From Patiria pectinifera (lineage: Eukaryota; Echinodermata; Asteroidea; Valvatida; Asterinidae): 64,000 bases of DNA. Within the stretch, counting starts at the first letter, position 1. Each line of letters starts with the position of its first letter. Below are positions 1-64,000 of this stretch, in pieces. Location of the stretch: the NCBI GenBank assembly GCA_029964075.1, contig CM057144.1, forward strand, positions 6,533,281 through 6,597,280, in the 5' to 3' direction. Below the pieces are notes generated by a model. It was not told where the DNA came from and made no database searches. It saw nothing but the letters and a program-made list of their open reading frames with translations. The position numbers and the translations under genes were made by a program.

Positions 1-13
1 CAGGAAGGGTGGA

Positions 14-451
14 GTGGAGAAAGAGAAGAAAGATGGCTTGCTGCTCTCTCAGTTCATCAAGGGTATTTTTTATGATGAGATGCTTTTGGTTAACTTGCAG
101 TTGAAGGAAAAAGTGTCACAACCCCCCACCTACCTTCAACTCCTCCGAATGGTGAGACGTGAGGAGGCTGAGCAGATGGTAAAAATGTCTCATCGTAGTG
201 TCGATGCGCCTAAAAAGGAGGCCAAAACATTCCATCAGTCTGCAGGTAGCAAGGAAGTTGGGGAGAAAAGGAAGACTCCTACAAACAGTCGACCCAACTT
301 CTGTTACAAGTGTGGCTTAGAAGGGCATTATAAAGGGAAATGCCCCAATGAGCCTGATGTTGAGAAGGTTAACAGTGCATTGATCAAGTTCATCCATCAG
401 GGAAACGGGACAGGGCATCTGAGGGGGGCCGCCCAGAAGCCCAAAGAATAA
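14..451 (+). CDS. Gag C-terminal part with zinc knuckle (Ty3/gypsy fossil)
   Basis: This is the end of a Gag polyprotein. A CCHC zinc knuckle, starting CYKCGLEGHYKGKC, lies near residues 97-110 of the open frame and is preceded by a basic, Lys-rich stretch, as in nucleocapsid regions. The capsid part would lie left of the window. It is followed directly by the protease region of the same element. Confidence 0.8.
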   Translation: MEKEKKDGLLLSQFIKGIFYDEMLLVNLQLKEKVSQPPTYLQLLRMVRREEAEQMVKMSHRSVDAPKKEAKTFHQSAGSKEVGEKRKTPTNSRPNFCYKCGLEGHYKGKCPNEPDVEKVNSALIKFIHQGNGTGHLRGAAQKPKE

Positions 452-516
452 GGCCCGATTCCAGTTGTACAATTGGCACAGATATTCCTGCTGGTTTAAT
501 TGGAGAGCAGCTGATC

Positions 517-960
517 GTGAAAGGCTATGTTGATGGAAAGATAGCCCATTGCTTGTTAGATACAGGGTCACAAGTGACTCTCATATGTAACAGTTTCTTC
601 CAGCAACTGCGGAGGACCCTGTATCCAATGAGTGATTTGGTTTTGTGGCATGGTGGAAGTGGCACAATGCCATATCTCGGGTGGACCCAAGTTGAAATTG
701 GGCTTGATGTCGGGTTCTCTGGCACAAAAGAGTCTTTTCAGACACTGGCATTGGTGGTGCCAGATGGCAGAGATTCAGATAGGCACCAGTTGGTTGTTGG
801 TACAAATTCTGGTGTACTGCGGAATTGTTACCAGGCTGTGTTTGGTGGAGACTTCCGAAGAGTAGACAAAACTGGACAAATGGATGTACACCCAACCTGT
901 GCCAAGATTTACAGAGACCTCGAACTCTCCAAAAGGGTTCGATCTGATGGACGCATTTGA
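517..960 (+). CDS. Retroviral-type aspartic protease region (Ty3/gypsy fossil)
   Basis: The motif LLDTGSQVTLI is the catalytic Asp-Thr/Ser-Gly loop of retropepsins. A downstream hydrophobic segment, LVVGTNSGVL, fits the second conserved region of the fold. It sits between gag and RT, as expected in this family. Confidence 0.75.
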   Translation: MKGYVDGKIAHCLLDTGSQVTLICNSFFQQLRRTLYPMSDLVLWHGGSGTMPYLGWTQVEIGLDVGFSGTKESFQTLALVVPDGRDSDRHQLVVGTNSGVLRNCYQAVFGGDFRRVDKTGQMDVHPTCAKIYRDLELSKRVRSDGRI

Positions 961-1008
961 GTCATAAAGTTTCATTCTCGGGGTACACTTACAATTCCTG
1001 CCAATTCA

Positions 1009-4000
1009 ATGAAGACTGTAGCTGGCACACTTCGTAACAGAGTTGGAGGACAAACTACTGTACTGATTGATGGTGCTGTGCCACGCAAGTTGCCTGGTGG
1101 TTTGGACGTAGCTTGTTCTCTGGTAAAAGTTGGTGCTGGATTCAATAGAGTCAGCGTATGCCTGTTGAATTCAACGGGGACAAGTGTACAGCTGCCGAAC
1201 AAGTGTGTTCTGGCAGGGGCATTCATACCTGCCTGGACAAGTGAATCTGTCTTCAGCAAGGGTGCAAATAGTGACAAAATTTCTGCAAGTCCATCAGACT
1301 CGTCAAATTCACACAGAAATGATCGACTGACGACAGGGACAGAGTTTGCTAACTTACCTTTCAAGTGGGGTCCCATCAGTGAAGAGTGGCGTGATAGAAT
1401 TCTAGGACTTGCCCATCAGAGGTCAGAGATCTTTTCCAAGCACGAGTGGGATGTTGGTCTCACTGATGGAATTCAACATGAAATCCGACTAAGTGACGAG
1501 CAGCCTTTCCGCGAGAGATCTCGGCGTGTGTCCCCGGCTGACTTGAAAGATCTTCGGGATCACTTGCAGCGATTGTTGGATATTGGAGTGATCACTGAAT
1601 CAAAAAGTCAGTATGCATCTCCAATTGTCATCGTCCGTAAAAAGAATGGCCAGATGAGACTCTGTGTAGATTACAGGACTTTGAACTCCCGTACCTTGCC
1701 CGATCAGTATGCAGTTCCCGTTATTCAAGATGCTCTTGACTGTCTACATGGATGTAAATGGTTTTCAGTGCTAGACCTGAAATCAGGTTATTACCAGATT
1801 CCAATGAAGCCTCAAGACAAGGAAAAGACGGCATTTGTGTGTCCAGCTGGTTTTTTCCAGTTCGAGAGAATGCCCCAAGGCATTAAGGGAGCACCAGCAA
1901 CATTCCAACGACTGATGGAACAGTGTATGTCAGGTCTGAATTTTGATGAAGTCCTGGTGTACATGGATGATATCATAGTATTCGCTCCAACCCTGGAAGA
2001 GATGGAGAAGCGGCTGGGTAGGACCTTTGATCGTCTCGCTCAGTATGGCTTAAAGGTGGCACCGGAAAAGTGTCAGCTGTGCTGCACCTCAGTGAAATAT
2101 CTTGGCCATGTGGTTTCAAGGGAGGGTGTCGAAACTGGTCCTGCAAAGGTGGAGGCGATCAGATCCTGGCCACGTCCAGAAAACGTCAGACAGCTGCGCT
2201 CTTTCTTGGGGTTTTGTGGCTACTATCGCCGATTTATAGAGGGTTTTTCCAAAATTGCTAAACCTCTCCATCAGCTCACTGCAGGTTTCCAGCGGCACGA
2301 TCCTTCAGCTAAGTCTGCGGGCAGGACACACATGGATGGACGGGTGTCTTTCGGTCAGTTATGGACGGCAGAGTGTGACAGTGCGTTCAACACGCTCAAG
2401 GACAGGATGTGTGCTGCTCCTGTATTAGCCTTTGCCGATGTAACACAGCCATTTGTGTTACACATAGATGCCTCCCGTGATGGTCTTGGAGCAGTCTTGT
2501 GTCAGGAGTCATCAGGGAAACTGCGCCCAGTAGCTTATGCTAGCCGAGGGTTGACCCGCACTGAAAGAAACTACCCCGCACATAAGTTAGAGTTTTTGGC
2601 CCTCAAGTGGTCCGTCACCGAAAAGTTTAAGGACTATTTGTACACAGCAAAAGGGACGAAGGTGTATACAGACAACAACCCCCTTACTTACATACTCACC
2701 ACAGCAAAACTCGATGCTACGGGCCACCGCTGGCTAGCTGCCCTCACTGTGTTTGACTTCACTTTGCACTACAAGCCTGGACCAAGCAACAAAGACGCCG
2801 ATGCATTGTCTCGAAGGCCTCACTGCCAAAACTTGGATGTTGTCGATCAGAAGGAAAAGATCCACATCCTGGAAGCTCGATTGCAGGGTGAAAGTGGCGA
2901 GACTGAAAAGCACTGTGATGTTGAAGTCATCCATGCTATTTCTGCCAGCCTCTTGCCAAGCTCTGCAGGCAGTGAAGTTGATGACACCCCAACCTATCCT
3001 TTAGTGCATTCCTTGGCTCTGGGTACTGAGGCCATTCCTGCATTGTATTCTACGCCAGATGGGAGTGGATCCTGTGAACCAGTCGATTGGAAGAAAGAAC
3101 AAGCTGACGACGATACCTTCAAAAGAATCCTTCCAGCAGTCATAGATGGCAAGAAACCCAAAGTTGTGGCTGATATGACTCCCCAAGAGAGGATGATGGT
3201 AGCCCAGTTTGACAAGCTGGTTTTGAGAGAGGGAATTCTGTATCGTCGGGTCCTCAGTCCAGCTGGCGAGGAGACGTTTCAGTTGGTGTTGCCTAAGAAG
3301 TTCAGAGAACAGGCAGTGAAGGGACTTCATGATGACCTGGGTCACATGGGAGTAGAGAGGGTGGTTGCTTTGGCTAGACAGCGTTTTTACTGGCCCAAGA
3401 TGACTTCGGAGATAGAGGATTGGGTTTCTCATTGCCTTAGGTGTGTCTCCAGGAAAACAACGCAAAAGGTCGCTGCGCCCTTGGTGAATATATCAACCAG
3501 TTCTCCTCTTGAGTTGGTGTGCATGGACTTTTTGAAATTGGAACCTGATAGGAGTGGATACCAGTATATCTTAGTCATAACCGATCATTTCTCAAGATAT
3601 GCACAAGCTGTGCCAACCAGGGATAAATCATCCAGAACTGTTGCTAGGGTGTTGTGGGAATGTTATTTCCTGCACTATGGGCTCCCAAAACGTCTTCATT
3701 CAGACCAGGGGCGAGAGTTTGACAACAAGCTTATAAAGGAGCTTGCGTCTCTTCTGGGGGTGTCTAAATCCAGGACAACTCCGTATCACCCACAGGGTGA
3801 TCCACAGCCCGAGCGATTTAATCGCACATTGCTCAACATGTTGGGTACTTTGCCTGTCGACAAGAAGCATACTTGGAGCAAGTTTGTAGCACCCCTGGTT
3901 CACGCATACAATTCCACAAGAAATGATAGCACAGGGTTTTCCCCCTATCACATCATGTTTGGAAGGGAAGCTCGACTACCCATTGATGTGTGTTTTGGCA

Positions 4001-5379
4001 CAGCTCCAGATGGCGTGTCCCACAAAGAGCACACAAAGTATGTCCAAAATCTCCGACGTAACCTGGAGAATGCTTATCGACGTGCGTCAGAGGAATCTGC
4101 TAAATCAGCAGCTGCCAACAAGCAACGTTATGATGTGAAAGTGCGAGGGAGTGAGTTGCAGACTGGTGACAGGGTACTCGTCAGGAACGTAGGTTTCAAA
4201 GGCCCTCATAAGATTGCAGACAAATGGAATCAAGACGTGCATGTTGTTGTTGGTCGCCCAGATGATAATATGCCGGTGTACAGGGTCAAGTCTGAGTCTC
4301 GACCTGGTGTTTTGAGAACACTGCATAGGAACATGGTCTTACCAATTGGTGGTATTGCTCCTGAAGTAAGCCCCGAGGTTACAGCCTCTAAGGTTCCAAA
4401 ACCTGTTGCCCAGAAACTGCGGACGTCAAACTTAAAACCTTCACCAGTACCAGCTCCAGTCCAGAGTGAGAAGGAACATGACACTACTGACCCTGATGAA
4501 GATCAGGAAGTAGTTCTCATTTGGCCTAAAGTTGGAAATCCAAATGAGGTTACTGATCAGCCAGACCCTGTTGAGGAGACACGGGTGGACCTGAGTGAAA
4601 GTCAAGAAACCAGTATGAAACCAGGCTGTGCAAAGATGGATCCGGTCAGACTGAGAGTGGATGCTGATGTATTTGTTCCTACAACTGTTCCACGGACTCC
4701 ATCAATGAGTTTAGTGCAGCAGGATACAAGTACTTCCACAGCCCTGAAAGTAACTGACCAGTTGAGAGACACGACGACTTGCGACACAGGTGTGACAGAA
4801 ACTCTCACTGAAGAGGGTTTTACCTCTTGTTCAGAAGTACCCACACCTATTAGCCAGTCCACATGTTCTGACAATATCCCCACAGTTCCTTCAAAAGCAT
4901 CTGGGGCTGTTGATGTATCAAGTTCTGATGAGGAGAAAAGCTTTGGAGAAGTGGGACTTCAAATCAAAACTACTGTAGAGGTTGAGTATGATGGTGGTGG
5001 TGTACATTCAGACGAAACCGATGACCTTGGAGATGGAACTGGGATGACTGTTGATGATGTTAGCCCTAACAGCTCAGTGGTTGAAGCTCCTTGCCCTGAG
5101 TCTTCTTTTCTTGATTCAGTAGCTGAGTCCGAGTCTGAGGAGGGCAGTATCAGTGATCCACATCCCGAAGATTCTGAGGAGGATGAAGGGTCCTTGCAGA
5201 GTCACCCTTCACGTCCCTCTAGGAATAGGCAACCACCAAAGCGATACACTTATGATGTGTTGGGTCAACCTACTTGTAGAGCAGTACAGGCTAACGCGCA
5301 GAGTAGTTGGATTCCGGAGTTCTGTAGATCATTTCTCTCTACAGACAGACATGTTATCGGGACGATACAACATGTTTAG
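1009..5379 (+). CDS. Pol: reverse transcriptase, RNase H, integrase (Ty3/gypsy fossil)
   Basis: This long frame carries reverse transcriptase (SPIVIVRKKNGQMRLCVDYR, then YMDDIIVF), RNase H (HIDASRDGLGAVL, then a YTDNNPL segment), an H2C2 zinc finger (HDDLGHMG through HCLRC) and a DDE integrase core (MDFLKL, SDQGREF, YHPQGD). A Ser/Asp/Glu-rich tail of roughly 300 residues follows the integrase and has no domain I recognise. RT-RH-IN order is typical of Ty3/gypsy (Metaviridae). Confidence 0.93.
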   Translation: MKTVAGTLRNRVGGQTTVLIDGAVPRKLPGGLDVACSLVKVGAGFNRVSVCLLNSTGTSVQLPNKCVLAGAFIPAWTSESVFSKGANSDKISASPSDSSNSHRNDRLTTGTEFANLPFKWGPISEEWRDRILGLAHQRSEIFSKHEWDVGLTDGIQHEIRLSDEQPFRERSRRVSPADLKDLRDHLQRLLDIGVITESKSQYASPIVIVRKKNGQMRLCVDYRTLNSRTLPDQYAVPVIQDALDCLHGCKWFSVLDLKSGYYQIPMKPQDKEKTAFVCPAGFFQFERMPQGIKGAPATFQRLMEQCMSGLNFDEVLVYMDDIIVFAPTLEEMEKRLGRTFDRLAQYGLKVAPEKCQLCCTSVKYLGHVVSREGVETGPAKVEAIRSWPRPENVRQLRSFLGFCGYYRRFIEGFSKIAKPLHQLTAGFQRHDPSAKSAGRTHMDGRVSFGQLWTAECDSAFNTLKDRMCAAPVLAFADVTQPFVLHIDASRDGLGAVLCQESSGKLRPVAYASRGLTRTERNYPAHKLEFLALKWSVTEKFKDYLYTAKGTKVYTDNNPLTYILTTAKLDATGHRWLAALTVFDFTLHYKPGPSNKDADALSRRPHCQNLDVVDQKEKIHILEARLQGESGETEKHCDVEVIHAISASLLPSSAGSEVDDTPTYPLVHSLALGTEAIPALYSTPDGSGSCEPVDWKKEQADDDTFKRILPAVIDGKKPKVVADMTPQERMMVAQFDKLVLREGILYRRVLSPAGEETFQLVLPKKFREQAVKGLHDDLGHMGVERVVALARQRFYWPKMTSEIEDWVSHCLRCVSRKTTQKVAAPLVNISTSSPLELVCMDFLKLEPDRSGYQYILVITDHFSRYAQAVPTRDKSSRTVARVLWECYFLHYGLPKRLHSDQGREFDNKLIKELASLLGVSKSRTTPYHPQGDPQPERFNRTLLNMLGTLPVDKKHTWSKFVAPLVHAYNSTRNDSTGFSPYHIMFGREARLPIDVCFGTAPDGVSHKEHTKYVQNLRRNLENAYRRASEESAKSAAANKQRYDVKVRGSELQTGDRVLVRNVGFKGPHKIADKWNQDVHVVVGRPDDNMPVYRVKSESRPGVLRTLHRNMVLPIGGIAPEVSPEVTASKVPKPVAQKLRTSNLKPSPVPAPVQSEKEHDTTDPDEDQEVVLIWPKVGNPNEVTDQPDPVEETRVDLSESQETSMKPGCAKMDPVRLRVDADVFVPTTVPRTPSMSLVQQDTSTSTALKVTDQLRDTTTCDTGVTETLTEEGFTSCSEVPTPISQSTCSDNIPTVPSKASGAVDVSSSDEEKSFGEVGLQIKTTVEVEYDGGGVHSDETDDLGDGTGMTVDDVSPNSSVVEAPCPESSFLDSVAESESEEGSISDPHPEDSEEDEGSLQSHPSRPSRNRQPPKRYTYDVLGQPTCRAVQANAQSSWIPEFCRSFLSTDRHVIGTIQHV

Positions 5380-5390
5380 AAAGGGGGGAG

Positions 5391-6776
5391 TGTAGCCACT
5401 TGCTTTCCAGGAGTCGCGAGAAATGATATAGCGCCCTCAAGCGTTCGCTAAAAACGCGCCCGTTTTCTTGCCATTGTTCACGAAGTTTGTTTGTCGATAA
5501 AAGTTTTGTTCGACAAATTTATCCAGAATCATCTTGCTGTAAAGTCGCTTTTGAGCGAATCATCAACCTGTTGTGTGCCTCAAGAATCCGTTATTTCTGC
5601 TCAGCATACTGTTGGCTCTCAGGTGTGTGATATTTCCTATATTTGAGGGGTGTGAATGAATGACTTTTCATGCTGTGTAAAAGCACACGTTTATTTGGGA
5701 AACGCGTGTAATGCAGGGATATATATATGGGGATTGAATCGGACATTTTTGAGTGCTAGCTTTTGATTAGATAATGGGTTGGCATGTAGCTTTTCACATT
5801 GGGTTATATTTCTTTGTTTGCATTTATTGTGCCTTCTTGTTATTTAGGGAAAGCAGTAATTTCCGTTGATTTGTTTTCCCAGACAAAAATTGTTGTGATT
5901 GCAAATGCAGTGGGTCAATGTTAGTTTACATGCACATTTAGTACACATGCATAGTTGAAACATGTGCATGTCTAGATTGGGTAATTATTGGAAATAATTA
6001 AAGTGATTGTTGCGCTGATTAAAAGTGGTTTAGTGCTCATTATGGATCCCTGGTGGATCAGTTGAAATATATTGCATGGGTAACTGTACCTGTAAGTACA
6101 TGTTGCTATGGTAATTTGCATGCCCTTGCAACGAATCTATAAACAGTGTGTATTGAAATGGACACGCATTGAAAAGTTTATAGCTGTAAAATCGTGCACA
6201 CGGCTATATTCGGTTTTGTACCTTATGTACATGTTTTGTATTGTATTTTGCTCTCAGTTCTCAGGTTCTCAGATACAAGTGAGAACTTCTTAGTCTCTCG
6301 TTGAGATAACTGAAGGGACGACCTCGCCTGATTGACGTGTGCCAGATCTGAATTTCACCTGATAAAGGAAACTACTACAGTAGGCCAGTGGTCATCAGAG
6401 GTGCTCCGTAAAACTACTGGAGTGAGCCTACTCAAGGAGACCAACGACTTCGTCTGCCTTGCAGTACCGGGCTAGTTTACTGACTTCGTTGGAGTCACCG
6501 GTTCAGTCAAGTCGGTTGACTGGACGTCACTATTTTGGAACTGTGAAAGCTCCAGCATTGACTTTCTTGCCGGCCGGCCATCTACTGTGCACATCATTGG
6601 GCCCCATTTTGTGTGTATTACATGTACTTGAGCATCGTTGATCCATATCCTTTTAATTAAACATTGATTGTATTTTGATTGAATTGTTTGGCCAAACGAA
6701 ATTGTTGTTACACAATAAAAGCTGATTGGAAATTAATTGATTGTTATTTTCCTGTGTCCTTCCCTAAACGGTTACA
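5391..6776 (+). repeat. 3' LTR of the Ty3/gypsy element
   Basis: The LTR begins TGTAGCC right after the purine-rich tract AAGGGGGGAG (5381-5390) and ends GGTTACA, giving the usual short inverted ends. A TATA-like stretch lies near 5720 and an AATAAA signal near 6714, about 60 bases before the end. Length is about 1386 bp. The 5' LTR is outside the window, so age from LTR divergence cannot be read. Confidence 0.88.
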
Positions 6777-6852
6777 ATATAACCAACAGGAGAAGATCAA
6801 TGCAAATTTTGCTGCTTATAAATAATTTGATCATTTAGTGATAAAATTGAGT

Positions 6853-7196
6853 ATAATTGCAGCTATCCAAAAAGTAACTGACAAAATTATTGTTGAAAAG
6901 CTTGTTTTGTTGAAAGATAGTAATGGCACCAACTCCCTGTGAAATTGTTCGTTTTGGCATGCTGTCATTTTGAAGAATTAACCAATAAAGGAAGGTAATT
7001 TCCAAACATGCTTCTAAAGACACAGTTCTGGAAATTTCTGTTGGTAGTTCGTTTTTAATTCAGCGAAGCTGTGAATGTGTGTGCGCACGCGTTGACCCAA
7101 CAACGCGGGTTTCGCTTGTGAAGGAAGTGGCCTATGACCTATGTATAAAGCATCTGGCTGCAGCTGTTGAAGATCGCAGTTAGACAATGTGCGCAA
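6853..7196. repeat. Fragment related to the TTAA element at 32.1 kb
   Basis: Similarity by eye to the interior of the element at 32111-32592 (shared stretches such as AAAGTAACTG, TTGAAAGATAGTAA and CTCCCTGTGAAATT). Clear ends and target duplication were not found, so this is a partial or decayed copy. Confidence 0.5.
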
Positions 7197-7280
7197 GTGC
7201 TATCCGAAAACTTCCCATAGAATTGCGCACATTCCATACCGGATGTGATTTCTGTTTCATTGCGGACCATGTGGACAAAA

Positions 7281-7570
7281 TCCGGACACCATTTACAGTT
7301 AACTCACCATGGTGACCTTGACCTTTGACCTTTTGACCCTAAAACCAATCCCAACTTGCCTACTCCCAAGGGCAACCCCTACCAAAGTTAATCATTAAAA
7401 TTTCATTTCTAACTCAAGTTATCATCCGGAAACCATTTACCTTTAACTCACCACGGTGACCTTAACCTTTGACCTTTTGACCCAAAAACCAATCCAAATT
7501 TGCCTACTCCCAAGGGCAACCCTCTACTAAAGTTAGACGGCAAAATCTCATTTCTAACTCAAGTCATAAT
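7281..7570. repeat. Two tandem copies of a ~144-bp repeat
   Basis: Two units (about 7281-7425 and 7426-7570) share CCATTTAC, AACTCACCA and a run of TGACCTTTGACC-like words, followed by GCCTACTCCCAAGGGCAACC. A GGACGG-rich tail follows at 7586-7610. This is a dispersed repeat, not coding. Confidence 0.7.
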
Positions 7571-7619
7571 CCGGAAACTAAGCTGCCCGGACGGCCCGAC
7601 GGACATACGGACGGTCTAG

Positions 7620-7765
7620 CCAGACGGAATTGTGGGGTGATAGCATTGTGTTCCCATTATCCCTTTTTCTAAAGATTCTCTTCTGGGGTGATGTTTTTCT
7701 ATTGTGAAAAAAGTGGGGTGATGTGTCCTGAAAAGAACATCACCCCACAAGGGGGGTATGGTCAG
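7620..7765. repeat. Small imperfect palindrome
   Basis: GTGGGGTGAT motifs at about 7632, 7684 and 7711 face ATCACCCCAC at about 7739, giving a short inverted-repeat structure beside the GGACGG tail. It may be a minor foldback element. Confidence 0.4.
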
Positions 7766-8334
7766 AATGGCCAAACGGACAGACGCCCTAGACGATGACA
7801 ATATTCCTGGAGCCTCTCGGCTGAGGGGTAAAAACTAATTTCCTGCACCCAAGCTTTTCATTGTATGATTTACATGACAGTGTTTATCACTGTTGTTATG
7901 AAAAATATTCAGTGATATTTAATTTTTCGGAGTAGAGGGACAAAAAGTGAAGAAAAAAAGTCAGAGCAAGGTAAACAAAACTAGGAAAAGGTAGGGAAGG
8001 TAGAAATACTTGAAAGCCTGATCAATGCAACATTAATGTGGGACTTAAGCATTTTTTCAAATGTGGCACACATAGGGGGGGGGGGCTATTTAAAATATTA
8101 ATTAGTCAACAAATTACAAGACTTAACCATAAATAGTGCCCTCCAATTGTGTCAACCATATTTTGACGTAATTGGCTTCTAGTTGTACCAAAGAAAATTG
8201 CTCGCGGAAATGATAATTGGTCTATTGTGTCCATGTTTATCAATACATGTACAGTATCGATCATCTCCCCTCCCCCAAATATATTTACATTTAATATCAA
8301 ATACTTTCAACTTAAAGAACAAGAATATATTTAC

Positions 8335-8457
8335 CTGGTCCCTGCAACGGGAAGTTGTAATTGATATGAACTCCACTTGAACCAACAATGATAGGGTTTT
8401 TGCTACCGCTGATTGTGTCGCTCTTTCCGATGCCGGTTCCAGTTCGTTGTGGGGAAT
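8335..8457 (-). CDS. Group D exon: RHIM/amyloid-like motif
   Basis: This internal exon of 123 bp has an AG acceptor just before 8457 and a GTAAAT donor at 8334, phase 1 on both sides. It translates to about 41 residues: a Ser/Gly/Thr-rich lead, the core TISGSKNPIIVGSSGVHINY, then NFPLQGP. The alternating Ile/Val with Gly, Asn and Ser, and the IIVG step, resemble RHIM and fungal/bacterial amyloid signalling motifs; this is inference. It is a clear paralogue of the exon at 47060-47179, and the flanking intron sequence also matches that copy. The next exon downstream (a NACHT exon is expected) would lie left of the gypsy element or outside the window. Confidence 0.7.
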
Positions 8458-8585
8458 CTACAATCAGAAGCAGGAATTAAAATATCAATAAAAGAAGGGC
8501 CGACAAAATGATGCATGTACTCGATTCCGTCTAGAGCTATTTGTTGTTTGTACTCGGAAACATTGCCTTTGTACGGAGCCCTTAA

Positions 8586-10231
8586 AGGGACATTCAATAT
8601 TTTTTTATCTCATGCGCACAATATAATTGTCGTGTGTGCGAGATAATGATAAATAAGGAGCTAGCAGCTAGCTGCACATCCAGCGTGAACAAAATCGGAC
8701 TAGTTTGTGTGCAAAGAAAGCAACGAATTTATTGAGAGGAGGTGTAATAATGCATGCACTATACGTTACTTATGTCAAGTCAGTTAGGACAGGGATTTTT
8801 TTTGGGGGGGCGCTATCATGATTAATTTGTCAAACTTGGCCTTTATTGAGAAAGATAAGTGTTTTATGCTAAGTAAATAGAGGGAAGAACCGGTATGTGC
8901 ACGCAAACTTCAGGGAATCATCAATTGATGTTACTTTTATTGTAAGAAAATTGCAAGAAAACTGCAGACGTGAATTTAAGTTGACTAAACGATATTTAAG
9001 GACATTGGGATTCGTTATCAGCATCAGCAGTTTGAATGGATGCAAGTTAGACGGTTTTATTCGCCCTGCCATTTTTAAACAAAGTCTCATTTTTGCTGAT
9101 GAGTGGGAATCAGTGGCGTAGCCAAGGGGGGCCTGGGACAAATTCCCAGTGCCATCCCCCCCCCCTCCCCCCGGTGCCCTCATACATGTAGAAAAATTGA
9201 AATTTCCAGCTTGCCAAAGTAAGTGTATTTTTAAAGGATTTTGTGAGTTATTAAACCGAAGATGAATGTAGATTACTATTTTTGTCTTCCCTAAGCCGCA
9301 TGGCTGTATGAAATGTCAATAATTTAATAGGAAAATAGAGTGCCCTCTTTCGTTAAAGAGCCCCCCCCCCCCCTTTTTGAACTTAAAGCCCTTGTGGTGG
9401 CATGGAATTTTGGGGGAAATGTTGTTGGTTCCGCCCTTGGTGCCCCCTCTTAAACTGCAGCTATATACCCCCCGGGCCCCCCATAACCCACTGACAAAGT
9501 CCTGGTGGCAATGGCAAAGGATGGTAGACCTTATAGGCTTTCTAAGGATGGGAATAAGGTCCCCACCTAGAACAGTCAGTTCAATGTTTGACAGCTGATT
9601 GTCTGACAGGTTTTTACCATTAAAGCATACTTTTTTAGCCTTCAGCTCAAGAGATTATCATTTTTATGCTTTTTGCAAATTTAACGGAATTGGACAGATC
9701 TGCAAGAGAGCGTGGCAATTGTGGCTCGGCAACGTACGCTGGTTTTTATATTGTGTTTGCTGAGACATGTTATTTTCTTGGAGTTTTCTAACAATCATGA
9801 CAATAAAACTATATCGATTAATTATTCCCCAAAGTTTATCTGCACACACCAGTGCTTAATTCCTTGCTGTTTTCTTAGCTATAAAACATAAGTAGGTTTG
9901 GCCCTCCACCAACGTATAAACCCCCGGGGCGCAAATTCCATCTTATGAATTTTTAGCTGTAAAACATTTCCTCTCTCTCTCTCTCTCGCAAAAAGGCAGT
10001 CTGACAAAATTAATCAAAAATCCCCATCTATCTGACTTGACATGTAACATAGTGGCTGCATTTATGATTACGCCCCCTCCAAAATAAACACGCTGCTTTC
10101 GTTACAAACAAAGTCGTCTGATTTTGTGCACGCCACGTGCCGCCAGCTAGCTCCTTATATATAATGATGTCGTGCGCATGAGATATTATTTCGTGTGCAC
10201 AAGATAACAAAAAATAATATTGAATGTCCCT
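8586..10231. mobile_element. Non-autonomous element, TTAA target (piggyBac type)
   Basis: The ends are AGGGACATTCAATATT and its complement, with TTAA on the left and TTAG on the right. The inverted similarity continues inward (TATCTCATGCGCACA) and also outward into GTACGGAGCCC, so the true ends may lie slightly further out. The gene B intron (near 47.28 kb) continues without it, so it arrived after the split of the two copies. No transposase frame is seen. It holds a C-rich tract at 9361 and a CT microsatellite at 9970. Confidence 0.65.
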
Positions 10232-10424
10232 TTAGGGGCTCCGTACCTTTCATAGAAGAAAAGCATTTTTTATTCAATCTGACCGATAATAGACAAAAAA
10301 AGTACAAGAAATACCAGGCTACATCTACCGGTACATGTATATTTCAAATCTTGGGGTGAGGTGGGAAGGGGGAGGGTGGTAAATGCCCCTCCACTAAAGG
10401 TTAAAAACTGACTACAAGCAACTA

Positions 10425-11620
10425 CAGGGCGAGTAAAAAAAAAGAAACCCAAATGGCGCCCCCTATTTTTTGAAGAAGTTGTGCATGTAGCACTTTCCAG
10501 ATCTAGGATATGAAAGGTAAATTACTAAGCTTTTTTTTAGGCCCAAAAAAAGTCTCCGGTTTCTGGTATGGAGCTTGACCAAAAAGAGGCGCGGCGACAC
10601 AGCTTTTTTTTTTTTTTACCCGACTTTTTTGCTTAAAATGTCGGCTGATGACTGCAAATGGTGCCCGACTACACTAAGTGCAAATATATGGGAGTCCAGA
10701 GAGGCCACATAAAGCTTATTCTCGATCGTAACCCCATTTAAAAACACGTTAAAATTGTGCAGCAGCAGGATTCCAGTCAAACCAGTGAGTTTGGCGGTTT
10801 TGAGATATCATCTTTCATTGAAAAAGAACTTTTTCATTTTGCCGACGCGCATGGCTACGGCGACGCACGCGCATACCAGAAACCGGAGACTTTTGTTTTG
10901 CCTTAGTGAAAGAAACATTCAAATCGCTCATGCACTTTTCCATTTATGGAATTTTGAAGACAAACACCGTTTTTTAACCTTGTCCACGAATCACATTTTG
11001 CATGTGATGTTTCAGTATTAAAAATGAAACCATGTCGCATCCTGAAAATGATATCAGAATAATTAATCCCATAAGTCTCTGGGGTAGCCAAGAAGAAGGC
11101 AGGGCAAAACAATAAACTATTGACAGTATAAAGCCTCTTATTTTAACCACTTCACGCCAGGTTTATTTTTGCCGAAAATTTTGAATTTTTCAAAATGCAA
11201 AATTTGCCAGCCAACTTCTGATAAACATGTACATGTACAGCCAAACGCCACAAATACTGATTCGCAAAAGTGATTTGAACAGAACTTGTACGATATTTCT
11301 TGTCGATAACTCATACATGTATGTTTCAACACTCAATAAATGTTATGATAAGTGCCAGTTACCATGGTTATGAGAGTGTTCTGATGTGTTTAGTTGATAT
11401 GGGAATAGTTTTCGTTTTGCTGAAATATCACTAACTGACTAACCTTTGTAATCTGTGGAAAAGCTTTAAAAAATGGTGTTTGTTTTCAAAATTCCTATAC
11501 CTGGAAAAGTACAAGTGCAATTTGAATGGTCCCTTCACTAAATAAAAACTTAATAACTGGGCTTTCATATCCTAGATCTGGAAAGACACCATTTGGGTTT
11601 CCTTTTTTTTACTCACCCTG
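10425..11620. mobile_element. Mariner-like non-autonomous foldback element (TA target)
   Basis: The ends CAGGGCGAGTAAAAAAA and TTTTTTTACTCACCCTG are flanked by TA. Further inverted similarity (AGAAACCCAAATGG, then CCAGATCTAGGATATGAAAG) makes long arms. The left flank, CAAGCAACTA, is the same as at the related element 47459-48103, so both sit at the same ancestral TA. No transposase is seen. Confidence 0.75.
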
Positions 11621-11634
11621 TATAGCATACTTAC

Positions 11635-12183
11635 CTAATGCAGCAGGTACCTCAGCCTCCTGTTGCATAGTGGTAGGGACAGAAGTCCGTTGGTAGGCTG
11701 CTGCAGATTGTTGCATCATGGAAGGGACATCATCAGTCCGTTGGTAGGCTGCTGCAGATTGTTGCATCATGGAAGGGACATTAGTCCGTTGGTAAGCTGC
11801 TGCACATTGTTGCATCATGGAAGGGAGATTAGTCCGTAGGTAGGCTGCTTCAGATTGTTGCATTGTGGTGGGGACATAAGTCCGTTGGTAGGCTGCTGCA
11901 GAATGTTGCATTGTGGTGGGGACATTCGTCTGTTGGTAGGCTGCTGCAGATTGTGGCATCGTGGTAGGGACATTAGTCCGTTGGTAGGCTGCTGCAGATT
12001 GTTGCATCGTGGTAGGGACATTAGTCCGTTGGTAGGCTGCTGCAGACTGTTGCACCGTGGTGGGGACATTAGTCCGTTGGTAGGCTGCTGCAGATTGTTG
12101 CATCATGGAAGGGAGATAAGTCCGTTGGTAGGCTGCTGCAGATTGTGGCATTGCTGTAGGAACATAAGTCCGTTGGTAGGCTG
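11635..12183 (-). CDS. Group D exon: eleven 16-residue repeats
   Basis: The donor GTAAGTATG follows base 11635 and a CAG/AAG acceptor pair precedes 12183 (alternative start at 12180), phase 1 on both sides. The exon encodes about 183 residues made of eleven near-identical 48-bp units with consensus SAAAYQRTNVPTTMQQ; one unit carries an extra residue. The last unit ends EAEVPAALG. No known family is recognised; the repeats are polar, Gln/Thr/Tyr-rich and proline-punctuated, so a flexible spacer or a low-complexity interaction surface is plausible. The donor lies only 14 bases from the end of the mariner-like element. It could be a non-coding minisatellite, but intact frame through all units and good splice sites argue for an exon. 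Confidence 0.6.
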
Positions 12184-12536
12184 CTTCAGATAAAATTAAA
12201 CGTAGACTCACATCCTTACTTTAGAGCCAGTCCCAAGCGACAAAAATCAGGTCAGACTTTTGGCTGGTAAAGTGGTGCAGGTAACCTGCTTTTTCCCCCC
12301 AATTTTTTTTGCTTCTCCTACTAGTCCTATAGCTGTATAGCACAGTCTGTGCTTAGCAGACCCATGACAGTTGACATCTGCCCATTTCATGATCTTATGG
12401 ATGTAAATCGCTTGTGACTGGTTTCTTAGCTGCATTTCTGCAATATTTTCTGCAATATTTTATGAGCAGATCAAGATTTCCATGTTATAAACCAGTTCTC
12501 CATTCAGACGGAGTGTATTGTCTAGGCAATTGTGAA

Positions 12537-12890
12537 GTGTAGGGCCCGGTTTCTATAAGGGAAAAACATCCACTTTAAAATTATTGGACCTACCAAACTA
12601 GTTGGCGACATTCTCAATAAACAGGTCATAGACAGAGGGCAGGGTTTTGATTTTTTGAGGGAAATTTAAGGGGGTAAAATGAAGATGACAGCGCGGCGAC
12701 AACACCCGACCCGAAAATAAAGATGGCAATCACCGCGCGATGTACCGTGAGCATACACGGCGCGCTGAATCGCAAGGCACTAACTACACAGGAAAATCGT
12801 GATTTCTGCTTTTGACTGTAAAGGTGATTTTTGAGCAATAAAAAACATTTTTGACTCTAATTTGTTCAAAACAAAACAGGGGCCCTACAC
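12537..12890. mobile_element. Small inverted-repeat element (MITE-like)
   Basis: GTGTAGGGCCCGGTTT on the left faces AAACAGGGGCCCTACAC on the right. No target duplication is obvious. The rest of 12184-13517 shows nothing I can assign. Confidence 0.5.
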
Positions 12891-13517
12891 TGTACTTCAT
12901 GATCTCCATTGTCTGAATTGTAATTTTCACAAAGAAAGCCAAAATGCCCACGGGATATCCAAAATTAGCTGTATCATTTCAACCGCAACAATATGAATTC
13001 CTTGGCAGCAAAAGTTGTAGCAGAGCTTTTTTTAAGGCGATATTTTGTTTTAATCAGAATAAATTGAATTTCCACCAAAATATTAAAATCTTTTTTCTAA
13101 AATATCTTTTAAGGTTCAGTTTGACCTGGTCGTAGCTGGTGTACAGATCCAGAGGTACCAGGGGAAGGGGCAGATCTTACCGGCAATCAGAATGCAGAGA
13201 GGTTGAGTCTGAGGTACAGATGAAGGAAGCTATCAGAGCTAGTCTCCAAACAGGTCTGTCTATTGTCTGTGCATAGTATGTGCTGTCAAAGCTAGACTTC
13301 ACACAGGCCTGACTTTCATTGATCCAATCTGGTTTCTGTCTGCCACACTTCAAATTAAATCACCAAGATACAGCTGGGGGCTTCGGCGGCGGAACACTTT
13401 TAAAAGTGGGAGGGCAAGGTCCAGTTACTGTTCCCGGAGCAGGATTACAGCAAAATCAAAGCAAATGGGAAAAGTGTGAAGTTGGTCCGAAGTGTGACCT
13501 ACGTTATGTCTGCTAAC

Positions 13518-13823
13518 CAAGGGCGGATCCAGAACACATTTTTTTGGCGGGCCAAAAAAATTGTTAGTCCCCCAACAAAATGGGGAAAAAAATTACAGCG
13601 TGGGGTGGAATTTTTTTTTGATTCTAGATGCTCTGTGGTGTGATCTGAGGCAATTTCTGACCACTTTAACCAATGTTTTTTTGAGGAAAAGATGGTGATG
13701 TACTCATTGCCTGCCTTTATTGGAATGTCACATAAAAAAAAAAAGTTTTCAGGGTTTTTTTGGGGGGGGCCATGGCCCCCTTTGCCCCATGCACCCCCCA
13801 CCCCCCACCCGGATCCGCCCTTG
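13518..13823. mobile_element. hAT-like MITE, 306 bp
   Basis: The ends CAAGGGCGGATCC and GGATCCGCCCTTG are flanked by an 8-bp duplication (CTGCTAAC left, CTGCCAAC right, one mismatch). An 8-bp duplication and CA start fit hAT. No coding capacity. Confidence 0.7.
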
Positions 13824-14334
13824 CTGCCAACCTATGCATGTGGACTATTCCTACCGGTATATCCCCATTTTTCGTATCATTTTTCTAATTTTGTTTCACC
13901 ATACTCACTTAGGTATAATGCCTATTGTCAATTGCACCACCAACCAGGGGTGTAAATCGCTTTTCAAAAGTAGGGGGGACATACCTTGATCAGAACTGAT
14001 GCGAGCGTGAAGCGCGAAGCCCTTTAGGCGTGGGGTTGAGGGCCCGCTTAAGGGCCCGGAAAAAATTTGGATACTAGATGCTCTGTGGTGCGATCTGAGG
14101 CAAAAGTGACCACTTTAACCAATATTTTCTGAGCAAAAGATACCTTGTAGTACATAATACTAGTAATAGGGCCCTGTAAATGAGACACGTGTTCAAAAAT
14201 CTTTTTTTACCTCCTGTATCGTTTTAATTAACCTTGTTTTTTTTAAATTGCTCCTGGTAAAAAGTGGGGGGGGGGGCAAAATAGCTACCTATTCAAAAGT
14301 GGGGGCAACTGCCCCTCTGCCCCAAATCAAAGGG

Positions 14335-15552
14335 AAGCTGCGAAGATCAAAGGAAAGTTGTGAAGATCAAAGGGAAGTTGTGAAGATCATAGGAAAATTG
14401 TGAAGATCAAAGGGAAGTTGTGAAGATCAAAGGGGAGTTGTGAAGATCAAAGGGAAGTTGTGAAGAACAAAGGAATTGTGAAGATCATAGGGAATGTGAA
14501 GATCAAAGGGGAGTTGTGAAGATCAAAGGGAAGTTGTGAAGATCATAGGGAAGTTATCATAGGAAGTTGTGAATATCAAAGGGAAGTTATGAAGATCATA
14601 GGGAAGTTATGAAGACCAAAGGGAAGTTGTGAAGATCATAGGGAAGTTATGAAGACCAAAGGGAAGTTGTGAAGATCATAGGGAAGTTGTGAAGATAAAA
14701 AGGAAGTTGTGGAGATCAAAGGGAAGTTGTGAAGATCAAAGGGAAGTTATATGAAGATTATAGGGAAGTTGTGAAGATCCAGTGTTGTAGTTGAGTCCTT
14801 TTTTCCGAGTACCGAGTACTGCCAAGTACTTAGGTTGCCGAGTACGAGTACAGGTACGAGTTCTTCTGAGTACAAGGACGGGTCTCCAAGTACGAGTACT
14901 TGTATTTCTGACTGTGAGTACGAGTACTTGTATTTCCGACTGCGTGTACGAGTATTCCAAGTACGAGTATGAGTACATGTACCTCTGTTTCCGAATACGG
15001 CCATACGGCAAATAGTTCATTGTGCGTAATTGGCCAGGCCCAGTCAAACGATACAGACTCACTCACGGCTAGCTGTTTAATACGTTTATCCAGACGTGCA
15101 GAAAATCAGGAAACTTCACTTTCTCTGCAAGCTATGCTAATCAACTATTTCAAAATAAAAGTATCAATTAAATAAGGCCGTGGTAAGTCAACATATACCA
15201 TTTTTTTTTTTGGGTACTGCTATTCGACTACGAGTACTTTGGTGATTGAGTACAATTTTGACATGTCAATTTTGACATGTCAAGTACAAGTACTTTGCTA
15301 CCCGAGTATGAGTACCGTCATTTCGAGTACGAGTTCTTTGACATTCGAGTACAAGTACTTTAAAAAAGGTACTTGAGTGGTACTCGAGTACGAGTACTAC
15401 AACACTGTGAAGATTATAGGGAAGTTGTGAAGATCAAAGGAAAGTTGTGAAGATCAAAGGGAAGTTGTGAAGATCAAAGGGAAGTTGTGAAGATCAAAGG
15501 GAAGTTGTGAAGATCAAAGGGAAGTTGTGAAGATCATAGGGAAGTTGTGAAT
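14335..15552. repeat. 20-bp tandem repeat array, split by an insertion
   Basis: Units of the form GAAGATCAAAGGGAAGTTGT repeat from 14335 to 14779 and again from 15408 to 15552. The two parts were one array before the hAT-like element at 14780 landed in it. Variants have CATAGG in place of CAAAGG. Confidence 0.88.
14780..15407. mobile_element. hAT-like element with internal GAGTAC arrays
   Basis: The ends CAGTGTTGTAGT and ACTACAACACTG are inverted repeats; the 8 flanking bases are TGAAGATC and TGAAGATT. Inside both ends are many GAGTAC or GTACTC hexamers. It has no transposase. The ends match the element at 45037-46880, where the hexamer is GAGGCC. Confidence 0.8.
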
Positions 15553-16388
15553 AATTCTGCAATAAAGCCCCAAGCAAAGGGTAGATAAACTTGTCCATAA
15601 CTTTTCCCAGATATTTAATGAGAGGACATATAATTTATAGTCGGCTATTTCCATATATGAAGCAATCACAAAGCTGCCTGTTCTTGCATGAATCGTGCAT
15701 TTTGCAGGATACCTTGTCATTGGTCTGTTTAGACCCTGCTCACAAAAGCTGCACCATATTCATCACAATGCATTAGTACTTGTACTACATGTACATTGTT
15801 CATGAATTACATTGTGTTAATTCGCTGAAGAATCAATAAAACCATGGAAGGGCTAATAGGCTAAAAATCCATGCGTCTGATTTTTCATCGGCGTATTGTG
15901 TTGTGCATTTATAAGTTGTCTGTCTATGGTGTGCACTTTGAAAAACCATGTGTACAAATGTACGTATTCTCTGCACACTTGTCGGACGTAAAAGCTCAAA
16001 TAGGTAGTTGCGTGTGGTAGTTTTGCGAGCAAAAAAAGTCAGTCGCAATTACATTTTGATAAGCTTTGACAAGATTTTGACAAGATTTAACTTCTCCGTT
16101 AAGCACAGAGGATATGAATATTCAATGCTTTAAAGGAGAATTAAAAACATTAAATCAAGACACCTGCCAGTTTGTTTCAATAAGATTCACATGCAAACTG
16201 TGTGCTTCCTTTGATTTTAGGCATACCATTGATATGTATCTTTTACCCCACCACTTCATGGTTTCTTTAAGTTACAGGCAACAAATCCCATGCATATTGG
16301 AAACGTAATCCGTTTCAATCGCCACCTGAAGCGTATACAATTTCAATGGACAATGTGCACTACCAATTTATGAAAGTATGCATGTTAC

Positions 16389-16790
16389 CTTTTTTTTCCC
16401 CCATCTCGTCAAAGAATCTGCAAGCCTGTTCGTAGTCGCTTTCCAGTATCGTCACCTGGATGGCCAAGTCACTCTTATCTTCTGTTGTCAATTCATCTGT
16501 GATGAAAATCTCTGTGAGTCTCTTGGCGAGTTCTCCAGTGGTGTACATACTCCAAAGCTCGTCCAAACCCTCACGACTCTCTATGCGAAAAATGAATGTC
16601 ACAGATCCACGCTCTACACCAATAAGACGTGCGCGAATTTTTTCGCAAATTTCATCCAATTTTTCCTCAACAGATTCCAAGCCATAAATCCGTACACAGT
16701 TGATCACGGCAGATTCAAGGACATTTTCCATGGCTTTGTCCACTTCTTCCATCCTTGTGACTGTTGCTGCTGCACGTATAAAAGGTTTTT
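16389..16790 (-). CDS. Group D exon: TRADD-like N-terminal domain
   Basis: This 402-bp internal exon has acceptor TTTTACCAG before 16790 and donor GTAACA after 16389, phase 1 on both sides, and encodes about 134 residues. The lead EKPFIRAAATVTR precedes MEEVDKAMENVLESA. The segment GSVTFIFRIESREGLDEL, then WSMYTTGELAKRLTE, IFITDEL and a final VTILESDYEQACRFF follow the beta-helix pattern of the TRADD-N family, which in vertebrates mediates TRADD-TRAF2 contact and in invertebrates occurs in many NLR-related proteins. No start codon is needed in this exon; the 5' exon may be 22026-21894 or one not seen. It is followed in order by the repeat exon and the amyloid-like exon. Confidence 0.7.
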
Positions 16791-17599
16791 CTGGTAAAAC
16801 AAAACAAAAAAATTAATGAGGTAGCATTTTCATTTGAAACCTACAGCTATATCCACAGGCTTTTGGCATGTACACAGAATCCACAGGCTTTTGGCATGTA
16901 CACAGAAGTACTATCAAAAACCAGCCCCCTTGGATCTGTAGCCGATTATCCTATGTGCGAAATCGTAATCAACTGGTATGCAGACTCTATGGGCCATACA
17001 AAACATATTTAGAAGGGGTGACACCTGAAAATTGTTTTGGAAGGGTACCTTGTTTGCATAAATCCAAAGAATTCAACAGCAGTCGTGTACCTTGCAGTGA
17101 CACTGTCATTAACTATTTTCAAATGGTGCAGTAAATCTTACACCCCCCCTCCCATCAAAAATGCCCATTGAGGTATGCAATCATACTACATCTCTTTGAT
17201 TTTTCGATCAAGTAATATAATCCTTCGGTAGCTGGTATGCAACACATATTATTGGTTCTTGCCACACTTTGCATCTCCATCACTTTTTGTTTTGTTGCCG
17301 AATGATTGAAGATGTCCTGTCCATAGAATAAGCCGGGGGAAAAAAGAGATTTTATTTTCAAATTTCGATATTTCTTGCAATTCAAAAATTATTTTTAGAC
17401 TTTGGAAATAATACCGCGTTCATAGGATAATTACTTCATAATTTGAAAATTCTTTGTTCGCATTCAAAATGACCCCAGAATAAGAGCCTTTTTGGATGAC
17501 TGTACCTGCATGTATATATACTTATTTCTAACTTTTATAGTGCTTTATTTGAAAGTTTGTTTGGACAAACAGCACATTTGTCAAAGAATTCGGACAGTA

Positions 17600-18613
17600 A
17601 CCTTTGAAATTGCTCCTGTTACAATTTTGCTTCTAGGTTTTAGATCTACCCTCTATTAACTGCCTACCGAAAAAAAAAGCCATTAAAAAAAAGGCCAGTT
17701 GATGAAATGTATCTGTACTTTGTAACTGCAGCCTCTGCAAAACCTATAGGGCGCCCTCTTTTGACAACTAGGATTGTACTTGTTGAAAGCACATTGTTTT
17801 GAGTAGCCATCTTTATTGCACGTTTTGTATTGTACTCCAGAGCATCCAAAAGGACCACCAGAACCTGATTGTTTAAGGCCTAAATAACCCCCAGAAGAAG
17901 CAAGGAGGTATTGTTTAATGATTACTCATATCATTGAGGACTTTCTAGAGTCTTTTGAAGCTTTAGTTTATTCAGTTTTATAAGGTACTGGACTCTCATT
18001 TATATGTTATTTGCATGTAAACATAGAGTAATAATTCCATAATATTGAACTTTGTATTTGGATTTGTTCTTGTAATTGCAGTTTTCACGGAGCTTTGCCA
18101 GTTCATGTTTTGTATTCAATGGATGGAACTGTAGCCTAGACCACAGAGCCTCAATTATTGGAGGTTATTTGAACTTAGCCTGTGTGCTGATCCCTGATCC
18201 TTGATCCCTGATCCCTGTATTGGAGCTGTGTTACCATACTACCATACTGAAGTGAGAGCTTTACAATACATTCTTGAAACAGCAAGCTTCTGTCGAGACC
18301 CTTGTTTATTTGTCTTCACCTTATTTTGCGAAACACTGCGCCCCCTAGTGGCACACCTTAACATAGGCCACCGACTTCATGCGAATCGATAAGGCTGCCG
18401 CTACAGTATCCTTAGTAGACTCTTTATACGAAAAGGTCTACTCTTTGACCACAGACTTCATTCAAAACCAAGCATATAACAAAACTTATTATTCATACAT
18501 TAACATTTGCATGGTTTTGATGGTGCAATGAAAGGGCAGTTAAAATTACATGCATTCCTTCCCACAATGATTAAATATGTTAATCATAATTTAAGGTCAT
18601 GAAAATGACTATA
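17600..18613 (-). repeat. Relic 3' flank of an NLR gene (third copy)
   Basis: Stretches such as CTCCTGTTACAATTTTGCTT (17605) recur at about 34489 and 60845, each lying 3' of an NLR LRR end. ACATTTGCAT and GGCAGTTAAAATT near 18503-18548 match 61050-61100. This marks the 3' UTR/flank of the broken gene A. Confidence 0.65.
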
Positions 18614-19945
18614 ATACATTCTTCTTCAATGACTCATTAAAGGGAATGTACATCATTGGTTTTTGATGTAATTTTTAGAAATGAACTATTTGAGGGGTTA
18701 GTATATATAGATCAAATATTGTTACACTGACATTTTTTAAGTTTTGTGTTCGAAAAGGTTGGAAAAACCAAGAAAAACAAAAATGTTTAAGTAGTCTGGT
18801 TCCCTGACTCCACAAAAGATAAAATTGATCAATTTATAGATGATGGAAAATTGTAAGGCACGGGAACCAGTCTAGCTGGCCTGCACCCGTTCATGAAACA
18901 TGTAACCAATAGCAAACAAAATTTGGACTGAAAAAAATGGTTAATTTGGAGCAGTAGTTGAAAATAGTTAGGTTTTTCCAACGCTGGTCGGCCGATCACC
19001 GTTGGAAAAGTATACAAAAATACCATTTTCTTGAAAATGACTTCACACCAGGTGCCATAATTTTACAAAATGCTTGAGACTATCACTTACCAACATCCTA
19101 GTAAGGTATTTCGTAAAAACTGGGTAGTTTTCTTTTTTGATGTTTGCAAATGTTGTATATTCCCTTTAACATGGCTCTTGTCTTCCTCTGTCAGGTGACA
19201 ATTTTTTAGGTTCAGCCTGTGAAGGTTCCCATTTAAATGCCCTTTTTTAATTACAATAATTTGTAAAGAGTGCCCTTTTTTTAAGAAGTGGCCTTTTTTT
19301 TTGAACAAGTGCCCTTTTTTGAAAAGAAGTGTTGCCTTTTTTGTGGCATCTGGCATTTTGGGTGCCTTTTTCTGAATTTCGCACATGTATCGCCCTGAAA
19401 CGCACCATATATTAGCCGTTGGTGAGCATAATCGATAGATGGTAAACCCCCCCCCCCCCCAACTTTTTGATTTTACGGAGGTCAAGTGTCCGGGGGAAAA
19501 AACTGTCTACATTTCACAACGGATATGCAAGTGCCCTTTTCAAAACAAATTTACCCCCCAATAAAAATGACCGTGCTGTACGCCACTGTAATGCTGCTGT
19601 ACCACCCAGGTTATTTTCAGTAAGATCCATAATAAGCAGTTTGGTATTGCAACTGTGCATGTCACAATGATGTGGGTCACAGGTTATTCGGGATAATCGA
19701 ACGTTTCAAAGGCGCATGAATGCCGGCGCAGCAGAATGGGCGTGCGCGTAACATCGTGTAACATTACGTCAGCGATGTTATCCCAAATGACCTCGGGTCA
19801 CTGAAATACCCTACTGGCTTATTCACCCAAGTTGGGTAGATCCCTGAGTGACTCAGCAGTTTGTAGAATGTCCTGTCCATTCAATGAGCAGTCACACAAG
19901 CCCAGCTTTGAAAAAAGTCTCATTTCTTCAAACTCCTGGGAAGTA
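18614..19945 (-). pseudogene. Gene A LRR tail, NLR pseudogene
   Basis: Minus-strand fragments of the same LRR family are present: CSLNGQDI followed by AESLRDLPNLGE near 19820-19905, a TENNLGGTAAL piece near 19590-19630, and LNLKNCHLTEEDK near 19175-19215, the last repeat of genes B and C. The final segment is cut by a 525-bp TTAA element, and about 360 bp of unrelated T-rich sequence lies between 19225 and 19585. NACHT and the helical region are absent: only about 140 bp separate it from the intact linker exon at 20087. So a deletion removed the core of this NLR while sparing its first three exons. Confidence 0.8.
18641..19165. mobile_element. TTAA MITE inserted in the LRR pseudogene
   Basis: The ends AGGGAATGTACATCATT and AATGTTGTATATTCCCT are flanked by TTAA on both sides. 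The flanks read GACTCA on the left and CATGGCTCTTGTC on the right, which together match the uninterrupted LRR end of genes B and C (about 37090-37112). It is related to 36045-36562. Confidence 0.82.
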
Positions 19946-20086
19946 AACAGATGCTGTGGTTTCAATATTAACAAAGAACAAAGCCTTGTTTTCCCATCAT
20001 ACAAGTGTGAGTCTAGTCTGTAAGGAATGACTACATTTACATCAGACTACATCTGGTTTGGAGTTGGTACATTCATTGATAATTAC

Positions 20087-20197
20087 CTTGAGCACCCGAG
20101 GCCACAGGTGGTGTTGGTGGTTGCTGTGATGTACTTGGTGGATTCTCTGATATGTCGACTGATGGATGACCAGAGTGGTGTGATGCATGTGCACCAT
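20087..20197 (-). CDS. Gene A exon 3: Pro/Ser/Thr/Gln linker
   Basis: A 111-bp exon with acceptor GATTGAAG before 20197 and donor GTAATTATC after 20087, phase 1 on both sides. It encodes about 38 residues: a His-rich start (HASHHSGHP), SVDISENPPS, then TSQQPPTPPVASGAQ. Composition suggests a disordered linker between the N-terminal motif and the effector or NACHT part; no domain is recognised. It is the direct counterpart of 48181-48291 in gene B, with a few substitutions and both splice sites kept. In gene A the expected next exons (amyloid-like and NACHT) are missing, so it can only join to group D exons or to cryptic sites. Confidence 0.72.
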
Positions 20198-21247
20198 CTT
20201 CAATCAAATCAAATTTGAGGATCGACAATTTTTTATTGTTGAAAAGGGTAGACAAGCACATTATCATTTAGTACAGAATTAACCCTCGTAGTGGGAAGTC
20301 AATATTCAGAGCAATACATGCATAAAACCCTTTAAAACCCTGAAAGTCAGTTTCAAGTGAAGGGATGAGAAGTGTAATAGTAACTGTATCACACATATAT
20401 TTACATGTATATAGTCACTTAACAAAAAAAACAAAAAACAGCTCTGTGCAGAGAGCAATGAAGCGTGACTGAATCTACATTCTTGCCCAACACAACAATT
20501 ATGCTGTTATTGCTGTAATTTGAAGCGTTATCCCAACCGACAGAAGATCAAACGAATTTGAAGTGGGGGTGATAACTGTATCATCAGCCAAACAGGTTCG
20601 TCCCCTTTACTTTTAACTACCAGTACATCGACAAACAGTAATCTAGATATTTGTCTTGCTTATGCAGGTTTGACCTTAATTTTTTTCTTAACTAGCCAGC
20701 CAGGCTACTGAAGCAGACTCTTAAGTAGCCCGCGTGGATTTTCACTAGCCTGCATGTTTTCATTTTACAGAGTGTCTCATTAACAACAATGTGCATTTAA
20801 AACGTATCCTGAGGCAATCGTGTCAGTTTTTAAATAAACAGATCTTTAACTCTAAAAAGTACATAAAATTAGACACACATTGATACAGACTTGCTTTCTG
20901 AATTCAATGAGCTATTTCTTCCCGTCTTTTCACCTTCACTGTACGAAGCCCAATAATTTTTGACTCGCTAGTCGGGCTACTTACATGTAAGGAATACCGG
21001 TACTTCGACTAGCCCGCCACTGTTTTGACTGTAGCATTTTGCTTGGGGACTTGCGCTAAAAGTCAAACCCTGTGCTGATGCTCATAAAAATATTTAGGCT
21101 CTGCTCCCACTTTGACTTATTATCTTGAAAGCTTCATTAGAAACTTCTTTCAATCAAACATGCAATAAAATACACTGATCCAGAAATAAGCAAATATGAG
21201 TGGATGCACAGAAAGAGATTGTGTATCATTAATTATTTGTCTTCTAC

Positions 21248-21367
21248 CTTTTGATTGGTAGATATTGATGGTGCAATCTTTTGGGTTGAAGATGGGTACG
21301 TGTCCAGAGCCAGATATCTGATGCACTGACTGCTGCAATTGATTGACTGCTGCAACTGGGATCATGT
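21248..21367 (-). CDS. Gene A exon 2: intact amyloid-like motif
   Basis: A 120-bp exon with acceptor TTTTCCAG before 21367 and donor GTAGAAG after 21248, phase 1 on both sides. It encodes a Gln-rich helix-like lead (VAAVNQLQQSVHQ), then ISGSGHVPIFNPKDCTINIY and QSK. The core shares the ISGS start, a central hydrophobic triplet and a final Ile-x-Ile/Tyr strand with the exons at 47060 and 8335, so these are probably variants of one motif. RHIM and fungal PP-type motifs have similar length and alternation; amyloid activity is inferred. The gene B copy of this exon lost precisely the 20-residue core. Confidence 0.68.
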
Positions 21368-21893
21368 CTGGAAAACGGGAATAAAATGTCTCTCATTACA
21401 CAATGACTGAATCATCCCTCTCATCTGATTGGTGGGTCATTGATCACATGACTTATTGGATTATTCATCCCAACCCACGGCCTGGCTACACCGCAAAAAT
21501 AGAAGTTCCGTTCCACGGTCACACTATTGATGGCGGTGTAACATGGCTCTGATGGCTTTAACAAATCAGATGACAAGGATTTATTTAGGCATTGTATAAA
21601 CAGACAATGAATGTTTCACATTCGTGCAACATAAAGAATAGTTTCATGAGGTGACAGATGGAATTATTCTTACCACTGCAGTCATCATAAATTATTTGTA
21701 AAAGAAAAATCATTGAAGTCAAGAAGTAAAGAAAGTAAATAGCCCTTTGCACTTCAATACACATTCCTCAACTTGAAATATTTGTCTGCATTCTTATCTT
21801 TGCACAAACTGTAAAGCTGAACAAGTCAACAGTGAAATGTATCCAGGAATAACCATGCATACGGTTTGCTTACAGCCAGGGTTTATTGCTCAC

Positions 21894-22026
21894 CTGTTGT
21901 CTGGTCCTGGTTGCCTGGTCTCCTCAAGGCCAGTGCTTGGTCCTGAGTCTCTGCACAGTCTCCATCAGCAACCTGCCCCTGTCTCTCAGCATCTTGTGTT
22001 GGCATCATGTCGTCTTGTTCAGCCAT
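21894..22026 (-). CDS. Gene A exon 1 (translation start)
   Basis: The start ATG at 22026 lies in a good context (AAAATGG). The exon encodes 44 residues plus one base, MAEQDDMMPTQDAERQG and on to GNQDQTT, then donor GTGAGC: phase 1. It is acidic and Gln-rich with no known domain, probably disordered. The gene B copy at 49705-49837 has the same length, same start and same donor with only a few changes, which supports real coding. Upstream (22027-22640) nothing else is recognised; about 585 bp near 22165-22750 are absent from the other copy. Confidence 0.72.
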
Positions 22027-22642
22027 TTTTGATGAAATCTGATGGAAAAATTATTGAACCATGAGAAATCATTAGGAAGGTACTAAAGCTTTAAGCTGTT
22101 CAGAGTATTCCGGTTTTATGGTGTAAATTATTAAAAGTCAACGGTTAAATACATCGTTGTTTGTTTGACATTTTTACAATGTCAAATTCAACCATTGTAC
22201 AGTAAAACTGCATTGATTCTCACGGCATCAACTTTGAATACTAAATTCATTGGTTTTGTCGTAATTTTGTTGAAAATCTTGACAACAAGTAAAAGGGGAG
22301 AGCTGGTTTCTGAGTTCATGTTGTTGGAGCAGTACTGTTTTAAAAGTGAATACAGAATAGGTAGAACTGCTAGACCAAACATTTGGGACTCTCATATATC
22401 CATAAAGCAAGACAGAGCCTAGACCCGTAAACGTAGCGTTGTTATTGACGCCTCATTCATGGGTCTAGATAGAGACCAGCGTCAAGCTATCACCACATTG
22501 GGCACAGCATTCAACCATCAAGTGAGTCACCACTCAACAACAGATTCAGCACAGCAGATTCAGCACAGCATTTGCCACTACGGTGTTTCATAACAGACAT
22601 CGAAAAAAATATTAATCAAGAGAAATACTGTTAAAGCACATG

Positions 22643-24859
22643 TAGTGTTTGAAATTCTCTTTCTTTTTGTTGAGTAGGGCAGAGCACGATTGGCTGTACG
22701 AAAACTGACTTAGCTCAAAGACGTTGAAAAAACAGGAAGCCGACTTGTAAAAACAATGGACTTGGTCTTTGCTGTAGGACGGGATAATGCCGGGGAAATA
22801 CCTTTAATTTTTAAAACGGTTGAGATGCCACCATGAACTTTTGTAAAACTAAAGGAGACAATCTGTTATAGTTCATGTCTAAATCTCATCAAGCTTCTAC
22901 ACGTATGTGTAGTTTTTCCATAACGAGTCAAGGAAGTCCAGCATCACATTTCGAATGTATGTCGATCAGAAATAGCGCCTGTCAGTAGGCCGTGTGAAAC
23001 ACAAGCGGGGAACCTTGCTGACAACAACCTGGATGGGGTATGTCGGAGAGAATGCCTCTCATTTTTATACTGATGGCGATGCCAGCCTGTCCTTTTATGG
23101 AAATAAAAGAGAAAATCTGTTAAAGATCTTGTGTAAATCTCTTCAAATTTGCATACTATGTGTACTTTTTCCACCACAAGTGGAAGAAGTCCAGCACCAC
23201 GTTCAAAATGTACGTCGATCAGAAACATTATTATGCCCCAGCGCTCATGTGAAACACAATGCGGGAGAGCTTGCTTGCATACAAGCTGGACAGGGTATGC
23301 TGGGGAAAATGCCTCTCATTTTAAAATGATTGGATATGCCACACTAAAGGTAAAATTAAGGAGAGAATCTGTTCAAGTTCATGTGTAAATCTATCATTAA
23401 CTTTCTATTTGTAGGTTTCCTACAACAAGTTTGAGGAAGTCCAGCGCCACATTCAAAATGTACATCGATCGTAAACAGTCTTATGCCTCAGCGTCCACGT
23501 GAAATGTGGGAGACCTTGCATGCAAATTGACCAATCATTTATGATGCCACCCTGATTCTTTGGCATCCACTAGTCGAGGAGTGGCTATGCAATTTAAATG
23601 AGAGGCATTGATCTCCCCGGCATACCACATCCAGCTTGTATTGCAAGCAAGCTCTCCAGCATGTGTGTTTTACATGGGCGCTGACATGGCCGAGGCAGAA
23701 GACTGTTTCCGATTGACATACTCAGGGGTGTGAGTGACCACTGATAAAAATAGCTGAAAACAGCTGGAAAAGGTGCAAAAAAACTGAACTTTAGAAATCT
23801 CCTATACTTTTGTACACAGCAAGTGAGGGCAAAAAGCTGAAATCCACAACAAAAACCAGGTGAAATCAGCTTTAAAGCTGAGATTTCACACCCCTGCATA
23901 CTTTTTAATGTGCACTGGACTTCCTCGACATGTTATGGACAAACTACACATGGAAACTTGATGAGATTTAAACACATGAACTTTCTTTAGTTTTATAAAT
24001 TTTAAGGGTGGCATCCAATCGCTTTTAAAATGAAAGGAATTCTCCCCAGTGCGGCATACCCTCATCCAACTATTGGCAAGAAATCTCTTGTGTGTTTCAC
24101 GCGGGTGCTGAGGCATCATACAACTGTTTCCGATCGACGCACATTTTTATTGTGGTGCTGAACTTCCTTGACCTGTTGTGAAAAAACTATACCGATGAAA
24201 ATTTGATGAGATTTACACATGGTCTTTAACTGATACTAGTAGGCCTATGCTTTAGTTTGACACAAGTCCTGGGTGGCATCGCAATCAGTTTAAAAATGAG
24301 AAGCATTATCCTGGCTAATAATATTAGTAATATTACCACGTCCCACTTGGTGAAGCATTACTACAGATACCATTTAGCCTACACACAAAGACCAAATCCA
24401 TTCTTTTTACAAGTCAGCTTAACCCTAACTCCCTAGCATCTTTTACTAGGAACTGGACCAATTCCATCAAAAGCCATCAATCAATGTGCGTCTAACACAA
24501 AACTGAACATAATGGAATCCACCACTGACGCACTGGTTGACATTCATGGACTTGCTACACATGGCTTTTTATCACAATAGCAGTACAGGAAGCTGAGGCA
24601 AAATCAATCGGATACCCCAAGCACTGCCTCACGTTGAGGCCATTAGTCCTAAGTCCATCATACTCCATCAATATTTAGTCACGCTAGGCCTTCTGGCATG
24701 TCTGGACCCCAAAATCCACCTAAATGGGGAGATGGATTTTGATGGAGTTGGGGTGGTTTGGCTAAATTCCCTGTTTATTCAACATCTTCAAATTAGTTAT
24801 CATACAGCCAATCATGCTCTGCCGTACTCAAAAAAAAAAGAACAGAATTTCTAACACTA
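22643..24859. mobile_element. Foldback element with internal tandem copies
   Basis: The outer inverted ends read TAGTGTTTGAAATTCT and GCAGAGCACGATTGGCTGTA on the left, matched by the complement near 24800-24859. Inside, a unit of about 250-270 bp (markers GTCGATCAGAAA, GTGAAACACAA, GCCTCTCATTTT) repeats about three times forward (22790-23560) and then in inverted order (23590-24300). No transposase is seen. The copy at 50.5-52.5 kb lost its left end. Confidence 0.7.
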
Positions 24860-25492
24860 CTATTCTAAATTTTAATATTTTAATAATTTTAACATTTTGT
24901 TTTATTTGATGTCCGTTATGGAGCACCATAGTGGTAAATGCTGTGCATGAATCTGGGGAAAGAATGTAGTATTTGGACGCCATGCACCCCACTTCAGCAG
25001 TCGTGTACAAAACCCCATGAATTTGGCCAATTTACTGAACTACCTCCGTAAAAGGCCACACTTCCACCATGTACAAAAACATGTCAAACTCTGTCAAATT
25101 TTGATTTTCACATTTACGGTAGGCTTAGTTTGTAGTGTATTTTTGCTTTAGAAGCATACTCACCCCCTTTATAGGCTAATCAGAAGTGCTGCCTTTTCAG
25201 ATGTCTAATTTTTTCGTAAAATTTCATGTTGAAATTTTGATACGCAAACGTGTGCAAACGAATCTGGACATTTCACTAAAACTAGACGGAGAGAAGCCTT
25301 CTAATTCTAGAAGTACCCAGCAAACAGGACGCTCAGGGAAGGGCTGATGAATTTACGCTCTGATTGGAAAGATTTTGCATGACCTGTGACCTGCAAGTCA
25401 TCACGACCACAACTCAGCAAGGTTTTAAACAGCCATTAAGTAAAGACTGAGCAATGATTCATTGCTTTTTAAAATATTCACGACATTCATAA

Positions 25493-26179
25493 GGCCGAGG
25501 GAATAAAAGTCAAAGAATACCGTCCTGCTGTTTTTGAAAAACAATGAGAACTATTTTTATTATTCATTATATTCATTATTCTGAAGCACTAACCAGAATT
25601 TAAGAAAGTGTTTGGAAAAACGGCCACAGGCAGTCGTTGGTATCATGCAGCGCTAGTGTTATCATGCTACCGCGCACTATACATTGTATGCACGTATCAA
25701 TTGATGTACCGCGTGTTCACCATTCTCTGTACGCGTGGGCAGATTGAGTTTCGTGCCAATGTGGTACACAGAATACGACTATTCTGAGAAAGATTCCCAC
25801 ATCTGGCCATCAGTAATTTTTCCCTTAAATGACCTATCAGCCATCATAAAGTGATAATGTCCTAAAAAGTCAAAATTAGCAGGGATAAATTTTGAATGTT
25901 TACTGAGAAAACACTTACCCCTTTCTGACCAGTCCCATAGGGTTTGTGCACAGGGTGACAAGTGATGGCCAGATATGGGAATCTTTCCCTATCCTGCGTT
26001 AGGAAAATTGTGTAGAGCGGATTCTGATAAAGTTAGATTTAGAAGTAAACTGTTGACATGAGGCAGACTAATATTCTGGGTAAATAATGATTTTTTTTGG
26101 TAAATAAAGAAAATTTCCGCGGCACCTTTCAGCACATGCAGGCGGTAGACGGTATTCTATGACTTTCATTCCCTCGGCC
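25493..26179. mobile_element. Inverted-repeat element, copy 1
   Basis: GGCCGAGGGAATAAAAGTC with AATACCGTCCTGC on the left faces GACGGTATTCTATGAC with TTTCATTCCCTCGGCC on the right, giving ends of more than 30 bp. It is present in both duplicated units (copy 2 at 53116-54449), so it predates the duplication. No coding frame. Confidence 0.7.
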
Positions 26180-26413
26180 AAAATGGGTTGGTTTTTTTTT
26201 TTCGTTGAATAGCTTAAGTGAAATACAGTAATATGATATATAGGAAAATCTGTAAAACTTATCTGTTTTGTAAATTTTCAATTCCCATCACTTGCTCAGG
26301 CTCAGTTTCGAATTCACTAAGGGTCAAATTGCATATTATGCGATGCTCAAAATTTGTCCACATGGTCCGCAATGAAAACAAAATCACATCCGGTACTTGG
26401 TAGGCTATGGAAT

Positions 26414-26645
26414 CATGGGCATCGCGAGGGGCCAAGGGGGCACTTGCCCCGGAAAAGCCACACACACAAAAAAAGAAAAAAGAAAAGCGAAGACAAAGTG
26501 GTGTAAATTTCATGAGTTGGGGGGGGGGGGAATGTCCCTGCCCCCCTCTAAATCTGATAAATCGAGAATGTTTTGAGAAATACAAGCCTTTTTTTGCCAA
26601 AAAATGTTTTGCCCCCTCTAGAAAAAAATCCTGGCGACGCCCATG
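26414..26645. mobile_element. hAT-like MITE with perfect 8-bp duplication
   Basis: The ends CATGGGCATCGC and GCGACGCCCATG are flanked by TATGGAAT on both sides. The partner copy near 55310 reads straight through (CTATGGAATGTGTG), giving an exact empty site. Confidence 0.85.
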
Positions 26646-28440
26646 TATGGAATGTGTGCATTTTTAAGAGAAAGTTTTCGGATAGCATTTGTGCGCATTG
26701 GCCGCCATCTGCCAACTGCTGTCTTAAACAGCTGCAGAATGCCATCCCAACTTTCTTCACAAGATTCTGTAAAGCTCGAGCTCATCAACCCTTCCCAGCG
26801 CCAGCCGTTTGCAGGGCGGTGAAAAGGCGCCTACAGTAGTATTAGACCGTGAGCCAGAAATCCTATCTTGCCTAGAAAATGAAGTCCGTTCAAGATTTTT
26901 GGTGGCAACAAACAAATGCTTGTTCTTTGTCAATTCGAGGGTGCTGAATTCAATTCTTTCTGTTGCCAAGCTATCAGGTGGCAGGTTTAAGCACAATCTT
27001 CGTTCGAAGTGTTATAACCAAACACATCCTCTTTTGGGGGGTCTCTGACAATACATTCCCTTAAGGATCTCGGTAATGGCCCCTCCGATTTCAATGCAGA
27101 TTGTCACCAACTTTGAATACTCAATGATAAAATGTCAAAGATTGTACGCTCATAGCTAAAGGGACTTCATAATAACGATAATAATGCAAAAACCATGCTT
27201 TGACATAATGTGTGCAATGTTTTATTACATGTACATGTACCACCTGGTTTTCTAGACATTACTGATTTTATATCCATAAGGCAAACCACACTGTTTCCAT
27301 AAATGTAAATGACTGAATTACGTGTCACTAAATAGTTTTTGATGCAAAAACATTCATAATTAAAGTTTATTGTTGTTTTGTTAAGTAGGAAATTATTCAG
27401 CAAATACATGTAACGCTTTGGTCTTATTCAGTGTTGTATGCTTACACAGTATTTTTCCAAAGTATCACTGAAATGTTCCATGTGATGCTGAAACATAACT
27501 TAATTATGTCGTTTATCCAAATTAAGCAAACTGACTAAAACTTGAATTCCAAAGATTGTAAATCGATGGGAAATAATTACAAATGTATGTAATAATACAA
27601 CATTTTTTCTAGGCATTATTATTCTCAAATGCAGAGCTGAAAATGCTCTTTGTAGATGACCGAATTACATCATAAACCAACTGTTAGCCAAGTAATAGAA
27701 AAATATAGCTGATCATTGATGACAAATACATGTATATGTATATACCTTTGATACATGCTTATAGACAGGGGCATAAGACAGTGTCTTTAAAGATCAATGT
27801 CACTTTCATCACCATCGCTGGGCAGGCATTCAAAGTCTGAGAAGTGTTGTCCCCGAAATCAGTTCGAGGCACGGCAATTCCCTAGCCAGACAGGAGCAAT
27901 TTCGTGAGGTGCAGTTCCTTTTTATACTTGCAGCAAATATTCTGGAGGACATTAGGAGGAGTCACATGCAATGATCATCTACTGGAATATATGGTTTCTT
28001 CTCCCATCTGCCAACCATGGCCAACTGAACTGGGAGTCACATTGCAGAACCTGTTGAGATGAGAAAGAGAAAGTTGAAATATTCTGTAGTTAATTGGGGG
28101 ACTTGTACTCGGGTCAGTGGAAATGGAGGCCAGCATTTTCCCTTGGAGCTACTCGTTTGCTCGGTTTAAAACATAAATTGATAATCTTGAGTGACAAAGA
28201 CACACATGTGTGTACATTTGCATGATAAGAGAAGTTATCGGCACAACAGCAGAAACTTTGAGGGACCGTAAGATCCCCAACCAGCCAAACTCCAAAGATG
28301 TCATGTTGCTTAATTTTGTGGAAAGAGAGCATGGTTTTGAATTAGCTTGAGTAACTCCAGCTGACATGCTGATTAACATGTACATGTAAGCAGGAGTTAC
28401 TCAAGCTATAGTTTTGAATTATGAATGACATTGTACGGAC

Positions 28441-29029
28441 GGAAAAATTCTGCTAACCGGACACCACTTTTTTCAATTAATTTTCTAGCACCAAAAGTTA
28501 CCTCTTTTATGGTTATTCCCTCCACTTTCCCTCCTCTACTCTCACCCCGTCCTTTCCTTAATTTCTATTTATCAATCAGTCACTCACTTCCTCGAGATTC
28601 GAACCTCGGACGCTTGCTTGATACACGAGTCTCTTAACCGCTAGGCCGCGCACGATCGCTGTTGCAATGATCAATCTTTGGACGTATTTGAAGTATCCAT
28701 TGAAATATTCATGAGAAAATAAATATTCATAATGACGTGTTGCACTATCATTGGCCGGCTCATGCGACGTCTCATGCGACGTCATGGTTATCGATGTTAT
28801 GCATATAACGTACCGCTGTTCCAGGCACTTCAATCAGTTTTGACCGGCTGCTTCAACTCAGATCTGCACTACATGTGCATGCAAAATGTGCTCCAAAAAC
28901 ACATTTTTACCAATTTTTTTTCGCATGTCCACTCTTTCCTGGATTCCTCTTGGTTGAAATCACAAGGTGAGGTGAACATTTGGATGTTTGGCGGCAGGTA
29001 AGTGGTGTCCGGTTGGCAGGATTTTTCCC
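28441..29029. mobile_element. Nested inverted-repeat element
   Basis: GGAAAAATTCTGCTAACCGG with ACACCACTT on the left faces AAGTGGTGTCC with GGTTGGCAGGATTTTTCCC on the right. It lies inside the 3.6-kb transposon and contains a tRNA-like segment. Confidence 0.55.
28585..28655 (-). other. tRNA-like sequence (SINE head or tRNA relic)
   Basis: On the minus strand GCGCGGCCTAGCGGTTAAGA resembles a tRNA 5' arm with A box, and GAGGTTCGAATCTCG is a good B box about 30 bases later. No clean acceptor stem pairing is visible, so it is more likely a tRNA-derived SINE head than a working tRNA. Confidence 0.5.
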
Positions 29030-29349
29030 AATGCCAAAAAGTACTCGCCTACCCACCCATCCTACTAATAGCAAAAACAATGTTTTTCTTAGCCAAAGTC
29101 ATAAAGCCGCCTTTGGCTTTACGATCTCTATTTTACGACATGAAAACCTACCTGGTCTATGGTCCGGTACTGGCAGGACTGGTTACTAGACCCGTAAACA
29201 TGGTGGTTTTTAACCGCCCGTATTTACGGGCATGACGTGCCTAGGCCTGGGCATACTCGGCCTTGTTTTCTTGGACAATCTCTCTCTCCTTTCGAACCAA
29301 CTCTTCAAAAGGTTCGTCTCTGTAAACGGTTAAGTTACACCGGTTTCTT

Positions 29350-30083
29350 TACTCCTAGAACTATGAGGCTCCGCGTGAGCGGAGCCTCATAGATCAAGAA
29401 GCCCGCAATATTGCCTGCAGCACAAAACACTAATAAAGTACAAAAACGTTCATAAAAATGCAGCCATTTCACACAGAACCGCTGCACAGTTTGCCCCTAT
29501 ACTCCGTACTTTATCTCTTGACATACTCACGTATCTTGTGCGGAACTAACATAGGTGGATTCTGTCGGTTTTGAGGCCAAAATGATGAAAAATATGCCCT
29601 TTCCGCACTGAGCCAACCTGACACTTGAAACGTGCACGCATATGATCGAGCGATGATTTTCGGTTCGCTCGGAGCGCGCCGCGGGGGGTTCGGTACAAGC
29701 GAAATGATAGTATGTGCATGCGTACAAGTGCATGTACCGTACCCCCCGCGGCGCGCTCCGAGCGAACCGAAAACCATCGCTCGATCATATGCCTGCACAT
29801 TTCAAGTGTCAGAATGGCTCAGTGCGGAAAGGGCATATTTTTCATCATTTTGGCCTAAAAACCGACAGAATCCACCTATGTTAGTTCTGCACAAGATACG
29901 TGAGTATGTCAAGAGATAAAGTACGGAGTATAGGGGCAAACTGTGCAGCGGTTCTGTGTGAAATGGCTGCATTTTGATGGACGTTTTTGTACTTTATTGG
30001 TGTTTTGTGCTGCAGGTAATATTGCGGGCTTCTTGATCTATGAGGCTCCGCTCACGCGGAGCCTCATACTAGTTCTAGGAGTA
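29350..30083. mobile_element. Long palindrome with 9-bp duplication (Mutator-like)
   Basis: Two arms of about 350 bp are almost perfect inverted copies, starting ACTCCTAGAACTA and meeting in a short loop near 29700-29735. Each tip carries a small hairpin (TGAGGCTCCGC and its complement). CGGTTTCTT lies on both sides (29341-29349, 30084-30092). Long terminal inverted repeats with a 9-bp duplication are typical of Mutator-like elements. Confidence 0.78.
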
Positions 30084-32110
30084 CGGTTTCTTCACAAACT
30101 CGGCTAACGCACGTCCTGTTCACGGGCGCCGCCATGGTCCGTCCTTGCCCTTCTCGTACCCCGGTGAAACAACACGATTTCCTAAATCTGCTACGAAGAG
30201 CTGATTCGAGGTTGCAACTACTGCCCTCTATCGGCGGTTCAACGAAACCGTTACAGATGCGACGGAAAAGGTGCAATTTTCAACCTTGATTATCACATTA
30301 ACCTGCCGGGTTTTCTGCTGGCAACATCCAAAATATTAATCCGTGGCACAAAAGGAGTTCATTAGGAAAGAAAGAAAGTTGCCACCAAAAATTTCGAACG
30401 ATTCTGCACGCTACGATTTCTGGCCCACGGTCTATATACGATTACGAGCGCACTCTTGCCTTGACTTCGGAAGTTGGGGTTGGTCATTTTTTTGGCAAAA
30501 AAAACCTCTGAAAAAAATCAATGATTTTATCTTTAAAATGAATCAAAATTGTCACAATGCTATATCCAACCATAATCATCACGTGAAATATATAATTAAT
30601 GGTAAAATGTGGTAAAAGAACAAACTTTCCAACCTTTAGCGGGCCGAGAATCTTGTTGATCACTTGTGATGATGAGCCGTCAGATTTATTTCCTGGTGTT
30701 GGTCATTGACCTCCGTGCAATAGAGGGCGGTATTCAAAAAAGTTTTCAATAACACGGACTGGGCGGGGTCAAAACAGGAGGGCTTTGGGGTCCTCTGTTG
30801 TGGTGTGGTTTGTCTCCCTCACATTATAATGTTAGCGGATCAAAACAAGCGTCAGAAGTCCAACGTTTCACATCCCTTTACAAATATTTGCTTGCAAAAT
30901 GAAAGGAAAATGTCTTCATGTTAATAATTTGTATACCTCTCATTAATTTTGGCTCCTGTTCCTAAAAGAATTGATATACATCCATGAAGTGGAAGGGGCA
31001 GGGGTTAGGTCGTTAAAATAATTCTGCACATTCAGCAGTATACAGCAACAAATAAGCAACTTTTAATCTACCTTTTTCTTCAACCTAATAATTCCCCTTC
31101 TAACTTGTCGCTCCCATTGTAAATTTCACCCCAGCCATAATTAGAACTTGACACACACAAAAACACACAGCTCTTAACAAACAAGCAATCAGTTGCAAAA
31201 GCGTCTTTATTTAACTACATTGGCATACAACAATCCCATACTTTTAAATGTGACTTATCAGATGTAAACTTAGTTCAAATATCAAAACGCATGATGCACA
31301 CAACAACCTGTATTTTGACAGACATCAATTCCATATCAGGAATGACCATGAAACTAGACTTTCACTGGAAACTTATCTATAAAATACAAGGTGATTGTGA
31401 AGGAAGAAATTTCAGTACTGTCTTTTGAATACAAGCAAAATGACAAATATTTCTTGAGTATTGTAGAAGGACATCACAAACAATCTTTAGTAAAAAACAA
31501 GAACACTATAATACTGTCAAACATCAGAATCATTTGAGGTATTTTCAAACCTTTATGAATATTCAAAGGGCGACAACTAAAACAAAACAGCAATGCAATT
31601 CTCATTTTGAAAGATTGGATCAAATCCACGTTGGCTGTTTCAATCTGCACAGAAAACTCACGAGACAAATTTCATATAATTGTCGTGTCCTAGCTTGGTG
31701 TAGCCTTTTCTCAATCAGAGATTTACATTGACAGCAACAAATGACTGAGAAAAGAATTCTATTGATTTGCTTAAAAACCTGGCGTATCATTATCTCATGC
31801 CTTGCTTAATTGTGTGTGACACAAGACAAAGAGAAAAACTCACACTAGACTATGTCAGCCTGCTATGCCAGCATTACGCTAATGATGCGGGCATTCAGTG
31901 CATAATAAAGGCAACATTCATCTGGAAATAACAAACATCTGACCCATTGTAAACACTATACAATGTACATCATGCAATATGTGATTCTGGATATTAAAAA
32001 GAAAACAAATCTGAGTTGTACTGGATCCAATGATGGAAAGTTTCATGATTCTTATGACTTGGTACAAAAGCAAGGCAAGTTGGCTGTTAAAGAAAGTACA
32101 TCAGGATTAA

Positions 32111-32592
32111 AGCTATAGTCCATCATTTGCAGCCATCCGAAAAGTAACTGGCGTAATTATTGTTGAAAAACAAACTTAGTTGAAAGATAGTAAGGGAACT
32201 AAACTCCCTGTGAAATTATACTTTCTGGGAAGCTGTCATTTTGAAGTAATCAACGAAAGAAGGCATTTCCAACGGTGATTCTTAAGAAGCACCGTAGGAA
32301 AATTTAAATTAGTAGGTCGTTTTGTTCTTCAGCACAGCGCGCGCAAGTATTGGAACGACGAACACGCGCGCGCACTTGTTATAATTCGTCGGATCAGTGC
32401 GCGACATCGCGTATAGCTGCAATTCAAAACATGATTCAGTAACTTTTGATTTGAAATTGAGATCTTAGAATGCTGAATGCTGAAGCTGAGCTGAAACTTT
32501 ATCAGGTTAGTTGCTTAGTATCCTTTATTAGATTTTGAACTCTTTTCTTCAAACGAACAAAATGCACAAATTACAAATGATGGACTATAGCT
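32111..32592. mobile_element. TTAA MITE, 482 bp
   Basis: The ends AGCTATAGTCCATCATTTG and its complement are flanked by TTAA on both sides. The partner copy (about 57540) lacks it. Non-coding. Confidence 0.78.
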
Positions 32593-33714
32593 TTAATACA
32601 GAATAGAAGTTATCTTAAGATGAGCAATATCAAATATTCACATATTTTGGTTTGCATTTGAGACAGACCCTACTAGGATTGAAAAGTCAAGCCATCTCAC
32701 TTTATTTCTTTTATTTATTTGTTCCATTTCTTTATACCCAGGGTGTGCCCAAACAGTTGTAAAAAAAACTTCCATTGGGGCCCTGCATACATTACAAATT
32801 ATTAAATAATGTTCAGCACAGTAAAACTCATAAGAAAAGTGCACTGGCGAAACAGACAACGAATATTAATACTTACAAACACAGGTATTTCAGAAATGTT
32901 TACAGAAATGATTGTACGCTGCAGGTCAATCAGGTCAGTAGGCAATTTGCAGCAATATTCATTTAACAAGTGATACAAAAATAGCAAAAATATAAAAATA
33001 TAAATTACCTCTGCATATTTACAAACAATTTATCATGTTATGTACAATGATTAATGAGAATGGCTGGTTGTATTTCTACATGTACATGTTATCCCCAATC
33101 ATCAGACCATAGAGTAATGACCACACTACATGTAATTACAACTGTTACATCTGTCACAGTCAAGTTACTGGAATACAGAGATAAGGATCCTCATTATTCA
33201 CAGACTACAGATAGTTCTTGCAAATATCTCCCTCTCTGAAACGATCCTGGGTAACTAGCATTTGAACAAATTTCTACATTTTCCGTAGTGCCCCTTGGTA
33301 CACTGTGCAAGGTGCAGTTATACTATCCAATACAGAAATCATTTGCTTGGGCAGATCTTAAGTGTTTTCGCAGAATTTGACAATGAGACTCACAAAATGT
33401 CACCACTAACCAGCACTTTGTGCTGGATATTTCCCCATCAATGAGGGAAGGTCCAAATTTGACTGTAATGATTAATCTGAGCAGACAGTTCAAGTCAGTT
33501 GATGCAGCTAAGGGTTCAAACCTGACAAGGCCAAGGGACTTTCTGTATGGGCCGGGAGACATTAAGGGGACAAAGGAATGTTGACTTTCAGTTGATGAGG
33601 GTGATTGAATTGGCTTGGAGTCAGTACAAGATCTTCAAATATATGAGAAATAGTACAGGAAAGAAACACAGCAGCAGAAACAGAGAGACCATCTGGCCAT
33701 GAGGAGCTGATAGG

Positions 33715-34060
33715 CAATGTGTTCAGTCAGAGGGTGGTAGATGACTGGAACTCACTCCCCCAGGGAAACACAAACCAGCAGAGATAGACAGAGGCATGTT
33801 CAAGGAAAGATCCCCTCACAGCTGATAGGCAGAATGTGTTCAGTCAGAGGGTGGTAGATGACTGGGACTCACTCCTCCTGGGAAACACAAACCATCATAA
33901 ACATGACAACGGGACTTGCTTTCCCAAGGAAAACACAAAGTGTTATAAACACTCAAATGAAAATGTCAATGAAAGATCCCCTCACAGCTGGTGACCTTAC
34001 AACAGAATGAGTTAAGTCAGAGGGTGGTAGATGGTTGAAACTCCAGTCCCCCTCCCCCAA
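33715..34060 (+). repeat. LINE ORF2 C-terminal fragments, repeated
   Basis: The plus strand encodes NVFSQRVVDDWNSLPQGNTN near 33718-33777, again near 33836-33890, and a weaker version near 34010-34050. RVVDxWNSLP is the well-known end of the reverse-transcriptase protein of many non-LTR elements (CR1/Jockey/L2 group). Only this tip is present. A single related piece lies near 59140. Confidence 0.65.
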
Positions 34061-35126
34061 GAAGGGAAACAGCAAGTGTAGAAACCAATCAGACGTGAAA
34101 GAAAACAAGCCTTCACAAATAATATAGACAGCTTCACAAGACAACAATCGCAGATTACTGAACAGAATCTTACAACCAGATATGAACCTTTCCAGCTTTG
34201 TAATGGGTGACAACACAGATAACACAGTTGACTGATAGAAGTGTACTGGACTTGCATGATGTTGCTGAGTCACCATGTCTTGTGTATAATGAAGAAAAGA
34301 TTTAGCAATCTGACCAATTAAGGCAGAAGTCCTACATACCCATCAGTGCCACGCCTACAGTGTCTATGCTTCACGTCTTTAACTGTCAATGTGCAGCTTC
34401 AATAGGAAGATCTTTGAGAATTTCTAAATGGTTCTAATGAAGGAGCCACAATATGTCACTGAGGAAATCTCTCTGTTAACACAAATCACTCCTGTTACAA
34501 TTTTGCTTCTAGATTTGTTCGGGTCTATACCCTCCACCCTGCCGAAAGAAAAAAAATTGACCAATGAATTAAATTTTTACTGAGTAGACTCTTTCTTTAG
34601 AAGAAAAAAGTCTAACTTTTTGACGATCGACAGATTCATTTAATCTGGCAAAAGTTATTGTTCATACATGTACATTAACATTTGCATTGTTTCAGTGTGA
34701 CTAATCCAACGCAGGGTGTGTGATATTTTTTATTAAAAAAAAATTACATCAATTTTATTTCATTTCAAACAGATTTTTTTCAATTTGTTTAACTTTCAAA
34801 ATATTGATTTGTCGAAAAATGTGACTAAATCTCCCAATGCACCCTTACACCCATAACTAAGGAGCTTACAGGTTCCTATAATACCCATCATCCACAAAAC
34901 TCAATAAATTGATCAATGCTTTTGAAACAATTCTATTGAATCAGTGGTTTAAAAAAAATCACTTGATTTCATGTACATGTAGTCTACCTCACTTGGTCAA
35001 TGATACATTAATACTGAAGACATGTTATAGGTGCATGGCTTGATTGATACAGCTGAGATATGTTGTTCGTGGATATATATGAAAAACGTGATTCATGGTA
35101 TTGTACAAGATATACAAAAACATATA

Positions 35127-35690
35127 CAGGATGAGTCAAAAAAAGCAGAACCTAAACCCCTAAAATTATATTTCATATTTTAAAAAAATATGTAGCACCA
35201 AAAATAATAATGAATGGAAAGCCAATTTCATAAGCTACTTTAAGATGAAAAAATAATGAAATTGCTCAATCCGTGCATTCAAAGAATATCACTATTTAAA
35301 CGCAATGACCGTAAAACCTGTTTCTACCAAAAAAAGCAATTTGTGTATTCTGACTGCTTGGAACAACAAAGAAAATGACTCCGAATACTTGTTTCAACAA
35401 CTGTCAACAACTGTAATACACAATATCCTTATTAACAACCCTGGTTAGGCAAACAATATGATTTACAAAACCAATAAAAAGAATATTTTTAACTTTTAAA
35501 CCGAGGTTTTATCGCTGGTGATATTTGAAGACCATTGTGACGACGATTCTTCAAATCACATTTTTGGACGAAAGAGGTTTTAGGGTCATCGCGTTTGAAT
35601 GGTGATATTCTTTGAACCAATTGAGCAATTTCAGTATTTTTTTTCCACCTAAAAGTAGCTTATGAAATTGGCTTTCCAGTCATCATCATA
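35127..35690. mobile_element. Mariner-like foldback element, right end lost
   Basis: It begins CAGGATGAGTCAAAAAAAGC after TA and closely resembles 47459-48103 inside (AAATTGGCTTTCCA, GTGATATTCTTTGAA). The right terminal repeat is not found. Confidence 0.6.
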
Positions 35691-36044
35691 CAAGCATGTA
35701 TTGGTCGCAATTTTTTTTTTGAAAGTGATAGCACCCAAAAAGCTGCCACATACCGCTGCAATGCTTTCACATATTTTCCAACTACAGGGCCGGGGTGCAT
35801 ACCTTACCAAAAATCACAATCAGCATTATTCCCCTCATTTGATACCGACCAAACCCCCAGGCCTATAAAACTTAATCTAGTTTTGTGGAGAAATTTTAGG
35901 AATAAATGCTATCAATTGGGACTTTAATACACCTTTAGATGGTTCAGGTAAGCCTACATGTACACCCGCACAGTTGATTCACAATGTTACTGTAAACAGA
36001 TCAATTAGGAATGATTAAAGCAAACGTGAGTGTGCTGTCTTTAC

Positions 36045-36562
36045 AGGGAATGTACAACATTTGCTTTTGCTACAATTTTCAGAAATAAATGGATTTGGAG
36101 GATTAGTATGTTATAGCAGATATTGTTAATCTGATTTTGTTCACGTTTTGGGCTTGTAGATGCTGGAAAAACCAAGAAAACAAATCATGTTCTTGTAGTC
36201 TGGTTCCCTAACCCCTTAAGATGAAACGGAAAAATGTATAGACATTGGGGAATTGTAAGATCAACAAATCAGTCTGGCAGGCTTGTACCCCTTCACAGGT
36301 GTGTAATTAATTGTAAAGAAAATGCGGAACAACTGTAATGAAAAATTCTGAGCGTTTTTTTTTTTTTAAGCCAGTTTTTCCAACGCTGCTTGGCTGACCA
36401 GCGTTGGAAAAATACAAATTTTCTTGAAAATGTCAGCACACCAGGAGACACGATTTTACAGGATACTTTAAAATGTCATTCCCTCACAATCCAGTAAGGT
36501 ATTTTGTGATATTTTGATCATTCCGGTTTTTTTTTTATGTTTGCAAATGTTTTATCTTCCCT
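36045..36562. mobile_element. TTAA MITE related to 18641-19165
   Basis: The ends AGGGAATGTACAACATTTG and CAAATGTTTTATCTTCCCT have TTAC on the left and TTAA on the right. The interior shares GTAGTCTGGTTCCCT and CCAGCGTTGGAAAA with the copy in the LRR pseudogene. Confidence 0.72.
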
Positions 36563-36770
36563 TTAAAATCAACTTTGAAGAAAAACTTTTAAACTTAGAT
36601 CTTAACTTTTTTACAGGATACTTTAAAATGTCATTCCCTCACAATCCAGTAAGGTATTTTGTGATAATTTGATCATTCCGGTTTTTTTTATGTTTGCAAA
36701 TGTTTTATCTTCCCTTTAAAATCAACTTTGAAGAAAAACTTTTAAACTCAGATCTTAACTTTAATCAAAA
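36457..36770. repeat. Tandem duplication of ~156 bp
   Basis: The block beginning ACAGGATACTTTAAAATGTC at 36457 recurs at about 36613, together with the MITE tail and the following AGAAAAACTTTTAAACT. Changes between copies are few, so it is recent. Confidence 0.75.
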
Positions 36771-37050
36771 CAATGATTTTGGGTATAATGCATAACCAAT
36801 ATGTAAGATGAGTTGATGCTGATGAAGTAGGGGTGTTTGAATGGGTTAAAAATATCTTACTCTTTGTAACTACATGTAAGTGGAATCAATTGATTTAAGT
36901 GATTAAAACGACCCTCAGTCAATTTACTTTGCCAAAAATAAGACTGTTACCAATGATTTAAATTAGTGATTTAAAAAACAAATATGATTTAAATCAGTGA
37001 TGTTTTAAACAAAATTGTATGATTTAAATCGTGATTTAAATCGGTGAAAT

Positions 37051-39767
37051 TTATGTCCCAATGACTAATCCATTCTTCTTCAGGTCACTCAGTGACTCAT
37101 CAATATGGTTCTTGTCTTCCTCTGTCAGGTGACAGCCCGTGAGGTGCAGCCTCTGAAGGTGCAGCAGCTGCTTTAACTCCATGCACCATAATGCTGCTGT
37201 GCCACACAGTCTATTACCATAAAGATCCAATTCAACCAAGTTGGGTAGATCCCTGAGTGACTCAGCAACATGTTTGATGTCCTGTCCATTCAATGAGCAG
37301 CTACGCAAGCTCAGCTTTGTAAGGGACTTCAACTGCTTCAAATGCATGCACCATAATGCTGCTGTATCACCCAGGTCATTATTATTAAGATATAATTCAC
37401 CCAAGTTGGGTAGATCCCTTAGTGACTCAGCAATTTGTTTGATGTCCTGTCCATTAAATGAGCACTTATAAAAGTCCAGCTTTGTAAGGGATTTCAACTG
37501 CTTCAAATGCATGCACCATAATTCTGCTGTACCACCCAGGTTATTACGCGCAAGATCCAATTCACCCAAGTTAGTTAGATCCCGGAGTGACTCAGCAACA
37601 CGTTTGATGTCCTGTCCATTCAATGAGCAGCCATACAAGTCCAGCTTTGTAAGGGACTTCAACTGCTTCAAATGCATGCACCATAATGCTGCTGTACCAC
37701 CCAGGTTATTACCAGAAAGATTCAATTCAACCAAGTTGGGTAGATCCCTGAGTGACTCAGCAACATGTTTGATGTCCTGTCCATTCAATGAGCACCTACG
37801 CAAGTACAGCTTTGTAAGAGACTTCAACTGCTTCAAATGCATGCACCATAATGCTGCTGTACCACCCAGGTCATTACCAACAAGATCCAATTCACACAAG
37901 CGGGGTAGATCCCTGAGTGACTCAGCAACATGTTTGATGTCCTGTCCATTCAATGAGCAGTTACTCAAGTTCAGCTTTGTGAGGGACTTCAACTGCTTCA
38001 AATGCATGCACCATAATGCTGCTGTACCACCCAGGTCATTATGAGAAAGATCCAATTTAGGTACCAAGTTGGATATATGCCTGAGCAACTTAGCAGTATC
38101 TGCATTGCTCTTGAAATCTACAGTATTAAGATTTGTCATTGCACACATGGTAACAGCTAACTCCTCAATAAACCATGTCCATTTACAAAAGTGTACATGT
38201 AATTTATGTACCTTAGCAAGGTAAGCATTTCCACTGTCTTTTGTCTGTTCCGCAACACATTTCAGAAAGTATATGACTGAGTTCAGACAATCCCTGTCAA
38301 GCCTATGAATGTACATTTCATCTGTTATGAATGAATGTATGAATTTCTCTGGAGGCAAACGTTTGGATTGACCTTCAAAGAAACAATGAAGTGCCAACTG
38401 ACCCATCTTTGATTTGAATGACAACTTCTTCGGATACGTCAACTGAAATTCCTTCATAATCTCATATGTACATGCCTCATTGTCACCACAACAAAAGCGC
38501 AGCAGATACTCAAACGTCCTTGCACCCTTAAACATAATTTCATTCAAAATCTTCTTAAATTCCTCTGGGTCTGCTTCTAACAAGCTTTGCAAGTAAGCAG
38601 CAGCAGAGAACTCCTGGAATGTCTTGTGAATAAACTGAATACAGTTGTGAGTTTGTAGTCCCTTGCGGTCTGTCTGTCTGGTCAGAATACCTGCTTTCAG
38701 AGCCAGCTCAAGCACACTCGACTCAAAGTCACTTTCTTTGAAAGAGAGTGACTGAGCTGGAGAAAGAAGACCATGCAACGCAACCTTGCCAATTTCAATC
38801 ACAATTTTTTGTACATGTACTTCGTCTTTTGAGTCCAATGTTTTTCTTTTGAAGATGTAGAGAACTCCATTACGATACAGACGTGACATTGTTTCTGGGA
38901 GTGTGCAATCTTTTCTCCATAATACACACATCAAAAGAAGAAGCATTGGACTTGCAGCTAAAGCAGACAGAAGACCTGATGATCTAATCTTTTTAAGAAG
39001 CCCCTTGGCCTTGACAGGTTCAGCTGTGTAAAATTTTCTAACATACTCGGCGACATCTTCACTACTGAAACCCATGACCTCGACATGTGTGAATGGGTCC
39101 TGAACCAGTTCCTCTGATACAAGTCTGTCAAAGTGTGAGGGTCGGGTGCTTACAAGTACACTACAACCCCTCAACACCTTACCACTTAGGATCTCCAGAA
39201 TGGAACCAAATGAGGATTCACACAAGGAAGTAGTCATGAGCTCATCAAAGCCATCCAGTAAAATGAGGACTTTTCCAGGACTCTTATTGATAAACATGTC
39301 CAGGGCACCTCTTTCAATACTTGTATCTTTAGCCAAGAGTTGGTCAAAAACTGCACCAACAAGATCTGAACTCTGCTCCAGTGCGTGCATTTTCAACAGG
39401 AAGACAAGTTTATACTTCCGAAGTACCTGACTAGAACCAACTGCCCAATCATATGCCATTTTGTCAAACAGTGTGGTCTTTCCTCTACCAGCTAACCCAG
39501 TTAAAACAGCTATTAGGATCGGGTCTCCTTCTTTTGTCTTACATTGTAATATATCATCATATGATGCCAGCTTGACTCTGTCCTTACCAAGTATTAACTG
39601 TAACTTTGTGTAGATTTCTGAAATGTGTTTCCTGTCATCACCCACCCATGGAAGCACTTTAACAAAGCTACCTTTCCTCCTGTAGTATGACTTCAGGGCA
39701 TCTTCACAGCAATCAGCAGCATCTTGGGCTGGACTGTCAAGCTTCATCTTTTTGGGTGCGCTGCATC
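37051..39767 (-). CDS. Gene B NACHT-LRR exon
   Basis: The single large 3' exon starts after the acceptor TTGTAG at 39768, entering in phase 1 as CSAPKK before Met-1 at 39747; the open part from that Met is 898 residues. Walker A GLAGRGKTTL is at residues 84-93, Walker B VLILLDGFDEL at 160-170 and a sensor-like VSTRP at 199-203, all intact, so ATP binding is expected. Residues of about 220-540 fit the winged-helix and helical regions that follow NACHT. From about 550 there are six LRR units of roughly 56 residues, each a pair of LRRs with anchors LGGTAALWCMHLKQL and CSLNGQDIKHVAESL; the sixth unit is a distinct capping repeat (HLTEEDKNHIDESL). No membrane segment or signal peptide: cytosolic. 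It is paralogous to gene C. Confidence 0.93.
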
Positions 39768-41744
39768 CTACAATGTTGAAATGAGCATAGAGTTGAATGA
39801 CTTAATCATACAATGCATTGTGGCATCCAAGAAATAAATTGGCTCCTTGTCTGTAGAAAGTACCATTTTGAGCTGAAATATTGGCTCATTGTATGCAAAA
39901 AGTTAAAGCTCTAAAAACTTGTTGGTTAAAGCTTGGGAGGATAAATATAAAATTTACTAGTGCGCCCCACGTATGTATGTCGGGCATGGTCAGGGATTGT
40001 CACTTAATTTTTGCCCGAGGGGTGGGGATTTTGTCATTTCAAAAGTGACAATCCCCATGTCTTGGGTATTATGAACCCAAGGGGGAGGGGGGGGAAACAA
40101 TTGATAGGCGCATTAGTGTAAAGCCCGCACTCACCAAAACACGTTACTTTTGCACAGAATCATGGAAAAGCTTATGAGTATGCGATGAGAATATAGCCGA
40201 TAACGCAGTACGAACTGAGGTGACAAATCTGTAGTATTGATTACAGAAAATAGGAAAATGACGTCGTAGTACATCACATGACCATTTCTAACCAATGAGA
40301 AGCTTCAGAACCAGGGAATCCCTTATCGATGCATTGGCGTAATTTATGTCGTGAATTTTGATATCGCTGCTTGAAAATTGACCCGTCCTAGCATGCAACA
40401 CTTGTACTCCCACAGAGCGCGCGCTCAGCAAGCTAAATACCGAACTCAGTGACCTTTCGGACTAAACATTTCCATTCAAAAAGGTGGATCACGCATAAGT
40501 GGGAACGCGACTTGCGGTTTTGTTACGGTAAGATAACGATTACACCAAAATGCCGGATCTTGATCCATCTTTTCCCAATTCAAGTGGGAACGCGATGATA
40601 GACAAACAGTGATCTTGGTATTTGTCTTGCTATTCTCATGAATCAACACTGTTTGGATTATGTTCCCACAATCGACAATAGAAACGTTTTGAGTGAAATT
40701 AACTGGAACTTTAAGAAACCTCCTTCAACCAAATACATTAAATTAGACTGAGGCAAAATATTATGTGCACGTCAAAAACAGGGTCCATCCAGCCCCCCCC
40801 CCCCCTCCCCTTAGGCGGGTTAGGTTGGAGTTATCATTATTTTTGGTTGGAAATTGTTTTGTGCTGATTAAATGGAGTATTACACTATGTGCATACTTTT
40901 TTTTGCCAAAAAAGTTTCATTTGAACAAATAAATTGTTTTGGGTCAGGTCATAACAATCAGTGTCAGTTGGTAACAAGAACCAGAAGTCATTTTTCCAGC
41001 CCTATCCAGAAATAAGCAACTACATGCAGGAGTGGAAGCATGCACCAGAAAGTGCATCCACCATATTACTTCAATTCGATTGAAGTAATAAGTTAAAGTC
41101 AATCGCAATGTAAGAACCCATAACAAAATTTGCTTTGCCCAACAGCTCATGTTACCAACCATGATTATTCATTTTCCCCCAAAACAACCCATTATTCCAT
41201 TCACTCATGCATAAATCAAGCTTTCAAGCAGACCCGGGGAAAAATTAGAAGAAAAGTACATGTAGCATCAAAATTAAGGAAACCTAAACCAATGAAAACA
41301 GGCATAAACAGGACTTTGGAGGAAAAAATCAGGATAAAGTAGGACTTTTGTGGGCTTTCAGGAGTAGTTTTCGTTGATACTCACCCACGTCCACAGCATC
41401 ATAAGCCTCAATTGGCATGTTCTGTACTCACAACACATGCGCTCCATCCTCAACTAAGCTCTTGGAAGTACGTTGCAGTACTCCTACGCCCAAGCCCTTC
41501 ATTGTGTGATTTACATATGACAATGTGTAACACCGTTATGAAAAATGTTTAGTGAGATTTCATTTTTCAGAGTTGTGGGACATAAAAAAAGTGGGAAAAA
41601 GTTGGAATTTTTAAATAAAAGTTGAAAAAGTCGGAGAAAGGTAAAAAAAAATAGGAAAAAATAGGAAAAATAGAAATACTTGAAAGCCTGATAAATGCAA
41701 AAATAATGTGGGACTTAGGTCAAGCCTTTTTCAAAATGGCACAA
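39768..41744 (-). other. Gene B last intron, 3' part
   Basis: Apart from the candidate first exon, this stretch holds no coding signal. Its 41490-41744 part (GTGTGATTTACATATGACA, CTTGAAAGCCTGAT, AATGTGGGACTTA) matches 7845-8085, so the intron is shared with group D. A C-rich tract lies at 40794-40806. Confidence 0.6.
41385..41418 (-). CDS. Candidate alternative first exon of gene B
   Basis: ATG at 41418 opens MPIEAYDAVDV and runs into a strong donor (GG|GTGAGTATC) in phase 1, which matches the phase-1 entry of the NACHT exon 1.6 kb downstream. An in-frame TGA lies three codons upstream, and reading it as an internal phase-1 exon meets a stop, so only a first-exon role works. The product would be an NLR without the amyloid-like motif. 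It is short, so chance cannot be excluded. Confidence 0.35.
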
Positions 41745-42050
41745 ATATATAAGCCTAGTGGTCTGGAGCATTGAATTTGTGGTCTGCCTGGCCAGCATAG
41801 GGTCATGGTGCATGTGACCTTGAGCAAGGCGCTTTGTCACTCACAGTTTCACTCCGCCCAGGAGTAGATGGGTACCTGTGAGGGCAGAGATGGTTACTGT
41901 GTGAGGTTGATTACGGCCAAGAGCACCGAAATGGCTGCCTACCGGCCGTGTATGCTCCCCAGGGAGTTGAGAAGGTAATAATAATTGTAAAGCACTTTGA
42001 TACCCCGTTTAAAAGCGCTATATAAATGCCTGTTATTATTTAAAAACTTA
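41745..42050 (+). mobile_element. tRNA-derived SINE
   Basis: A head with degenerate pol III boxes (TAGTGGTCTGGAGC, then GGGTCATGG) is followed by CCTTGAGCAAGGCGCTTTGT, GGGTACCTG and the tail AAAGCGCTATATAAATGCCT ending in TTATTATTT. This tail is typical of SINEs widespread in marine invertebrates. Confidence 0.7.
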
Positions 42051-42078
42051 ATCATTCAAAAAAAAGGACAAGACTTAA

Positions 42079-44568
42079 AGAGGCTGTGGAATGCTGAAAA
42101 TCATTTTGTTTTTTATATTTTTATATTGTAGAGTAGACCCATATATAGCATAATGGCAAACCCCCATTCTTTTCTAATGTACGTTTATATGTTTATAAAA
42201 CTGAAATTCATCGAGTAATTTGTTGGTCGGCGAGCGCATAATTGAAATCAACAGTCGTCGGGCTCTTCGTAAAATCAGAAAAAGCGTGACGTAATATACA
42301 GGACTCGTTTATACAACGACTGTTTACTGCTGCCCAACCCGCCCCGTCAGCACGTGTGACTCGCAGTCAAGCAGTGTATAAATCAACATTTTGTAAAAGA
42401 CTCGCGGAGATTGATATTCCTTTCCATTGCTTAATTTTTGGATGAGTATATTGAACAAGGACACGGTGACCTCTGAGCTGTTCTTCCGTATAAATTTGAG
42501 CCCCAACTGCCCGAAAAAGTGACCAGCGAAAACACGGATACTGCAACTGGCCAGCTGAAAACGCCAGGCAACGCGGCTCTGATGAGTGGTAGGTCTGCAA
42601 CGATTGCGTGAAAAAAAACAGCTGCGTTTTATCCAAGGACTCAAAGTATTATGTTCATGATACCATTTTTAGATGAGCATCAACAGTCCTACCGCAACTC
42701 TCTTCGTGATTTACAGACAATCTCAAACGTTATTCTGGTGAATATTCAGTCCACAGAGACGACAAATCGTCAGGTTGTTTTCGAATTATACGCGTACGGC
42801 ACGCATAACGCATCACGGCAGTGGATGTGGTCGACCGTGTCCAGAACTAATGTTGTACGGTTAGCAGCGTCGCGGGCCCCAGTCAAGTTCCTTGCGTTGC
42901 CTGGCGTTTTTTATGTATACGTTCGCCACAAAAAATAGTCCTCTTCTCTTTTCTTTCCTTGTGCATTTTAACCCTTGTTTTAACATCCTTAAACAATAAT
43001 TACGAATTTACTTGAATTTTGAAATTGTTAACTTTATTGTTTACCCCCCAAAAAAGCCGTAGGCTTCCGCTTCACCTCGGCCTGTAAACGTGGCTAAAAC
43101 TAAAGTAAAATTCATAAAGCATAGTCATATGCTCCGTTCATAAAACAAAAATCTCTGGACTCACGACATGTTCGGGATCCCGGTTGAAAACAAAATTCAC
43201 TAGTCCCGAAATTTAACGAGCACTATCATTATTTTCAGTACCTAATTAAGACTTTATTCAAGAAATTCCAGAGGCAGAGAATTTGTCATTCGATCAAAAG
43301 AAGTTCTAGAGAAAATGGAGGGTGAGGCCTGTCACATTTATCAGCACTAACGTAAGGAAAACTACGTGGTCCTTTTTCTACGCATTTGTGTGTGTGACAA
43401 CGCATGCGCGTATGCTGCGCAGATAATGGAGGGTCGAGGATACATTTGAACGGGTCTACGGTTCTTCAAGATTGGCAATGGACAAATGGTCCAAAACAGT
43501 CTTCCCTATAAATCATTAACAAATCATATCTCTATTGTTTCTTGTCCAATTTCAACAAATCATCTCTTGAGAAAAGAAGACTCTTGCCGTACAAAATGTA
43601 CAGTGCACGCATGATCAGCGCTCTATCCGTTAATTTGGCTGAAATCTGATCTCGTGTTTTCGCACGGTACCCTTCGGACAAACTGCATGGCTACGGAGAA
43701 TTCTTATTCCTCCATGCTGACACGCGGACGGGAAAGCTGGAAATTTATTGCAAACAAAATGTGATTACAGCCAGCGACTGACACAATTATAGGCATATAC
43801 ATGTAGGTTTGCCTTGGCCTAGTGCGTTCGCTACCCGTACACGTATCAACAAGGAATTATTTTGAAATTCCAACACCGTTTACCGGTGTCAAAATCTACG
43901 GTCCCAACGGCCGGGCCAGCGGAACACAGTACACCCGTGAATTTCCGGCCAGCTTTACATGCGCGTGTCACGGTGATGCGATGTGCATGTGAACGATCGA
44001 ACGATGTTGATGTACATGTGTAACGCAGACATTTCTTACTATGGTTGGCCGTTGTAGCAAACACAAAAGAATGATCCCCGATCTATAAATAAAATGATGT
44101 GTAACTACCAAAACACTGAATAATCAATAAAAAGTACCAAAAAGTCAATGGAGATATCTTCTTATTAAATTCTGAACTTGCCCATTAGAATTTCGGGGGT
44201 AAAAGCTGTTGCCAACTACGGTTGAATATATGGAGCATGTGGCTGCCCATACAAAATGTCGCTCAGTGTAATTGTAAACAAAGTCATGTCGTTGCGCGGA
44301 GTGATTTGCAAAAAGTTTCGCTGGAACTACGCTGCATCGGGAGTCCTGTTTATTACGTCACAATTTACTATGTTTTGTTTGCTGCCCCAAACGACGACTT
44401 TTACACAAATTGCACGTTCGGGTCGAAACAGGACCTGAAAAACAGCTATCAAAAGTACCTTTTGCATTCATTTCATGACAGAAACAATAGTTGTTTTTAT
44501 TTCATCACACCCTAGGCTACATATACCCCAAAAATGACGGAAATGTCTTCGAGCATTCCACAACCTCT
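42079..44568. mobile_element. Large non-autonomous TTAA element, 2.5 kb
   Basis: The ends AGAGGCTGTGGAATGCT and AGCATTCCACAACCTCT are flanked by TTAA. The uninterrupted site (CAAGACTTAACC) exists at about 44976 and 8118. No transposase frame is recognised. Part of the interior (about 42120-42960) matches 59680-60700. Confidence 0.8.
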
Positions 44569-44779
44569 TTAACCGCTATATAAAGCACCCTCCATTGTGT
44601 CAACCATATTTTGACTTGGTTTATAGTTGTACCAAAGAAAATTGGTGACTCTCGCTCGCGGAACTGACAGTCTTTTGTGCCCATGTTTATGTAGTGTAAC
44701 AAAAGAAAAAAATTGTATATATAGATATTGACTTTTCATATCAAATTACTTCCATCTTAACGCACAAGATTATTATTAT

Positions 44780-44856
44780 CTGGTACTGGTATCAAGTTGT
44801 GAATGATAACCACATTTGAACCAACACTGACAGGATTGTAACTGCCACTGATTGCG
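44780..44856 (-). pseudogene. Decayed duplicate of the amyloid-like exon
   Basis: It reads ISGSYNPVSVGSNVVIIHN and matches the exon at 47060-47179, but the donor GT has become AT and the 5' third is replaced by a SINE tail. The surrounding intron (44573-44770) is also a duplicate of 46881-47050. So the exon was tandemly duplicated and the downstream copy died. Confidence 0.72.
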
Positions 44857-44945
44857 TATGCTCCCCAGGGAATTGGTAATAATAATTGTAAAGCACTTTG
44901 ATACCCCGTTTAAAAGCGTTATATAAATGCCTGTTATTATTTAAA
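44857..44945 (+). mobile_element. SINE 3' tail fragment
   Basis: TATGCTCCCCAGGGAATTGG through AAAGCGTTATATAAATGCCT and TTATTATTT match the 3' half of the SINE at 41745. It abuts the broken exon copy. Confidence 0.75.
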
Positions 44946-45036
44946 AAGTTAATCATACAAAAAAATTACAAGACTTAACCGCTATATAAAGCACCCTCCA
45001 TTGTGTCAACCGTATTTTGACTTGGTTTATAGTTAC

Positions 45037-46880
45037 CAGTGTTGTAGTCGAGGCCACAACCTCCAAGGCCAAGGCCGAGGCCGAGGCCTCAACCGCGAGG
45101 CCGAGGCCAAGGCCACCACCTCCGAGGCCAAGGCCGAGGCCAGCTATTAACTCTTTCGCTACGGAATTAAATTAACTTTTTTGTCCCAACTGGACTTAAT
45201 TAAAAGCTGAAAATTCCGCCGAGCGTCGATGTGGGCGCCGCCATCTTTAAACGTATCTCCGTAAACAAACTGCTCACAATAACCAAAAGCGCACCCCGGC
45301 CAGACGGAGAGCCGCTGGCAGCGGCTCGAACTAGGGTCAGAGGTTATTCGATATAAATTATGTAGATAAGGCACACGTCATGGGGATACCCTGTTTATTC
45401 ATAGCGACGCAACCGAGCCGCTGCCAGCGGCTCTCCATAAGACCTGTACAATTTGTATGTGCCGCTGTCAGCAGCTCGCCGTAGCAAAAGAGTAATAAAA
45501 TATAAATCACGTAATAAAATATAAATCACTAAAACAAGGCTAAGATTATGTTGGAGTTTTAACATCTTTTAGTGGAATTCACCGAGTTTTGGAGTGCCTG
45601 GCTTACAAATTTAAAGCTTGCAATGTGTTTCCTTTTGTAGGGAGTCCAGCAAATTTGTTTTTTTTATAGAAAGAAATCCGAGCAAACATCGCGATGCGAC
45701 CAGACAATGCCAGACGGCCCGCAGTTAGGCACGGGCATAGTGTAATTCCAATACCGCTCCATGGAATAAGTGTCCACGCATTATCACAAGCAAAGTCTGG
45801 CAATGGCCGATCCCGCTCCAAAACAACACGGCAACACGGAACATGCGTGCATGATATCACTCAGTTCATCAAAATGACCACGAATTCTCGGATCATCCGA
45901 TTTGGATCCAATGGCTTCGAATAATTTGAAGATCATGGCACTGAGAGGTAGGGAAGTGGTTTTAGCCGTATTTGTAACCACGCAAAAATTAGTCAATTTC
46001 AAACCGTGCTTATGTAAGTATCAACATTGCTCTAAAAATACAAAAAGGATCCTGGTACCACGAGGAATACTGACTCCTATTATTAAAACATTCATTCAGA
46101 ACTTTGCATTCATTTGGATGGAAAAACAAATTCTGAAATCGTGCTTTCCATATCGACCAACTGCACCAAACATTACAGTTTGAGCCGGAACTTTCATTAA
46201 AACCACCATGTAAAAATTAAATCTACTTGATAAATCGTAACTGTTTTCGTCATATCTTTATGAAAAAAAATGGTACGGACTAGTACACTCGATCGTACCC
46301 AAAAAGTTCAGACTTTAATTAAAACAGTGGCCTATAACAAGAAATGATTAAGCTTGCCGCACCTTGCCGCAAATCTTTTTTAAAGGTCGGGGTACAGAGG
46401 CGAAACGCAACACTGTAACCAGACTAGTCTAGCACCGCATGATATTGTACACGGATGGGATTGGTGCCAGACTTATGTAGTCTGGCACGCGGTAACAGTA
46501 ACGCTTGCACGCACGTGGAAAGCTGAAGCGCAGGCTAGGCGAAGATGCTACGTACATGTACATACGTTCAATGCAACCATTATCATCAGTGTTTTCATTC
46601 GTGCCTACATTGTACATGTGCATTTGTTTCACGGAACCCACTGCGGCAGAATCTCGAGGGTTTGATACGGTAAAAAAATAAAATGAATTAGAAAAGAAAA
46701 ACATCACAATGGGCGGCCTCGAGCCGGCCTCGACCGATTCGCCGAGGCCGGTAGGCTCCAAGGCCGAGGCCAAGGCCGAGGCCTTGCACTCCGAGGCCGA
46801 GGCCGAGGCCTTGCACTCCAAGGCCAAGGCCGAGGCCATGAAAATCAGCCTCGAGGCTGGCCTCGAGACCTCCAACACTG
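45037..46880. mobile_element. hAT-like element with GAGGCC arrays, 1.84 kb
   Basis: The ends CAGTGTTGTAGTCGAGGCC and GGCCTCGAGACCTCCAACACTG are imperfect inverted repeats. The right flank is AGTTGTAC and the left flank AGTTAC, which fits an 8-bp duplication with a 2-bp loss; the undisturbed site is at about 44630. Arrays of GAGGCC or AAGGCC hexamers fill both subterminal regions. No transposase frame is recognised between them. It sits in a gene B intron. Confidence 0.8.
45151..45492. mobile_element. MITE nested in the hAT-like element
   Basis: CTCTTTCGCTACGG on the left faces CCGTAGCAAAAGAG on the right (13 of 14 paired). The left flank is TTAA and the right TAAT. Internal palindromes GAGCCGCTGGCAGCGGCTC recur twice. 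Confidence 0.62.
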
Positions 46881-47059
46881 AGTTGTACCAAAGAAAATTG
46901 GTGACTCTCTAGCTCCCGGAACTGACATTCTTTTGTGCCCATGTTATGCAGTGTAATATCTTTCCCCCCCCCCCCCCCCCCCAAAAAAGGGGGAAATATA
47001 TGCATATTTACATTTCATATCAAATTACTTCCATCTTAAGGAACAAGATTATTATTTAC

Positions 47060-47179
47060 CTGGTCCCTCCAACGGGAAGGTGTAATGGATATTAACCGCA
47101 CTTGAACCAACAATGATAGGATTGTAACTGCCACTGATTGTGCCGCTGTTTCCGATGGTTCCAGTTTGTTGTGGGGAAT
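47060..47179 (-). CDS. Gene B exon: RHIM/amyloid-like motif
   Basis: A 120-bp exon with acceptor TTGTAG before 47179 and donor GTAAATAAT after 47060, phase 1 on both sides. It encodes a Gly/Ser/Thr lead (SPQQTGTIGNSG), the core TISGSYNPIIVGSSAVNIHY, then TFPLEGP. Two beta-prone stretches (NPIIVG and AVNIHYTF) are separated by a Gly-Ser turn, as in RHIM (consensus I/V-Q-I/V/L/C-G) and in PP-type motifs of fungal and bacterial NLR systems; the usual Gln is Ile here. It joins in frame to the NACHT exon. It lies where effector motifs sit in amyloid-signalling NLRs. Function is inferred. Confidence 0.72.
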
Positions 47180-47458
47180 CTACAATCAGAAGCAGGAATA
47201 ACACCATCGTTAACAAAATGACAGACAAAATGATGCATGCATGTGCTTGATTCCATCTCTACTTGTCGTCTGTTCTTGGAAGACAATTTTGTTTTTTTAT
47301 TTTTCAATCTGACCGTTCATGAACAAAGAAGTACCTGACATACAACACCAGGCTGTATCAAAACATCTTCAGGTGAGGTGGGGAGGGGGAGGGTGGTACA
47401 ATGTAAGTAAATGTATCTCCACTCCCCAGCAAGGTTATAAATTGACAACAAGCAACTA

Positions 47459-48103
47459 CAGGGTGAGTCAAAAAAAGCGGAACCCAAACCCCCCAAATTT
47501 TATTTCATATTTTAATGACTGAAAAACGAACTTCATAAACTACTTTTAGAAAAGAAAAAAAATACTGAAATTGCTCTATCCAGGAAAAATCACCATTTAA
47601 ACACAATGACCCAAAAACCTCTTTCTTCCAAAAATGTGATTTCAAGAATCGTCGTCACAATTGTCTTCAAACATCACCAGCGATAAAACCTCAGTTTAAA
47701 AGTTAAAAAGTATTCAACAAAGTCCTTTTGAAGGCCCGTCTTTACCAAAAAAAAGGTGGATTTTATAAATTACCAGATTGTTTGCCTAACCAGGGTTGTT
47801 AATAAAGATATTGTGTCCTGCAGTTGTTGACAGTTGTTGAAACAAGTATTCTGTGTTATTTTCTTTGTTGTTTTAACCAGTCAGCATACACAATAAACTG
47901 CTTTTTTGAAAGAAACAGGTTGAAAGTCATTACGTTTAAATGGTGATATTCTTTGAACAGAGTGAGCAATTTCAGTAATTTTTTACACCTAAATGTAGCT
48001 TACAAAATTGGCTTTCCAGTCATTATAATGTTTGGTGCTACATATTTTTTTTAATGAAATATATTTTGGGGGGTTTGGGTTCCGCTTTTTTTTACTCACC
48101 CAG
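47459..48103. mobile_element. Mariner-like foldback element, complete
   Basis: The ends CAGGGTGAGTCAAAAAAAGC and GCTTTTTTTTACTCACCCAG are flanked by TA (47457-47458 and 48104-48105). The inverted similarity runs through CCCAAACCCCCCAAA and, inside, AATGGTGATATTCTTTGAA. It separates the linker exon from the amyloid-like exon of gene B. Confidence 0.83.
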
Positions 48104-48180
48104 TACAAGTGTTTCACTAGTCTGTAAAGAATGACTACATTTACATCTGGTTTGGAGTTGGTACATTCATTGATAATTAC

Positions 48181-48291
48181 CTTGTGCACCTGAGGCCACA
48201 TGTGATGTTGGTGGTTGCTGTGATGTACTTGGTGGATTCTCTGATATGTCAACAGATGGATGACCAGAGTGGTGTGATGCATGTGCATCAT
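48181..48291 (-). CDS. Gene B exon 3: Pro/Ser/Thr/Gln linker
   Basis: A 111-bp exon with acceptor GATTGAAG before 48291 and donor GTAATTATC after 48181, phase 1 on both sides. It encodes DDAHASHHSGHPSVDISENP and on through a TSQQPPTSHVASGAQ tail: about 38 residues, low complexity, no domain. Only about four residues differ from the gene A copy at 20087-20197, and the reading frame and both splice sites are kept. It likely acts as a flexible arm between the acidic N-terminus and the amyloid-like motif. Confidence 0.75.
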
Positions 48292-49086
48292 CTTCAATCA
48301 AATCGAAAATGAGAAGGATAATTGTTTATTGCCGGAAAAGGAAACAAGCACATTATCATATATTAGGGAATTGACCCTCCTCGTGGGAAGTCAACCCTTT
48401 AAAACCCTGAAAGTCAGTTTCAAGTGAAGGGATGTGAAGTGTAAAAGTAACTGTGTCATATACATGCACACAAATATAATAGTCACTTCACAAAAACACA
48501 GCTGTGTGTCAACATCCATGAAGCGTGACAGCATCTACATTCTTGCCTAAAATAAGCTTCACCACACACAACAATTGTGCTGTAAAAGTGTTATCCAAAC
48601 CGACACAAAGCAAACAAATTTGAAGTAGGGGTGATAACTGTACCAGCCAAAGTGCAGAAGACTAGGAGGGTTAATGCTTAGAATTTGCAAGTGTGCTACA
48701 TAATGCAGGTACATGTATTTATTGAAATTATTTTTTTTTAAATGATTTCATTTTGTTGCAGTAACGCATCCCTAGTTGAGGCCAATGGTTGGTAAAGCAA
48801 AACAAGGTCTCTGCTTTGATGAACTGTACAAATTTGCAGTAAGTTGCCAACTGGCTAATATTCGATGGCAGCAACTACATCACTGTGATCTTGGTATTTG
48901 TCTTGTTTATGCTCACGAATCAACAATATTTAGGTCCTGCTCCCACTTTGACTTATTATCTTGAAAGCTTAATTAGAAACCTATTTCAATCAAACATGCA
49001 ATAAATTACACTGATCCAGAAATAAGCAAATAGGAGTGGATGCATGAAAAGAGATTGTGTATCATGAATTATTTGTTGTCTTCTAC

Positions 49087-49146
49087 CTTTTGATATCTGC
49101 TGCACTGACTGCTGCAATTGATCGACTGCTGCAACTGGGATCATGT
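49087..49146 (-). pseudogene. Gene B exon 2, motif core deleted and acceptor lost
   Basis: Compared with the intact gene A exon (21248-21367), 60 bp are missing in frame, removing residues SGSGHVPIFNPKDCTINIYQ; the break has ATC microhomology. The acceptor CAG|ACATG has become CGG|ACATG. The donor GTAGAAG is kept. Skipping keeps phase 1, so gene B can still be read without it. Confidence 0.8.
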
Positions 49147-49704
49147 CCGGAAAATGGGAATAAAATGTCTCTTATAATACAACACCTGAATAAATCCCCT
49201 TCATCTGATTGGTGGGTCATTGATCACATGTCATATTGGATTAATCATCCCAACCCACATGGCCTGGCTACACCGCAAAAATAGAAGTTTCGTTCCATGG
49301 TCACACTATTGGTAGCGGTGTTACACGGCTCTGATGGCTCTAACAAATCAGATGACAAGGACTTATTCAGGCGTTGTATGAACAAATAATGAATGTTTCA
49401 CATTCATGCAACATAAAGAATAGTTTCATGAGGTGACAGATGGAATTATTCTTACCACTGCACTCATCATAACCATTTAAAAAAAAAAAATATTACAATA
49501 AATTTCTGCAAAAAAAAAAATCAATGAAGTCAAGAAGCAAAGAAAGTGAATAGCCCCTTGCACTTCAATACACATTTCTTAACTTAAACAATTCCTTTGC
49601 ATTTTAATTTCGTACAAACTGTAAAGCGTGAACAAGTCAATAGTGAAATGTCTCCAGGAATCAACGTGCATACGGTTTGCTTACAGCCAGGGTTTATTGC
49701 TCAC

Positions 49705-49837
49705 CTGTTGTCTGGTCCTGATTGCCTGGTCTCTTCAAGGCCAGTGCTTGGTCCTGAGTCTCTGCACAGTCTCCATCAGCAACCTGCCCCTGTCTCTCAA
49801 CATCTTGTGTTGGCATCATCTCGTCTTGTTCAGCCAT
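49705..49837 (-). CDS. Gene B exon 1 (translation start)
   Basis: The start ATG at 49837 lies in context AAAATGG; the exon encodes MAEQDEMMPTQDVERQG through GNQDQTT and ends at the donor GTGAGC, phase 1, 133 bp. Acidic, Gln-rich, no recognised domain. It is nearly identical to 21894-22026. The sequence 5' of it (49838-49930) is also conserved between the two copies and probably contains the 5' UTR, but I cannot point to a TATA box or initiator with confidence. Confidence 0.75.
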
Positions 49838-49935
49838 TTTTGATGAAATCTGATGGAAAAATTATTGAACCATGAGAAATCATTACAAAGGTACTAAAGC
49901 TTTAAGCTGTTAAGAAGTTATTCCGGTTTTATGGT

Positions 49936-50487
49936 ATACAAACATTGAATGCTTCGAGTGGTGTAGTAAAACTAGCCTCCCGAGGTGATCCATGGACATT
50001 CTATTTTCCCGAGGCAAAGCCGAGGGAAAATAGAATGGTCCATGGATCATCGAGGGAGGCTAGTTTTACTTCACCACGAGATAAAGCATTCAATATTTGT
50101 TTTATAACACTTCACCCACAGATTCTGCTTGATTTTAATATTTTAAATTATTTAAATATGAACACAGTTGAAATAAACTTCAATTTCAATACAAAATTAG
50201 TGAAAAATGTATTTCTCTCTCCCAAACTACCCCTTCACGAAATGTTTGAACCCAAGTCTGCGGCGCGCTCTCTTTGAAACAATACGCGCTATGCGCAACG
50301 CGCACACAAGCATCCATTTGCACACAAATACCGCACCGTGGGTACTTTGTTTGCCAATGGTATAGTACTTTGGTTGCTACGGGTATAGTACTTTTGGCCG
50401 TACACAGAAAGATAGCAAAATTAGAAAGTAACATGTGACTTGCTCTCGGCCAATCAAGACACAGAATCTGTGGTTGAGGTGTTATAA
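49936..50487. mobile_element. Palindromic insertion upstream of gene B
   Basis: Absent from the gene A copy, which reads TTATGGTGTAAATTATT without a break. It contains a strong palindrome (CATTGAATGCTTCGAGTGG to its complement near 50090, with GGGAAAATAGAATG in the middle) and a second pair, TTATAACACTTCACC near 50102 and GGTTGAGGTGTTATAA near 50470. Probably one composite or two adjacent foldback elements. Confidence 0.6.
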
Positions 50488-50539
50488 TGTAAATTATTGA
50501 AAGTCAACGGTTAAATACATCTTTGTTTGTTTGACAAAA

Positions 50540-52480
50540 CAATGGATTTGGCCTTTGTTGTAGGACGGGGTAATGCTGGGGGAAATGCCTCAGATTTTTA
50601 AACCAATTGTGATGCCACCATGAACTTTTGTTAAACTAAAGAGGACAATCTGATATAGTTCATGTCTAAATCTCATCAAGCTTCTACAGGTATGTAAAGT
50701 TTTTCCATTTCGAGTCAAGGAAGTCCACCATCACATCAAAAATGTATGTTGATCAGAAATAGCGCCCGTCAGTAGGCCATGTGAAACACAAGCGGGGAAC
50801 CTTGCTGACAACAACCTGGATGGGGTATGTCGGAGAGAATGCCTACTGATGGCGATGCCAGCCTGACCTTTTATAGAAATAAAGGAGAGCGCTCATGTGA
50901 ATCGCAATGCGGGAGAGCTTGCTTGCATATAAGCTGGACAGGGTATGCTGGGGAAAATGCCTCTCATTTTTAAAGTGATTGCGATGCCACACTGAAGGTA
51001 AAACTAAAGGAGAGAATCTGTTAAAGTTCATGTGTAAATCTATCATTTAGTTTCTATTTGTAGGTTTTCTACAACAAGTTTGAGGAAGTCCAGCGCCACA
51101 TTCAAAATGTACATCGATCGTAAACAGTCTTATGCCTCAGCATCCACGTGAAATGTGGGAGACCTTGCTTGCAAATTGACCGATCATTTATGATGCCGCC
51201 CTGATTCTTTGGCATCCACTAGTCGAGGAGTGGCTATGCAATTAAAATGAGAGGCATTGATCTCCCCGGCATACCACATCCGGCTTGTATTGCAAGCAAG
51301 CTCTCCAGCATGTGTGTTTCACATGGGCGCTGACATGGCTGAGGCAGAAGACTGTTTCCGATTGACATACTCAGGGGTGTGAGTGACCACTGATAAAAAT
51401 TGCTGAAAACAGCTGAAAAAGGAGCAAAAAAGCTGAACTTTAGAAATCTCCTATACTTTTGTACACAGCAAGTGAGGGCAAAAAGCTGAAATCCACAACA
51501 AAAACCAGGTGAAATCAGCTTTAAAGCTGAGATTTCACACCCCTGCATACTTTTTAATGTGCACTGGACTTCCTCCACGTGTTATGGACAAACTACACAT
51601 GGAAACTTGATGAGATTTAAACACATGAACTTTCTTTAGTTTTATAAAATTGAAGGGTGGCATCCAATTGCTTTTAAAATGAAAGGAATTCTCCCCAGTG
51701 CGGCATACCCTCATCCAGCTTGTATTTGCAAGAAATCTCTTGTGTGTTTCACGCGGGTGCTGAGGCATCATACAACTGTTTCCGATCGACGTACATTTTT
51801 ATTGTGGTGCTGAACTAATCCTTGACCTGTTGTGGAAAAACTATACCGATGAAAATTTGATGAGATTTACACATGATCTTTAACTGATAGTATGCTAGTT
51901 TTACACAAGTCCTGGGTGGCATCGCAATCAGTTTAAAAATGAGAAGCAATTATCCTGGCTTATAATATTAGTAATAACCGCGACCCACTTGGTGAAGCAT
52001 TACTGTAGTTTATCGTTTAGCCTTCACACAAAGACCAAGTCCATTCTTTTTACAAGTCAGCTTAACCCTAACTCCCTAGCATCTTTTACTAGGAACTGGA
52101 CCAATTCCATCAAAATCCATCAATCACTGTGCGTCTAATACAAAACTGAACATAATGGAATCCACCACTGACGCACTGGTTGACATTCATGGACTTGCTA
52201 CACATGGCTTTTATCACAATAGCAGTACAGGAAGCTGAGGCAAAATCAATCGGATACCCCAAGCACTGCCTCACGTTCATCATACTCCATCAATATTTAG
52301 TCATGCTAGGCCTTCTGGCATGTCTGGACCCCAAAATCCACCAAAATGGGGAGATGGATTTTGATGGAGTTGGGGTGGTTTGGCTAAATTCCCTGTTTAT
52401 TCAACATCTTCAAATTAGTTATCATACAGCCAATCATGCTCTGCCGTACTCAAAAAAAAAAGAACAGAATTTCTAACACT
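50540..52480. mobile_element. Foldback element, copy 2 (left end lost)
   Basis: It matches 22750-24859 throughout, including forward and inverted tandem units, but lacks the outer left repeat and part of the second forward unit. The right end (GCCAATCATGCTCTGCCGTA, then TTTCTAACACT) is kept. Confidence 0.75.
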
Positions 52481-53115
52481 TCTATTCTAAATTACAATAT
52501 TTCTCTAGATTAACATTTGCTTTTATTTGATGTCCGTTATGGAGCACCATAGTGGTGAATGCTGTGCATGAATCTGGGGAAAGAATGTAGTATTCGGACG
52601 CCATGCGCGCCACTTCAGCAGTCGTGTACATAGCCCCATAAATTTGGCCAATTTACTGAACTACCTCCATAAAAGGCCCCACGTCCACTTCCACCATGTA
52701 CAAAAACATGTCAAACTCTGTCAAATTTTGATTTTCACATTTAGGCTTAGTTTGTAGTGTATTTTTGCTTTAGAAGCATACTCACCCCCTTTATAGGCTA
52801 ATCAGAAGTGCTGCCTTTTTCAGATGTCTAATTTTTTCGTAAAATATCATGTTGAAATTTTGATACGCAAACGTGTGCAAACGAATCTGGACATTTCACT
52901 AAAACTAGACGGAGAGAAGCCTTCTAATTCTAGAAGTACCCAGCAAACAGGACGCTCAGGGAAGGGCTGATGAATTTACGCTCTGATTGGATAGATTTTG
53001 CGTGACCTGTGACCTGCAAGTCATCACGGCCACGACCCTGCAAGGTTTTAAACAACCATTAAGTAAAGACTGAGCAATGATTCATTGCTTTTTAAAATAT
53101 TCTTGACAATCATAA

Positions 53116-54449
53116 GGCCGAGGGAATAAAAGTCAAAGAATACCGTCCTGCCGTTTTTGAAAAACAATGAGAACTATTTTTATTATTCATTATATTCATT
53201 ATTCTGAAGCACTAACCAGAATTTAAGAAAGTGTTTGGAAAAACGGCCACAGGCAGTCGTTGGTATCATGCAGCGCTAGTGTTATCATGCTGGTAACCGC
53301 GCGCTATACATTGTATGCACGTATTGATGTACCACGTGTTCACCATTCTCTGTACGCGTGGGCAGATTGAGTTTCGTGCCAATGTGGTACACAGAATACG
53401 ACTATCCCTGGGAAAGATTCCCATATCTGGCCATCAGTAATTTTTCCCTTAAATGACCTATCAGCCATCATAAAGTGGTAATGTCCTTAAAAGTCAAAAT
53501 TAGCAGGGATAAATTTTGAATGTTTACTGAGAAAACACTTACCCCTTTCAGACCAGTCCCATAGGGTTTGTGCACAGGGTGACAAGTGATGGCCAGATAT
53601 GGGAATCTTTCCCTATCCTGGGTCAGAAAAATTGTGTAGAGCGGATTCTGATAAAATTAGAAGTAAACTGTTGAGGCAGACTAATATTCTGGGTAAATAA
53701 TGATTTTTTTTGGTAAATAAAGAACACATATCAAATCCTTTGTGGTCAAAAGGACCCCCTGTAAACTGGCCAAAGCGCACAGCCAGATGACCTTGGACAC
53801 ACAGAGATAAGAGCTCCCGGGCTCTGTGTATATACAGTAGCACTGCCTAGCACGTGTACAATAAACAGACCCTACGCGCTGAGCCATTGAGCAACGGCAA
53901 ATTTTATTGGAGTTTAGATGTACAATTCTTTAGTAAATGAATACACGCGAGCCTAAACCTTAACCAATCACAATAAGGGTTATATTGTTGGAAAGCTGAC
54001 GAGACGAAGAAAAATGACTCGAGAGATCTAAGCTCCAAGGTGGCGCTATTTAACGTTATGATGATGTTAATGGGCCAGTTCTTGGCTGAACGCGTGGTTT
54101 ACACACAAAACAGGGAGATTTTTGACTAAAAATGCAATGTTTAACATCAATACGCGAGTGAAACTCAGTGTTTTATTCAGTTTTTCTTTCATTTTCTGAA
54201 AGAGTATATTGTTAGGGTCACACTGTAGTGAGATCTAAGGTATTCCCTGTAGAATAATGAAGTTGTGGCGACAGATGTGAAAAAAGCCCGTTTTTAATGA
54301 TTTTTCGCCGCGTTCTCTCATAGAGGTTGCACATAAAAACCGGCCCGGTGGGTTAGTTCCCCAAAGGAATTCATATGTTTTGGCGGCACCTTTCAGCACA
54401 TGCAGGCGGTAGACGGTATTCTACATGTATGACTTTCATTCCCTCGGCC
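53116..54449. mobile_element. Inverted-repeat element, copy 2, with nested insertion
   Basis: Same ends as 25493-26179 (GGCCGAGGGAATAAAAGTC and TTTCATTCCCTCGGCC). It is longer because a further element (53726-54378) sits inside it. Confidence 0.68.
53726..54378. mobile_element. MITE-like insertion specific to copy 2
   Basis: ACATATCAAATCCTTTGTGG on the left faces CCCCAAAGGAATTCATATGT on the right. Copy 1 lacks it. Non-coding. Confidence 0.65.
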
Positions 54450-54679
54450 AAAATGGGTTGTTGTTTTTGTTGTTGAATAGCTTAAGTGTAATACAGTAAT
54501 ATAATATAGGAAAATCTGTAAAAGTAAAACTTATCTGTTTTGTAAATTTTCAATTCCCATCACTTGCTCAGGCTCCGTTTCGAATTCACTAAGGGTCAAA
54601 TTGCATATTATGCGATGCTCAACATTTGTCTACATGGTCCGCCAAGGCGCAATGAAAAAGAAATCACATCCGGTATAGT

Positions 54680-55290
54680 CGTGTTCCCTAACGTGGCGCA
54701 CTTCGAAGCTTACCCGACTTTCCTCGTGTAGTGTTGCCAAACCTCTTTGTTGACAAACCTCAAATTCATGCAATGAAATACTAGTACTTTTACCTTATCA
54801 CTGCTTACTATTTTACCTCTGTGAACAATTTCAGTTTCATAAAATTTAATCCGAAATTCAAAAACGGTGGTGTCCGGAAATTGGGCACAAATTGGCGGAG
54901 TGTTCCCTAACGTGGCGCACTTGAATAAATCTTGGAAAATTCCAAATTAACACTTACGAATTCCTGTAAACTTGATACATTCTGATAAATAATTAATATC
55001 TATACTTACATACCCAGCCAAATGTTTGTCAGAAAATTATTTTCTTATTTTTCAGGGCATTTTCAAAGGGTTCACTTTGCACTTGAAAATAAAATCAGAA
55101 AATCATGCCAAAATAGCTTTTCCTTCTAACTTTGTTCCGGGTAAATAAACTCGCAATTTATGAACAGGACCGTTTAGAACTTGATGAAATTTCACTTTCT
55201 GTGAAATTTCAGTTTAAAATTTTGCTCTAGGTAGGCGCTACCGGCGAAAAATCCAAGTGCGCCACGTTAGGGGCCGCGCCACGTTAGGGT
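54680..55290. mobile_element. Inverted-repeat insertion with repeated CCTAACGTGGCGCAC
   Basis: Copy 1 lacks this stretch (near 26397). The word CCTAACGTGGCGCAC occurs forward near 54689 and 54906 and its complement, complete or partial, near 55256 and 55275. The flanks share TA. No coding frame. Confidence 0.65.
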
Positions 55291-56041
55291 ACATCAACAA
55301 TACTCAGTAGGCTATGGAATGTGTGCATTTCTATGAGAAAGTTTTCGGATAGCATTTGTGCGCATTGACCGCCAACTGCTGTCTTAAACAGCTGCAGAAT
55401 GCCATCCCAACTTCCTTCACAAGATTCTGTGAAGCTCAAGCTCATCAACCCTTCCCAGCGCCAGCTGTTTGCAGGGCGGTCATGGCGCCTACAGTAGTAT
55501 ACAAATTACGATTACGAGCGCACTCTTGTCTTGACTTGGGAAGTTGGGGTTGGTCATTTTTTTGGCAAAAAAAACTCTGAACAAATCAATGATTGTATCT
55601 TTAAAAAGAATCAAAATTGTCACGATGCTATATCCAACCATAATCATCACTTTAAATATATAATTAATGGTAAAATGTGGTAAAAGAACAAACTTTCCAA
55701 CCTTTAGCGGGCCGAGAATCTTGTTGATCACTTGATGATGAGCCGTCAGATTTATTTCCTGGTGTTGGTCATTGACCTCGGTGCAATAGAGGGCAGTATT
55801 CAAAAAAGTTTTCAATAACACGGACTGGGCGGGGTCAAAACAGGAGGGCTTCGGGGGGGGGGGGTCCTCTGTATTGTGGTGTGGTTTGTCTCCCTCACAT
55901 TATAATGTTAGCGGATCAAAACAAGCGTTAGAAGTCCAACGCTTTACTTCCCTTTACAAATATTTGCTTGCAAAATGAAAGGAAAATGTCTTCATATTAA
56001 TACTTTTTATACCTCTCATTTGCTCCTGGTCCTAAAAGAAT

Positions 56042-56421
56042 AAGCCATTTGCGAGTAACCTACACCCTTTGGGATTTACATTTGAAAAACATCTGGTACA
56101 CTGACTTGCTCAGAATGCTTGGCACATTTCAACTTTGAATTCTCCAGACCAAAGACACTGTTGCTAATCACATGATTCGGGGCAAGCTCTTGCATAGTTA
56201 CGTAAGACACGCTCAGCACCAATACATTGTTCACAATGGGTGAGAATGGCACAAAGACACCAGACCATGCCGGAGCTGGGGGTTGCTAGCATAAGGCTTG
56301 CCCCGAATCACGTGATATAGAAACAGCGTCTTTGGTCGGGAGAATGCAAAGTTAAAACGTGCAAACCATTGGATTAAGTCAGCATACCAGATTTTATTCA
56401 AATTTAACTCGCAAATGGCTT
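56042..56421. mobile_element. Palindromic MITE specific to copy 2
   Basis: AAGCCATTTGCGAGT and ACTCGCAAATGGCTT form the ends, with further inverted pairing inside (ATTCGGGGCAAG and CTTGCCCCGAAT). Copy 1 reads AAAGAATTGATAT through the site near 30970. Confidence 0.72.
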
Positions 56422-59400
56422 ATTGATATACATCGATGATATGGAAGGGGGGGGGGTTAGGTCATTAAAATAATCCTGCACATTTAGCAGTATACAACAA
56501 CATGCAACGTTTAATCTATCTTTCTTCAACCTAATAATTCCCCTTCTAACTTGACGCTCCCATTGTAAATTTCACCCCAGCCATATTTAGAACTTGACAC
56601 ACACACAAAAACACACAGCTGTTAACAAACAAGCAATCAGTTGCAAAAGTGTCTTTATTTAACTACATCGGCATACAACAATCCCATACTTTTAAATGCG
56701 ACTTATCAGATGTAAACTTAGTTCAAATATCAAAATGCATGAGGCACACAAAAACCTCTATTTTGACGGACATCAATTTCATACCAGGAATGACCATGAA
56801 ACTTGAAACTTGACTTTCACTGGAAACTTATCTAAAAATACAAAGTCATTGTGAAGGAAGAAATTTCAGTACTGTCTTTTGAGATGAAGCAAAATGAAAA
56901 GAGAAAATATTTCGTGAGTATTGTAGAAAGGAAGTAACAAACAATCTTTAGTTAAAAAAAAACCACTATAATACTGTCAAACATCAGAATCATTTGAGGT
57001 ATTTTCAAACCTTTATGAATATTCAAAGGGCGAGAACTAAAACAAAACAGCAATGCAATCCTCATTTTAAAAGATTGGATCAAATCCGTGTCTCAATCAC
57101 AGAAAACTCACATGTAACAAATTTCATATAATTGTCGTGTCTTAACTTGGTGTAGCCTTTTCTGAATTTAGAGATTTACATTGGCAGACAAAAATGACTG
57201 AGAAAAGAAATTCTATTGATTTGCTTAAAAACCCTGTGTATAAACTCAAATGCCTTGCTCAATTGTTAGTGACAAGACAAAGAGAAAAACCCCACACCAG
57301 ACTATGTCAGCCTGCTATGTCAGCATAACGCTAATGATGCGGGCATTCAGTGTATAATAAAGGCAACATTCATCTGGAAATAACAAACATCTGACCCATT
57401 GTAAACACTATACAATGTACATCATGCAATATGTGATTCCTGATATTAAAAAGAAAACAAATCTGAGTTGTACTGGATCCAATGATGGCAAGTTGCATGA
57501 TTCTTATGACTTGGTACAAAAGCAAGGCAAGTTGGCTGCTATAAAATGTACAAAATCATTGATACAAAATAGAAGTTATAAAAATAGAAGTTATGAAAAT
57601 AGAAATATCAGGCTCACTTTGCCCAGTCTTCAGACAAACAAAATAAATATTTGCAATATTTACAATTATAACAATTGTTTGTGATAATGTTTGTGATTTG
57701 ATTTACAAAACCAAAGCAATTTCAGATGTGTAATCAGGCTATAACCACCACTGTTGCAACTTTGTTTTGTTTGAAAACAATAATAAAAGCCCAACATTTC
57801 AGATTCTGGCAGGATCTTTCACACAGGCAAAAATGACCGCGGTTCAGAAACAAACAAGTAGGGGAGGCACAAGCACGCAAGGATGGATTAGGAAAAACAC
57901 AAAGGAGGACGGGGCAGGGGGTAGGGGGCAGTGGAAGGACTAAATGGGTGTGCAGACTACCGTAGGTGAAGATCAAAGGGGCTAGGGGATGGGACAAAGG
58001 GAGGAACATAATTTTTGTTTGCATTTGAGAAAGACCCTGCTAGGATTGAAAAGTTATTTCTTTTATTTATGTACTGCATAATTTCTTTACCCAGGGTATG
58101 CCCAAACAGTTAAAAACTTGTTTCCACTGGGGCCCTGCATACATTACAAGTTATTGAATAATGTTAAGGAAAGTCAAACTCATAAGGAAAAGTGCATTTG
58201 GAGAAACAGACAACGAACATTAACACTTACGAATACAAATATTTCAGTTTTACAGAAAATTGTTATTAAATTTAGGGAGTTGTATATCAATCCAGTCAGT
58301 AAGCAATTTGCAGCAATCATTTAATAACTGATACAAAATGTTAAAAATGGCAATTGCAGCTACCTATTTACAAACAATTTATCATGTAATATGTATAATT
58401 ATTACAGTTAATGAGAATGGCTGGTTGTATTTCTACATGTACATGTTATCCCCAATCATCATACCGTAGAGTAATGACCACACTACATGTAATTACAACT
58501 GTTACATCTGTCACAGTCAAGTTACTGGATTACAGAGATAAGGATCCTCATTTTTCACAGACTACAGCTAGTTCTTGCAAATATCTTCCTCTCTGAAAAA
58601 TATCCTGGGTAACTAGCATTTGAACAAATTTCTACATTTTCCGTAGTGCCCCTTGGTACAATGTGCAAAGTGCAGCTAAACTAGCCAATACAGAAATAAT
58701 TTTCTTAAGCAGATCTTTACTTGTTTTTACAGAATTTGACAATGAGACTCAAAAAATGTCACCACTAACCAGCACTTTGTGCTGGATATTTCCCCATCAA
58801 TGTGGGAAGGTCCAAATTTGACTGTAATGATTAATCTGAGCAGACAGTTCAAGTCAGTTGATGCTGCTAAGGGTTCAAACCTGACAAGGCCAAGGGACTT
58901 TCTGTATGGGCTGGGGAGACATTAAGGGGACAAAGGAATGTTGACTTTCAGTTGATAAGGGTGATTGAATTGGCTTGGAGTCAGTGCAAGATCTTCAAAT
59001 GTATGAGAGGTAGTACAGGAAAGAAACACAGCAGCAGAAACAGAGAGACACATGAGGAGCTGATAGGCAGAATGTATTCAGAATTTGTTCAGAATTTCAA
59101 TGACAGATTCCCTCACAGCTGGTAATTTTATAACACAATGTGTTAAGTCAGAGGGTGGTACATGTAGATGGTTGGAACTCTGGTCCCCCAGGGAAAGACA
59201 AAGTATATAGGAAACACTCATAGACATTTGAAAGGAAACATCTCTTCGCAAACATAGACAGCTTTCCAAGACAACTACAGATTGCTTAACCCCTCCTCGT
59301 CGGTTGATGACTTTACCGCATTCCGGCATGCCATATGGTATGCCGTCTAGTGGGCAGCTGCTACTGCATGCTGCTATACTGTGCAGAGGCTACTGTGCAG

Positions 59401-59655
59401 TGAGGCGTATAAGCCTTTGCAGTAAGGCGTAAAAACCCAGCGGCAAGCAGTTAGCAGAATGTTACAACCAGACATTAACCTTACATCTATGTAATAGGAT
59501 ACATAAAGCTGACTGATAGAATTAAGTGTACTGGACTTGCATGATGTTGCCGAGTCACCAATGTCTTTTGTTAATGAAAGGAGAGGTTCTGCGATCTGAT
59601 CAATTCAGGCAGAAGTCCTACCCATCAGTGCCACACCTACAGTGTCTATGCTTTT

Positions 59656-60740
59656 ACCATTAAAGTGGAATGCTTAACATTGTTTTATTGTAGAGTACAC
59701 TCGATCATATACAGCAAAATTAACCACTCCCAATTTTGGGGTCTACCCGATCTTCCCCAATACCATATGTTCCCCAATATACCGTATGTTCCCCAAATCC
59801 GTGGGTTATACGGTTAAGGTTGGGGAATATAGGCATTGGGGAACATAGGTATGCAGCCCCTCCCCCCCCCCCATTTTTTGTAATGCGCAATATGTTTACA
59901 AAACTGAAATTCATTGAGTATTTTGTTGATTGGTAAGCGCAGAATTGAAATCAACAGTCGTCAGGTTCTCAGGATAACATCGTAAAATAAGAAAACTTGT
60001 GAACGGTAAAAACCAGGACTCTGTTATATACAACTGTTTACTGCTGCCCGACATGTGCCAGCCGAGCATTCATTGCACCACATGTCTGACTCAGAGTCGG
60101 AGGCAAGTAGTGAAAATGTCATTTTTTTTTCAGAGAGTGGCAGACATGAACATTCCTGTTTATCGCATTTTTTATGAGTAAATTGAACAAGGAAACAGTG
60201 ACTTCCTAGCTGCTCTTCCGTATCAATATGAGCTGAACTGCTCGAAGAAGTGACCAGCGAAAACAAGGATACTGCAACTGATTAAGCTGAAATTACCGGA
60301 CAACACAGCACTGATGAATAGTAAGCCTATGATGTTCCGTAAAAAAATATCATAATGGTTCATCCAAGGACTCAACATATCATGTTCATTATACATTTTT
60401 AGGCGAGCATCAAATGTCCTACCACAACTTTCTGCATGATTTACAGGCAATTCCCAAGTTATTCTGGCTAAAATTCAGTCCAAAGAGACGACATAATGTG
60501 AGGCAGTTTTCGAATACACATATGGCATGTGTCACGCAAGTGGATGTGCTTGACCGTGTCCCAGATTTGTTGTACGTTTCGCAGTGTTGCAGGCCCGTCA
60601 AGTCCTTCGGGCTGCATGCTTGGTGTTATATATGAAGTTATGAACCACATAAAATGTAGTCCTTTTCTCTTTTCTTTCCTTCTAAATTTGAACCATTTTT
60701 ATTTTTACAAAGTTACTCAAATGTTGCTTCTGATGTGCAG
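59656..60740. repeat. Relative of the TTAA element at 42079
   Basis: AAAGTGGAATGCT at the left and blocks such as GTAGAGTA, ACTGTTTACTGCTGCCC and TAGTCCTTTTCTCTTTTC match 42090-42960. A short palindromic insertion (CCCCAATACCATATGTTCCC and its inverted partner) lies at about 59730-59870. Confidence 0.6.
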
Positions 60741-60829
60741 TGATGTGCAGCTTCCAATAGAAAGGACTTTTGAGGATTTCTGAATGGTTCCAATGAAAGC
60801 GCCAAAATATACAACTGAGGAAATCTTTC

Positions 60830-61095
60830 TCTTAATTTTCAAATCACTCCTGTCACAATTTTGCTTCAAGGTTTGTTCAGTTCTACCTCTACACAAAAAT
60901 GTCTATCTATTACACACCAAAAAGACTGACCAGTGAACTAAATTTTTGCTTAGTGGACTCTTTAAATAAAAAAAACCTTTAATTCCTTGACTACAGACGT
61001 TATTCAACACCAAAGTCTGTGGAAGACTTGTTATTTAATACCTTAACTTAATAGTGACATTTGCATAGTTTAGATAATGCATTATGAACAGGCAG
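60830..61095 (-). other. Gene C 3' flank / probable 3' UTR
   Basis: Conserved with 34480-34700 and 17600-18600 (CTCCTGT-ACAATTTTGCTT, GTGGACTCTTT, ACATTTGCAT). Conservation in all three NLR copies suggests shared 3' UTR sequence or simply the duplication boundary; I see no decisive polyadenylation site. Confidence 0.5.
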
Positions 61096-63986
61096 TTAAA
61101 ATTCATTCCAGTAATCCATCATGTCAATTTCTAATCCATTCTTCCTTAGGTCACTGAGTGACTCATCAATATGGTTCTTGTCTTCCTCTGTCAGGTCACA
61201 GTCGCTGAGGTTCAGCCTCTGAAGGTGCAGCAGCTGCGTTACCTCCATGCACCACAATGCTGCTGTACCACCCAGGTCATTAAAAGAAAGATCCAATTTA
61301 ACCAAGCTGGGTAGATCCTCGAGTGACACAGCAACATCTTTGATGTCCTGTCCATTCAATGAGCTGTTACTTAAGTCCAGCTTTGTGAGGGATTTCAACT
61401 GCTTCAAATGCATGCACCATAATGCTGCTGTACCACCCAGGTCATTATGACAAAGATCCAATTCAACCAAGTTGGGTAGATCAGCAACATGTTTGATGTC
61501 CTGTCCATTCAATGAGCAGTCATCCAAGTTCAGCCTTGTGAGGGACTTCAACTGTTTTAAGTACGTGCACCATGATGCTGCTGTACCAACCAGGTGATTA
61601 CCACGAAGACTCAAATGACCCAAGCTGGGTAGATCCCCGAGTGACTCAGCAACATGTTTGATGTCCTGTCCATTCAAGGCGCACCGAGCCAAAAATAGCC
61701 CTGTGAGGGACTCTAACTGGTTTAGATGCATGCACCATAATGCTGCTGTACCACCCAGGTCAGCAAAACAAATACACAATTCAGCCAAGTTGGGTAGATC
61801 CCCAAGTGACTCAGCAACATATTTGATGTCCTCTCCATTCAATGAGCATTCATTCAAGACCAGCCTTGTAAGAGACTTCAACTGTTTCAATTGCATGTAC
61901 CATAATTCTGCTGTACCACCCAGGTTATTACAAGAAAGATCCAATTCAGGTACGTTGGGTAGATCCCCGAGTGATTCAGCAATGTGTTTGATGTCCTCTC
62001 CATTCAATGAGCAGGAACGCAAGCCCAACTCTGTGAGGGACCTCAACTGCTTCAAATGCATGTACCATAATTCTGCTGTACCACCCAGGTTATTACCAAA
62101 AAGATCCAATTTACCCAAGTTGGGTAGATACCCGAGTGATTCAGCAATTTGGTTGATGTCCTGTCCATTCAATGAGCACCTACCCAAGTCCAGCTTTGTG
62201 AGGGACTTCATCTCTTTTAAATGGACGCACCATAATTCTGCTGTACCACCCAGGTCATTATAAGAAAGATTCAATTCAGGTACCAAGTTGGATATATGCC
62301 TGAGCAACTTAGCAGTATCTGCATTTTCCTTGAAATCTACAAGATGAAGATTGGTCATTGCACACATGGTAACAGCTAACTCCTCAATAAACCATGTCTG
62401 TGTACAATAGTGTACATGCAATCTACGTACCTTGGCAAGGTAAGCATTTCCACTGTCTTTTGTCTGTTCATCAACACATTTCAAAAAGTAGCTGACTGAG
62501 TTCAGACAATCCCTGTCAAGCCTATGAATGTAAATTACATCTGTTATGAATGAATGTATGAATTCCTCTGGAGGCAAACGTTTGGATTGACCTTCAAAGA
62601 AACAATGAAGTGCCAACTGACCAATCTTTGATTTGAATGCCAATTTCTTCTGACATTTCACATGAAATACCTTCAGAATATCATATGTACATGCCTCATT
62701 GTCACCACAACAAAAGCGCAGCAGATACTCAAACCTCCTTGCACCCTTTGACATGATTTTATCCAAAATCTTCTGAAATTCCTCTGGGTCTGCTTTTAAC
62801 AAGCTCTGCAAGTAAGCAGCAGCAGAGAACTCCTGGAATGTCTTGTGAATAAACTGAATACAGTTGTGAGTTTGTAGTCCCTTGCGGTCTGTCTGTCTGG
62901 TCAGAATACCTGCTTTCAGAGCCAGCTCAAGCACACTTGGCTCAAAGTCACTTTCTTTGAAAGAGAGTGACTGAGCTGGAGAAAGAAGACCATGCAACGC
63001 AACCTTGCCAATTTCAATCACAATTTTTTGTACATGTACTTCATCTTTTGAGTCCAATGTTTTTCTTTTGAAGATGTAGAGAACTCCATGACTATACAGA
63101 CGTGACATTGTTTCTGGGAGTGTGCAGTTTTCTCTCCATAGTACACACATCAAAAGAAGAAGCATTGGACTTTTGCCTAAATTAAACAGAAGGTGTGACA
63201 ATTCAATCTTTTCAAGAAGTCCCTTGGCCTTGTCAGGTTCACCAACATAAAATCTATTAACATACTTGGTGACATCTTTCCTACTGAAACCCATGACCTT
63301 GACATGTGTGAATGGGTCCTGAACCAGTTCCTCTGATACAAGTCTGTCAAAGTGTGAGGGGCGGGTGCTTACAAGTACACTACAACCCCTCAACACCTTA
63401 CCACTTAGGATCTCCAGAATGGAACCAAATGAGGATCCACACAAGGAGGTAGTCATGAGCTCATCAAACCCATCTAGTAAAATGAGGACTTTTCCAGGAC
63501 TGTTCTTGATAAACATGTCCAGGGCACCTCTTTCAATACTTACATCTTTAGCCAAGAGTTGGTCAAAAACTGCATCAACAAGATCTGAACTCTGCTCCAG
63601 TGCGTGCATTTTCAACAGGAAGACAAGTTTGTACTTCTGTAGTACCTGACTAGAACCAACTGCCCAATCATATGCCATTTTGTCAAACAGTGTGGTCTTT
63701 CCTCTACCAGCCAAACCAGTTAAAACAGCTATTAGGATCGGGTCTCCTTCTTTTGTCTTACATTGTAATATATCATCATATGATGCCAGCTTGACTCTGT
63801 CCTTACCAAGTATTAACTGTAACTTTGTGTAGATTTCTGTAATGTGTTTCCTGTCATCACCTACCCATGGAAGCACTTTAACAAAGCTACCTTTCCCCCT
63901 GTAGTGTGACTTCAATTCATCTTCACAGCAATCAGCAGCATCTTGGGCTGGACTGTCAAGCTTCATCTTTTTGGGGGCGCTGCATC
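61096..63986 (-). CDS. Gene C NACHT-LRR exon (gene continues past right edge)
   Basis: The exon starts after the acceptor TTGTAG at 63987, phase 1, with the same CSAPKK lead; the open part from Met at 63966 is 956 residues. Walker A GLAGRGKTTL, Walker B VLILLDGFDEL and VSTRP are intact at the same positions as in gene B. It has seven LRR units against six in gene B, one of them five residues short (HVADLPNL in place of HVAESLRDLPNL), and a longer C-terminus ending MMDYWNEF. The helical region around residues 228-268 differs sharply from gene B although the rest of NACHT is nearly the same. Its N-terminal exons lie beyond 64000. Cytosolic NLR, probably functional. Confidence 0.93.
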
Positions 63987-64000
63987 CTACAATGTTGAAA

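Follow-up and report, generated by a model that had tools for sequence, protein, structure and literature searches.

The window analysed here, a 64,000-nucleotide stretch of the Patiria pectinifera genome, contains tandem sea-star NLR genes. Gene A lies on the minus strand between 49837 and 37051 and consists of four exons (49837-49705, 48291-48181, 47179-47060 and 39767-37051) with AG/GT borders, which join in frame with phase 1 at every junction and give, as a composite translation, a single open protein to the stop codon at 37053-37051. Splice sites and reading frame, along with paralogues and predicted proteins, support the junctions. The features of the window are the following, with the support for each in brackets.

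61096..63984, minus strand: NACHT-LRR exon of the next paralogous gene, 88.8% amino acid identity over 578 aa (open frame, likeness)
49705..49837, minus strand: first exon of gene A, with 133 nt from the start codon at 49837, encoding an acidic N-terminus of low complexity (frame, GT donor, paralogue at 22026)
49087..49134, minus strand: gene A class 2 motif exon remnant, 48 nt (same peptide in P0001)
48181..48291, minus strand: gene A exon B, a linker of 111 nt (frame and paralogue)
47060..47179, minus strand: gene A class 1 motif exon, 120 nt, phase 1-1 (frame, splice sites, genome copies)
47082..47141, minus strand: core peptide TISGSYNPIIVGSSAVNIHY of gene A (translation, position checked)
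44784..44852, minus strand: decayed class 1 copy within the last intron of gene A (sequence likeness)
37051..39767, minus strand: gene A NACHT-LRR exon, stop codon at 37053-37051 (open frame, NACHT match)
21894..22026, minus strand: gene B exon 1 (paralogy to gene A exon 1)
21248..21367, minus strand: gene B class 2 motif exon, 120 nt, phase 1-1, QISGSGHVPIFNPKDCTINIYQSK (frame, likeness)
20087..20197, minus strand: gene B exon B (paralogy)
11635..12220, minus strand: probable alternative first exon with 16-residue repeats (AAYQRTDVPTTMQQS) of the kind that begins P0008-P0010 (start not fixed)
8335..8457, minus strand: gene B class 1 motif exon, 123 nt, intact (likeness, frame)

A Pfam profile search identified a NACHT domain in gene A (PF05729, E 5.1e-25), and the C-terminus is built of repeats with a period of 165 nt that read as LRRs. 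LRR profiles scored only below the cut-off for a shortened gene A query, and above it in the gene B exon (L049) and in the predicted protein P0001, in which the order of segments is the same as in gene A. With a NACHT domain and C-terminal LRRs both recognised, the gene A product is assigned from its sequence to the NLRs (STAND NACHT-LRR). The initial annotation had described a 120-nt motif exon spliced in phase 1 into a NACHT-LRR exon, which the borders, the open frame and the NACHT match bear out, and it had listed three related cores, which prove to be an intact class 1 exon (8457-8335), a related class 2 exon (21367-21248) and a decayed copy (44852-44784). The class 2 remnant of gene A was absent from that list.

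The NACHT-LRR exon of gene B lies about 5 kb to the left of the window, from about 6528227 downwards (G000:C16), and matches PF05729 with an E value of 1.6e-23. One open frame of this gene holds both motif classes, the class 2 exon at 21367-21248 carrying the motif QISGSGHVPIFNPKDCTINIYQ, different from but related to class 1. In the class 2 remnant of gene A (49134-49087) an in-frame deletion has removed the core, and the ancestral AG acceptor has become GG; a downstream CAG acceptor is usable and yields exactly the VAAVDQLQQSVQQISK of P0001.

The class 1 motif exon gave 134 matches genome-wide in a protein-level search, 127 of them without a stop, and AG/GT was kept in all 30 copies that were fetched; both counts are biased because a protein search picks coding copies. 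The motif recurs more often than chance would allow, as seen in this copy number and in 63 retrieved proteins, of which the class 1 profile matched 17 and the class 2 profile 10 (13 and 8 of these, respectively, are profile rows that match by construction). For a sample of the 134 copies, linkage to NACHT exons was examined. The motif sits upstream of several diverged NACHT types, and among five diverged NLRs its identity exceeded that of the NACHT domain in 9 of 10 pairs (0.50-0.76 versus 0.29-0.65). Intron flanks are likewise similar between clades, indicating that part of the motif conservation reflects recent exon copying. In an array at C10:11.88-11.99 Mb, no NLR match was found within 11 kb downstream of three copies at 11.946-11.952 Mb or within 8 kb downstream of the copy at 11.991 Mb; local duplications (93-94% identical) join two of the three copies and also tie the first of them to the 11.991 Mb copy. 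The first motif copy of the array has a NACHT exon after it, at a distance of about 8.3 kb, and a non-NLR motif gene in this array was rejected for now.

The motif peptide is short, mostly uncharged, beta-prone and G/N-containing. The class 2 motif recurs in NLRs of Acanthaster and Asterias. It is more conserved than the remaining N-terminus (identity 0.36-0.77 versus 0.16-0.46) in 15 of 15 non-independent pairwise comparisons among six NLRs of the genera Patiria, Acanthaster and Asterias, with P0038, P0057 and P0063 left out. The class 1 and class 2 profiles aligned in register (hhalign E 3.4e-4, probability 38%). In the class 1 core, charged replacement types are depleted (7 of 61, with 14.3 expected, P 0.015), and there is no depletion in the flanks (10 of 39, with 8.7 expected). 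On the AGGRESCAN scale, the 9-mer most prone to aggregation falls on or across the motif in 13 of 20 usable N-termini. In one structure model, that of P0023, pLDDT stays under 50 over residues 1-74, and this N-terminus is predicted to be disordered, with no folded N-terminal domain. Pfam detected no death fold at the N-terminus of the gene A composite, P0001, P0012, P0013, P0015, P0038, P0040 or P0057. A short motif in a predicted disordered N-terminus ahead of an NTPase is the layout of NLR-type amyloid signalling motifs (PP/HRAM/BASS type), and by sequence and modelling the sea-star motif shares it.

These observations suggest a candidate non-RHIM amyloid signalling motif, homotypic among sea-star NLRs and carried on exons that replace a CARD/PYD/Death fold, a reading that we put forward tentatively, at somewhat less than an even chance. 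Where such a fold would be expected, phase 1-1 exons supply one or two short beta-prone motifs; NACHT oligomerisation would bring the motifs together, and the gathered motifs could then nucleate a cross-beta assembly recruiting proteins that carry a similar motif. From what was found, the most probable partners would be other NLRs of the same sea-star family. The search for non-NLR carriers, poorly sensitive to diverged 25-mers, returned nothing convincing beyond NLRs and one doubtful NLR/myosin-VIIa-like chimeric model. P0063 of Asterias rubens, a class 2 NLR N-terminus joined to MyTH4-FERM, was dropped as a partner because it may be a misjoined gene model.

Several results count against the amyloid-motif reading. 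Of the 63 retrieved proteins, 36 matched neither motif profile, some of them being fragments or lacking the N-terminus. The similar intron flanks and the lack of a convincing non-NLR carrier in the search made also weigh against it. The class 2 motif is weak or absent in P0038 and P0057 (BLAST), gene A has lost its class 2 core, and the top aggregation-prone 9-mer lies outside the motif in 7 of the 20 N-termini. Calculated from 28 distinct class 1 exons, dN/dS comes to 0.89, and constraint on this exon, estimated from sequence, appears modest to weak overall.

The motif could instead be a non-amyloid short linear motif, a beta strand docking into a folded adaptor, protease or kinase and signalling without templating. 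Docking motifs also show a short hydrophobic/glycine pattern in disordered regions, and no effector sharing the motif was found, in searches that are weak for short diverged motifs. In a sea cucumber, an NLR without a CARD recruits caspase-1 via a different N-terminal domain (PMC11932488), which indicates that signalling by echinoderm NLRs need not involve a homotypic motif. However, the charge depletion spans a 25-column core, long for a docking motif, and the two related motifs of gene B together with the several NACHT lineages fit homotypic assembly slightly better. We regard docking as unlikely, though a serious possibility.

Rather improbable, although far from negligible, is a largely passive exon cassette, in which a flexible linker makes up the N-terminus, gene duplication and exon copying spread the exon with little function, and signalling proceeds via NACHT/LRR or other domains. 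The dN/dS value, the similar intron flanks, the loss of the class 2 core in gene A, the decayed class 1 copy in its intron and the many relatives without a motif match would all agree with this. Against it stand the open copies with intact splice sites (counts that, as said, favour coding copies), the conservation of the class 2 motif above its surroundings across genera, and the confinement of charge depletion to the core.

The RHIM core follows the pattern G-phi-Q-phi-G, with I/V-Q-I/V/L/C-G as its consensus. A drifted true RHIM interacting with RHIM proteins is very improbable, since [IV]-x-[IVLC]-G occurs in 15 of 27 distinct class 1 peptides but the Q-centred core in none, neither the Pfam RHIM profile nor solved RHIM fibres (PDB) gave a match at E up to 10 (HMMER filters being insensitive at such lengths), and echinoderm RIPK1 homologues with a RHIM tetrad and a Death domain were not found according to PMC12119088. 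RHIM membership was accordingly rejected, and of the RHIM/amyloid-like motif named by the initial annotation, which had suggested the search against RHIM models, only the likeness to fungal and bacterial NLR amyloid motifs is retained. A sea-cucumber protein named AjRIPK3 is, however, mentioned in PMC11932488. Two other matches were set aside: PF25645 (E 0.082, in one of eight class 2 rows in the Pfam search of motif rows) as a chance match, and the Tako8 repeat protein, which scored best against class 2 in the PDB (E 0.0017), as a sum of weak repeats that is not meaningful.

Returning to the amyloid signalling motif, a downstream route is suggested by P0018, an Acanthaster NLR with a class 2 motif, Death, NACHT and LRR in that order, and the sole CARD/PYD/Death NLR among the motif-bearing NLRs scanned. 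By joining motif and Death domain it raises the prospect that motif-only sensors might feed Death-domain NLRs, which might in turn engage caspases and lytic death. In a sea cucumber, cleavage by caspase rather than phosphorylation by RIPK3 activates MLKL (PMC11932488). All eight Death-domain proteins in the list of relatives are from Acanthaster and seven of them have no motif match, so the relay depends on a single predicted protein, and the data contain no Patiria counterpart. The wider proposal, that sea stars evolved diversified NLR amyloid motifs independently of RHIM, exon-copied to more than 100 places and several NACHT lineages and linking motif-only sensors to motif-plus-Death NLRs, is doubtful, though worth entertaining.

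The initial annotation knew of no animal NLR with this layout, and the top-ranked matches in the open-licence literature likewise held no animal counterpart of a disordered N-terminus followed by motif, NACHT and LRR. RHIM (RIPK1/RIPK3) and RHIM-like motifs (Drosophila Imd/PGRP-LC) are also animal amyloid signalling motifs of about 20 residues; however, their carriers, in the source portions available, are kinases and adaptors rather than NLRs, whereas the sea-star motif is on NLRs and has neither the Q-centred core nor a profile match. Echinoderm NLRs with Death-type N-termini are NACHT-LRR families too, and P0018 combines Death with the class 2 motif, but the gene A composite and the other motif NLRs scanned differ from them in having no death fold match. 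BASS motifs on bacterial NLR-like receptors are likewise N-terminal and diversified into families, although their genes come as receptor/effector pairs in which the effector is of the BELL, TIR or CHAT type (PMC7889193), and no effector pair was seen at the sea-star loci. The motifs of fungal NLRs (NWD2/HET-S, PNT1/HELLP; HRAM, PP) cluster with a HeLo/HELL effector gene (PMC7885112), of which none was seen at the sea-star loci, and the PP core G-phi-Q-phi-G differs from the sea-star core; the sea-star motif, unlike the fungal ones, has an exon to itself, present more than 100 times in a single genome. Common to the fungal and sea-star systems are a short N-terminal motif on a STAND/NACHT-type receptor, conserved G and N, and several motif families. 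The sea-star motif family can be tested directly in an echinoderm that lends itself to experiments. If the reading is true, it would be the first case in animals to correspond to fungal and bacterial NLR amyloid signalosomes, and the motif exon could mean a new signalling route for animal immune receptors.

The initial annotation had described a minus-strand gene (gene A, 49837..37051) in which a motif exon is spliced in frame, in phase 1, to a NACHT-LRR exon. This observation stands and is larger than first thought. The four exons of gene A have AG/GT sites and phase 1 at every junction, the joined reading frame is open across all of them, and the NACHT domain is matched by its Pfam profile at E 5.1e-25. 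A neighbouring gene, gene B, carries both a class 1 motif exon, like that of gene A, and a related class 2 motif exon.

Features of gene A and gene B
49837-49705, minus: gene A, exon A (first exon)
49134-49087, minus: gene A, class 2 remnant and possible fifth small exon, core deleted in frame, old acceptor AG now GG
48291-48181, minus: gene A, exon B (linker exon)
47179-47060, minus: gene A, class 1 motif exon
39767-37051, minus: gene A, NACHT-LRR exon
22026-21894, minus: gene B, exon A, with the gene start at 22026
21367-21248, minus: gene B, class 2 motif exon, intact
20197-20087, minus: gene B, exon B
~12220-11635, minus: repeat exon at gene B, resembling an alternative first exon
8457-8335, minus: gene B, class 1 motif exon

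With the next CAG as acceptor, the gene A remnant encodes a peptide identical to that in the predicted Patiria miniata protein P0001, whose segment order is that of gene A: exon A, remnant, exon B, class 1 motif and NACHT. The NACHT-LRR exon of gene B is outside the window, 5 kb to its left, beyond an intron that also contains retrotransposon-like frames. Joining exon A, class 2, exon B, class 1 and NACHT gives a single open frame of 1178 residues, and in this predicted gene model one protein could thus bear both motif classes. The repeat exon is likened to an alternative first exon because the predicted proteins P0008-P0010 start with such repeats. Polyprotein frames, Ty3/gypsy retrotransposon-like by eye, run antisense to gene B in its last intron, at 373-5379 (+), and three blocks of 20-bp tandem repeats lie at 14286-15634. 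A long tandem duplication (20048-33556 against 48142-58915) joins the two gene regions, with a block spacing of ~25.4-28.1 kb and 90-97% identity between blocks in the 20 of 34 repeat families viewed. The gene A region (37051-49837), including motif exon, NACHT match and decayed class 1 copy, recurs at an offset of ~81,350 bases (~81.35 kb further on in the same contig); the motif peptide is identical in the two (loci L009 and L010), the class 2 remnant of the copy contains a TAG, and the second copy is either an uncollapsed haplotype or the product of a very recent tandem duplication.

The motif exons are numerous in the 613.5-Mb assembly, in which the window occupies 6533281-6597280 of contig C16. 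With the class 1 peptide as query, 134 matches had an E value of 10 or less (contigs C5, C8, C10, C11, C16, C17, C19, C21, C22, C422 and C588), 127 of them without a stop, and the best 30, 28 of them distinct, were all open and flanked, as read by eye, by AG upstream and GT downstream; both counts are skewed in favour of coding copies. For the class 2 peptide there were 14 matches, none of them outside C16; three are core-deleted remnants, and one of these has a stop. An NLR-type match lay downstream in at least nine of the 30 class 1 loci (L013, L015, L026, L028, L029, L030, L034, L037 and L038), as counted in 1.5-kb flanks with the top four matches viewed per locus. When nine motif exons or groups were traced for ~7 kb or more, seven reached a NACHT exon (gene A, gene B, C8, C10:11.877 Mb, C11, C21 and C22); no NLR match was found within 11 and 8 kb downstream of C10:11.946-11.952 Mb (three copies) and C10:11.991 Mb, respectively. 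These three copies (locus L039, C10:11945800-11953800) are spaced 2.4-3.3 kb apart, the single copy follows 40 kb on (L042), and local duplications link them; very long introns in NLR genes, a gene of repeated motifs or mere debris could each account for them. Among the window, C8, C11, C21 and C22 types, NACHT identity is 29-65% and motif identity 50-76%, the motif being the more alike in nine of ten pairs; the motif exon therefore serves several NLR lineages. Among the closest protein matches of the window, those that carry a name are NLRs of the sea stars P. miniata, Acanthaster planci and Asterias and of one brittle star, Amphiura; against the best protein of a partial retrieved set, nine sampled NLR exons matched at 78-95% in seven cases and ~35% in two, which points to a probable asterinid close to P. 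miniata.

Amyloid-type signalling is a plausible non-RHIM candidate mechanism for the motif, and of the readings considered we tentatively favour homotypic cross-beta signalling. Two glycines, one isoleucine and a boundary codon are invariant in the 28 class 1 exons. New charged residues are fewer than expected in the class 1 core (7 of 61 replacement types vs 14.3 expected, binomial P 0.015) and are not depleted in its flanks (10 of 39 vs 8.7). In six hand-picked NLR N-termini of Patiria, Acanthaster and Asterias, the likewise hand-picked 22-residue class 2 motif is more alike (0.36-0.77) than the remainder (0.16-0.46) in 15 of 15 non-independent pairs, with P0038, P0057 and P0063 excluded and, for two pairs whose motifs global alignment did not place together, identity counted directly. 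By BLAST, P0038 matched the class 2 motif weakly and P0057 gave no match. Much of the N-terminus also aligns in Patiria-Acanthaster pairs (P0005/P0015, 47% over ~140 residues), and the two class profiles align in register at E 3.4e-4, with a probability of just 38%. By AGGRESCAN values, the top aggregation 9-mer of the N-terminus overlapped the motif in 13 and lay elsewhere in seven of the 20 chosen sequences whose boundary was usable; two more were dropped for want of a boundary. An AlphaFold2 model of P0023, from a 29-row alignment of chosen NLRs, has pLDDT <50 over residues 1-74, the stretch holding the motif, and no folded domain ahead of the NACHT module. Such predicted disorder fits a motif folding only on assembly, and equally a linker or a docking motif, the last of which we consider unlikely.

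Slightly less likely still is that the exon is a weakly functional cassette. By the Nei-Gojobori method, with boundary codons retained, the overall dN/dS of the 28 distinct class 1 exons is 0.89; this indicates weak constraint, which favours a cassette and counts against homotypic cross-beta signalling. Across 28 pairs from eight loci, identity was higher in the exon than in the upstream intron flank in 25 pairs, equal in one and lower in two, and higher than in the downstream flank in 27. The downstream flank, however, was itself above the one shuffled control made for it in 21 pairs, and part of the class 1 likeness is thus explained by recent copying of the exon together with its flanks, again as a cassette would predict. 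The RHIM label in the initial annotation is rejected, since the RHIM/PP core described in PMC7885112, G-(I,V)-Q-(I,V)-G, occurs in 0/27 distinct class 1 peptides, Pfam RHIM matched neither the gene A composite nor 23 distinct motif sequences, and PDB searches returned no RHIM match; a drifted RHIM, to which the loose [IV]-x-[IVLC]-G pattern in 15/27 peptides would point, is highly improbable on the same grounds.

Homotypic cross-beta signalling would involve partner proteins. Among the 7986 best candidates scored, the motif library matched three proteins of ~246-782 aa (E up to 10), each of them an NLR. Class 2 cores, searched against proteins of ~344-1094 aa, recovered seven NLRs and P0063, a predicted Asterias rubens protein in which an NLR N-terminus bearing the class 2 motif is joined to MyTH4-FERM domains of the myosin-VIIa type; it may be a gene fusion or a misjoined gene model. 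An exact 24-residue core scored just 30 bits in the first search, so a diverged partner would be missed by both. The predicted Acanthaster protein P0018 combines the class 2 motif with Death, NACHT and LRR domains, whereas P0015, also from Acanthaster, has the motif and lacks the Death domain. This difference suggests a relay, proposed from one predicted protein (P0018), in which motif-only sensor NLRs would act on Death-domain NLRs through homotypic contact. By precomputed Pfam, the eight Death-domain NLR-type proteins of the retrieved list are all from Acanthaster (P0014, P0018, P0019, P0022, P0024, P0028, P0032 and P0048), the Death-like segment being repeated by eye in P0019 and P0022. No motif profile matched any of the seven other than P0018, and no Death domain was found among the P. 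miniata proteins of the same retrieved list.

Among the matches listed from the open-licence PMC literature, we found no report of an amyloid-type motif on an animal NLR. PMC8195603 describes TRADD-N domains from marine invertebrates, Acanthaster and Asterias among them. In the same open-licence literature, amyloid NLR motifs are reported for fungi and bacteria, and RHIM work for vertebrates.
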